Below are positions 1 to 64,000 of a stretch of DNA of 64,000 nucleotides, piece after piece. The stretch is from Campylorhamphus procurvoides. Lineage: Eukaryota; Chordata; Aves; Passeriformes; Dendrocolaptidae. Made by a program: the position numbers and the translations under genes. The notes under the pieces are model-generated. The model did no database searches, was not told the origin of the DNA, and worked only from the letters and a program-made list of their open reading frames with translations. The first letter of the stretch is position 1. Every line of letters starts with the position of its first letter. The DNA is taken from contig WBMV01005958.1 in assembly GCA_013396655.1 (NCBI GenBank), forward strand, positions 707,727 to 771,726, read 5' to 3'.

Positions 1-3000
1 TTCCCCAATATCCCACCTAAACCTCCCCTGGCACATCTTGAGGCCGTTTCCTCTTGTCCTAGCACTTGTTACCTGGGAGAAGAGCTGGATCCTCACCTGG
101 CTACAACCTCCTTGCAGGGAGCCTAGAGAGCAATAAAGTTACAATAGAGAGCAATTTTGTGTTACTAAAGGACTAGTGCTGGTCTGGGAAGGCAAGGGAA
201 CAGTATTCCCTGGCCAGCACATTCCCACCTGATGTGCCATGGGGGTCCTTCCTTCTTCAGCAAAGCCAATCCTTGGCCACAGGACAGTTTGGGACCATCC
301 TGGGTGTCCTACCTTCGCACAACTGCAAATGGTGATGCTCCTGCCTTGAAACCCAGCCTTTCTGGAGGTGGCTTCTCAGGGTGGTGTTGGTTTTTCTAAA
401 CAGCTTTCAGGTGAAGCCCGAGGTTAGGAGCAATCAGTCAGTTATTTTTTCCTAGGAGCATAGCTTTGTCTTGGCTAAAAGATGCTAATCAGTTTTGGTG
501 GTGTATTTCTAACAGCATGCTAACCTCAAAACTTGTTACCCACAGGGATTTTAACTCTGAGAAAAAGATGAAGCTTCTGTGGGGATCCAAGGAAGAGTTT
601 GTTTGTATTTTTAATTTCCCCATATTGCCAGCTGCCATTGTTTCAGGCTGTATTGCTGGGAGCTAGTCAGGCAGCCAGAGGATTGAATTTTTAGTAGTGG
701 CTGGTAGGCAGTTGCTAATATTCCATCCTTCCATGGTTGCCAGCTGTGACAGGAGCATGAGCAGGACCTCAGTGTCCAGCCTACCTTCATGCTACCACTA
801 CATCCATCTGAGTGCAAAGCCAGAGTAAGTCCATGGCCTGTAAAAGTTCTGCTAAGAATGCACATCATCTTGCTTGAGTGAGGAATCAGTTGTAATTCCA
901 CACCCCAGCACCTTGGGTAAATTCAATTTGTTTCTCATGAAATTTGTAGGAAATCAGTGACTTCCAACAATGCCATCTGGTACCTTTTCATCCTCAAAAG
1001 GTGTCTGCGCTGTTTTGGTCTGTTTCAGAGGGTTGAGCACTCAAAAATTGATATTGCCCATTTTCAAGCATTGAAAAATTAAAGAGTTAAAGCTAAACCC
1101 TTGGGGGAAACATCATCTCTTTCAGGTAAGAGCCCTGCCTGTTGCCCTGCTGAACTAATGGTTTAGGCTTATAAAAGTCATGTAATAATTTCTTATTCTT
1201 CTTCAAGCTTGTGGGATCAGGGTGTTTAGAGAAACTGTGCAGTGCTTTAAGCCATTTTCCTGCTTTGTATTTAGTCCTTCTGAAATCAGCCAGTGAGCAG
1301 GTGTTGTTCTGGGTCTGAACACTAATGGGCTCTTCTCCCCCAAAGCTGGAAGATTTTAGCCAGTCCTGCTTTCTATATACATAATACAGCACTGCCCATT
1401 TTATACCCTCAGATCAGTGTCCTTTGTGAAGGACATTCAGAACACAGATCTTCCCATACTTTGGGAATTAAGCACTTTTCCAGCCCTGCAGAAATCCCAG
1501 TGCTGTTTGAATGCAGAACAGGTACATACAGCTGGTTCAGTGCTTCAGCAGCCTTGCAGTGACAGCCCTGTTATTTACTGTACATCATTAATACTCTGTA
1601 GGCTTTCTAACACACAGCTTGTTCCTGCTCTCCCTTCTGTGTGGCTTTGATGCATTAGACATAGAAATGGTGCTTTTCAGGGCTGTGTTCAGGGAGTGCT
1701 CTCAGTTTGGTTTGCCTTCTGCTGCTGCATCAGTGTGAGCTGAAAACTAATAAAAATGGAGGCACCAGCTTTGCTGCCAGCAGCATGCACTTACATGGAC
1801 GCTGTCGCCTGGAACCTTTCAGGGGAGAAAAGAGTATTGGAAATATCTTCTGTGGTGTTTTCAGCCAGCAGAGGGGCAGGGCAGCTTTTTCTTTTGCTAG
1901 CAATGTAAAAAAATCCCCATTGTAATATCCAGTGCTTTATTAGCCTTCTTGATAGCTTTCTGCTGTCCTGCTACAGTTGGTATAATCAAGCACATCTTTA
2001 CTGCAATACATCTTTCACGTGTATAGTCCACCCTCAAGAGAGGCACTTTGGCTGAATATGTTAGAAAACCTCTTAAATAAATTTAAACTGTTGCCCTTAT
2101 TGAGCCACGTGCAGATATTTTTCTCCGTCCCTATTTCCCCTTCCACCCCCGAGCATGTCCCCAAAAGCAGCTGAAAACACCCAAACCCACAATTACACAG
2201 TCACACAGCCAATTGGCACAAGTTACACCAACAAGGGCTAGGGAGAAAAAATAAAGTTCAAATGCCCCAAACAAGTCAAGCCACAGCTACACTGAATAAT
2301 TTCAAGGGAAGGTCTAAAACACACATACCAGCACAAATATTTTGATGATCTCAGTTAAGAGACTCCACCTCTTTGGGGCCAGAAACAAAGTTAGGTCACT
2401 GCAAAAACATTTTGAACTGAAGAACCCCAGCAGGAGAATGAGCCCTTACTTGGGGGTTTAACTATTAAAGCCCTATAAAACAAAAACATTTATAAACAAA
2501 ACTGGGATAAAATCAATATGTTTAGTAGGGCTTTTTTCATATTCTCTTTTAAAGCTTAATGTTATGCTCAGGGTGCTTTTTAAGCCTGATGCTGAGACTG
2601 AAGCACAGGTGATGCACAGCTGAGGACAGCTCTTTTGTCTCTTTGTGGAATCCTGGCAGTCACTGGAAAACTGAAAGCAAGCTTGGAGTTGGGGACAAAG
2701 TGCTGGTGGAGCACAATAGCACTGCCTGCACATCGTCCTGATCCAAGTGCCCATGCCATGGATGAGGGATGCACAAGAATTTGAGGAGGGGGAGAGCTAT
2801 AATTACATTTCTGCGGCAGTAATTACATGTATTTCACACAGCTTGGCTGATGTCATGTGGTACAATAGGTGCTGGGAAAAATACTCATTTATTAAGTAAT
2901 TTATTGCACAATAATTAACAGCTAATCACTTGCGAGTTAAGATGCTCTGGGAACAGACCCAATTCACAGCCTGTGCTGCCTCCTTCCAGAAAATCTCAGT

Positions 3001-4999
3001 GTTTAGACAGCGCTCCTCACCCCCCCAAAGCTGGCTCCTCTGCTCCATCCCCGCAGAGCCTGTGCTGCACACACACACAGCTGCAGGGAATAACTGTGGA
3101 CGTGGCACCAGCTCAAACAGGGAAATCAGACTCTCCTGTGATACCCACACGGCAGGCAGGGAGCCCCAGCTGCATCCTCTGGAGATGGAGAAAACAGAAC
3201 AGGCTTTTAGCCCAGGCTGGGAGGAAAAACGCCATCTTCAGGCTTCGTGTCTCTGCTCTGCCTCGTGAATTTGAAGCTGTCACAGATATATCCACACTTA
3301 TTACATCCACCACACCCCCCATCTTGGCATGACAGTGCCTAACTGGAAACTGCTTCAGCCTCCCCGTGCTGTCACTGTCTGTCCTCAAAACTACATCACA
3401 GGATGGCTTAATTCGAAGCTTTCAGCCCTAAAGCTGCTCAGATGCCAAGCCATAGGCCTTCAAAGCCTGGCCTCCCCGTGCTTGCCCCTTCCCTGCAGTG
3501 CCCATTTGCTCGCCTTGCTGCATGCCAGCTTGTGTGGCCACACCTGCACCCTGTCCAGCAGCCCAGCTCTGACTGGATTTGAGGGATTTGGGATCACACA
3601 AAGGCTCTGTACATCCCACCAAGTGGCAGCTTTAGGGCTTTCAAACCAAAGAGCTACCCCAGGGCAGGTTCCATGGGAAATCACCACTCGAAGCAGCCTG
3701 AGCTTTCTAGGAGATGGGGCTTGCCAAGTCATTCCTAGGTAATTTCTTAGCCATATTTACTGCATTTTTCTGTGTCACAGTCACTTACTTGGGTGAGTAT
3801 CACCCAGGCAGTCAAAAAATACCACTAAAAGTTTCTGCACTTGAGCTGATATGGCAAAAAGTACTTTCTCCAGGAGGGTTTGTCCTCCAATTGTGGTTGT
3901 ATTGCAGCCTCACCAGCCTAGTGCCATTCAAACCACAGCATAAAGCCACATTTCCTTGTTTTCCCTTTTCCCTGATGGCAGCAATGCTCTAGAAGCACAT
4001 ACCAGCACTTAATGAGGGCTGTCTTCCTAAATCCTCTAGGTCACAGGAGGACATCTGAGCTTCTGGAGGTCTCCCTCAGCATTACAACAACCTCAGTGAT
4101 GCCCCAGCCTCTATTAACTGGTGGGTAGCAAAGACACAGGAGTGGTGTCCCAGCAGGCCATGAGCACCCACATCCATTTCCCAGCTCTTTCCTTGTTGTG
4201 GGAAAGAAAATTAAATTAATTTCCAGCATCTCCCTTCACAGCAATTCTCCCCACACGTTATTTGTTGCTATCACTACTCAGGCTAAGGTACAAGCAGTGA
4301 CCACCACATGTTGAACGAGCTATCTCCCATTTTTCATGGCTTTTGTGATAAGGTAAGTGCAAACGGATAGAATGGGGGGTCTCCCACAAGGAACTGCCTC
4401 CACATCTTCTGCCCTAGCTTGATGATTCGTGTCCAAGTGCTCTGGACAGTGCTCTGCAACTAGATGAGGCTTGCCCTGCCAGCTTCAAAACCTGGGAAAA
4501 CACCCAATCAGATGAACTTGAAGCATTTGGGAAGAAGGTGTTCAAACAGGCTTAGTAAATGTCCTTAAAAAAAAAATCACCTGATGTTCAAGTACTGTCC
4601 CTCCTCTGCAGCTCCCAGGACATGTTGCAGTCTCCAAGCAAACAATGGACCCTCTGAAGCCTCTGCACACACCACAGTCATGCAGTGATAATGCATGAGA
4701 GAACATTCCTACTGCAAAAGAAAAATCATTTGTGATGGCCCATAAATCAACAGAGTGTGTCATTTCATATGGCCAAGGGCTGTGAGCAAGCAGAGTGCTG
4801 CACAGCGAGGTGACAAATTCATTTTGGATGTCAGAAGCAGCAGAGCTTTCCAGTCAATCTCTGAGTGCAGTGACCAAAATCAGATCTACAGATCCAGCAG
4901 ATTTGACTTGTTTTATTGTCTATTAATTCATTCCTCTGTAGATGAGAGAGAAGATGCCAATACCCCACCCTGCAGCAGAGGGAAGGAAGTTAAAGGTAG
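1..4999. other. Intergenic, nothing recognised
   Basis: Only short open frames on both strands, none with a recognisable domain or a chain of splice signals that joins in phase. Composition is ordinary avian intergenic DNA with short CA and A tracts. Confidence 0.5.
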
Positions 5000-5883
5000 A
5001 TGCCTCCTCAGCAAGTTCACTGAGGACACAAAGTTGGCAGGAGTGACTGATACCCCAGAGTGGTCTGGGGCAGTGCCCAGAAGTACTGGGTGTTCAGTAT
5101 GGGAGTATCCCAGAGTGCTGTGGCTTCAGAAGGACCTTGATAGGTTGGAGAAATGGGCAGAGAAGAACTTTCTGAAATTCAACAAGGGCAAATGGAGGGT
5201 CCTGCACCTGGGGAAGAACAATCCCATGTGGCAGCAGAGGCTGGGGGCTGACCTGCTGGAAAGCAGCTCTGTGGAAAATGACTTCAGAGTCCCCGTGGAC
5301 AACAAGCTGCCCATGACCCAGCAGTGCCCCTGTGGCCAAGAAAGCCAAAGGGATCGTGGCATGTATTTAGGAAGAGCACTGCCAGCAGGTCAATGGAGGT
5401 GATCCTGCCCCTCTGCTCAGCCCTGGAATGGGTCCAGTGGAGGGCAACAAAGAGGATTAAAGGACTAGAACACCTCTTTTACAAGGTCACACTGAGGGAG
5501 CTGTGCCTGTCCAGCCTCGAGAAGAGACAACTGAGAGGTGACCCTATCAATGTCTGTTGGTATCTGAGGGGAGGGTGGCCAAGAGGATGGATCAGGCTCC
5601 GCTCGGTGGTGCTGAGCAAGGGGACAAGAGACAATGGGCAGAAACTGATGCACAACGAGTTCCACCTGAACACAAGGAAGGACTTTTTTGCTATGCAGTG
5701 ACCATATGCTAGAACAGATCTTTCAGAGAGGTGGTGGAGTCTCCCTCACTGGAGATATTCCAGAACTATCTGGACAAAATCTTGTGCAATGTGCTCTGGG
5801 ATGACCCTGCTTGAGCAGGGAGGTTGGACCAGGTCACCCACTGTGGTCCCTTCCAACCTGACCCAGTCTGTGATTCTGTGAAG
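5000..5883 (+). mobile_element. CR1 LINE, 5'-truncated 3' part of ORF2 plus 3' tail
   Basis: The translated plus strand shows the C-terminal half of avian CR1 ORF2. From about 5010 there is a decayed reverse-transcriptase stretch (FTEDTKL where CR1 usually has an FADDTKL-type motif). It continues with LQKDLDRLEKWAEKNFLKFN near 5130 and VLHLGKNNPM near 5200. After a frameshift around 5330-5400 come WRATKRIKGLEHL and LSSLEKRQLRGDPINV. The end near 5820-5883 is the typical CR1 3' tail (GGTTGGACCAGGT, CCCTTCCAACCTGA, TGATTCTGTGA). Frameshifts and 5' truncation make it an inactive fossil. Confidence 0.9.
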
Positions 5884-8118
5884 TCAGCCCCTCTCAATTC
5901 AATTGGGAGAGCAGGAAAGGAGTGGTGGACTCTTCCTAAAGCCAGCCTGCTGTTCATAATGCAAACAGGGCTGCATGCAGCTCCTTTGGACATAATGGAA
6001 AATAAAAGGCAACATCATTTGGGGCTGAAATGGTGGATATTTGTAACAGGGAAAACCATAACACCTATTTCTTACAATGGGCTTGATATCCAGATCTGTC
6101 CTGCTGTGTTTCACACACAGATCTCACAAGCACCTTGGATGCTTCCAGTGAAAGCCTGACATCTCTTCAAGGCACAGCCATAAGGTGCAGGCACCCTCTC
6201 CACCTCCTGCTTTCACACAGAGCCCAGGTGGACCCACTGCCATCGTGGGTTTGGCTGCAGAGAGCCCTGCCTGGGCATATCCCTGCTCTGGGCTTTCCTC
6301 CATCCCCTGTGCCAGCACAGGAGCACCAACAGGACATTTTGTCTGGATGAAGAGCTGCAGGGAAAGACGATCCAGTGGGAGTTTTGTGCCTGGGTTATAG
6401 AGCAGACTACAGCTGTATTAAAGAAGCTGGCTTCCCACGCAGCAGCACAGTGTGAAGCTCACCTTGCTCCTAGAAACGCTAGAAAGAAAGCAGAAGCATC
6501 AATCTGCTCATTAATTGCTTAGATTTGGGATCCAAACCTTGCCTTACTGGGAGAGAGTAGAGTTTGCAACCCGAAGAACCCCAGAGCCCCTTCGTGGAGC
6601 CAAGAAGGGGAAAGGGCCAAATCCAAGGCCAAGGCAATGACAGTATTATTGCAGCCCCTGCTGCTTTTCTTTGATCTCAGTGAGGGAGAAAAACCACACT
6701 CTGAGCAAACCCATTAACGGTTTCCTTCTCTTTACAATGGAAAATTACGCCCACTTATCTTCCTCCTAGGGAGATGTTTGCATTTAATTCTCTGCTATTT
6801 GCAAAATACTTTGAAAACCATGCATAGAAAATGGTTGATAAGCACTGATTGCTCCACGTCTGTCAAAGGAAGCAGTGATGAGGATGTCTTTGGGAGACCC
6901 ATTTTTCTCTATCCTTCCCAGCACCCAAACCTGGATGGCACTAAACAGTGCTGGAGTGAGTTGGGGAAGTGTGTGCAGGCAGGTGTTGGTTCTGCTTCAC
7001 ACATCTCTGCAGGCAGGGGCGCCCCACCAGCATCAGCTAATTCGGATGAGCCTGTTATTGGAGAGCAACAGAATCACCCTTTGGCAGAGGGGCAGCACAG
7101 CTGCCAGCCAAGCACAGGGGGTGCTTGTTTGTCATCTTGGTGCAAATAACATGTCTTGCCATTTATAATGCCCCAAGCTGTGCCCCAGCCCTCTCCTTTG
7201 GCAAATCCCCCTCCACGCTGATATGCTGCTTCTTCCCCATTTCAACAGCTGAGATAAAAAAGGCAGTTCCTTGGGTTTTTGTCTGTTTGTTTTGTTGGTT
7301 TGTTTTTTTGTTTTAGTTTTTTTTTGGGGGGGATGGGGGGGAGGGGGGGAGGACTGAATGGAAAAGAGCTATTCTAGAGAAAGACCCCAGCGCACCTTTT
7401 GACTTCTTCACAGCATCCTCACCACCTCCCTTCAGAGAAACAAAGCAAGGTCTTTCCCAAACCCTGAGCTGAATAGATATATATGTATATGCATGTGCAA
7501 ACTGCTTCCATCAGCCCACACCTCCACAGCACTTCTTATCCCAAGCTGCTCAACAAGCGCAAGGAGACCATCCACAAGCTGCACTAACTGGTCCTATTTC
7601 CTTCAGGGACCCCCAGTTTCAGCCGTGTCCCACACCTGGCAGCGTCTCCCAGGCCAGCTGCATCCAGCGCCCTTCCTGGGTTTTTGGTGGCAGACAGCTC
7701 CCTCCAGTGGGGCGTTTGCCACCACACCATTCACACTTCTTCCCGGAGGAAAGGGGTAATTCCCATTTAAAAATCCCCTAAAACCATACAAATAGAGGAG
7801 TACCAACCTTCAGCTGCAGGACAAGCAGCTTTGCTTTGCAGACAGCCAGGACGATTAGGGTGGTGGTGATGCTTTTTGCAGCCAACATCTCAGCAAACAG
7901 CATCCATGCAAGCACCAAAAATGCTGCCCCTGTCGTTCAGTGAGTGGGGTGTCACCCACCATAACCTGATCCGGATTCTCACCAAAACTTTAAGTCAGGT
8001 TCTGGGGGTAAAACGGAGAAATACCCCACAGATCCTCAGGTGATGCCAGGGCTTCCCATAGAGCTCTGCCTTAGGGGCAGGAGAAAGCAGGCAGCACTGA
8101 GCAGGATGCAGAATAACT
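5884..8118. other. Intergenic, nothing recognised except a G-rich tract
   Basis: No coding exon recognised. It holds the T/G homopolymer stretch described separately at 7312-7354. Confidence 0.45.
7312..7354 (+). repeat. T-run followed by three G7 runs
   Basis: A T-rich stretch leads into uninterrupted G runs at 7326-7332, 7335-7341 and 7343-7349. Runs of this length with 1-2 nt spacers can in principle form a G-quadruplex on the plus strand. Confidence 0.8.
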
Positions 8119-8124
8119 TTTAAT
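8119..8124 (-). terminator. Candidate poly(A) signal (ATTAAA) of the CUB/SEA/EGF gene
   Basis: TTTAAT on the plus strand reads ATTAAA on the minus strand, about 340 nt beyond the stop codon at 8463. No canonical AATAAA was noticed nearer on that strand. This is inferred from position and hexamer only. Confidence 0.35.
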
Positions 8125-8462
8125 TTCATGAATTAAGCACCAAAAACATCTTATTCCCATTTTTCCTTAAAAAGGAAGTGTTTAATTTCCATGTGCTGAC
8201 AGCTCTGTGCAGCTCTTGGGCAGGGTAAATCAGCAGACATACAGTGGTGTGGAGCAAGCACTTTGTTTCCCAAGCTGCATTAGTATTAAAAAAAAAAAAA
8301 AGGAAAAAATGCCAAGAGCTGGAACACTGCTGTGGGATATTCACGGTGGGATAACACAGCGGAAGGGTTTGCACAGCCACTGGCTTGTGTCAGCTGGGAA
8401 AGGCAGGAGTGGCTGCACAGTGAGCGAGGCCATAGGGGGTTTGGGGGACATCTGAGACCCCC

Positions 8463-8782
8463 TCAGAGAGGGGCAGACTGCTCCAGGAAGACCTGGCATG
8501 CCTGGCCACGGTGGGCACGGACACTCCACAGCCACTCGGGGGGCCTGGCCCGCAGCTTCAGCTGGAAGGGGTCCAGTTGCAGGCACTCCCCCAGGTCGTG
8601 CAGCTCCATCTCTGGCTCCTCCACGGCCCTCTCCGATGGCTCCTCAGGGCCTGGGCTGCTCCTGGGGTGCCGTCCCCACGTGGCTGTCACACAGAGGATA
8701 CCAGCAGCCACCAGCATCACCAGGCTGGCCACGATGGCTGCCCCTGCCAGGATGTCACTGTGGCGGAGGAAGAAGCTGATCC
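8463..8782 (-). CDS. Exon 9 of the CUB/SEA/EGF gene: transmembrane span, cytoplasmic tail and stop
   Basis: Terminal coding exon entered in phase 1 after acceptor CTCTCTTGCAG. It encodes ISFFLRHSDILAG, then a hydrophobic span (AAIVASLVMLVAAGILCVTA). The ~70-residue tail includes an acidic patch (EEPSERAVEEPEMELHDLGE) and ends ...LEQSAPL at TGA 8463-8465. The tail has a Cys just inside the membrane, which could be palmitoylated. Confidence 0.82.
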
Positions 8783-11700
8783 CTGCAAGAGAGAGGCCGT
8801 GGCCTCATCGTGGTGGTCACTGCCCCAGTGGCCCCACTGTGCTCACAAAGTCCCCCACATTGTGACCACACTGCTCAGGAGTGACACCTGGATCTCTGGG
8901 TACTCCTCCACAGAAATCCTCACACCTGCCTCTAGGGCAGAGCATCCCAAAGAGATATTTAGACCAACAGGCAGCCTGCAGGAGCAGCACAGGGATGGTG
9001 CTACCCCAGGAGAACCCAGATAGAACAAAGCCATTGCCAAACCCACAGAGACTAAAAGACCTGTTTCCATTCCAGACCTAAAGGGACCCTTTGCATGATG
9101 ACATGGATAAAGATGAATTTATAAAATTATCTATATATGAATATAACAATAACCAGCTGATCTAGATAGGCTTAGACTGCACAAGTGTTTAATTAACTTG
9201 GAGTCAGTAGGATGGGTGAGAAATTATATATATTATATATTTTGACTCACGTTAAGGTTTAAGCCACCGCAAGGATGTGAAATAGTTTTGGTAAAGCAGC
9301 AGCAGTATTTTGAGTACATACTGCAGAATATTGCTGTTTTTCAGGTTGTGAGGCCCATTACTCTGCAAGATTGGATTAGTCATCTCTGATTCTAGTCAAG
9401 CACCAGATGCCACCTGCTCAGCTTTATGTCAAATACATGAGGGGACCTCTGGGGTAAACACCCCAGAACATCAATGCCCTTCTCACCAAGATCTACAGTG
9501 TGACAGGAGACCACAGGGCACTCCTGGGAGTGGCCCAGTTTGCTGATCACATCAGTTACAGCAGAGGTAGCTCATAAATCACCCTTGACCACACTTCGCT
9601 TGTAACTTAAAGGCTCATGCCCCAGGTTGTAACTGTGATACAGAGAAAGTAGCAGACTGGGGAAAGCGAAGCAAAGACTCATGCAAAGATTATATTCCCA
9701 GCTAGGAACTGCCTTGCAAAGGTATTATCCACCATTGCCACACCAGGCAGGGACAGCCAAAGCCACCAGTCCAATAACATCACACACAGCACACATCAGC
9801 AGAGGGGCAGCTGGCAGGACCCCACTCGAGGAGAGAGCCCCTTACCCCAGTGTGCTCACTCCAGGTTGCAAGAGCAATGCTGCTCAAACTGCTCGCCCAC
9901 GCACACGAGAAAATCCCCCAGCTGCAAGAGAAAGCAGAACTGCTCTTTCATCCCCTACCTGATCGGGGAGTGCGGATGCAGAGGGTGCCGGATTTGGTGG
10001 GAGAATGGTCCTCATAGTCCTTTTTGCAGCGGCACAGGTAGGTGCCCACACCATTGAAGCACTCGGCCTCCTCCCCGCAGAGCCCGACCCCAGCACTGCA
10101 CTCGTTCACGTCTGTAATGGGGAATCGACACCCTAAGTCGAGCCTTGGCATAACGGGATTTATCCCACAGATAAAAAGTGAAACACCCACCTTCAACAAA
10201 CAGTGAAACGAGCTGCAGCTCCTCTGCTCCTGGTGAGGTGCCAAGCAGCTCCTCCAGCTGGGAGTGCAGGAGCAGAGACACGTTCCTCTCCTCTGGCTTC
10301 AGGTGCAGCCAGAAGGTGAGCAGCAGGTTGGCATCTCCTGTCCTGCAGGCAGGGGAGAGCCCAGGGTAAGGCAGGCCCAACTCTGACAGCCCATTTAGAC
10401 CTCCCACCTGTTCCTACTGGATTGTGGTGCTGCAGGATCTTGCAAAGGTTATTTGTGGCAAGAAGCAGCTTTTGCACTTGGACCAAGGGAAAAGGAAAGC
10501 CCAGCTGCTCATTTGGAGTAAAGTGAATTGTACTGGCAATGTGCAGTCCCAGGTCAGCCCCAGCCAGCTGTGGCAGCGACCTTGCTGACAGCTCCCAGCT
10601 TTCTCCAGCAGGCACTGTGGCAGGTGTAGCCTCATTTTCTTCCAGAGTTTAAATCCATCTTAGACCTATATAGGTCCCAGCTAGCACTAAACATCAATTT
10701 TCACCATGCTTCCTCTAGAAAACAGTTTTTCTCTTTCTCTGCTTTCAGGATGAATTACAAATCACAGGAGAGGAGCAAGCACAAGTCTCTGCCTGGGGAA
10801 GGAGAATGAGAACCCAGACACTGCTATCCAAGAAATAGGATAGGTTATAGCAGTCACCTGCCCAGCCAGCAGCACAGCAGGAACCCTACCTTTTGATATC
10901 CTTTAACTTTATTTCACTGACTCTGTTGGCAGAAAGTTTCAGGTTCTTCTGTATCTGCAAAGGAACAGAGTGACCAGTGCTGATTTGACATTTGACAGGA
11001 GTATGACAGCAGTTTCTTTTCTTCATTCTACCTCCCCATCCTGCTCTTCCCCTCCACAAACCACCTGGGATGCAGCAGACCCCATAGCCCACTGCTCTGA
11101 GCCTTTTCTTCGGGAGAATACTGGTTGTTCCCACCTGCTTAGCTTCAGTTCAACTTCCCCAAACACACAGGTTAATTTGGAAAAAGGAAGGGCAGTAGCA
11201 GCCCCAGGTAAGGGGGTACAAAGCCATTGCAGAGCAGCAGTTGAAGTACAGCAGCTTTCTAGGTGAAGCAGCAGGCTGAACCCTGTACCTGCTCCAGTCT
11301 GCATCCCAGAAAAAAGTTTAGGTGCAGCCCTGAAAGCAGATGCTCACACATTTGCCCCACTTTTAGGCTTTGGCTACAAGCTGCCCTATTTCCAGAGGCA
11401 AGTTACAGCCCTCAGCTGGTTGTGTTCCTGTCTCTAAAGTGCTTTTCTCCTGCTTTGTGATGGTATTGTGCTGTGAAGGGTTAAATATCAGCTATTGCAC
11501 CCAGGCACCCCTGCCAGGCATCAGAATTGGCCTCAGATGATGAGCAGCACAAACAGCTCGGATACTGGTTCATCATGTGGCTCTAGCAGAAAATCTCTGG
11601 AACAAATGGCACAGCATGGTCTCTCCTAGTTGAAGATTTGGGATGTCACACCTGGTTTTCTCCACCTCCCCATACCCAGACTTACATGGTTCTTTATGGA

Positions 11701-14700
11701 TTCAAGAAGACCCTTTCGGAGCTCGCTTCCAGCAGGAGGAATCCAGTCCTTGGGTTTGATTTCGATAGTTACTTCAAACAGCACATCTACCAGAAGACAC
11801 AAGATCCTGGCATGTTCAAATCCACCTAACACCAACAGGCTCCTTAAATGAGTTAACCCTTAAACATCAGGACTAGCAGAACAGTTCCATGAGGACATGC
11901 TTGTGCAAGTCAGTGCCACGTGGCTATTTCCAGAAGCTACACATCAGGTAGAACGAGTTGTTGAGTAACAGGTGAAAACAAACCTTAGTTAATGCTCATT
12001 GCTGAATACTAGAATTGACCCTTCAGTGAAAAAAGAGTAAAAACCAATAATGCATGTCTGATCACATTCACATGTCTTTAGTTACTGTTTCCCAAAGGTA
12101 TTGTTATAATCTGTGATGGAGTCTAAAAGCACATTTCTCTTGCCCATCCCTTGGATCAGCTTAGGTAAACTGCAGTGGTCTGGCTGAACCCAGGCTGGCA
12201 CAGATCTGCCAGTCTGCTGTTTCAAACCTATTTATTCATTAATACTTCTCCTGTTCAGAGCTCAGGCTCCTTCTGCATTGATTCCTTTTTTCAAGCTGTT
12301 TCTGTGGCTTGCTCTACCATATAAGCCCAACATTATGCTGCCTTAAGGGGGTTTTGCTTCTTTCCCTGGTCTGAGGAACAGGATTTCTGCAGGTTTCTGA
12401 TCCCAGTAGTCACAAGACATCCATTGGAATATACTGGAGGAACTGATGTTCATTCACCTTAGAAAAAATCTTCTTTAAATAGCCAACAAGTAATGCTGAA
12501 ACTTGAACAAGCCAGCATTTATGTCAGGTTTAGCACATGAACTCAGGTTTTTCCAGGGGAGGTAAAAAGTGGCCAAAGCACAACTGTGGGCTTGCAATGC
12601 TATCATAAAAACTAACACCTTCAAAGTGGCCACTGCTCAGAAACAACCCCCACTGATTCCTAAACTTAAGGAGCAGGTGACGTCCAGCACACCCCCAGTC
12701 AGCTCATTGAACTTCAGACAGTGTTTTAAGACATGCTTAACTCCCTGTGTGACTCACCCCCGGGATGGTGCTGGGACTGCAGTGCTGTGCCATTCTCCAG
12801 GGATGCCAGGGCAGAAACCAGGTCTGTCAAAGAAAGGGAAAGCATCAGGCTGCTGTCCTCCATGCACCAGTAACAGGGGAGGGAAAGGACATTAGGTCTG
12901 TGTCACTTTGCAAGAAGAGTGCACTGTACCAGCTCCTTGGTTTTTTTTTTATTCTTTGTACTGAAATTAAATATCAAGCTGTAAATACAATCTACTCTCC
13001 TCTATAGTGCAAAGTGCTCTTTAGGAAGAAATGACCCCAATAAACCTCATTTCCATTTCTGGAAGCAGATGAAGTGTTATCCTTGTGAAGCCACCAGAAC
13101 TGCCTCAGACCCCAATGAAGGAAAACACCTTGTGCATTACATGCCAGCAAATGCAAAAAAAAAAGTGAATAAAATCTACAATGGAGGGACAGGAACAGTT
13201 TGGAGGGGAGGAAACACCAGTTGAAAACATCTTCTCTTCTACCTTCCAGTAGAAATTAATACCTATCAGTGGCTAAATATTTCTGTGAAAGTAGTCTGCC
13301 AGCAACTCTTAAAACTTTCTTAGGAAGAAAGTTTTTTTTCTCCCCTTCCTCCAACTTCTGGAGCTCAAGCTCAGTGATCGTGCCTGGGACAGGATACATG
13401 GGAATCAATGCAAGCCAGAGGCATTTAAAGCCAAGGAGAACATTCAGGCTCTGCTTTGGGTATGAAGTCACAGCAGGCTCCTCCATGGATAATTCAAAAT
13501 GCTTGGATTAGAAACTAGCCTGTCCCTATTATGAGTAGCATCATCCTATAGGTGTCCATGTTACAACAGACAATCCTATGTCTTCTCAAGTACTTCCCAC
13601 CTTGGATAAAGGAACCAAAAGTGCTCTACCCACACAGACCAGCTGGAGGTAACAGCCGTGTCTACAAATAAAACCTCTTAACAGAGTGATGCATCACTGG
13701 AGATGGACATTGCAGTGTCAGGCATCAGTTCAGCCACAGATAACCCCAAAAAAACACCTTACCAAAGAGCTCTTCAGTCCTTTCCCCCAGAGACACCGTA
13801 CCACCAGCAGTCACACCAGGAGAGGGGTGGAAGGGAGGTTCTGTACTGGTGTCCAGTGGTGCCTCTTCCAGCACTGGTGTCTGCACCGCAGCCACTTCTG
13901 ACAGGCTGTCACTGGCCTGACCCAGGCTAGGTGATTTGTCAGAGACACCCACGTTGCTGCTGGGCACCTCCGAGACAGGAAAACCCCCTGAGTGACTTGG
14001 GACTATGGTGGCCAGGGCAGTCACTGGCTCTACATCCCCCTTGGTCGGCTCCAAGGCAGAGGGCTCAGCTTTACACCCAGTGTCTTGCCCAGCTGGAACT
14101 GCCTCATCTTCAGTTTCTTTGCCCTCAGTGCCACCATCCCTAAGGCTCTTTTCCATCTTGGTTTCATCCTGGACCTGACCATGCTCACTTCGGTCAAGCC
14201 TGCTCAGGCTAGCACCAGACTGAGCATCTCCCCTGAGGTCAGGAGGGTATTGGGTCTCTCCACCTGGGTGCACCAGCTCAGGCTGGATCCTGCCACCAGC
14301 AGGTGGAGGTGGTGGGTCCGGAGAGGCACCCGGCTTGGACAGAAAACCTTTTGTTGCCACTGTGCTCCCGCTCTCTTTTTCAGAAGTCTCCTGGACAGAC
14401 TCTCGGGGAGCTGTTGTGGTGTCGTTTGAAGAGCCCACAGTTTCAGGGTCTCTGAACACATGATACTGTCCTTTAAAATATCTGTATTCATGGCTTTGGG
14501 AGCCACTCCCTGACAGAAACAACACCTGGACCTCAGTGGCTCGTGTGGCAAAGATGAGAGTGCCTCTGTTGTGGCAGGCATACACCACTTTGGTTTCCAC
14601 GCTTGATGAGACCCCCTGGAAGATGATCTTGTCCTGGTTGTTGCCACAGCCATCATTCCCCTCAAACCCCTGGACATAGATGACAATGTGCTTCTGGGGG

Positions 14701-17700
14701 CCTGCCCAGATGGTCCAGTTGCACCAGATGCTGGTTTTAGTGTCAGCACGCAGAGGAAGGTGAAACATCCCAGACCCATTCTGAAAGATGAGATGGCAGC
14801 TCCTGAGGGGAAAATACTCCATTGTCCAAGGAGCTCCCAGCTCTGATACACCAGGAACAGAGAAAAGAAACATGTAATCCAAGGTTATTATATGCACCAA
14901 AACAACATGGATATCACACACACAAAGTGCTGCAAGTTGCCACAAGAGAGGCACCATTTCAGACCCTCTCCTGCTGCAAGATTTCCATAGCTTCAGCCCC
15001 TGGAGCCACATACCCACTCTACAATTGGAGCTGGAGCTTCTGTGAGAGGCTGCACAACACAGTCAATGCCCGTCAGCTCCAAGATGGACTCAACACTGAC
15101 CACGGCCAAGTCCATCATCAAAGGTGGTAGTGCCTCAGGGATAATGTGGTTAAGTAGGGGGAAAAAATCTGCTGCACAACAGCAGCCACAAGGGAGGAGT
15201 GGACTGTGTGGGGGGAACAACTCTGCAGACACCAAAGTCAGTGCAGAAGGAGGGGACAGCAACTGGTGACTTGACCCACAGATCTTTCATTATACTTCCC
15301 ACCCCACCCCCTTTCCCACTGGGCAGGGGAGTGAGAACAGATTTGGTGGACACCTGGCATCCAGACAGGGTCAACCCACTCCACCTATCCCCAGAGAGCA
15401 GGTTATGATTGCCAGGTGGAGTCTGCAGATGAAAGACCCAGCCTTGGCTTTGCCCCCACCAGGTACTTCTGCCTTCTAAAGATGTCCTAGACCAATATTC
15501 AGAGTACTGGGAGACCTACCAGCATGTTTCCCTTGATGTCCTTCTGGCATCTGGGTGTTTCTGGATACATCAGAGGGTTCCCAAGGCTTTTGGTCTCTCG
15601 GCAGTGTTTCTCCCCATGGGGCTGCAGGGAGATCAGGGTGTGCAGGAGTGGTGCTGAAGGAGGCAGTTCTGTGCTGTCCTGCACCCACCTGAAGAGCTTC
15701 CGTGGTTTTCTGCATTTTAAATCCCCCAAGAAGGGAGGAAGAAGCTGCTTTGTCACTAACAGCTCTGCCCTGGTGCTGCCCAGGCACCATGTGCTCCTCT
15801 CTCCTCACCCCCCAGATGTCAGACAGGGAAACTGGTGCCACCCCAGAGCCACTGCTCACATGGCCCTTGGGCTGAGGAAGTCCCACACCAGGCCTTGGGA
15901 CAGTGACAGAGGCTGGGGAGGGACTCCTGGCCATCAAGCCCACCGAGGCTGAGGTTTCTGCCCCCTGGCCACCTGCCTCTCCCAGCACCAACTTTTGCAC
16001 CCCAGGGCCAAGGCATCCATCTGTGCCCCGTTCAGAGCCCACTGTTGAGTGGCAAGGTGGTGAAGGGAAGACCATCTCCTGCCCTCCTGGGCTAGCTGGG
16101 GAGATGTCCACCTTTTGCCTGGGACTGACAGGGTCCAGATCCAACACAGCTGGTGGAGAGGCCACCTTGGACACAGGCTCCACTTGCGGAGGAAGAGGTG
16201 GTTCAAGAATTAAATTTGTAGAGCCAAAGTCTTCAGGGACAGGTGCTGTGCTGGAGGTCACCAGCACAGGGATTGTTTCTGTCCCTAGGACAGCCGTGTG
16301 GGTGAGAGGATGTTCCAGCCCTGTTGGCAAAACATGTACAGCCAGCCCTGGCCATGCAGCATTGTCACTGTGGTGGTGGCAGCTTTGTACACCCAAGGAA
16401 GACACATGAGCTTTCTCAACAGCTGGACAATCATGTGTTTGGGCATTTTGGGGGAAGCTCCCAGGCTCTGTAGGGTCCAAGTGCAGGACATGACTGCTCT
16501 GGCCATGCAAATGAGGGTGCTCTTGCAAGACGTCCCATGGTGCTGTGGGCTGCAGCACTGTTTTCCTCTTGACAGCTTCCCTAGAACTTTCCAGTGAGGA
16601 AATATCCATGAGCCTTTTATGCTGAAGGCCAGTTGTTCCCAGCTCAGATTTCGGCATGGACAAATGCCTAAAACTGCTTTGGCGTCTTGGGCTTCTCTCA
16701 CGTAGCAGATGCAAGTGGTCCCTGTTTCCCACTTCATAGGGGCTGTTCAGGCTGGGCACCAGGCCCCTTGCAAGGCCATCAGCTTTATGGCTCAGCTGGG
16801 CATGGCTTTCACCCTGTTCTAAGCTGGCTGTGCTGAGCTGCTGGTTCATGGTGGTACCTGTGCTTGCTTGGCTTTCCCCTCTGCCAGGGGGCACAGACTG
16901 TGAGCGTGCAGCCAAGTCCAGGCAACTCACACGTGTTGGTTTAACAGTGAATTGTAGGTCACCCAGACCTTTTGGCTTCAAGGTAGGGTTCAGGACAGGC
17001 TGGCTGCTCTCCAGGCTCACACCTGCTGGCTGCAAAAGAGGTTCTGCTGCCTGAAAAGCACCAAGCAAAGGAGTTTCCAAAAGCACACTTGAAAGCCTGG
17101 GCATATAACCAAACCCCACAGTGATGTCCCTGCTCACAGAGAGACTCTGCCCCCAGGTGTCCTGTGCTGCAGTGGGGATTATGCCCTCAGGTGTTCCTAT
17201 GCCTTGAGCTTCCTGAGCCTCTGGAAGCACCAGCCTCAGCCCACAAGGAGCTTTTGTTTCCAGAAGCAGTGTCCTTGCCCGTTCACAGGGGATAAGCTCA
17301 GCAGGACTTCCCCCAGCCACAGTACCCAGAGTGATCCCTCTTCCCTGCATCAGCTCTCTGCTTAGCACTGTGGTCTCACCAAGGTTTATAGTGCTATGTG
17401 TGGTTGCAAAGCCCAGTACATTCCTAAGGCTTTCAACCCAGCCAGGGTGAAAAATATTGTCTTGCTTTGGTAGTTTTGGAGCAGGACTTTCAGAAACTGC
17501 ATCATCTTTGGAGGAAGATTCACCCTCCTGGTCTTGGAAGATGTAGTACTTCCCTTTAAACTGTGCATCTCTGCAGTTTGGTAAGTACCTCTTCAGCAAC
17601 ACAACATGGACAGCCTGGGCAAAGGTGGCAAAAACATGCATCTTCTTTTTCCAGCAAGCATAAACAACAGTGTTTTCCACCAGGGAAGAAACTCCTTCAA

Positions 17701-19686
17701 ACAGAATTTTGTCCTCATTTTTGCTGCAGTCCTCCTTAGTGACAAAGCCCTGAATATAAATTATTATATGCTTTCTGGAGCCTGCCCAGATTGTCCAGTT
17801 GCACCAAAAGCTTATGGGGAAATCACCACGGTATGCTGGGGGAGAAAATTCTCCATACTTGTCCTTCAGAACTCTGTGGCAGCTTCTTATAGGCACATAT
17901 GCCAATATCCATGGAGAGTCTGGCTCTGGAAGACAAGAAGCAACAAGGAAGTTTTGCCCATTTTTGTTCCCATGAAAAAGTGACCAGCCCTTATTCCCAG
18001 AAGTTATTTTCAAGGTCACTCCGTTCCCCATTTTGCTACCTCCCACTCCTGTTTGTCAACCAGCATGCAAATCCACCAGGAGACCATGCAAGTAACCCCA
18101 TGCCAAGCCCCATGGTCAAGGGGAGGAGGCCACCTGAGCTGCACCCACACACCAGCCTAGGGTGAGCCTAAAACTGCCAACCCTTCCAGCCTTGGAAACG
18201 ACTGTTTCCATCCAACCCATCCCAAACTTCACCCCACCTGTGTGTGCCACTCCAGAGCACCTGGAAAGCTGGGGAAGCCCTGGCCACCACCTCCTCCTGC
18301 TCCACATGGAGCCAGGCTGTAGCCCCACTGCTACCACCCCAGAGCGGGGGACACTCATGTTTTATGTCCCCCCTGCCATGGCCATGCAGGAGCACAGAAG
18401 TCCCAGCACAGCTACACAGTGGGTGCCACTGATCCCAGGGAAGCAAAATCTCATCTTCAGGGTTGGGCTATTTAGGGTTCAAAGCTAAAGACTCGGGGAG
18501 TTGCCACATCTGGGCAAGTTTCAAAAGCAGTGAGTGCACTGCTACATTTGGTTTCAGCACACAGGTGATGTTTGTTGTTTATACACCTGCAGAGATGGGA
18601 GATAAAGCTTTCCTCAAGGTGGTTTCAGTCTCTTAGGTTTAAAGGGCCCAGCCAAGCCAGAAGCACTGGCTAGACTCAGTAGGATAAACAACATTAATAC
18701 CTCCTCATAGCCCTCAAAGTGGGAAAACACCTTCCCTTAAGCAGGAAGAAATACAGTGTTTCCCGAAAACATATCTCCAAGCTAGAAGAGTCACAGGTTT
18801 GTGATAGGCTTTACCCCACAGGGGCACAATTAAAGTTTGGGTTGAACTTTTGCTACTTGTTTTAATTGCTGCAGTGCATTGCTCCTGCCTCTAGGACCTG
18901 CCCTGTGGTAGGGATTTGGCAGCCACAAGATAGTGGCACAGGTTATCTCCCAGCCCAGCACCCAGTAGTGACCAGCCACATCCCCTTCCCTCTCCATACC
19001 ACCCCAGGGCCAGGTTGTTGCTTCTGATTTTCCACACCACTTATTGTTGGCTTGACTTACCCAACAAATTCTGGGTAAAAAAAAAAAAAAAGAGGCTGGC
19101 CTGAGAATTAACTCTTACCTGGTTTAACCTTCTGATGTTCCTGAGAGGATCCCCATGCCTACAAAGAAGAGAGACTCCTATTGCAGACTCATATACCACT
19201 GTCCATGTTTATAATGCTGCTCAGAGAAATGCCAATCCAAACCCAGTGGGAAGGGAGTGCCAAATCCACCATGGTGCACTGGGGGTTTGCCTGCACCAGG
19301 ACCAAGCCCCAAAGGCACCCCATTTATTCTATGCAAGATGATCAATCTTCATCCTCCCTGCCTCCAGAAGCATTGCCTGATTTACACTGTTGAACCCCAA
19401 CCAGTGCAAAAACATCCCCAAAACACTGCAAGTAAAGCCCAGCTGTGCTTTCATCTATAAGGGCCATGCAGAGGAGAAAAGGACTTGTAAACAGGCAAGA
19501 CACTGCACCCAAGAAGGGAGTTTCCTACAGGGAACTGAGTCCCTGCTTCCCATCACTCACCCCTGGAGGAGCACCAGCAGCATCAGGGTAGGACCTCAGC
19601 ATCACCCCTGGAGCCTGCCCACCACCAGCTGGCCCCCAAAGCACCAGGAGCAGGACCAGGGGCAACAGGCAGGGCAGAGGTTTCAT
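8463..19686 (-). CDS. Unnamed mucin-like type I membrane protein: signal peptide, 2x CUB-like, SEA-like, EGF, TM (9 coding exons)
   Basis: I assembled this model from GT-AG signals and phase. In minus-strand order the exons are 19561-19686, 19119-19158, 15520-17925, 13763-14842, 11686-11786, 10890-10954, 10191-10342, 9959-10111 and 8463-8782. They total 4443 nt, giving 1480 residues plus TGA with every junction in phase. Domains: signal peptide about 1-24; CUB-like 1 about 56-187; a Ser/Thr/Pro/Gly-rich stretch to about 857; CUB-like 2 about 858-990; a second such stretch to about 1217; SEA-like about 1218-1323; EGF about 1324-1368; membrane span about 1385-1409; tail 1410-1480. Both CUBs share the motif WCNWTIWAG, which contains an N-glycosylation site. 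Family knowledge suggests a cell-surface or secreted-side adhesion or mucin role. I do not know a named orthologue. Long introns, no frame breaks and consistent splice sites argue for a live gene. No in-frame nonsense was seen. Confidence 0.82.
9959..10111 (-). CDS. Exon 8 of the CUB/SEA/EGF gene: calcium-binding-type EGF domain
   Basis: 153 nt, phase 1 to 1, the classic phase of shuffled EGF exons. The acceptor is CCCCATTACAG and the donor GTAGGGGATG. It encodes DVNECSAG, six cysteines, ECFNGVGTYLCRC and GTLCI. The DVNEC start and the N...Y/F pattern fit a calcium-binding EGF. Confidence 0.85.
10191..10342 (-). CDS. Exon 7 of the CUB/SEA/EGF gene: end of SEA-like domain
   Basis: 152 nt, phase 2 to 1. 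The acceptor is GCCTGCAG and the donor GTGGGTGTTT. It encodes TGDANLLLTFWLHLKPEE and then LHSQLEELLG...LQLVSLFVE. The strand after the turn is present, but the usual autoproteolysis GS-hydrophobic motif is not: TGDANLLL stands in its place. Confidence 0.75.
10890..10954 (-). CDS. Exon 6 of the CUB/SEA/EGF gene: middle of SEA-like domain
   Basis: 65 nt, phase 0 to 2. The acceptor is CTGTTCCTTTGCAG and the donor GTAGGGTTCC. It encodes IQKNLKLSANRVSEIKLKDI followed by K and a split Arg codon, the position where SEA domains place helix 1 end and strand 2. Confidence 0.75.
11686..11786 (-). CDS. Exon 5 of the CUB/SEA/EGF gene: start of SEA-like domain
   Basis: 101 nt, phase 1 to 0. The acceptor is TTGTGTCTTCTGGTAG and the donor GTAAGTCTGG. 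It encodes VLFEVTIEIKPKDW and LRKGLLESIKNH, matching the first strand and helix of SEA domains. Confidence 0.78.
13763..14842 (-). CDS. Exon 4 of the CUB/SEA/EGF gene: CUB-like domain 2 plus acidic/Pro-rich tail
   Basis: A 1080-nt exon, phase 1 to phase 1 (acceptor ...GGTGTATCAG, donor GTAAGGTG). The first ~130 residues mirror exon 3: LRSCHLIF, SIWCNWTIWAG, IVIYVQGFEG, DKIIFQGVSSSVE, VVYACHNRG, LIFATRATEVQV and FKGQYHVF. The tail is rich in Ser, Thr, Pro, Glu and Gly with many potential O-glycosylation sites and ends in TEELFG. Confidence 0.85.
15520..17925 (-). CDS. Exon 3 of the CUB/SEA/EGF gene: CUB-like domain 1 plus ~670-residue low-complexity tail
   Basis: A single 2406-nt exon, phase 1 to phase 1. 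The acceptor is CTTGTCTTCCAG and the donor GTAGGTCTCC. The first ~130 residues form a CUB-like fold pattern: RSCHRVL, GEFSPPAY, WCNWTIWAG, IIIYIQGF, DKILFEGVSS, VVYAC, HVFATFAQAVHVV and FKGKYYIF. Cysteines fall near residues 71, 97, 122, 146 and 173. The rest is rich in Ser, Thr, Pro, Gly, Gln and His without an obvious tandem repeat, as expected for a poorly conserved O-glycosylated stalk. The open frame continues upstream of 17925 into the intron, but that part lacks CUB sequence and is not used. Confidence 0.85.
19119..19158 (-). CDS. Exon 2 of the CUB/SEA/EGF gene: 40-nt micro-exon
   Basis: The acceptor CTCTCTTCTTTGTAG lies directly before GCATGGGGATCC, and the exon ends CCAG before donor GTAAGAGTT. 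It enters in phase 0 and leaves in phase 1. That is exactly the shift needed to join exon 1 (ends phase 0) to exon 3 (enters phase 1). It encodes AWGSSQEHQKVKP plus the first base of the next codon. Confidence 0.75.
19561..19686 (-). CDS. Exon 1 of the CUB/SEA/EGF gene: start codon and signal peptide
   Basis: The ATG at 19686 has G at -3. The frame extends upstream to 19713 only through non-ATG codons, so this ATG is chosen. It encodes MKPLPCLLPLVLLLVLWGPA, a clear signal peptide with a likely cleavage near GPAGGG. The exon ends at GGG followed by the strong donor GTGAGT, phase 0, after 42 codons. Confidence 0.85.
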
Positions 19687-19863
19687 GGCAGAGGTTTGCC
19701 AGAGGCACAGCACTCAAATAAGATAAAAAAAAAAAAAGAAAGAAAAAAAGCCTCTCACTCCCTAAAATAATCCCCCAGGCAGAGCAAACGTGGGATCACC
19801 ACCTTTCCCAGCCTCTCTCCAAAACACATCCCTGCAGTAAAGGGTCTGGCCTAGCAGCCCACT

Positions 19864-19880
19864 CACTCATATATGGCCCT
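19864..19880 (-). promoter_or_regulatory. Weak TATA/CArG-like element upstream of the CUB/SEA/EGF gene
   Basis: On the minus strand the sequence reads CCATATATGAGTG, about 180 nt before the start codon. It resembles a TATA box and is one base short of a CArG box. This is positional inference only; no start-site evidence is available. Confidence 0.2.
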
Positions 19881-20852
19881 GCTACACCTGTGGTAGCAAT
19901 TAGCTAATCAAAGAAACGAGGCCAGCTAACACTTGTTAGGGACATACTTGGCCTTTCAATTTGCTGTCCAGGTATTCTTTCTTTGCTGGGTGTTTGGGTG
20001 AGAAGGCATTTATCCTTTTTATAACACATAATGCTATAACTGGGAATTAAAGTGATGCTGACACCCCATCATGACACAGCAGTAGAGCCCAAGGTGCTTG
20101 TTGAATTAAAAAAGAAAAAAAATCTGAAGTTACTGAAGGGGGGGAAAAAAAAGCTCTGATGTAAAAGTGAGTGTTTTCATCACAACATTTTAACTGGCTT
20201 CTGCTAGAGGCTGAGGTTTTCCCCAGGGCTGCACCATCCTGGCACAGGACTGAGTGAAAAAGGTGAAACTGCCTTGCAATACAAGCAGCTCTTCTCCTCA
20301 TCTACACTTATTGAAGTGTGGAAAGCAAATAGCTCAGGTGATAATGTATAAATTATCAGATGCTTAAAATTCTTTCAGTTGTAATAGTCTAACTTGTCAT
20401 TAGGGGCCACACAGATTAGGCAGTTGGGCTGTTTGACACCACGCTTTGACAATATTCCCTTTAAAATGTCAATCATCACTTAGCAAAATAAAATAAAAAT
20501 TCCCTTTTTTTCCCTTCTAAGTCGTCACAGCTTGACAGGCTGATGGATGTTCAGAGACAAGCACATCCATGGGTTTTATGTGGGTCAAAACAAGCTGTTC
20601 ATCAGACCATCCTGGTTGCCTGGGTTTTCAGCAAGCAGCTACAACCCAGCTCCCAATTTTTAGGCTTTTTCACCCATCCCAGTGTGGTCCCAATGACCAA
20701 AATGTCAGTGAGAGCCTGAAATTCTTGCAGTAGGACAAACTTCTTCCTCCCACAGCCATATGTCTGTAACTACACGTGTTCAAATTGATCCTAAATCCCC
20801 TCTTGCTGTCCTACAGAAGGTGTGGACCAACCTGCAAAACCCCTTCCACACT
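19881..20852. other. Intergenic, nothing recognised
   Basis: AT-rich with short A runs; no exon or repeat family identified. Confidence 0.4.
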
Positions 20853-21293
20853 TCCCATAGAAGCACAGAATCTTAGAAAAGCACTCTAAGATCACCAAGT
20901 CCAACCATTAACCCACCCCTAAATTATGACTCTGACCATCACTTTTAAACCTCTCCAGCAATGGAGTCCTTGTCCTTATGGGGGACTTTTGGGTTGCCAG
21001 ATGTTAACTGGGAACACCACACAGCTGGCTCAAACAGGTTCTAAAGATTCCTAAAACACATGGATGATAATTTCATGGTACAAGTACCAAGAGAGCTGAC
21101 TAGGAAAGATGCCCTCCTTGATTTGTTGCTTGTTAACAGAGAGGGTGAAGTGGTGGTTGATGGCCATGTTGGCCACAGTGACCATGAAGTAATCGTGTTT
21201 AAAATCTCTGTTGGCAGGAGGAAAAGTGCAGCTTCAACCCTGGCCATGAGGAGAGCAGACTTCAGGCTGCTCAGGGAACAAAGTGAGCAAGGA
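20853..21293. repeat. Copy 1 of a 441-bp duplication flanking a single N
   Basis: Starts TCCCATAGAAGCACAG and ends GTGAGCAAGGA. It matches 21295-21735 with no difference found by eye, with only one N between the copies. It is most likely a false duplication from an unmerged contig overlap. The content is CR1-derived. Confidence 0.9.
20858..20960 (-). mobile_element. CR1-like 3' tail fragment, antisense
   Basis: On the plus strand the stretch AGAATCTTAG...GATCACCAAGTCCAACC is the reverse complement of the usual avian CR1 3' end (GGTTGGACT...CATTCTATGA type). It is duplicated near 21302-21402 by the assembly repeat. Confidence 0.55.
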
Positions 21294-22770
21294 NTCCCAT
21301 AGAAGCACAGAATCTTAGAAAAGCACTCTAAGATCACCAAGTCCAACCATTAACCCACCCCTAAATTATGACTCTGACCATCACTTTTAAACCTCTCCAG
21401 CAATGGAGTCCTTGTCCTTATGGGGGACTTTTGGGTTGCCAGATGTTAACTGGGAACACCACACAGCTGGCTCAAACAGGTTCTAAAGATTCCTAAAACA
21501 CATGGATGATAATTTCATGGTACAAGTACCAAGAGAGCTGACTAGGAAAGATGCCCTCCTTGATTTGTTGCTTGTTAACAGAGAGGGTGAAGTGGTGGTT
21601 GATGGCCATGTTGGCCACAGTGACCATGAAGTAATCGTGTTTAAAATCTCTGTTGGCAGGAGGAAAAGTGCAGCTTCAACCCTGGCCATGAGGAGAGCAG
21701 ACTTCAGGCTGCTCAGGGAACAAAGTGAGCAAGGAGCCCTGGGGAAATGAAGGCGTTGGGGTCCATCAGTGCTGGGGTCCCCCAGTGCTGGTCACTTTAT
21801 AAGAACCATCTGCAAAGGACCCAGGAATAGACAATTCCTAAATGTCAGAAATCAAGCAGACAAGGCTGGCTTGGCTGAGCAGGGATCTTCTCTTGGAGCT
21901 ATGGCCAAAAAGGAAGGTGTATGCCCAGTGGAAGCAAGGTCAGGGAATGTGAGAGGAATGCAGGGGTGCTGTCCACCACTGCAGAGAGAACATTCATGCA
22001 GCCAAAGCTCAGCTAGAGCTGAAGCTGGCCAGAACCTGGGGGCAGGGGGACAATTAGAAGAGTTTTTTAAAATATGTTAGTAACAAAAGGCAGTGCAGAA
22101 ATAACATCAGCCTGTTACAGGGTGGGATTGGACACCTCACAAACAGGGAGATAGACAAGACAAAGAAGTTTAATGCATTCTTTGTCTTCAACAGTGATGA
22201 CAAACAAGGGGGGTCCCAGTGCCCTGAGCTGCAGGACCAATCCAGTGAGAATGATGAACTCCCAGACAACCCTGATCTGCTGCTCCAGCTGGACCTCCAT
22301 ATGGGGCCTGATGGGATTAATTTGAGAATACTCAAAGAGCTTTTGATGTCATTATGAGGCCTCTCTCCATGATTTTTGAACTGTCTTGGGAATCTGGAGA
22401 GGTCCCAGTTGACTGGAAGCTGGCGAGCGTTGTCCCAGATTTCAAGAAGGATGACCCTGGAAACCACAGGCATGTCAGTCTCACTTCAGTGACTGGAAAA
22501 TTATGGAGAAGATTATTCTGGGAGGTATTGAAAAACTGAAGGACAGTACAGTCACTGGTCACATCCAGCACGGCTTCAGGAGGGGAAAGTCCTGCTTATC
22601 AAACCTGATTTCCTTTTATGACAAGGTCACCCACCTAACTGACCCAGGGAAGCCAGTTGATGTAATCTTTTTGGATTTCAGGAAAGCTTTTGATACCGTC
22701 TCTCAGAGGATCCTTCTGGACAAAATGTCCAGCACGCAGCTGGATAAACACATTATGCAATGGTCACTGC
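20961..22770 (+). mobile_element. CR1 LINE ORF2 remnant: endonuclease end and reverse transcriptase start
   Basis: Near 21090-21280, and again at 21530-21720, the translation gives LTRKDALLDLLLVNREGE and GHSDHEVIVFKISVGRRKSA, the C-terminal endonuclease region of CR1 ORF2. From about 22350 it gives LSWESGEVPVDWKLASVVPD, GHIQHGFRRGKSCLSNLISF and PVDVIFLDFRKAFDTVSQRI, reverse-transcriptase blocks. It breaks off after LDKHIMQW near 22770, before the catalytic YxDD block. Frameshifts (for example between 22440 and 22510) and the assembly duplication interrupt it. Inactive. Confidence 0.88.
21295..21735. repeat. Copy 2 of the 441-bp duplication
   Basis: Same start, same end and same length as 20853-21293. 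The CR1 reading frame continues from this copy into unique sequence after 21735, so this copy is the one continuous with the downstream element. Confidence 0.9.
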
Positions 22771-25700
22771 TGCACAGCAGGGAGGTCCCTAAGGCATCAT
22801 CTGGAGAGCAGGAGCTTTTGCTTCATTTTAGCTTAACAGATGGTAAAGATGGTGAAATAAATCAAAAAGCCAAGTTTATTTTTTATTTGCTGATAGGTAT
22901 TTGAGTGAGGACTTTTAATGTGCAGGGGTTTTTGTGTTTGTTTGGTAACAATTCTTTGAGTTTTAGCCTATTTCCATAAAAACATCAATACCCATTAGGA
23001 TGTTTGTCCCCTTTGACTGAATCCTCATGCTCAGCAGTTGCTGATTCTTACTTATTTTGGGGCCACCTGGCCCAAGAGTATCTCTCAGAGGAGAGCTGGT
23101 GGGCATGTTCCCACTGGCCTGTGCCAGATTGCACTGACTCTGCCCTATGGGGCAAAACCTCTAAATTGCCTATCTCAGCCTTTCTATCAGCTCCTGCACT
23201 CCTGATTTCTTGGGATGGGATTGAATGTCTCCCAGGATGAGCTGAGGGACCCAACATGACCTTCAGCAGCCAAGCAGCCTCCTCAGGCTGCCAGGCATCA
23301 GGGCTGGCCACAGCTGCTAAGAGGGACACAGCCACCCTGGGGGCTGCCAGACAGTCCACAAAACTAAGCTGATAGCAGCAAGTGCTCATATTTCCTCCCC
23401 AGGCAGCAGGATGTACTGGGAGCTCCTCCTCACAACTCTTCTGCTGTCATTTATAAAGGCACCGTAGACTGTCTGAGAGCTTAGGATAGATAAATTTAGC
23501 ATCTGCCTCCCTCTAGTGATTGCATTGCTGAATAAAAAGAAAGCGAAAATCACACTGGGCTGTAGTTACTTTTATTCGCTTACTTAGGAATTCAAAGTAA
23601 CTGAATACTTTCATTTTGCTTGTTCATGATTCTCTTATGCACCAAAAGCAAGCAGGAAGAGCTAGAGGAGTGCAAGAAATTAGGATTGTGCTCACTGTCT
23701 CACTAATTAGAGTGACTAAGGTTCAAAACAAAGGGTAACATGGATGACAGCTAAAAGCTGCTGCGAAACAAACATCTTTATCAAATATGAGAATACTTTT
23801 TGGGAAAAATGGTAGCATCACTGGCAGACTGTTTTTTTTAACATGTCTCAAAAGCTGTTGTATTCTTTAGAGCTTAGCAAGGCACACAGTGAAATTCAGG
23901 GATGTGTCTGAGGTGCCCATCCCAACAGCTCCATCCCTCTGAGTGAGCTGACGAGCACTCTGCTTGCAGGGGCTGCTTTATTATTTATACATATATTATG
24001 CAGAAGGAGATCCCTGTATTTAGTGACCAGGCATAAGCAGCAGGTTAGGTCCCATTTCTTTGTGTCACTCATTAGCCAGATTGATTCTAGGTCTGTTGGG
24101 GAGAAAGATGCAATTACACTCTTAGATACAATTAAAGCTAAGGGATTTCTCAGGAGCTGATGCTTTCCTTAAATAGGGAGCTGGATTTCCTTGTTCACCA
24201 GTTGCTCTTCACTGATTCACTGCTAATCCTCAGGATAATGCTCAGAGATGTTTTAAATGAGTAATGCCATCATGCTCCAGTTTATCCTGGTGAGTGTTTT
24301 ACCCGTGGTGATGGTGAAGGGTAATATTATTAATAAAATTGACGTATAGTTTAAACTTTACATATAGTTCCAACTTTGCATTTTGTGGGATTTGTATTGA
24401 CTAGTAGCACAGATTGTACACCTGCAAGACTTGTGAGGAGAGGAGTAGCATGGAAGAGCTGAAGTGGTTTTGCTCTGGGCTTTCTGAAGCCTTCAAGGCA
24501 CTTATTCCTTCTTTATCCCAGCTTGGAAGTCTGTGGGCACTATTATTTAACCTCAGTGGAAGAATGCTATAGGATCCATATGCAACTTGACCTAAAGATT
24601 CCTGCTGTTGTCTTTTCCACAACTGAGCTGTGACAGGCTTGGTTAGACCTACTGATGTATCCACAAAACAAGAGCTGCTGGTCCTGACCCACTTCTGACC
24701 TCCCACCTCACCTCAAAGGATGCTCCTGCTCCCCAGAGGAGCAAAACCGGTTGTACCAACACCACAGTTGTCTCCTACTGCAGCTGGAAAGGAGAAATCC
24801 AGCTGAAAACAGCATTGCTCAAACTAAATAAAATAAAACCCACCGAGAAGTCCAAGTTTAGCACACACCTTGCAACATCTTGTTTAGCCCATGAGGGAGT
24901 CCTCAGGTGTTGGCACTCCATTTTTTTCCCCATGCAATTATCCTGTGCAACAGAAGGGAACTCATTCAGCTGCCAGAGAGAGCATCTCCTTGACACCTTC
25001 CTCTGCCACTTCAGCTCATTAGCAAGGCAGGAAAAACATCCCTGCTCTTTCTTTTTTTTTCCTTGCAGGGTGACTTTTCTTGCTTCTTCATCATAAGGAC
25101 TCGCAGCAGCCACTGCTGCTGCCCAGCAGGTCCAGAAAAGCTGCTTGCAACCAAAAAAGAAGCTGAAAGGTGCCAAGGTGGGTTTGGTGAGGTGGTTCAC
25201 CTGGTGACCAGAGGGACAGAGCAGCCATCACCCCAGCCAGGGATTTATGCCCTCTGGTCTCTCCTGGCAGGGGCAAACATTGCCCTTCTGCCCCACATCA
25301 GGAGGATGGTGGCGAGTGAGAGGGTTGATGGCCATCATTTCCACACCAGAAGATTCCAAAGCCAGGGGACACATGGGAGAACCAGCTTTAGAGGACCTGG
25401 GAGGGCTGGCATCCTGTTGGGCACGGACAGGCTCATCCCATTCCTGGGATGGCTGCCACCTTCTGCACACCCCCAGCTGCAGGAAGAAAAGCCAGAACAA
25501 AACCCCTGTGGCAATGATGCCCCAGCCCTGGCCAGGCCGTGGATTCTGGTGGGAGCAAACCCATGGTGCAGGCAGCTTTGAGTCCTGCAAACCACTGCAA
25601 AACTGATTTATATTAAAAATAAAGAGCACACAATACCGAAGTGGTTGGCGTTTGTCTATTAATCTCTCAACAGTCAGCTGCAAACCTAACAAATCCTCTG

Positions 25701-28700
25701 AAATAGCAGCGGGCAGCCGTGGCCGAGCTCGTTCCTCCCTGCCCCCTTTTACAGCTAAAAATAATCAATAATGACTGCCCGAAACAGGGAGACCAAAGCA
25801 ATCCGACAGGCTGCGAGATCATGACTCATATTTTCACTCGCACGCTGGCTGGGCACAAAACAAACTTTGGGGCTGTGTTTCCCAGCAGCCACGGGGGGAA
25901 ATCACCTCGGAACCACCGACGGGCACCTGGATGGAGCTCCTGCATCCCCCTCATTTTGCTGGGAAGAAATGAAGATAAGCCCAGGCTGAGAGTGGCATCA
26001 TCCCCCCTGCTTGATGCAAGCGAGGGCTAATAGACCCACTGGGGAGCAATGAGCCCCCCGGGAGGCAGCTGGTGATGTTGTTCTGCTGCTAATTGCTGCT
26101 TTCAGCCACCGCAGGCAGCAGAAGGGGCTTGTTCAGGGTGCCCTGGGGTGGCAATGGTGCCCGAGGAGTTTTCCATGCACACTCCCATCCAAAGGAGCCA
26201 TCCTGCTCCGGTGGGGCCATTCTCTCCTTCACATCTGTTTTCCCTCGAAAAGCAGCAGCGACACTGAAGGAGATGCCAGCAACAGCCTAACCAGCAGTTC
26301 CCTCTGCCAAAAGCAGAGTCAGTAACAAAAAGTGGCATTTCCCTCCGGGCTCGCTGCTACACTGGCTCCCATCCCTCTGGAGGTGTTTGATGGGGAGGGT
26401 AAGATCCAGCCTCGTGTCTCTGTGCCGGCATTGCAGGCTTGGGAACAGCCCGGTGTCTTACAGGGACTTTCCCAGCCTGGTAAAAAAAGATGAGCTGTAG
26501 TGCTCTCTTCTGCCCCCAAACCACCTAACCTTACCTAGGAAGGGTGGTGACGTGATGCCAGCACAGAGAAAGGATGTGTTAGCACCCGCCCCAGACTTTC
26601 AGGATGACTGTACAGATCTAGATTCCTGTGCTGAGAAACTTGATTTTTCAACAGGCGGATCCTCCCTCCCTCCCTGCCGCTTTCTTGCAGCAGCACACAG
26701 TGAATGCGAGGTGACCACAGCCTCTTGCAGTTCCCCTCCATGGTGGTTGGTTATTGCACAGCTTCCCTATTAAAAAGAAAAAAAAAAGGAAGGAAAAACC
26801 CCAGAAAATTAAACACCTGAAAAGAGAAAAAATTATGCAAAGCAGATGCCATTAAAGCTGTTGCCAGATTGATAGGATTTACCCCCTGCCTGCTGGGGAA
26901 TGGGATGTCCATAGGTTGCTGCAGGCAGAGGGTGAGTGCAGAACGCTCCTTACAGGGGTTATCCCCGTTCCAAGCCAGCCTGGCTGGGTCTGCAAAGGGA
27001 CTGACCCATCACAGCTCAGTGTAGGGCTGGCGAGCCTGCCTGGGGTCATGTCACACTGTGAAGGTGAGGCCTTATTAGAGGAAGGGTTTGCCCAAAGCCC
27101 TGGATGGATCTGCACAGCGCTGCTTAGACAAGCTCCCCATTTTTCCTGGGGTAATGCTTACTCCATCTTCTCAGAAAAGGCTACTACATACACGCTGGTT
27201 TCTGATGTCTCCAGTGGGGAGGTGGGCATGGGATCAGACTGCTGAACCCTTGACCAGGTGTGTGCCTTTGGCCTCACCCCAGTCAGCAGCTGCTCCAGGA
27301 GTCCAGCAGCACCGTCACCCTGCAACTCTCTGCGTGGGAAAAGGTTTAGTTCCAATGTCACATTCAGTGGCTTCACTGGGCACCTACCAAATCTGGGGCA
27401 GGAACGTGCTGGAGGAAGGCAGCAGGGATTGCTGGGGAATCCCCCATGACACCAGCAAGTAAACTGGTACTTTGAGGGTGATGTTGCAATCAGGAAGTGG
27501 TTTGAGAAACAGTGAAGAAGTTTAAATTGAGAACATACCATTTTTCCTCTAATGCTACCAATGGCACATGGTCCTGGAGCGTATGTCTGGCACCGAGCTA
27601 CCACTTCTTGCTCTTAACAGGAGACAAATGTTAAAAATCCAACAAAAAAGTCATAAAAATAGGCCAAATCCTAGCTCTGAAAGGCTGCAGGAAGCGCTGC
27701 TCTGTACACCCACACCACGCAGCCACTGGGGGACCACAGCAGCAAAGGCAATAAAAGAGATGGATTTTTCTTACTGCTCTGTGCAGGGAGCCAATGGCTC
27801 CCAGATATTGTGCCTGGCAGCACCTCTTTGGAAATCATCCAGATACGAGCCATGATACCTCCAGCTTCAGACAGAAGTTGGACAGTTTGGTGGAAGCCCC
27901 TTGGAGAATGAGCTGCTCAGAAGAGACCTGTTGCACGTACTGAGGCTGCACAACAGACCCTGTGGCAAAACCCTGCCTGATTTCGAGGCAGACAGAGCTC
28001 TAAATCCCAGGTGCTTCGTGCAGGCTCACAGAGGTGATGTCTGGGTCCATGCTGGCAGCAGTCATCACCCCCAACATCAGCTCTTTGAGAGAAAAATCAG
28101 AAACCCATCCAATTCCTCCAGCAGGATGTTCAAATGACTAGGCCAGCAACATGAATGTCCTCAAAGAGCAGACTAAAAGAGCTATTGAAGGGGAATTTCA
28201 TCTCCCTTCAGCCTGAACCCTCCTTTACTCCTGCTAATGACTTCACATGAAGGAACCCAAAGAGCTGACCCATGTCTGTGTGTGACACTTCCCCACTCTC
28301 CTGGCTGGATGAGCTGGGAAGGAGCTTGGGAGCAAAAACCCAGCTGAGCAACAGCTTGCATTAGCTGGACAACTGCCAGGAGCCACAGCAACTCATGGAC
28401 CAAAGGGAAAAATCCCACCTGGAGTAAACCAGAACGTCAGCTGGTTAAAAAAACCCAGACCCAGCAAACATCGTAGCCCTTCTCAGCTCTGAAAATTAAA
28501 ATTAAATTTTAAAAAAGTCAGGAAGAGGTGTGCTTGGAAAGGGGAACTGTGAAATTGGTCACCACTTCTTTGGGTCTCTGTCCAAACCAACTGAGCTGTG
28601 AGTGCCTCTGCTCCCACCAGCCACCCCTGCTGCACCAGGGAGGATCTTCTGCAAGAAAGAACTCTGCAGGACACAATTCATCTGGTAATGCATTTATGTG

Positions 28701-29469
28701 TGTTTTCAACAAATAGATCTGTTTGCAGCAGAACAGGATCTTGCATCCCCTGGTGAGACTGGTTGGTGTCTCTCAGCCACCAGCACCCATCAAAAATCCC
28801 CCTGGTTGGATCATTTGTGCTCAGCTGGGTGTTGTGGGGCTGATTTGTACAAAGCCTTGGGGTCTCCAGCCCTGATTTGGATGAAAATGGCTCACCCACT
28901 GCCACTCCTGCCCTGGCAACAGGCTGGCTGGGGAGCAGAGGGGCTGAGGTAGTCAGCTGCATTATTTAAATGCAGAAGTAGTTTGACAGCCAGGCTTATG
29001 GCAAATGATCCTAACGAAAAGCAGCTGCCTCATGCCTGTAAACAGGATTGTCTGTGCAGCATTTTGCCCTAATAGAGTAAAATCAGAAGATAGGAATTTT
29101 CTCTTTGAATAGAGAAAAAGACTTGCATCTCAAATCTGGTTTGGAAGACAATCTGTATCTGAATGCCCCAGCATCTGCAAAAAACTCAGCACGGAGCACT
29201 CAGATTATCTCAAACAGCCTTAAATACCTTCCCTTGCCTCCAGCCACTCTGTAAAACCCTCTAGCAAGAGAGACACACTTCATGTCACGCAAACCTCTGC
29301 TTGCAGACTTCCCTTGCTCTCCCAGGCTGGTTTCTCTGCCAGGTCCCTCCTTGTTGGCCTCCCCACACTCTTGCTGGTGGCTCATCCCCAGCTGGGTTTC
29401 TGTGGTACGGCCACAGACAAAAAAAAGCCTGAGCTTTGGGACTGTCATTCTGGGGAGCTTCATGACAGC
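22771..29469. other. Intergenic, nothing recognised
   Basis: No domain-bearing frame and no consistent exon chain on either strand. AT-rich stretches near 23.5-24.4 kb are free of recognised repeats and could hold conserved noncoding DNA, but nothing in the sequence alone proves it. Confidence 0.4.
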
Positions 29470-30030
29470 TGGGTGAGGGAGGGGATTGTCCCACTCTGCT
29501 CTGCACTGGGGCAGCCTCACCTTGAGTCCTGTGTGCAGTTCTGGGCACCACAATATAAAAAATACACTAAGCTCTTAGAGAGCATCCAAAGGAGGGCCAT
29601 GAGGATGGTGAAGGGTCTGGAAGTGAAGCCACACAAGGATCAGCTGAGGGCACTCGGTCTGTTCAGCCTGGAGGAGACTGAGGGGAGACCTCATTGTAGT
29701 TACAACTTCCCTGTGAGGGGAAAAGGAGGGGCAGGCACTGATCTTATCCCTCTCTTGCCCAGTGACAGAACAGGGAATGGTAAGAAGCTGAGTCAGGGGA
29801 GCTTTAGATTGGATATCAGGAAAAGGTTTTTCACCTCGAAGGTGGTTGAACACTGGAACAGGCTCCCCCAGGGAAGTGGTCACAGCAGCAAGCCTGACAG
29901 AGTTCAAGAAGTGTTTGGACAACACTCTCAGGCACATGGTGTGATTCTTGGGGTGTGCTGTGCAGGGCCAGGAGCTGAACTCGATGGTCCTGATGGGTCC
30001 CTTCCAAATCAGCATATTCTATGACAACAG
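29470..30030 (+). mobile_element. CR1 LINE, 3' end of ORF2 plus tail
   Basis: The plus-strand translation gives REGIVPLCSALGQPHLESCV, QFWAPQYKK, LLESIQRRAMRMVKGLE, LRALGLFSLEETEG, FRLDIRKRFFTSKVVEHWNR and LPQGSGH, the C-terminal CR1 ORF2 order. The end (GATGGTCCTGATGGGTCCC, TTCCAAATCAGCATATTCTA) is a CR1 3' tail. It is 5'-truncated, and the tail deviates from 29880 on, so it is a fossil. It differs from the 5000-5883 copy and probably belongs to another CR1 subfamily. Confidence 0.9.
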
Positions 30031-33000
30031 AGACACCGAAATAAATGACCACTGCCTACATGGAATAGCTTGTTGTGAAAAGAAGGAAAATATTTTTCTT
30101 CTCTGCAGTTATTATAGAGTTGAGGTCCTTCCATGTTATGCTGCAAGCAATTGCTAGGAATTTTGTATACTAAGAAAACAAAGACTTTTTGGGCTGGCTC
30201 CTGACAACACTACTAAAGGTGAACATCAGAATCACCACCAGGTCTGGCCAATGGTCCAACCAGCCCTGTCTTCACCTCCAACATCAGTCATGAGCAAAGG
30301 AACAGGGAAGAGCCAGAACAAGATGACCACACAGGTTATTTGCCCCTCCCTCCAGTAGGTTTTAGCTCAGGTGTGTTCTAAGCCAGGTGTGATTTCTGCT
30401 CAGGGACACCTGCCACACAAAAACTGCACTCCTGACTAGACTCCCCATTTCGAGTACTTGGCCAGTTTTCCCTTGAGCCCATGTAAATGTTTAACATCCC
30501 AAACTCCTCAGGCTGGTTGCTCCATTAATCCAGTGCCTGCTGTGTATAGAAAAACCCATCATTTTTTCTTGTGGCTCTGGCTGGCTCCTGTTGAAGACTT
30601 TTCTTGCTTTTCCAGGCTACTCATGCCCTTCTTCAGTCAGTTCTTTCTAAATCCAAGACTAATACCTCACCAAGACTGAAGTTGCTACATGGAGATCCTT
30701 GTGGTCTTCTTCTGCAGTTCTCCTCTGTCCTTTTAAGATGAGGGAACCCAAACCATGTGCACACTGAAAATATGGATAGGCCATGGATTTACTCTATTTC
30801 TTTACCATGTTTGGTGGGCAACTGGCTTTGACCAGTTCAGTGTGAATATGTTGTAGATCGTGTTGGTTCCTGCAAGACACTCTCCTGTACTCTCCTGCCT
30901 AGGACCAAAGACGGTGAGTGAGGGGGACAGTCCAAATAACAGAGGTCTAATTGCTGTTACACACCATTTGGCTCTTCTCAAAATTGTGCCTCCCTCAAAT
31001 ATTTACTCACATCAGGTACCATCATGTGCAAAAGTTGTTCCCTGAGTCTTCATCTCTATTTGTGCAGCACATCTTGGATGCTCCTTTCCTCTGCAGTAGC
31101 TCCAGGAGTCAGTGTGGAAGTGTCCTGGAGCTGAGTTACAGAACCCAGTTTTCACTTTTTACCCCTAAAAAATGTCAGCCCAGGAGGATATGACACAGCA
31201 CTTCAGCTCTTCTAACTCTTTATCCTGTTTTTTAAATACCAAACTATTTGTCCTCCAAGTGTAAGTTTATAAAGATTTTCAAATCTTAACATGGACAAAA
31301 ATTCCCTGGAGTAGAGGCTGGCATCATGCCACACTATGTATCCTTATAAAAGACAAATTCCAGCCACTGGGTCATTCAGAACAGACCAAAATAAAAGAAA
31401 GAAACTCTGAGGGAATTTAAAAAGAAGTAAGTGGGAGGGATGTTTAATATAATGTTAAAGCAGCACTAGATTATTCAAGCAAATGCTGGGTGACTAAATG
31501 AAACGCTGATTGTTTTCTTCTGCACAATTTAGGCCCTTTCCTCTCACAGATCTCCCGTCTGGAGACGGAGAAACAATAACACCAGCCCTGAAGCACCGTG
31601 TTTATCTGCTCACTCTCACAGAACTGCTCCCCCACGGGTGCTCTGGTGTCTGTTCAGCCCCCGGAGATATGCAAGGTGTAAACATGTATCTCAAAATAAG
31701 CTATCCACAGTGTTTGGGAAACCACTGTGCTTCACTCGAAATCAAGGACAAGATACAGACCCAGGAGGAAAAAAAAAAAAACCCAAACCAAAAAAGTGTC
31801 TCAAATATTTCCATGCATCAGTTTCCCACCAGGATTTTCATCCTGTTGGGATGCAGGAGTGGGCCAATGTTCCTGCCTGGGCTGCTGGTGCCTTATGAAA
31901 TCCTTCCAGCTGCCATGACCTTGGCTGCCCCTCAGCAAATGGCAGACCCTTCATTTGCAAAAAAACCACTCCCACACCAAGCTTTTTTATCCGTGTTTTC
32001 ACACCCTCCTTCCCCCTCTCCCCCGCAGAGAAGCACGGGGAGTCATTTTGGCAGGGCCAGGCAACAAGAGGCAGGCAAAGCTGCTCCACAGGGGAGTGGG
32101 CACAGCACCATTCCTGCTGGGCTGGACTGCTGGTGGAAGGGCACAGCTGCTTCATCATAACCCCTCTTCTGAGCCTGGTGAGACTGGCAGAAGGGCTGGC
32201 TTTATCATTTGGGTTTCTCCTATTTACTGCAGGGCTTTAGGACACAACCCTGCACATTCACCAGGTTAGGAGGGTAAAGAGAAATTCCAGCGGGAGCTCC
32301 TCTCCAGGCAGACACTTTGGGGGTGGATGTAAATGGGATGGCAGAAGACACAGAGATGTGTCTTCTCAAAAATAAATCCCATTTTAAGGATTTCCTGAAC
32401 GGTGCACAGCTGTGGTCTGGGAGTCTCCCTATCCCCGCTTGACCTCTGCAAACTCCTGCAGAGATCAAAGTTCATCCATGTCCTCTCCTGGTTTAGATGA
32501 GGGACAAGAGAGCATCGCTGAATTCAACCACAGCTCTCTCCATGGAGAGGTTAAACTGCAGTGACTCCCCTTGTTTCTCCAACAGGAGGCACAGGGCCTT
32601 GGAGAGTTACCCAACACCAAATAAACAGGGACATAATTTCATCCAATGCCCTGGTTGTTTGGAGGCACAAAAGACAAAGGACTGAATCACAGACCTGGGG
32701 AATGAAGAACTCTTCTAATTATTAAGTACCATTAAAAACTTGAGTGCAAAACTCACCTGTGTAATTAGGTCAGTATCAATTACCCCGGCTGAATGATTCA
32801 GATCTCTCTGGCATTAAACACCAGCTACACACAACAAACATCCTAAACCAGGGAAAATCCAACGTGGACCATCTGAGAACAAGGAAAAATAAATCCAGAA
32901 AAGGATATTACACTCTTGACCACCCAACTGTGCACAGACCAGGTGGTCCATGTTCTGTCCTGCCCTAAAACATGCTCAGAATAAGGAAAAAGCACATGCA

Positions 33001-33369
33001 GGCATGAGATGACCCTCCCATGTGCTGGAACTGCCTGGGAAGTAGATAAAAGACCAGACACCATGTGAGATGAAGTGCACTCTGCCAGTTTCTTCTTCCA
33101 AGACACAGACACACATTTCACTTCACCTTCTAGCAGGCAACTCCATCACACAGGATGGCTTGGGTTACACAGAAGAGAGCTGGAAAATACAACATATTCT
33201 GGCATAAGCAAATGCAATTTTGGTGGAGCACATAGTAGGAAGTCGGTCCCAAACTTAGGTCAGATGTGAAATTTTTGAAAAATTTTGAGATGCTTCAATT
33301 AGAGTTCAAAGAAAACCCCTCCATAATCCCCCACTGTTTCCAGCAGTTCTGAAGCCCATTTTCTCACAT
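30031..33369. other. Intergenic, nothing recognised
   Basis: No supported exon. Several A-rich and T-rich tracts. Confidence 0.4.
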
Positions 33370-36300
33370 TTAATATTCTTTCACTTCCAGATAAAATGGT
33401 TCATCTTCCTTTCCTGTGAGGAAGAAAGCACAGGAATTAAAAATCAGGAAGCTACAGGAGAACAAATGGGTAACCAGCATTGAATAAGGACTGCTGACAT
33501 GTATCACATGAAAGTACACTTCATGGAGGGAAAAAAACCCAAAACCCTGGTCTGGCGGAACAAAGTGCTTGGCTCAAAAGCCAAGTTGCCACCCCACAAG
33601 TAAATTTTGGAACCTTTCAGGCACAGGTTACAGGCTTTGATAAGGAAAGAGGGGTTAGTACTTGTGTCCACTCCAAATTGCGAGGAAATGGGGAGGGACC
33701 TGACTTATCTTCTCATTCTTGGAGCGCTGGATACAGAATGTTCATACAGCCCATAATTAGGTTGCAGAGCTCTTTGCCAGTGAAGGTGGAAAAAAACCCC
33801 AAATTCCTGGAAGATAATCTTGTTGCTTGTCACTGACCACTGTGGTCTAGAAGCAGTTTCTAATGATGAAAGGCTCTCATGAGCTACCAGAAGCATTTTG
33901 TTCTTCTTCTGAGGGGCTTTAGGACCAATCTAGCCTTGGTTAGGCCCAATACAGCTCCTTCTTGAATACACTTTAGAACAATCCAGATTATATTTAAATG
34001 GAGAACAGATGACAGCTCTAACAATGAGAACAAACTCTCAGACTGGTTCCAACAAGGAACCTCTCTGAAATCTGAAGGGCACAAACAAAGCTTGCCTGTC
34101 TTGAAAGTCATCCAATTTTTAGGTATCAAAGCATGGCTTATGTTTCAGCTGCCTGGACAGTGATACTCATCATTATCTTCATCTAAACATCATTAGTTCT
34201 GATCACATGGGATGGGATCAAACCCATGTAGGCTGGACTTAAGAAGGGCAATAACTCACTGGCCTCTCTGGCATTTAGTTTTGCATAAGCAAAGTGGTCA
34301 ACAATCAACAAGATGATGAAACTTTCAGATCTCTTGGGCAGCTGCCAAACCTGTGTCTAATGCAAAAGTCTTTCCCCATGTACTAGTAAGATCGAAAGGA
34401 AGACAAATTCCTTTGGTTTTACATCTTAAAACAGAAATAAAAATCCCTCACTTCCCACTGTGCCTAAGTAAGATATCCATCAAAGCAAGGGGTCATTTGT
34501 TCCTTCATCCCAGCCTAGTATTTCCTACCAGGGCAGTTACTTACCTGAAAGCTTTTGTAATGTCTGTAGTGGAAACTTCCTGCACAGCCCCACCCCTTTT
34601 TGTTTTTTAGATCATTTGTATGTGCTTGAATACAGGACAATAAGAAGTGCAAACCGTGATGCAGATTTTGGAAAAGAAATAAAACACAAGGAGTCTCCAG
34701 GTATACAGACATGCTTCTAAGAGTATATCAAATCTCATAAAATTCTGCTCTAAAAGTGGGTATTTTTAATCTCACCTTTGCTCACAGGTGAGCTTTTGGG
34801 TTTGATTTCCACAGAGAGAGAGGACAGCATTCCTGCTTGGCAAATAGTAGTTCTATAAACAGTACATAAATCACACAGCTATGTCCAGCTCTATCACAAC
34901 AGCTAACACTCTACTGTTACAGGATACCTGGAAAGTAACAACAAGAAATATTAAGAGCCAGAATGATCCTACAGGTGAACAAAGAAGGAAGAAGGTACTT
35001 GACAGATGGTATTTTCTGTAGTTACAAATGAAGGGTTTGTGCTCTCAAAACTTGTGACTTCCTCTCATGCAGGGCTTTCAAACACTCACCACACAGGAGT
35101 TCTGGCTGATCTGCTGGCACAACTTGGACGTGGTGTCCCCAAAAAAGGTAAAAATCAGGCTGTCGTGAGATAATTGGCTTTCCTGGAACAGGAGGAATAT
35201 CAGTGGCTGTGGTAGGAGTAGTGGGGAAAAAAACAGATGACACATTTCAGATACACGAGGAAACACAAATGAATCACATACAGCCTCCTCACATGGCAGA
35301 ACTCAGCCAAAATTTAGCCAGAGGGAGGGAATAAGAAGGGAAAAGGACACAAAAACAGAGCCTCAACAAATACTAAGCTGCAGCTCCTGCCTTTAAAAGC
35401 TTAGAGGGGAAGTTTGGGGATTATTTCTAACCCCTCTAGAAACTCTCTCCAAATCTGTCCAGAGCAGTTTTGTTTGCAGGAATTACAATGGCAGTGACAG
35501 TAAACTCCAAAATTAGAAAGTTTACAGCTTGTTTTGCAGCTCAGCACTTTTCCCCCCAGTTACTCCACTGTTTGAAACAGTTTGAATCAGGCTCTGATAG
35601 AAGGGATTTTATGAATTTTTTTTTTTAAAGCTGAACTCTCAGGCAAATTCCCAGGGAACACTGTCCAAACTCTTCCCCCCACAGTCCACGGGTCTGCCAC
35701 TGAATGTCAAGCCACAAAATGAAGTACCTTCAGACTCCTCTGTCTGAGGGAGTCACAACCCATCTGCTAGAGGGATCCATCCATCCCACTGAATCCAAAG
35801 AGGTGTTTGTTTCTCAGAAAACCTTGAGGGAACAGAGACATGATGACCAAGCAAGAGAGATGGATTTATTTGGATGGTGGGCTTAGCAGTGAAGACTGGA
35901 AATGACACAGGTCAAACAAGCAGAAGTCAGTCAAGGAGCCTAGAAATTAGAAGACTGATTGGAATTCTATATAGAATTTGAGATTGTCCACATTTCTATA
36001 TTGATTTATTTCTAACAGGAAATTCATATTTATTCAAACGAATCCCTCCTCTCAGAAGAAAGGGGGGTAAGATGAACTGAAGGGCTTCTTCACTTGTGAT
36101 CAGTAACTTTTCAGAACTTGACCAGCAGCAGCAGGAGAGACCCCAAAGGCAGAGATCCCATGTCTCCATTGTCCTTCAGGGCTGAATGAATTCCCTCTGA
36201 GCCAGCACAAACCTGACATCCCCATCCAGTTCCGAGGTGAGTCACACTTGCCAGGTCTCTGCACTAGCACCACATGCCAGACTGCTGACCTGAATATAAA

Positions 36301-36664
36301 AATTGGGCTATAACCTTCCACGGGCAGGTTTTGAGGCCTCCCTCCATGGTTCCTCAGGGAGCAAAGATGCCACATACTCTCAGTGCCCCAGCCCTCGCAG
36401 CACTGAGGGTGCTAAGAACATAACTAATGGTCTGAAGTCCTTAGGCTTGAGGGCAACTTAAATAGATATATACCTGCAGTAACATGAAAATACAGAAAAC
36501 ATGAGACCACAGAGATTTGTCCCATACTTACATAAATGTTAACAGGGCCTGAAGTGATGGCTGACGCAGCGAGACCAGATTATGTCCAACTCACCTTGTT
36601 CAGTAAATCAAATGTTAGACAGAGCACCAATGTTTTCATTGACAAACGAAAATGGGCTGTTTCT
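33370..36664 (-). other. Candidate unrecognised spliced transcript (short exon-like segments)
   Basis: Segments with splice-like borders on the minus strand are: a possible first exon ending at 36595 (donor GTGAGTTGG) that contains ATG and MKTLVLCLTFDLLNK; a donor GTAAGTATGGG at 36531; 35090-35206 (strong polypyrimidine acceptor ending CTACTCCTACCACAG, donor GTGAGTGTT); 34776-34832 (donor GTGAGATT); 34545-34579 (donor GTAAGTAAC); and a last segment from 33413 (acceptor TTTCTTCCTCACAG). From 35206 down, one frame is open through phases 1-1, 1-1, 1-0 to TGA at 33381. A different frame is open through the last three segments to TAA at 33370. The conflict, and the lack of any recognised domain, mean this could be a small gene, a noncoding RNA or chance. 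Confidence 0.25.
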
Positions 36665-39229
36665 CTTTTGAACAGGCTGATGTGCAAACCCCACTAGGTG
36701 CTGCTCAGTCACCCCTCAACAGAATCCACCCAGTGCTGTTTAAAGACTGCTTTGAGCAGGCGGGGCTGATACCAATATAATGAACTGTGATTAGCAATCC
36801 AATACCTGATCTGAAAAACTGACCTGCTGTTTTTCATCACTGCTGCCATTTTGAAAATTTGCTTTGGGTTTCCTTTACTAACCTCTCATTGCCACTCCTG
36901 TTCTCATCTCGATCCAGCAACAATTTTAAGAAGTTAGAGGAATACAACGAAAGGGAATTTGAAGGGGGATGTTTTGTGCTCGGGCTGATTGGCATTGCCC
37001 CATTCAGAGCCACCTCCGTGAGCATTGCCTGTAAAAGGGATCCATTAAGCAGCTCACCCTGCCCTATTTGCTTGCTAAGTTGGATTCATGATTATTCTGT
37101 GAGAAGGAAGTAGTTCAGCGTAGACATGAACTCATTTGGATTGGTGCCCTCAAGCGAACACAGCTTCAGTGGAAACCTTATGCATATGAGGTGCAATGGG
37201 CCGGAAGGGAAAGGAGGCCAAATTTCAGGGGGTAAACTGCTTACTGTAAACTAGATCAGAACAACAGCAGCACCAGATAAGAGCCAGATTGCTCCTTGCT
37301 GCATCACAAAGCCCGGCACTCAGAACTACCTGCATGTGGATCCTTGCTGACTTGCATACCTAATGCGAAAATGTTAGTGAACTCTAAATGCTGCTCTCCG
37401 GCGTTTTCCAGCCAAAACTCCTCTGAAGTCTGGCTTTCTGTGCTCCCAACACTGAAAAGCAGTAAGGATTGCCAGGAATTCTCTTATCACCAGTCCTGTC
37501 AAGCCTTACATTTCACTCAAGCCTGCATAACAAAACAGAGCTGGGTAGGGGAGGAAGGGATCCAAGTGTAAGTGCATACAGGCTAAGTAAGCAACTGGCA
37601 GAAAGCAGGGACTCCATCCTCTAGAAGATAAACAGTATAATTTGTGCATTAATTATAGCTCATTTACCTTCCTTATCCTGTGCGTCCTCCTCCCAACTGG
37701 ATTTTGCAGCAAAGGCCTGAGCCTTTATACAAACAAGCTAATGGATTCTAATGGCTCACCCTGATGCAGTGTTATTTAGCCACAGCAGCACTTCATTTGC
37801 CCTGCTGTAATTCAGGGAAGAAAAAAGAAAATAGCCTATATCCACATTCAACTGTGTCATCTAAACACCTCTTATTTCAGTTTTAAAATTCCATTATTTC
37901 CACTGTAGCGAAATTTTCTCAAGCTTTCATTTTAGTAGACTCTTTCCCCTCAAATTTAAGAAAAACACAACAGAAATTTTAAGTATTTAACTGTATTTAG
38001 GACAGATACATTAGAATACAGCAGACACAGGTTGCTGTATGTGCTTTGTAACCTCCCCAGAACCTTTTACCTATTTATCCCATCAGCTCAGCCTTTTCCT
38101 CTCCCCTCTCTCCTGTCACTTCACCAGGTGGGTAGATGCTTTCTCACAGCATTTCTCCTTAGCAAGTACCACTCAGCCTGTCTTTCCTTTATCATCAGGC
38201 TCATCCTACGCAAGAGGCCTGTTTTTGATCTCATGGTTACAGGAAGGCTATGAATTAAATAATTAATGCTGGCACTCCACCAATCCCACCCATTTCACTT
38301 AATATCACATATACGCACTCCACCCTACCTTACTCACACAATTTAATTCTTGGGCTCTTTTCCTGTCCTCCTTTTTTCTGCAGCTCTCTCTGGTTTTGGT
38401 TTGATCCTTCCCTGGACCTCATCACTTGCCTCTGTCTCTCCCCTTCATGTCTCCACTCAGCACTCCCCTTCTCTGTCTTCGTTCCCCCTGAAGACTCTTA
38501 ACACTACATCTTTCATCATCAGCATAACTTAGTTTCTTTCACTTGGCCCAGACTCTTGAGGGAAAAAAAAATTCCACTAGTATTTAAAGAAAGAGGGTGC
38601 TAGGAAGAGCAGACTAGGAAGTAACACATGTACAGTAAAACCTGCAGCTCTTTCAGAGGTGTAATTTCTCACGAGGAATGACAAAGCACAAGAGTCAAAC
38701 CTCACAGCGCGGCACCAGAGCACAGCCTGTCTTTCAACTGTCCTGTGGTCAACCTACAGAACAAAAAGGTAGAAGACCAGACCACCTCACCTCTCCCCAA
38801 GAAAATAAAGCATTACATTTTTCCAAGCTAAATGAAGGGGAAAAAAAGCAGGTGAAGAAGCAAAGAAATAAAAGAGTTGTTGCTGCCAAGTTGTTTCCAA
38901 CAAAAGTGAAGTGCCAACTATTCAATTCCTTGACTCCTTCCAATGGTACAGGCAGTGGCATTGTACAGGCAATTATCTCTGTACATACTGTTTCTCCTCG
39001 GGCACTTAAGTGTCCCCTTGCTTTGGCCAGACTTGTCCATCCATAACAGCATTAACAAATACACGCACAATTGAGATGTTTTCTTGATAGCCTGGTACAA
39101 AAGCATTAGAGAGATTGGTCTAATAAAGCCTTTTATTTCTGAACTTCTGAAATGTGCTGCTACCGAATGCCACACTGTACAGTGCAACTGCTCTGCAAAG
39201 TCAACGTGAAGCACTACGAGAAATACTTA
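36665..39229. other. Intergenic, nothing recognised
   Basis: Spacer between the candidate transcript and the B3GNT2 3' end; no exon or repeat family identified. Confidence 0.4.
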
Positions 39230-40454
39230 AATCACATTTTATTTTTCAAGTTCAAAAATAACAATTAGCTTTATTTAACATGTTACACATATCAGATTTA
39301 AAATATCATGCTCTATTTAAATATTCGAATGACAACACTATACAAATAAAATGTTACACAAAATATATTTAAGAAAATGTTTTGGTCTTCCATCTGAACA
39401 ATAAATAGACAGGCACTTCTACATGTACAAAGAAAGCAACCACTATTTAGAATAATTCTTAGAAGCAAGATGTGGAAATACAGAAGATCTGAGTTTCGAG
39501 AACATGTTTAACTCTACATGAGGCTTCATGCAACTTCAAAGTTTGTTTCAAAATCTGAAACTCTTTGTATCTGCACAATTCTAGATTTGCTACCGCTTTA
39601 CAGGAGACCCAAACCGTGCTCTCATTAAGCAATGTGCAATTTCAGTCATTTCCATCAAGCTACCTGATCGCATTTAGTGCCCAAACAGGAAACAAGGATT
39701 GACCAGAGTAGCTTTTCACATAAATAACATGAGCAATAAGTCATCTTCAGTAAGTAAGCTTGAGGCAGGGGCCAAACCTAACTGTGCCTACTGCCCAGCT
39801 CCAAACTAAGTCTGTTCTTTTTCCTTATATATTAATCTCTTATGGGGCATTTCAAGCAGTATTATGCTTTTGTTGTTAAAAAAAAGGGCATTATCTAATA
39901 AACGGGTAAATCCTTCAGACACAGATACACTTTGCACAAAAAGATCCTAAGTAAAGGAGAAAAATACTGTTTCAGGGTGCAAAAGGACTGAAAACTATAA
40001 ATAAAACCAAAATTCAAAAGTTAAAGTCTCGTAAATCTTTCATACCTGAAAATAAAACTACATTCCTCCAATTTGTGTACTTTCAGTTTACAGTGGTTTC
40101 CACACACAAAAACTACTCAAGGAAAAATTATCCTCCCCCATCACAATTAATGAAAGATGCATTGTGGTAGGCAATCCCTGTTTCCAACACAGCTAACCAG
40201 TCACTGACAGCTAGTTATATCCTCAAAGTCTTTTTTAAAATTAAGACAAATATTGAAACATAACGACCATCAGGACAGTGGAAAAGTCAGGACCAAGTCT
40301 TCAAGCCACCTCTTCAAATTTTAGTATTACTCTCATTTTCAGAAGTACAGGGGAAAGTTTACAGAGCAAGTTCAACTACTAAGCAGAGCTTCAGTGATCC
40401 ACCAAGGAAGTCAGACCCAAACTTGGGAAGTTACTTGGGCTTATGCACATTACT
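39230..40454 (-). other. B3GNT2: B3GNT2 3' untranslated region
   Basis: Runs from the stop codon down to two AATAAA signals on the minus strand, TTTATT at 39270-39275 and at 39238-39243. The distal part is AU-rich with several ATTTA-type motifs, which often mark regulated mRNA stability. The exact cleavage site is not visible. Confidence 0.65.
39238..39275 (-). terminator. B3GNT2: Paired poly(A) signals of B3GNT2
   Basis: Two canonical AATAAA hexamers on the minus strand (39270-39275 and 39238-39243) lie about 1.2 kb after the stop. Confidence 0.6.
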
Positions 40455-41648
40455 TTAACAATTTAAGTGTGGATCTTGCAAGCGTGTCCAAATCTTAATC
40501 ATTTCTTGAGGTTTTCTACTGTGTACTAACATTAAGTTTGTGTAGGAACATATGTTATTTCTGTATTTCTCTTCGATATCAAACGTTTTGAAGCCTTTGT
40601 GTTTTTCCGGAGCAAGCCCAAGCTTCTGAAGGCACATTCCAGTATAAACATCATCAATAGGGTAAAGGAGTACCTGGTCAGATGCATTATTCAGTCTTAA
40701 TGCCAGATCACCAGAGTACAGAAACCCACCCCCTCCTGCATAGGGAGGGTACGAACCTTCATAAACACTTTCTGGGATGTAGTACTTCAATTTTTTTTCT
40801 CTGTGAGGTCCAGCATCTTTGATCACATCACCTATAAATAAGTCTTTGGCTTTTTCCTTTGATAAGCTCTTCAAGTAATCCAGGATCTGATGGGTATTCA
40901 CGAAAACATCATCATCACCCTTAAAAATAAACTGGACGTTCGCGCAACTGCTGCTGACCCACTTAAGGAACAGCACCTCTTTCAGAGTCAGATTGAAGAA
41001 AGTATCTCTGTAGTTCCAGAGGAGAATGTCTCGGTGGGTTTCACTCTCAAATTTCAGCATGTGTGAAAGATCAGGAAAATGATCCTCTGGTGGGGTCTGT
41101 CCAAGTAAGAAGACCCTTTTGACTATCACATCCCCTGATTTCATTTCCTTGCCCCAGGATTCCCTAATTGCTTGCCTTCTATCAAAATGGGGGATAAGTG
41201 ACTTAATAGCCAGCAGCAGAAAAGGTTTGTGTTCGCACTTGTTTGGCTGATCCATTAACAGCGAATAATTTCTACATCTCAAATAAAGTAGAAAGTCTTT
41301 GAATCTGTCTGGCAAGTTTGCAAAGTCACTAACCTCTGAAGATACCCACGGGTCAGGGTCACAGGAACTGAGAGCACTCAAGTTAGAACTCAAGTTCTCT
41401 TCCACAGTCATGTTGGAAAGCAAGGCCAGAATAGGGTTGTACAGCAGTTCAAGCTTCTGTTGCTGTTTGTTCCAATAAGCTTTGTGAGGAGTATATTTTC
41501 TCCAGAATTTGCTACGTGGTATAACAACGCGGCCTTTTGCATTCTTCTCTTGGCTGCCACTTTTTGAAACTTCCACAATCACGTAGATAAAAATGTTTAC
41601 CATCATCAGAATTCCCAGCAGCTTTAATCTTCTGCGTCCAACACTCAT
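40455..41648 (-). CDS. B3GNT2: UDP-GlcNAc:betaGal beta-1,3-N-acetylglucosaminyltransferase 2
   Basis: A complete 397-residue type II Golgi enzyme, the same length as the mammalian protein as I recall it. It adds beta-1,3-GlcNAc to terminal galactose and so extends poly-N-acetyllactosamine chains on glycoproteins. A short basic N-terminus (MSVGRRRLK) is followed by a membrane anchor about 9-27 (LLGILMMVNIFIYVIVEV), a stem, and a GT31 catalytic domain from about 140. Visible GT31 motifs: RQAIRESWG (158-166), the metal-binding DDD in FKGDDDVFVN (245-247), PYAGGGGFLYSGDLA (302-316) and IDDVYTGMCL (331-340). N-glycosylation sequons lie at 79, 85, 89, 127 and 219. The coding region is intronless. 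The ATG lies 9 nt inside the exon, whose acceptor ends TTTATTTCTAG. No damage seen. Confidence 0.98.
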   Translation of the reverse strand: MSVGRRRLKLLGILMMVNIFIYVIVEVSKSGSQEKNAKGRVVIPRSKFWRKYTPHKAYWNKQQQKLELLYNPILALLSNMTVEENLSSNLSALSSCDPDPWVSSEVSDFANLPDRFKDFLLYLRCRNYSLLMDQPNKCEHKPFLLLAIKSLIPHFDRRQAIRESWGKEMKSGDVIVKRVFLLGQTPPEDHFPDLSHMLKFESETHRDILLWNYRDTFFNLTLKEVLFLKWVSSSCANVQFIFKGDDDVFVNTHQILDYLKSLSKEKAKDLFIGDVIKDAGPHREKKLKYYIPESVYEGSYPPYAGGGGFLYSGDLALRLNNASDQVLLYPIDDVYTGMCLQKLGLAPEKHKGFKTFDIEEKYRNNICSYTNLMLVHSRKPQEMIKIWTRLQDPHLNC

Positions 41649-41657
41649 TTCTCATAT
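41649..41657 (-). other. B3GNT2: B3GNT2 5'UTR remainder in the coding exon, with an out-of-frame ATG
   Basis: Nine bases (ATATGAGAA) separate the acceptor from the start codon. They contain an ATG 7 nt upstream of, and out of frame with, the main start. Confidence 0.75.
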
Positions 41658-44600
41658 CTAGAAATAAATAAGAGAAGATTTTTAGCCTTCTTCATATCAC
41701 GTTCCTGACTTCATAAGAATGTAAACTGCTCTCAGGTGAGGAACATGAAAGGTGGTAACCTAAAAACAGGTTACCTACAACCCCAAAAAAGGAAAAGCTA
41801 ATCTACCTCTAATACTTGCACACCTACAGCTAGTAGGGGTTTGGCATTTCATCCCCAAGCTGCTACAAATGTAAAGTTTCCATTTGCTACTTAGGAAAGT
41901 TACACAGCATTTCATGGCGTGCCCAAATTAGCGCAATGTTTGCTTCTCATCCAGACCTCCTTTAAACACTTGACTCCATAATAATTAGAATCCGAGCCCT
42001 CAGCTTGGCAAAGGCAGATAGAAAAACTTTTTTTTTGCTGCCAGTAAGGTGAGCTGAAGGGTATAGAATAAATTGCTATATGATAAGGTCAGTTATTTTT
42101 AAATTAAGTTTCAAGCTTTTATACTTGCACTCATATCTCCCAACTACGCAAGAGGCAGAGCCAAATTTTAAAGCATACAATCATTTTCTGACAATTTCAC
42201 TTGGCTGTTCCTTGGGAGAGAGGCTGACAAAACTTGCCAGCTGCATTGCTGGCATTCAGATCTCAGCAGACAGGAGAGAAAGTGAACCTGGATTTATTTC
42301 TTTTCCCTCCAACTGGAAAAGGAAATGAATGGCAGCTGAAAGTGGAAGTGTAATTATTAGGAAGCTAAAAAAACCCCCAAACACCTGAAAAGAAATAAAA
42401 AAGATGTCTCCCATATATGCCAGACTTCGAACTGTAGGTATGTGGCTTTGTTGTACCCAAAGTTCTGTGACCCGTCTCCAGTTTTTACTGAGAGACAAAG
42501 AGGATGGATCCCTCTTTCTTCCACAGCTGCCAGGATGAAAGGTGCACAGTACAAGGAGCAACATGAAAACAATGTGTTCTCTAAAGCAATGCTTATCAAA
42601 CTGTTTACCAGCCCAGGGGTATAACAATGTACAAGCTACACAAATAATTCACAATGAATAAGGTTAGAGATACACACATGAAAGTCACATATGGAAGTCG
42701 TTGTCAAAGACAATTCCATTTGCCAGGAGTATAAATGACTATTAGAAGATCAGAAAAACCCAATAGAAGATTTGCAATCACTGCTACAAGCCCAGCTGTA
42801 AACACAGCCTCTGAGGTCCTGAATTCACAGGGCAACAGCAGACAGGAAGGGAGACTTGAGAAGTACACCTTGTACTTGCTGCTCCTTTCCATTTATTTTC
42901 CAGCCATCCCCAGACACCTGAGCTAGACTGATCACTGGTCTCTTCTGGGCAATAATCAGTAATCCTTTTTTCTCTTATTTGGCCCTGGATCCTTATTAAA
43001 TCCAAAGGTGGGTGCATGTATTGCTGAATTGAAATAAAAAGCCACTCACAGAAACAACAGGCCACTCAGAAACATCCCTGTTCTTCCTTGAGTACCATCT
43101 GAATATTTACCTTTGTATACACTCTGGCCAGATCTACTTTATTATTCTATTCTCAGTCAGCTAAGAAGTTTCTGTTCTAATTTTCAAGTAGTTTTCTTCT
43201 ATACCTCAAAGTCAAAAACACACTTGTGGTCAGTGCCATCACTTAAGCTAAACAGCTGAACAGTTACAAAGGCCTGGTTGGTCACAAAGTTCAAAGAAAC
43301 TTTTTCTTCCTCTTTCAACTGCCACAGCAGCTTCCACTACAATCAGATAACTATATACTGTTTTTCTACATTTCCCTTTCAGTACACACAGAAACACTGG
43401 AGAAGCAGCTGGCCCCTGTTCTGTACTACTCCATGCAGCCCAGCATGCCCAGCAGTGCTTATCTACCCTGTCCCCTATTGCACTGCTTGCTAGAACAACA
43501 AATGATGTGGTATCTGACCTATGATCCCAGGACTCCAGAGGCAACAGGGTGACATGCTCCCTCCTAGTAACAACCAACAAACACAGGACTGTTGAGAGCT
43601 CAGCCAGAGCTTCATTTTTCAGGATATGCAGCACTAATCAGCTCATCTGTCACAGCTCCCAGCTTTACTAAGCTGTGAGTATTCAACACCTCTGGAAGTC
43701 ATCAGGATACTTGACCCGAGATCCTTCTGAACACAAGACACCATTTGCAAAGATTATTTCAAGCACTTAACAAAATTCTTCAAAACACTATGACTGCAAT
43801 CCCCTGCAGCAAATGAGACAGAGATTGTACACAGAAAAAATCTCTATTTACTACTAGACTTGGTAGAACTTTTCATCAAAAAAAGTACAAGTCTGGCAAG
43901 GTGACAGCGCTTTCAACACATAAAGCACAGTAAATGCTATCAGTCCCACAAGTAAGTACTTCCACCCTCAGCCCTGTTCCAGGCTGTGCATCCACAAGCA
44001 GCTGAACCAATCTAATCACCTGCCCACTCCTTTTGATGGAGCCTCTCTCCTCTTTCCTTTCCTGACACCAAGAGCTCAGACTCTCCCTCCCACTGGCTCT
44101 GGTGCCCTGCCAGGCCTCGCCATAAACCAGCCCACATCACCAATGCAGCAGAAACGCAGCACTGACCAGAGGTGCACACCAGGTGAGAACCACAGCAGCT
44201 ACAGTGGAAGCACGGGGCAGGAAGAAGCAAAGCAGACACATCTCCTCTCCTCAGCGGGGATGACAGCACATGAACAACTGAGCCTTGGTTCTGGATCCAT
44301 AATCCCCACCATCCTCTACAACAAGAGGCTTCCTAGCACTGTAGCTATGACAGCATCACACTTACACCCTGGTGCAGACATAGCACCGGGCTCTGAACAG
44401 ACTGTGCAGGTGCAAGGTAAAACACCCAACTTTTCCACCTTCTTCCAAGTCTGACAGAAGCCACAGCCTTTAAACTGCAAATACTGTATCTTCTACTGAG
44501 CACAGAAGTTATGCTGTATTTTCTAAGAGGGCTGAGTTACACCTTTACATTACCTGGCTGCTAAACCCAAGCATTAAAAGTCCATTTATTTACTAGGGCT

Positions 44601-47600
44601 GACAAAAGATAAGATAATCCTTATTACCTGCAGGTATTACACCTACCACCCTACTGGTTCAGGAGTAAACTATCAGGAATTTGGCAAAACAAAGTTTTAA
44701 TTCAGGTATCTAGCAGATATAACCACCCTTCTCTCTTTGCACAGAGACAAGCTGTAACTGGCACTAAGGTAGATTTGGATCTTACCATGTAACTTCAATT
44801 TGAGAGGCCTGATATCCCTTAAAGAAGTTGTGTATGCAGCATAACATCTCACAGATTCTGCAGTTCTGAAAATAATTTTTTTAATAACTTAACATATCAC
44901 AAAGCAGTCCTAGCCTCCTGCAAGATGCATCAGTTCTCCTAATAGCTCAGTTTTGTTCTATAAGTCAAGAGATTTCTCAATTGAGCAACAACAGTTTTAG
45001 AATGTGAAGATGTTAAGTGCCCCAGGCTGTTATAAAAAGTCTGTACTATTTCCAGCTTTAAAGAACTTGAACACTGTTTATTTTTTAACTACACACAGTT
45101 ATACCTCTTTTGCCCCTCAGAGCTTTTTCCAAGTCCACTTTTATACAATAGTAACCAAGAAAATCTTAAGAACTGGAAAACACTGAACGGATACCAGTAC
45201 TCTTCTCCTACAGAAGCACATCACACACTGTGATTACCACCAAAAACAAATCGTGTTTTCTGTGTTCCTCAAACAGCACAGACAGTCTGAAACAATGTTC
45301 CAGTTGGAGGAAAGTTACCAAGATAACACACTACTCGAAGCATCAAAGAGTGCAATGAAATTCAGAGCAGCTAATGCTTATTTTAACATTAGTTCTGATT
45401 ATTTGCATATACCTACTTTAAGACATATTTCAGCATATTATTTAGCTTTGGGAGAAATTCTACTCTTTCAATATTTGAATATCAGAGGACACCAGTGCAA
45501 ATAGTACATGAAATTTCAAGACCCGAGTAAACAGCAGGAGGAGGAAATAGCAGGATGAGGAAAGGATGTATTTGTATTTTCCTAAAACACAGTCCAAGGC
45601 ATAAAGAACTATAAAGAGTTTGAATAAATGCCAAACTAACTTCATATTCTGTTTTCCACTACTTATCTTCGGGACATTTTTGCTCAAAAAACCCCAAAAG
45701 CAACATCAAAAGCCCCACTAACCCCACCTCCAATAAAAACAGTGGTACCATGAGGCATTTCTCTAGTAATGCTCCCCTGGCTTTCTGTAACAAGGGATGA
45801 GGGCCAGACTTGCATTTGAAGAATATTTATGTAATTGAATCTAATCTCACTTTGTCCAGTCCCTTTTTGAAACTTTATATTTCCAACTTTCATGAATTAT
45901 ACTGGTTCCTCAATTTTTCACACCCCATGAACTTGAAATGATTTGCTATTACCATACAAGAGAAGAAACCTCAGGAGAATATAACAAAAGAAAACTGATG
46001 CCATTTTCTCTATATACATTTGTCATATCAGCTATATAATGAACTTTTATCTGTCGCCGCTCCCCCTTCTCTTTGGTCATTTTTGATATGACAATAACAA
46101 AAACGAATCTTTTAGTACATGAATAAGAATTTATGGAGACTTTTTTGGGGCTTATATCAATGAGGCTTGGTGTAAGGTGCAAACCACAGAGTACACTCAG
46201 TTTTGCACCAAGACTATAAAGTCATCACACCCCCCACGCAAATGATGGCTTTGAAGTCAAAGAACAAAGCAAGACTCCACTTGCAGCCTCTGAAACCTCA
46301 CCCAAGTCACAACCAAGCAGAGAGAACGTGTTCCAACAAGGTTCTTCTGCAGCATAAGCCACAAGTGACCACACTACATCACCATGACTCCAAATCTCAG
46401 AGATAAGAGTCAGCCTTGAGTCGGTGAGAACACCATCCTAACAAGCTTGTCAGGAGACAATCAGATTATCCTCAAGGTGCAATGCACAGACCCTGCAGCT
46501 AATCTGAAGGGATCTGTGAGAGCACTGCATTTAAATTTCTCAGACTACTACCACCACCTGGACGTCAGCAGGTTTTCATGTTATGCAGAGTCTTGCTTTT
46601 CAAAGCAATCAGATAACGCAGAACGTTTAAAGGCATTGCTCAGAGAAGTTAACTTGTCAAAAGCTGCAGCAAGAAGGTGGGGAAATCCCTACTACATTAA
46701 AGTTTGTAAAAGCTTAATGAGAGCCCAAAACTGCCTACTTCTAATAGCCGACTTGACTGCTGTCCTGACACTGCTGTCGTCAGCTTTCATCTGCGGTATT
46801 AAGAACAGTTCTTTCATTTGCTGCTGGATATCTGAGTATCACAGTTCCAGAATTCCAGAATCTTCAAAGTTATGTTTCCTGTCTAATTTGACTAATTTCA
46901 GGCGTTCCACTCCCTCTCGCTCTTTCAGCAGAAAACAAAAACCACCAGAATGCATTATTTAAAATAACATCTATGAAACAAATGTTTCATTGTCTTTACA
47001 TTGCTGCTTAGGAATATTGCAGCAATACCCACAAAGTTTGCATCAAGTCACCATTTCAAAGTAACTCAACCATAAAAAAATCACTTTTAACTTCATTGAA
47101 ACCAGCTTATGTGAAATTCCTCCTTGACAGAATACTTACAGATGCAAGAGATACCAGCAGGTCTTCACTATCTCTTAATAAGTACTTCCAACCCCAGCCA
47201 AACTGCTGAAGTCCCAAAACCCTCCTCTGGAAACTGATCTAATTTTTCATCCATTTTAAGTGAGTCAAGTACCAGTAAATCTTCAGATCATCCCAACCAT
47301 GTCCATATTTTAAGTTATTATAAGTGTCTCCTGCAAAAGTTCTGGGTTTAATTAAGATATTTAAATACTGTGCACCTACTGAATTCACTGCAAGTTAGGC
47401 CTAAATATTTTCTTTTTACCTGTTAAAATTAAATCTTTGGATTGGCTGAAAGAATGTTCAGTTTCATATTTTAAGTGTTTCTATACAAGATCAAGAAAAG
47501 CCCTCTAGTCATTATGAAAAGTATTCTGTAAACTCAATCCCAGGTTTAACGTATATTCCAATTTTTCTACAGGTATAGCATACTTGAGTTTGGTCATGAT

Positions 47601-50600
47601 TTTCTATAGGGAGGAAAAAGCAACAGAGCTCCCCAGGTGCACCACACTTATATAAGGCTATTTAAACCATGACAGTGCCCCTATAAATTGGTCCATCATG
47701 GTAATATCCCCATTCTATACTGGCATACCTGCTGTCACACTAAGCATCTATGAAGGTGCTTTTCACTGCACATGGAAAAAAAACCCCAAGAACCAACCAA
47801 ACAAAAAACTTGTGATGAAAAGAGTCCGTTTCTTTAACAGTAAAAAGGGGTTGGATTTTTGGTTTTAGGGATTTTTAGTTACTGAGGTTTCACACTGACA
47901 ACCAAGGGTAAGATCTCAACTCACTGTAAGAACAAACATTAAAGTTTAATACGCTGGTATTTGAGGGCTCATGATAGCAGAAGTGACCTGTTTTTCCCAA
48001 TCTGTTAGTACAAAAAAATTTGTGTGTCATTTTCAGATCAGTTCAAGCTGTAGAATTATGACATTGCAAATTTGTTAGGGTTATTCCCAGAGCTGCCAGC
48101 TTCTGATTTAAGAACTTCAGTTTTTAGTTACCCTTGACAGGCTTCATCTTGAATGAACAGCAAATTATAAAGAATCCACAGAAGGGGTTTAACCAAGTGT
48201 CAGCAGAGAAATATTTCTTGGAAGAAAATTAATTGCCATTCATCACATCAATTACAAGTTTGGGAGGTACAGTTCCATGGCAGTTTAAAACAGTTTCAGT
48301 CATAGCTGACTCATTCCTGTAATTTATTCCTTCCCCTACAAACTGCACAGTCCCATCCTACTTTTGCACTGATAGGATTGTGGTGAATCAGTTCAGGGAG
48401 CTAAAGGACCGATAAAACCCCGTAACAATAAAGCAGCAATTAGTTTTCAGCTGCCTCACGTCACCAGATGTGTTTGCTACTGTGCTGCACAACCCCCAGT
48501 ACCAGTGCAGGAGCATCGGGAAGACTCCCACAGCCCAGAGCACAGCAGACCCCATTTTTTCATCAGCTTAAGCTTCCATGTACCAGCACATTGCTGGTAC
48601 AGCCCAACACTGCTGGTCTTCTTCCCCCCTCCACCCACAGAGGTCCCACAGGTAGGGCCAGATAAGCTCCAGCATTGATCCACCAGAAGCAGAGAGTGTT
48701 TGGGCAACCTCATCCCTAACAAAATGCACCAGGGGTCTGAACTTCTCTAACACTTTTTGTAACCAACTCAACGGGTTTGCCACTGAATTGGCGTGACCCA
48801 CCCATTGCTGCTGCTCCTGCTGCGGTCTCTCTTTGTTCAGGGTCCGTTTCAAATGGAGTGTTGGCTGCCCATAATTACTAGAAAGCTAAGGAAGTGAACA
48901 ATGAACTACCTTCCTCCCAGATTCTTCGTACTTGGATGGGTGCTACTTCCGGTAACACATTGCAAACGTGACTCATGCTTTCAAGGGACATTTAAAGAAA
49001 TGAAGTCTGCTGAACAGGCACGGTATTACTTCTTACTTTGGTGCTGTATTTGAAATAAAAAAGGTGATTTAATATACCTATTCGAGATGCAGATAACCAT
49101 AATTTCCACAAACAAGACAACTCATCTCCTCCTGGTATCTCTTCCAGTTGTATCTTAAAACCAGTAATTAGTATTGCCTTAACCATATTTCAACCACCTT
49201 TATGTCTGCATAGAGAGCATACACTGTTTAGTCAACTAACAAAACCATCCTTCAAGCACTATACTTCAAGTCATCAAAACCTCACCTCTACTTAGCCTTC
49301 CTGCCCATGGCAGACTCAGGCACAAAACACACCACTAAAAACTATGTTTCAAAAGCAAGTACAGTGTAACCTGGTATGTCTGATGAAGTAACTACCTATC
49401 CCTGATGACCACTACTATGCTTTTGGGTTAAAAATGAACAAGCGCTGGTTCTCAATTTGATTTCCACAAGCTCTTGCTTTTGCAGCCAGGGGCTGGGTGA
49501 TGGGATGCAAAGCTGGGGCTTCCCAGCCAGCTCAAGCCATATTTCCCTGCAAGAGCTTTGTGGTTGCTCAGAAGTCAATTCAAACCAAATTCATACTGTG
49601 AATATTCATGTCAGAATTCTGGGATCTGCCTCTGAACTTACAGTACTGTACTAAACACGTGTTTGAGAACACAAACCCTACACTTCCAAATGCAAATAGA
49701 TGAAAAACACTTTTGCCTTCAACAGGTTTTGCTTTCAGGTGTAATTAACAAGTACAGTGAAAGTTATTAATCTTTCTGAATAATTCATTTAAAGTTCAGA
49801 AAAATCAGTGGAGTTCACAGTCCTCCTTCAAACTTAAAAAACCCAAGATACAGATCTTGTTCTAGCCTATCAAGTTTATGGAAAAGGAAACAGTTTCTCC
49901 AGAGCTTTAGGCAGCTAAAGATGCATATAAGTACCGGGTGGATTTTGTAAAAGATCTTTAAGCCGGTTAGGCAGCTACTCCCATTTTTGTTAACAGCAGA
50001 TAATCATCTAACCCGATTAGAGATCTCTAAATCCAAGTAGTACCTTCTGTACCTGTTACTTGCACATCCATGTGAAATATCCACTAGGTTTGTGAGTGGT
50101 TTGGCCAATCAACTTTAAACTGGTTTGCATGTCTTTTGTTTTTATTCAAAAGCAAAACAACAGTGTGCATCAATTTCCATCTCAAAGACAACCTTCCCTT
50201 ACCAGTTTCTAATATTTAAACATCAGATTAAAAAATATAATTGCTCAAGCAAGATAAAGCAGCTATAAATTCAGAGTACAGTGTGACATTCGGCTGCGGC
50301 TCTCCTTAAACTCAGAAGAATCCCACCCCTTCCCAGGCCATGAATTCACATATTTGCATAGTTCACTGTATCACATTCTGTATAACCCTCAAGACAAGCA
50401 AAGAGAAAGGGTATTTCTCAACCCGCTTAGCTCCTCAATTCAGTTCACAACACAGCTGTACCAGCACATGAGATGGGGGGGCAGAGACGATAGCACTGCC
50501 TTAGCCACTCCTGCCCCCAAACTGCACCAGGATACAGCAGGATGCTCCCGGCAGGAAAATCGGCACAGGCTGAATGGCAGGAGAATGGCAGGAAGCTGCA

Positions 50601-51594
50601 CATCCCACACACCTCGATGGGGCACATCAACTCTCAATACCACGCTTCTACTGTAATTTCCATTTAAAATGCGCATATCCTCTGGTGGTTCATAACCCAT
50701 TGAGACGCTGAGAATTAACCTTTTATAGAAAAATTAGTTATTCCCACCCACAAATCAAGATTTCTTGCTCATATGATTTAGGTAGTTGATTTACAAATTA
50801 AGTGATTTAGTCAATTCACTCTCAGCCTAACTCTTCTGTGAGCCTACAATGAAACAGTTGCTACATTTCAGAAGTTACTTACAAAGATGGACAAAACTAG
50901 TTCCAAATTAAGTGCTTTTCAACTCTCACTATTGTATTTCTCTCAAAAAACCAAAACTTTCTTAACCAGTTGCTGATGAAAATTGTTTCATCAAATTCTC
51001 CCTTTAAAAATCTCAGCACCACACCCATCACACACTGGGATTCTTTTCCTTACTTAAATGCTAATTGCCTCTCATGAGACACCAATCATTCTTTTGCACA
51101 GTTCATCACAAGACAGTTTAATGATCCAGTCTTTTCTCTGGGTTTTACATGATCTGGAGACTTGGGGAGGTTTACTTAGTCACCTTTTAAATCCTGAAAG
51201 GCCCAAGAGAAAGATACAAGCAAAGAGCAAGATCAGACCCAAGATACCTGTCAGTTCTTCCTATGCAGAAGCAACACGTGACTGAAAAAATCTGACGTTT
51301 ATTCGCAAACTTCTGGTTAGTGACTTGTTCACTCTGTGCTAAAATGACAGGAAGAGCTTGTATTTCATTCTATCACCATCACCTTTCCTTTTTTCCTTTT
51401 TTTTTTAATCTTTTCTGGTTTTTAAGCATATAAAGGGTACTTGCTTACATAAAAGGATAAAGCTGTGAAGTAGTATCAAACTGATAAAACACATCTATAT
51501 ATATTTGTGAGGTCAGAACATGGCATAACAGGGAGATTACAAAAGCAATTTTTGTTAACTGCACTCACAGGCACAAATTCTTCTCTAAACCAAA

Positions 51595-51665
51595 TCATGC
51601 AGGGTCAGAAGTTGGACTCCAATTATCCTTGTGGGTCCCTTCCACCTTAGGATATTCTGTGATAA
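51595..51665 (+). mobile_element. CR1 3' tail fragment
   Basis: The segment AGAAGTTGGACTCCAATTAT then CCTTGTGGGTCCCTTCCACC then GGATATTCTGTGAT matches the conserved end of avian CR1 elements. Only about 70 bp remain. Confidence 0.8.
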
Positions 51666-53685
51666 GCACTTGTCTGAACATAGCCTAAGACATATCAGAA
51701 ACATCAAATACTAATCCCATGATTGCTCGTGCACACAACCACAACCACCTAAATTAATTGTTAACACTTTGGTTAAAAAAATGCTACCTTACAAACTCCC
51801 TCTAGGGACTAAAATTGGTATACTTGAAAAAAAAAATTAAAGTTTAAATTTAAAAAGTAAATAGATACCTACCTCCTTCAAAATTACTTACACACTTCCA
51901 CTATAGAGTAATAGAAAATGTAATATGGAGACATATTAGGGAAAAAAAATCCCAAACCAACAACCTATGAAAGGGACAAAGATGGTTTCAAGCTTTAGGA
52001 AGGTGATAGATCCTGACGGCCTTCAAGAAACAGTAACATGAAAACGAGACATGTTAAAATGCTCATTATTTAAATGAAATGCATACTTTTTCTATATTCT
52101 GCCTTTTCTACAAAAACATACCAAAAAACTTGTTGCCACGATAAGAACAGTCTGGCCAACATCTTCCCCCCATCCTGCCTTTGACCTGTTCTTGGCCAGT
52201 TTTAGAATTATACAGTTTTAGAAGCTTTAAAAGTGTGGCAAATCTACGAGAAGCCTACCAGGCTCTAGTCTTTCAGTGCTTCAGTGGAAAAGGAAGAAAT
52301 TAATGGGATTTTTACAGCAGGACATAAAGATCTGGAATGTCAACCCTTGATGTATTTCTGACACAGCTGCTTAGTCACTTGCCATCAAAAGGCACCAATC
52401 TGACAGCACACAGAAAAAGTCCATCAAGTAACTAACTTTGTGAAGTTTCACAAGGTGTCTGAACTAAAGATTTTACAAGATAATCTGACACGTATTTGTC
52501 AAAAACGAAGTAATCTGCTGAAAAAGAACAGGTTACCAAAGAGGTTGGCTGAGGATTTTAATTGACACTGTTCAACCTTTTTCCTACCCTTTAGTTAATT
52601 TGGAGCAATAGGACTGTACAGATTTCGGTCAAGTGCACGTGTAAACGACAAGTCATCAATGCTTCTTGACTGTTGTGATAATGACAGTATTGGCTGTGAT
52701 AGGAGACATGTTACAACAGGATCAGCACTGTCAGAGTCTTTTGTCACCACCATTTGTTCTCCTTCAACTGGATTTACAAAGCCAACAGGAAAAATCACTG
52801 TCGGAGCCAGTCCCACTACAAAAATAGCTGCACCAGGTGGCAGTAAAATGACAATTCCTCACGGTCTCAGCATTGACAAGTCACCATGGAGGAGCGTTCT
52901 TTGCTCTCCAAGGAGTCTGGTGGGTAGGCAAGAAGATGAAGACTCAAATCCTGCTTTTCTTCCCCTCTATATATACTGTGACTTGTTCATAGACACAGTT
53001 GCACAATTTGTCAGCATGAAATACAAAAACACTTCAACCACTTCTTGTTTTTTATCAAACACCACTTTTTTTTTCTGAGCAAACACTGCTTCTATACTGA
53101 TCTCCTCAGCAGCGTTTTCATAACTCAGAAGAATTAGAAAATTTCAGGAGGAGCTTCCAGGCAATAACAATAAATTTTTTGACCACCCACAACATTGTGT
53201 TCATTAGGAACAAGCTCTAGGGAGAATAACAAGTTTTACTTATGAGACAGGGCATCAGACAGCTCGATGCACTCCCACTCATCTAATGCATGACCTTCAA
53301 AACAAGTCCCTTCAGCAGTGTTACCTTGCTGCTGTACCTCGCTTTTCTGCATTCTCCTTGTCTTTTTATAGTACATGGGGAAAAGAAACGAGCACAAATC
53401 CATGCAAAGCCACTTTACAGATGACAAAATTATTTTCAATAAATCTTAGTTTTTGGCTAGAATGCACAGCCATACCACAACTGTGCTGCACAACATCTCC
53501 TGTAGAAAGGCACACGTTCAAAGCAAGCAGCAAAACCAGGAGCTGCTTTAAGCAAAAGTATTTTCATTCTAACCAACAACATTGTATTTTTAGGTATATG
53601 ACAGACATTCTGTATTTCAATCCACCTCCATGGCAATACTGTTTTTCAAAGATTTACTATTGTATCAAGTTGCTCACAGCCCCGG

Positions 53686-53707
53686 AAAAAAAAAAAAAAA
53701 AAAAAAA
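53686..53707 (+). repeat. 22-base A homopolymer
   Basis: An uninterrupted A run in the B3GNT2 intron. No processed pseudogene or SINE body was recognised in front of it. Confidence 0.9.
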
Positions 53708-54586
53708 CCCACATTAGAAATGACATCTGCTGAATGAGAAAAGCTGATTCTCTGTTTCGTTTCCTCCACGCATTTCGTAATAATTCGGAACTAATTCAAC
53801 TCCTCCAGTAGTTTGTCAGGCATTAGGCTGGTTAAGTGACAGAGCAGCCCTTGCCAGCAGACCTTTGAAAAAATCCCGACTGTAGCACTCACCGGGGTGT
53901 CATCTGCTCTCCCACCCCACCCTGCACACACGCCTTCCTTCGGTGACACCACCAGAACCCGACGCCAAAGCGGAACTGCAAGAACACGAAACCGTTTTAA
54001 GCAGCTTTCAGAGGGAACCACATTCCGGGCTCTCTCTTTAAGGCTGGGGAGGAATAGCTTACCAGAAATTTCCTCAAAGGAGAACGCTGTAATCAACAAC
54101 TTTAAGAGTATATATCTTAGCATGTAATTTTATGCATGCATCTTTCCGTGCCCAGATTAAACTCTTCTGTGCCCAAACCCACTTTCTCTGTCTAAAACGT
54201 ATTTAAAAAAACAAAGAAAAAACCACAGGGGAAAAATAGCCCCAGCTGAACCACGTAAACTCTTCATTTGCATGGTTAAAACTAAACATTAGTGTTTAAT
54301 AATCAACTCCAAGAGCACTGAGCATTTTGGGAAGCCGGATTAAAGGGTTACTCAAGTAACTTTCACCACGAATTTTTGCAGGATGACTAATGAATTGCGA
54401 GCTGCAGTTTAGCCACAATCAGAGCGAGGAACCTGAAGTCCCCCTCCCCGCTCCCGACAGGGTACAGACCGTCTCAGGAAGTTTAAAGGACTAAAAAGTA
54501 TCATCTTGGGAAGGAGCACATATATCCAAGGCCAATTGCGGCAAAAACATAATTTTCCCCTTTCAGCTTCACGCAGGTCCATACCG

Positions 54587-54806
54587 TAGAAGCCACCACC
54601 TCAGCACCATACCGCAACATCCTGACGCTTTTGGCAGATGATAATCCCCAGCCCACTGGGTTCCTGAAGAGCCGAGATGAGCCCCGGGGCTGAGCGATGT
54701 GCCCGCTCCGCACCCCCTGTCCCTGTCCCAGTCCCTGCCCTGTAGCCAAGGCAGGGATTGCAGCAGCAGCGCCCAGCACTGCAGCGAGCACAGCCCCGGG
54801 CTTACC
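54587..54806 (-). other. Possible alternative noncoding exon of B3GNT2
   Basis: On the minus strand a strong acceptor tract (GTGTCTCCCCCCAG) sits just above 54810 and a donor-like CTACG|GTATGG near 54587. Position between the promoter and the coding exon would fit an alternative 5'UTR exon. No transcript evidence. Confidence 0.2.
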
Positions 54807-55219
54807 CTGGGGGGAGACACAGCTCACGGCTCCGAAAATTAAACATAAAAATAATAACGATTACAAAAGAGGCGAACACGAGGTCTGGCTGAGCCGGCCT
54901 CAGTGTCACCACATGTGCGGGGCTGCCGGGGCAGCCGCTCCGCGTGGTTCCACCCCACCCTCCCGCTCCCGACACCTCCCATTCGGGGCAAAAATAAAAA
55001 AAAAATCCCCCCCCAAAACCCCAAGCCCTTAAAAAAACCCCAAAATCCCATCACAAACCCCAAGTCAACGTGTTATCTGCGAGCGCTCGGCGCCCACCGG
55101 GCAGCGACGCGAACAACCCGGGGAGGGGGGGGAGCTGTGAGGAAGGGAGACCTCTCCCCCTGGAAAGGAGGCGAAAATTAAGTGAAATATTTTAATTTTG
55201 AACGTTTCCCGGTCCGTAC

Positions 55220-55284
55220 CTTGCCGGGCAGCCGCGTGTCTCCGCCGGGGCTCGTCCTGCTGCTGCCGCCCCCGCATCCACCAT
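55220..55284 (-). promoter_or_regulatory. Upstream ORF start in the B3GNT2 leader
   Basis: The ATG at 55284 (context AGCATGG, A at -3 and G at +4) opens 21 codons plus two bases to the donor at 55219. Joined to the coding exon it continues RYEK and stops at TGA, which overlaps the main ATG as ATGA: 25 codons in all. Depends on the inferred splice. Confidence 0.4.
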
Positions 55285-55360
55285 GCTGCTCCCTCTGCCC
55301 GCGGGGCTCCCGCTCCGGCCCCGGCCCCGGCCCCGCACCTGAGGGCGATGCCGCCGACAG
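55220..55360 (-). other. B3GNT2: Probable noncoding exon 1 of B3GNT2
   Basis: On the minus strand GCCCGGCAAG is followed by donor GTACGG at 55214-55219, a good GT donor in the CpG island. The upstream boundary (start site) is not visible and the given end is approximate. A competing donor, CCTCAG|GTGCGG, lies at 55338 and would give a shorter leader. An upstream ATG lies at 55284. Confidence 0.45.
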
Positions 55361-55361
55361 C

Positions 55362-55407
55362 GGAGGGAGGAGGGAGGAGAGAGGAGGGAAGGGAGGAGAG
55401 AGGAGGG
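55362..55407 (+). repeat. 46-nt pure purine tract in the promoter
   Basis: A run of GGAGGGA/GGAGAGA-type units with no pyrimidine on the plus strand. It lies at or just upstream of the likely B3GNT2 transcription start. Such tracts can form triplex or quadruplex structures. Confidence 0.85.
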
Positions 55408-58400
55408 CGGGACGGGACGAGCCGCCTCCTCCTCGTCCTGCCCAGCGCGGTGCCCTCAGGGGCTGCGGAGCCGGGGGAGGCGGGCAGGGCTGGGCGGGGC
55501 GGGGCAGGGCGGNCCCCCGGCCGAGCCCCGTTTCCCCGGCCTCCCCCCGAGCCCCGCCGGTGAAACTGGGAGGTTTTACCTCAAAAAAGGCGTCTTTGGT
55601 GCCGGAGGGGCGAGGGGCGCCGCGGGGCTCGCTGCTTGTGCCGCGCCGGGCGCTGCTCTGTGGGCACCCCCTCAGCGCGGCTGTGCTTCGGTGAGTTTTG
55701 GGTTCTCTTCCCACACAAAACCCTCAGCCGTGCTGGGAAATGCCGTCCCACATCACCTTCTCTCTTTTTTTTTGGTGGTTATTTTTTGTGTCAATGTTTC
55801 TCCTTCCCAAGGCAGGTAATTGTAACTGGCCCAGCTTGGCGTGGGTCGCCTCAAAGCTTTGGTTACCGAGCCCAGCGGCGGGGAACAACAGGAGGGTTTT
55901 GGGCTGCCCAGGCTCCCCCTAGTAAATAAGTTTATGACAATTTCCGATTTGGGAAATTTGCCTTCCAGCGCTGATACCAATCACGCATGACTCATTCATT
56001 AGTAACCTTTTTTTTTGTGTCATTCTTTGCCTACTTTGCTTACTACAAATCCTAGCCAAACATCCCTGCTGAACCAAACCAAAGGAACCCCTTAAGACCC
56101 ACAATTGAAATAAAACGTAAAAAGGCGAGCTGCTACAGCCAAGAGCAGAGTCTTCAGCCCTGGACAGATCGACAGCAACCAGCAGGCAGGTTTACAAGTC
56201 CCATGGACTGTGACCCTCTGAGCTTTTTGTCCTGTAAAGGAGGAAAATGAACACATGCCATTTGTTTCTATTTTTAACACCTGCATTCTCGGTTCAGCAT
56301 AAGGAGAGGCCCAACCAAAGGAATTATCTCAATGTCACCTGGGACAGTCATTTAAAAGCTGTTTTCACTGTAAGGGAAGGGGTAAGTATGTCCCCATGAT
56401 CCATGAAGATACACTTTCATTTGACTGTGTTCATTTTCACCAGGACTCAATAGCTGATGTGCACAGCCATAAACATGACTGGTTTGGTAAACACCATGAG
56501 TATTCACAGCACATACTGAGCTCTGACACTCTGTGTCAATAAATATTGGAAGGCAATAGAAAACCTGAAGCTGCTCTTAAAATCTCCTTCAGGAGTCTGG
56601 AAGAAACATCCCCATTCACAGTGCATTGGGAGAGACGTTGCATATTTCATTCCTCTTCAAATATTTATATATGTACTTCACGTTTGAGTAAAGCTGTCTT
56701 TTTCATCAAAGCAGAAAGATTACAGCAAAGAGAGGAATTACCCTAAATAGGCAAGCATCATTGTCCATTAAGTTACACAGAGCTGGAAAGGAGAATTAAG
56801 TGTCTGGCAGCCAAGAGCTTGGCTCCACTGCACGGGAGATTTCGTAACAATATGTTTTGAGATCAACTAAAGAAAAAAAAAAGAAAACAAAAATGAGCTA
56901 GAGCAGTGTATCACGTAACACCGGGTGCTAAGGAGCCTGGAAAAACACGTTAAAGCTGAAAAGTTTGGACAATGGTGAAATGGTCTGCTGTCTTTGGGGG
57001 AAAGACCTTTCTCCTCCCAGTTCCACACCCACGGCCATGCCTACTCCTCTGTAATCACACCGACTCAGCTGGTCACGGGACTGCATTTTGAAACCTTGAG
57101 GAAAGGGAGGTGTTTTAATCCAAATATATTCCCTGATCCAATTGGCAGCCGAGCCTCAAGAGCGAGCCGAAAGGAAGAAAATACCTAAAACCAACATTAC
57201 CACTGATCACAGCGTATTTTCAAGCCATTGCCTCACTGTGATGCCACTGTGGTGCTCGGTGCAGCGACACCCCAAAATCTCCAGCAAGGGGTGAGGTCTC
57301 AGCTCACTTTCCAGCCCTGCTCTCCCAAGCAGGCAGCTCGACCTTCCCCAAATCCTTGCATCAATGCCAGGCAAAGCGTTAAGCCCAGGGAGATTTCTTA
57401 CCCGGTGCTGCCAATTAACAGGTCCAGGTTTAAGAAAGTGTGAGCACAGCGCTATCCTGGGGCAGGGGCTGCACCTCATCCTGCTGCAACGGCTGCAAAA
57501 CTGCTCCAGCTCTAAACTCAAACCTCCCCTGACACTCATCAGGTTTAACAGTCTCATTAGCACAAAAAAAATCCCACAAAGCAACATTCCCTCCCATCCT
57601 GACTCCAAAGCCTGAGAGCCACTTCCCTTCTGGCCCACGCACTCCCTGGGAGACAGGACACTTCCCCACAAGTCTGCATCCCCAGGGGTTCAGGGGACAA
57701 GGTGAGCACCCTGGCTAACACCAGGCTCACCAACTCCCTTGCAAAGCGAGGGAACACTGAAGGCCATGGTGAAAGGCAGCCCACCTTCTTTAAACTAGCC
57801 ACCTTCTTTAAACCAGCCTCCTTCCTACACCCCTCTCTGCCTGCACGGGCTAGACCCAGGACCCCATCTTGTTTAGAAGCACCTCAGCCACCCTCAGATT
57901 CATACGTATTATATTTTATTTATATCTTTCTCCCTTTTCAGCAGGTCCTATTGCTTACAGGAGGAGGTCCTATTGCTGCTCACCAAGGCAGGAGAAAACA
58001 ACACTGTCAAGTGAGGACACAAATCCACCTGATGTCCCACCATCCTGTGTCATGACCTGATACAACCTTATACATTAATTACTGAGAAACAGTTCTAAAC
58101 AGCACCCAGACGTGCTGTTCCCAAGCTTTTGCTGTTGTTATTGACTTTGTTGCTTTGACAGGGCATGCTGGGAAAGAGGATTGGGTATCCAGCTGTTGAG
58201 ACGGGTAGTGCCAGAGTAAGGAGTAACCCCATAAAAATATATTTTTTAAAGCACTAACAATGAAGCAGACACTACTTCCATCTTCCAGGGATTACAGTCC
58301 CTGGGCCACCTCCAGCACATGTGGTAGGATGAGGCAGGACACAAAGGATCACATCTAAACACAGAGGTACAACCTTTCCTGGGTGGCTGGTTGTGCTTGG

Positions 58401-61400
58401 TGGAACTAAGGGAGGCCTGAAAAATGTGCTGTCAAGGTTGTTCTGCCCTTTGCTTCAGTAAGAAGAAGCAGGATTTTCATGTTTCAGGTCTGTAAAGCTA
58501 AGCTTTGTGATAGACACAGCAGTACATTGTTGGTTTTTTATTATTATTTTTTATTCCTGAGAAAGAGAGCAAATGCTTTTGAGTGCAGCACCTTTAATTT
58601 GGTCTAAATCTGGAATAACCTTTTTGCCTACATATTCAAAAATACCACCTTCACTCAGCATCATGATGCAAATGATTAGATGCAGTGTAGAGCCCTTGTT
58701 AGGTTGTTGTAGGGCACCAAACATTTCCCAGGAGCTGGTTACAGGGAAGTTGTGCATTGGTGTTATATCATGTGGTCACACAAATTCTTGTTGCCTGAGT
58801 TTTTCCATGGGTAGCATGATGTGCATGACAGCCAGGAAAAGAAATCTTTTAAAAGGATTCAACTCTTATTTTTTATGAAGTTCAAAATAATTTCTGTGTC
58901 TTTTTTTTTTCCCAGGCTATTTATTCATAGCAATTGGGTTCACTGTAATAAAAGCTGACCTGGGGACTGCTGCATTTACATCTATGGAAATTAACTATGT
59001 ACATTAGCCTTTTCACCAGCATTTGCCTGTTAATTAATAATTGGTACATTGCCAGGAGCAAAGGAGAAGTGGGAATGAGTCCCAGGTTACAAAATCTTCA
59101 AGGTTATCTTGCTGTCCCTGTTTCACTGCAGCAAAGCAAGGGTGAGGGAAGTCACACAGGTCAGAGCCAGCTGCTGAGCGATGGGGACCGGCCGTGGGGC
59201 ACTCGCCCCAGGGGTCATGTGCTGCATTCCCGGGGGAGCCACATCACAGCACGTCCCACCCTGCATCCCTCAGAGTCACTGCGGTCGCTGCAGGCACGTC
59301 CTGTCCTCCCCCAGCTACTGGAAAGCGGCAGGCACAGGATTTCCCTGCTTGCAGCCACCCGTGCAAACACGGCTGGCTCGTCCCCCACAGCAGCTCTCCA
59401 CAAGGGACCAGTCCCCATCCCCTCAGGAACACTGACTGGCTCCTTTCCACAGGGAGCACCTGTAAGCTTGGCATGACCGGCAATCATTTACATTATGGAA
59501 GTGCTTGTCCCAGACCCCTCACTGTGCATCCAGTAATATAATTTTCTCTCATATATATAAAAGTCTCAGCTCCTGCTCCAAAACTTACCACCTGGGCTGA
59601 AAATGCTGCTGGCACACACGTTGGAATGCTTCCCAAACTCCCTCTTTTAGGTAGTCTCTGGTTCTCCTGAGGCAAAACCCTCCCATAAGGCCAGTGCAGC
59701 TGGAATTAATTTTCTGTGATGGACCAAACCTTATCCTGATTTTTTGCAGACGGACTGGTGTGGCTGGAGGACACCTGGAAAGCATAGGACTAATCAGTGT
59801 GCTTCTGGGGCTAAAGAGGATAAGAACAGGAGATAAGATGTTAAAGTTTAAATAATAACAGGAGCCTAAAGATTGCTCCTGTGGCATGTGAGCACTTCAG
59901 CAGCAATAAGGAAAAAATAAAAGAGCCAAGACAGCATGCAATTGAAGCTGGAGCATCTCAGTTCCTCCTGGAATTAACCTGTTTTTTTCCCACCCCTTTT
60001 TTTTTGAGCCTGGAATTCAGACAAGCAAAGAGCCTCTCCCAGGGTAGGGAAAGTTTGTCAGCAAGGCTTGCCAGCAACATGAACACAACATTTCAGTGCT
60101 CTCCTCATACAGTCATTTTCCCCACCTTCTCCCCCTGCCATATGCTTGCAAACCAGCACACCAAGAGCAACTGCTAGAGAGGAGTTCAGCTCCACCTCCC
60201 TTTGCTTTTGTACCTTGATGTGATGGGGGAGATGTGGCTGGTAGGTTCAGCTTTGGCAAAACCATCCAAGCCGAAGAGATTGGCACATCCACCCATGTGC
60301 TTCAGAGCAACAGTTTTTTCCTGGAGCATTGCAGTTTGCTCTTGCAGGCAAAGCAGGACAGGATAGAGACTGTGGAAAGAAACTTGCCCCTGCTATGGTC
60401 TGTGCTGTCATTTGCAAGCTGTGGGCAGAGCTGCCTTGTGCTCATATTGATTCACATTTGCCAAAAATAATTACTCCCCTAGCTGCTTGGATTAAAGTCA
60501 GTGTTTCCCTGCTTTGGAAGGACATACCTGCCTTTTTCAGACAAAGGTGGCAGTAACTAACACTGTTTTCCTCCAGGTGGGGTTCCTTTTCCTGGCAGAC
60601 AAAAGGCACAGAAGTGCAGAGTGCAGGCAAGCTGATGGAGAAGAATACACTTGAAATTCAATTTCTATATTTGCAGAAACTGGACAATAACTATTTGTAA
60701 AAAAATCCCCCAAAACACCTGCTATATATAAAACATGCTTTTTTGGCGTCCTGGAAATGTGAGCTCCTTACACCTCTCCTTACCTTGGCTCAAAGGCATC
60801 CCATAGTGTTTTGCAGCATGACTTGAAGAGCCACAAAACTGAAGAAGCTGCAGCTGAGCCTCTTCAAAGGTGAGAAAACTATTTACACTTAGGAGAAAAT
60901 GTTCTGGACCCACTTCAGCTGCACTGCTTCTGCTTAGCTTTTATTTCTTAGCAGATGCAGTTTTAAACACCAGCAAAATCTCAGATGTGGGAAAACTGCC
61001 AGTCCTCACATGTCACCTGGATTTTTTTTAAACCATCCTGACTCCAGGCATCTCCTGGTTGAGCCTCTTCTGTGTGATTTTCCCTTGGAAACTTCCCCAG
61101 TGCCAGCCTGGGTAAGGCAAGTCCAATTAAAACCGGTCCTCTCTCTGGGAGGGTGCTGACATCCAGGCTGGCTGTTTCTGGGTGGCAGGGAAAACTACGC
61201 CAACACCGTGCACAGGAGTTTTTCCAAGACACTCCCAGCCTTTTGGCAAAGCACTCACAGCTGCTACCAGAGTGAAATCCTGCTCAGCCCATGGGAGGTG
61301 CAGGACAGTGGCAGAGGCACAGAGTGTTTTGCCACCAGGCTTTGGGCTGGCACTCCTCACTGAGGGCTCCTTCTTTGGGTGGCACGAGCAGAAGGGTCTC

Positions 61401-61940
61401 TGAAAACAGGGTGGAGAGAGTGGCCCTGTCTCAGGAGCTTCATTCTTATGGCTGGGTTGGATGGGACTAACTGAGCTGCCCTGGGGTGCCCTCTAAGGCA
61501 CTCACCAGGCCCTGTGCAGAAGGAGATTTGTGACAGCTCTAGGGGGACCCTGCCAGGATGGGAGTTACAAGCCCTGGTTTCAGCTCAGCTAGTCCCTGCA
61601 GCCTCTGTGCCAGCCCCTGGGTGCAGGGACCTGTCCAGCACCTTGGGTGCCCTGCAGAGCACCCCAGGGGCCTCACTCCCAGCTCCAAGTCCCCGTCCTG
61701 CACCATCCGGCCGCTGATGGCTTCTCACTGGCGCTCATCTGATTTCCCCCAGGACATGCAGTTCTCTTGTAACCTTTTCACATGTATTTATGCTCGTAGA
61801 AGCCACCTCAGAGGCCACAGGCTATTGGCCTCTGACTGAGGTCATGGTGCTGACTTACACACACTCATTACTGCCCAGCCCACATCACACTGCGCCCACC
61901 CCTGGTGCAGGATGTGGCCCCCGGCGTATCTGAATGATAA

Positions 61941-61950
61941 TATATAAAAG
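61941..61950 (+). promoter_or_regulatory. Isolated TATA-box match
   Basis: TATATAAAAG is a full consensus match. No open frame or exon chain follows, so it may be chance or belong to an unseen noncoding transcript. Confidence 0.2.
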
Positions 61951-62856
61951 GAGGAGATCAGAAAGCTTTTCTCTTGTTATTGTAGGATCTGCAGATGAAC
62001 TTCAGGAATAAAAAAAAAAACACGACAAAGGGAAATAAAATAATCCACATATCTAGTTTTAATATCTAGACTCATACCTAGGGATTACTGAAAAATTACA
62101 TGGAGGGAAGATGCCTCCTGCATTAAGGACTGGGATCAGCAACATAATCAGAGTACAGGAAGGGTTTTCCTCATGCTGCTTCATGGAGAAATCCCCCTGA
62201 CATGGATGTGCTCACTATAAATAAATAAAACTTCCGAGCCCAGCACACAGCACAGATGAGATCTTGCCTCGTAAATTAGTAAAACCACTGCCCCATGTAC
62301 GAAATCGCTGCAGGTTTTGTGCCTGATCCTGTACATATTTAACCTCCCCCCTGCAAATAGCCCTCTGGAGTTAATGGAGCTGTACTAATTTGCAATGGCT
62401 GGGGATTAAGCCTTTGGGGTTGAGCATTTCTGCCAGCGCTGATTGCAGCATGCTGTAGTTACCGGGCTGTAGGATGACTCAGAGGTGTTCCTGTGCTCTG
62501 GAGAAAAAACACCCATGGCCATTACACCATGTCTCCAGCAGCCCTGCAATGCAGCCCAGGTACAGCACTTGCCCTTCTCTCACATAGAGAAATCCTGCCC
62601 CTGCCCTGCAGAGCAGGGTGCAGACATTTTGCCTCATGATGCAATGTAAAGTTGATTTCTTTCTTTCATTCTCACTGGGTATGTACCAATGTTTTCCAAA
62701 GACTATTTCACTACCATTACGCTGCTTGGAAGCATCTTAATTTAAACCCCATTATAGATGCACCAAGGCCAAATGATCTATCCACAGCTGAAATAATAAA
62801 CTGGAGTGAAAAAATCCTTGGGCTGTGAGAGGCTAGAACAAGCACTAATTGAAATG

Positions 62857-62974
62857 TATAAACTTACATAACATTGTTTATAGAAAGGAGCCCAATTGTC
62901 GAAGGCCCTGAGAGAGCTGAAACATGGGAATGTTTGTCCTCCTTGCAAAGAAAAATTAATTATGTAAGTTTATA
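62857..62974. repeat. 15-bp perfect inverted repeat, 88-bp spacer
   Basis: TATAAACTTACATAA at 62857-62871 is the exact reverse complement of 62960-62974. Similarity extends a few bases outward with mismatches. The spacer is not low-complexity. Confidence 0.85.
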
Positions 62975-64000
62975 AATTCCAGTTGCTTTGCTTGCTCATC
63001 TCCTCAAGTGCCTAAGGACTGCCTGAAAGGTATTTATGGTTCCCAGCCACTGCTTCTTGATGGCATTTTTTTAACCTTGTACTTCTGCATGCCATTGCCT
63101 CCCAGGATCCTGGAACAGGGGATTAACTTTACACACTGTGCTGTTCCTCGGGCATAGAAAAATGCAGATTTGTTCCGAGATTCTGCAGTGGTGAGTTTAT
63201 TTTAAGGGGATGCCTGGATGAGGCCAGAGCTCACCAAGCCACCACGTACTTTGCAGAGGGTGGTGGGGTGGCTGCTGTGCTTTGAGAGTACAGGAAGAGG
63301 CCTGAACCACTCACAGGTGTCTGGGATCAAACAGACACCTCTCTCTGCTGGAGTCTGCAATCTATTCCTGACGTGGCTTTGCTTATTTGTTTCTTTTGCT
63401 GCCAAGAACAGAAATGCCATGAAGACTCTAATGCCATAAATGGTTTGATGTACAGGGCAGGAAGAGTTCCACTTATTACTGAAATGCACTGTATCATGTA
63501 ATTTCCTGGTAGTGCTGTATCAGCCAGGGCTGCCAACTGGCCAGAAAGCTCAGGAAGTACGGCAGAAAAATTATGTATCATCAAACCCAAAGGATTGTTT
63601 CCTCCCAGGCTCCTCTCAGAAACACTGTGGCTTTGGGCTTTGTGCTAGGATCAGAGTTTTTCTCCCATCCACCTCTGTAAAATGTCACTCCTTAGGGGTC
63701 TGAGACACTTGCTGGCATCCAAAAATGCCATTTATTCAATTACCAGGTTTTGTGTATTCTCCAATACCATCTCATTACAAGAGCTAATGGCTGAGTGCTG
63801 GGACCACTAAGTGAGTTAAAATGCAAGCTCCAAGTCACCTGCTTGCAGGGGAAATGAGAAACAGGCAAATGTCTTTGGAGAAATATTTCTTACCTCCCTG
63901 TTGACAGACGTCCCCTGATAGCTCTGCATTTCAGGAACTTCCCCTTGGGTCCTGCTTGCTGTGATAACCTCAAGGGCCACCTGTAAAATGCCCCAGGGTC

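What the first reader, a model, noticed from the sequence alone, without database searches (positions are those of the whole stretch)
8463..19686. Unnamed 1480-residue CUB-CUB-SEA-EGF membrane protein next to B3GNT2
Nine exons join without a single phase conflict and give signal peptide, two CUB-like domains each with a long disordered stalk, SEA-like, EGF, membrane span and tail. I know no named vertebrate protein with this order, and mammals have no gene I recognise in the equivalent place beside B3GNT2. It could be a bird or sauropsid surface mucin or adhesion protein lost or highly diverged elsewhere. The domain calls rest on motifs; the absence of a name is my limit, not proof of novelty.
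Basis: partly seen in the sequence, partly recalled or inferred. Interest (0 to 1): 0.8.

Follow-up and report, generated by a model that had tools for sequence, protein, structure and literature searches.

The report
Unstudied vertebrate CUB-SEA-EGF surface protein
The sequence holds a real but unstudied cell-surface protein gene that fish, reptiles, birds and marsupials share, with sticky CUB heads on long stalks above a probably cleavable hinge at the membrane, and which may be missing from placental mammals.

Summary
The gene is real. All nine reported exons reproduce, but a 66-nt exon at 12758-12823 was missed; the full model has 10 exons and 1502 residues. It is no bird or sauropsid novelty: the 192 relatives listed include birds, turtles, crocodilians, lizards, four marsupials, a frog and many ray-finned fish ('zgc:66455'). 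One CUB in 7 of 7 fish and the frog checked, two in 18 of 18 amniotes; the tree fits one duplication in stem amniotes, with modest support. CUB is shown by Pfam, profile and fold, EGF_CA by Pfam. SEA is likely, not proven: Pfam does not call it, but the best solved-structure matches are SEA domains. The SEA loop carries furin-type RxKR/RxRR in 112 of 120 fish and 4 of 4 marsupial proteins, only a dibasic pair in 51 of 55 sauropsid ones. Likely mechanism: ligand-binding CUB heads on long tethers above a cleavable, separable SEA hinge, as in GPR126. No paper on it was found in the held library. Loss in placental mammals is suggested, not shown.

The parts
19561..19686 (-). Exon 1: start codon, signal peptide, N-terminal segment
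   Evidence: signal peptide judged by eye
19119..19158 (-). Exon 2
   Evidence: GT-AG, phase 0-1
15520..17925 (-). Exon 3 (2406 nt, phase 1-1): CUB1 plus the whole first stalk
17531..17920 (-). CUB1 domain (aa 58-187)
   Evidence: Pfam CUB, best stretch aa 71-129, 4.4e-7 for the whole protein; CUB profile matches cubilin and Gpr126
15521..17530 (-). Stalk 1, 670 aa, 18% S+T
   Evidence: 26% order-promoting residues, but the charge-hydropathy value is on the ordered side
13763..14842 (-). Exon 4 (1080 nt, phase 1-1): CUB2 plus most of stalk 2
14448..14842 (-). CUB2 domain (aa 858-989); AlphaFold2 model made of 14433-14840
12758..12823 (-).
11686..11786 (-). Exon 6: SEA-like domain, first part
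10890..10954 (-). Exon 7: SEA-like domain, second part; ends inside the dibasic KR
   Evidence: the Arg codon spans the exon 7/8 junction
10191..10342 (-). Exon 8: SEA-like domain, C-terminal part
9959..10111 (-). Exon 9: calcium-binding EGF domain
   Evidence: Pfam EGF_CA 1.3e-6, 1e-7 on the piece
8463..8782 (-). Exon 10: transmembrane helix (about 8688-8759), cytoplasmic tail, stop codon
   Evidence: TM segment judged by eye
8119..8186 (-). Candidate poly(A) signals (ATTAAA starting at 8186 and 8124)
   Evidence: motif only
40455..41648 (-). Neighbour: B3GNT2 coding exon, same strand, about 21 kb upstream
   Evidence: Pfam Galactosyl_T 1.4e-41; 95% over 326 aa to P0045, named B3GNT2 in UniRef

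Best explanation
This is the bird orthologue of the uncharacterised vertebrate gene zgc:66455, a type I single-pass membrane glycoprotein. Shown: ten-exon gene, two CUB domains, EGF_CA, relatives with the same order from fish to marsupials, one-CUB form in the fish and frog checked. Likely: SEA domain between stalk and EGF. Inferred: the CUB domains are ligand-binding heads held far out from the membrane on long stalks; the SEA domain is the hinge where the ectodomain is cut by a proprotein convertase at RxKR (fish, marsupials) or perhaps at KR (birds), stays together, and can be pulled apart or shed by force or ligand, as described for GPR126 and Notch. In the window each CUB plus its stalk is encoded by one symmetric phase 1-1 exon (the end of stalk 2 by exon 5), so duplication of that exon adds a second head without breaking the frame; this most likely happened once in stem amniotes.
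For: Exon model; 192 relatives; CUB by Pfam, AF2 and structural alignment, profile to Gpr126 3.9e-7 and to cubilin 1.7e-14, the latter summed over four weak repeats; EGF_CA (8, 37); the SEA-like region's best PDB match is 2e7v, a transmembrane-protease chain known to me as a SEA domain (E 0.037, 0.18; 0.0068 as the last of 41 hits of a profile that also held EGF), and hhalign gives P 0.0012 and 0.0043 to a four-sequence alignment (82, 84) whose profile finds agrin (0.0016) and mucin-16 (0.0037), mucin-1 only at 0.31; RxKR/RxRR in 117 of 181 SEA-bearing proteins, 112 of 120 fish and 4 of 4 marsupial; CUB tree; CUB, SEA and EGF identities exceed both stalk identities in 11 of 11 amniote comparisons; fish-bird neighbourhood from one goby model fused to a B3GNT (51); four unnamed models of 598-651 aa on contigs of 1904-2132 bases, as expected of cDNA (17).
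Against: Pfam SEA is reached by none of 10 and none of 20 members scanned, hhalign probabilities are low (20% and 8%), and the AF2 test of SEA could not be run. Pfam CUB falls below its cut-off in the bilby, gar and frog proteins. The window's loop is KDIKR, not a furin consensus; two suboscine birds have KS. Stalk 1 lies on the ordered side of a charge-hydropathy plot, so its flexibility is not shown. Junctions 1-4 are gapless in only 9, 25, 26 and 17 of 39 bird proteins. No expression, ligand, localisation or cleavage data. The frog placement rests on 87/88 support and one gene model that starts at its CUB and may be truncated; marsupial CUB1 is not joined to sauropsid CUB1 in the tree.
Confidence: 0.72

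Rival explanations
1. A transmembrane mucin (MUC1/3/12/13/17 type): glycocalyx barrier protein whose stalks are densely O-glycosylated, with the CUBs as decoration.
For: Same membrane-proximal order SEA-EGF-TM as several membrane mucins (recalled); long extracellular stalks.
Against: Stalk S+T only 18% and 21%, P 10% and 11%; no tandem repeats found; GSVVV-like motif in 3 of 181 SEA regions; CUB is not a mucin feature (recalled).
Confidence: 0.12
2. A shed factor: the SEA/KR site is cleaved constitutively and the CUB ectodomain acts in soluble form, the membrane form being only a precursor.
For: RxKR in fish and marsupials; the GPR126 paper proposes released fragments as possible ligands.
Against: Cleaved SEA domains of GPR126, Notch and mucins are reported to stay associated; a membrane span and, in sauropsids, a partly conserved tail are kept; sauropsids lack the furin arginine.
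Confidence: 0.12
3. Exon-chaining artefact or pseudogene: chance open frames joined by chance splice sites.
For: No RNA evidence from this species was available.
Against: 859-aa frame versus 271 maximum in 40 simulations; full-length relatives in many genomes; junctions 5-9 gapless in 32-37 of 39 bird proteins.
Confidence: 0.01

Closest known systems
zgc:66455 (ray-finned fish relatives, uncharacterised)
   Same: CUB, stalk, SEA-like, EGF_CA, TM, tail in the same order; one goby model is fused to a B3GNT, so probably the same neighbourhood
   Different: One CUB and mostly 520-800 aa instead of two CUBs and 1502 aa; furin-type RxKR in the SEA loop; different tail
ADGRG6/GPR126 ectodomain
   Same: CUB head plus SEA domain with a convertase site in the b2-b3 loop of the human protein; its CUB is the second-best solved-structure match of the CUB profile
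   Different: GPR126 has pentraxin, HormR, GAIN and seven helices; here long stalks, EGF and one helix
Membrane mucins MUC3/12/13/17 and IMPG2, UMODL1 (recalled)
   Same: SEA followed by EGF
   Different: No CUB in those; mucin repeats absent here
Enteropeptidase and matriptase-type proteases
   Same: Contain SEA and CUB (recalled); enteropeptidase matches the CUB profile at 2.7e-5
   Different: Type II orientation and a serine protease domain (recalled); none here

Membership tests
zgc:66455 orthologous group | Full-architecture similarity | tested here: met
zgc:66455 orthologous group | Position beside B3GNT2 in other classes | tested here: inconclusive
   seen only through one goby fused model and one flycatcher fused model
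CUB domain | Pfam CUB above gathering score | tested here: met
   30.6 bits against 21.4 in the window protein; below cut-off in bilby, gar and frog relatives
CUB domain | CUB beta-sandwich fold | tested here: met
Calcium-binding EGF | Pfam EGF_CA above gathering score | tested here: met
   29.0 bits against 27
SEA domain | Pfam SEA sequence signature | tested here: not met
   0 of 20 members at E up to 10, 0 of 10 at E up to 1
SEA domain | Profile similarity to solved SEA domains | tested here: inconclusive
   best PDB match is a SEA chain at E 0.037 and 0.18; hhalign P 0.0012 and 0.0043 with low probability
SEA domain | Ferredoxin-like SEA fold | not tested
SEA domain, autoproteolytic type | G-S-V-V-V cleavage motif | tested here: not met
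   GSVVV-like motif in 3 of 181; not in the window's KRTGDANLLLTF
Transmembrane mucin | Ser/Thr/Pro-rich tandem-repeat domain | tested here: not met
Adhesion GPCR (ADGRG6-like) | GAIN domain and seven-helix domain | tested here: not met
   Pfam lists neither at E up to 10

The most novel reading that the evidence does not exclude
zgc:66455 is an ancient bony-vertebrate family of convertase-primed, force-separable CUB receptors that doubled its ligand-binding head once in stem amniotes, lost its furin arginine in sauropsids, and was lost altogether in placental mammals, so that the human 2p15 gene desert near B3GNT2 is the place where it used to be (that the desert lies next to B3GNT2 is recalled).
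Probability: 0.35. Interest if true: 0.6.

Novelty: new variant of a known kind. Interest (0 to 1): 0.45.

Why it matters
If right, a cell-surface receptor family kept from fish to marsupials has escaped study, perhaps because humans and mice lack it. Its single-exon CUB-plus-stalk modules give a clean case of receptor growth by exon duplication, and the RxKR to KR change in the SEA loop is a natural experiment on convertase cleavage of SEA domains that can be tested in zebrafish and chicken.

Tried and rejected
Extra exon around 10345-10640: an open frame but I saw no good acceptor, and the frame without it continues as in the relatives; dropped. Mucin reading: rejected on composition and repeats. 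Bird or sauropsid-only origin: rejected by fish, frog and marsupial relatives. B3GNT2 fusion proteins P0045 and P0068: taken as gene-prediction fusions, used only as evidence of neighbourhood. Literature: searches returned no papers; the papers listed are not about this gene by title, and of these I looked only into PMC6839265 (passages), PMC6954182 (passages; section 11) and PMC10687090 (passages, not used); of 24 papers ten were listed and one seen (PMC5426703, passages); rows of its own query alignment (P0050, P0057, P0059, P0067, P0134) were not returned, so its silence on placental mammals is weak; one search listed 120 of 236. A first SEA-loop count measured 123 of 193 and was replaced by the profile-based count of 181 of 193; the pattern counts a match anywhere in the 28 residues before the Trp, and 'fish' are P0068-P0187 by name, four of them unnamed. 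One A8 member matched Pfam RGS-like at 0.0047 and single members other unrelated families, taken as chance. NCBIfam, Rfam, tRNA (88) and PADLOC scans found nothing.

Full report
The observation. The nine exons were rebuilt from the window alone and join exactly as reported: minus strand, GT-AG introns, compatible phases, 1480 residues and one terminal stop. The largest exon sits in an 859-aa open frame, against a maximum of 271 aa in 40 first-order Markov simulations of the whole window.

The correction. Relatives carry about 22 more residues just before the SEA-like domain. The matching exon is in the window at 12758-12823, 66 nt, phase 1-1, with good splice sites, encoding DLVSALASLENGTALQSQHHPG. 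The corrected protein has 1502 residues in ten exons. Of 67 sauropsid models examined, 52 have the SEA start with a recognisable form of this segment before it (36 by strict motif, 16 by eye) and 15 had no SEA start by the pattern; of those 15, three still have the first SEA strand, one with a variant of the segment (P0021), one with a different sequence there (P0032), and one (P0191) reading as a direct exon 4-6 join. Skipping may therefore occur.

What it is. A search with the nine-exon protein gave 68 relatives (7993 candidates scored), a core-profile search 236 of which 120 were listed, and a marsupial-led profile search 11: 192 different proteins in all. By name they are mostly uncharacterised proteins of birds, turtles, crocodilians, lizards, four marsupials and one frog, and in ray-finned fish often 'zgc:66455'. 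One turtle entry is named fibrillin-2 and one fish entry NELL2, apparently from the EGF domain. None of the named entries listed is from a placental mammal, but the candidate caps and the 116 unlisted hits make this weak, and no placental genome could be searched. Passages of PMC5426703 name seventeen selected human 2p15 genes in the order COMMD1, B3GNT2, TMEM17, EHBP1 and speak of a gene desert in 2p15; this fits absence from humans but does not show it.

Constraint. Against Sarcoramphus papa, identity is 92% in CUB1, 84% in CUB2, 88% in SEA, 98% in EGF, but 72% and 67% in the stalks; against the opossum 55, 51, 38 and 65% against 21 and 31%. Stalks are 18% and 21% Ser+Thr and hold no tandem repeats. 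By charge and hydropathy stalk 2 is on the disordered side and stalk 1 on the ordered side, though both have few order-promoting residues (26% and 20%, against 39-45% in the domains). Across 39 bird proteins the exon junctions 5-9 are gapless in 32-37, junctions 1-4, which lie in poorly conserved parts, in 9, 25, 26 and 17.

Evolution. Of 26 proteins picked, 7 of 7 fish and the frog have one CUB and 18 of 18 amniotes two. In a tree of these 44 domains all 18 amniote CUB2 rows group together (91/97), the 14 sauropsid CUB1 rows group (95/97), marsupial CUB1 is left unresolved beside them, and the frog CUB lies outside all 36 amniote CUBs (87/88), with the root at the midpoint. One duplication in stem amniotes is the simplest reading, with modest support; the frog model starts at its CUB and may be truncated. 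Both CUB-plus-stalk exons are phase 1-1 in the window, which would allow it. A goby model fused to a B3GNT (54% over 278 aa to the window's B3GNT2) suggests the neighbourhood is old.

The cleavage site. A SEA profile found the region in 181 of 193 proteins (192 plus the window). RxKR or RxRR stands within 28 residues before the conserved Trp in 117: 112 of 120 fish (four of them unnamed), 4 of 4 marsupials, 1 of 6 lizards. Only a dibasic pair is left in 58: 37 of 39 birds, 7 of 7 turtles, 2 of 3 crocodilians, 5 of 6 lizards, 5 fish, the frog and the window (KDIKR). Six have none: two suboscine birds with KS, and four that look cut short or misjoined there. GSVVV-like motifs occur in 3 of 181. 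In human GPR126 the (R/K)-X-K-R site lies in the b2-b3 loop of SEA, the cut halves stay associated, and force or ligand may part them (PMC6954182, passages, section 11). The same logic is the best mechanism here; it is inference.

Verdict. A real, conserved gene family with an uncommon domain order; no paper on it was found in the held library. Interesting mainly for its neglect, the likely stem-amniote duplication and the testable SEA cleavage.

Noticed in passing
window 20853-21594: A 300-nt direct repeat, 100% identical, whose second copy starts right after a single N at 21294: looks like an assembly join that left an overlap in twice.
   Followed up: partly
window 22458-22901 (+), 4749-5402 (+), 29227-30021 (+): Transposon-like frames: the first matches Pfam reverse transcriptase 4.3e-9; the other two look like CR1 fragments by eye but match no Pfam family.
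   Followed up: partly
window 54001-56000: CpG-rich stretch (CpG o/e 0.72), perhaps the B3GNT2 promoter; the 2-kb bin holding the CUB gene's start is CpG-poor (0.06).
   Followed up: no
P0045 (flycatcher), P0068 (goby): Gene models that run from inside the B3GNT coding sequence into this gene; probably prediction fusions, but read-through transcripts are not excluded.
   Followed up: partly
P0002, P0016 (suboscine birds): The SEA-loop KR is KS, so even the dibasic pair is lost.
   Followed up: no
window exon 7/8 junction (10890 and 10342): The arginine codon of the SEA-loop KR is split by an intron.
   Followed up: no
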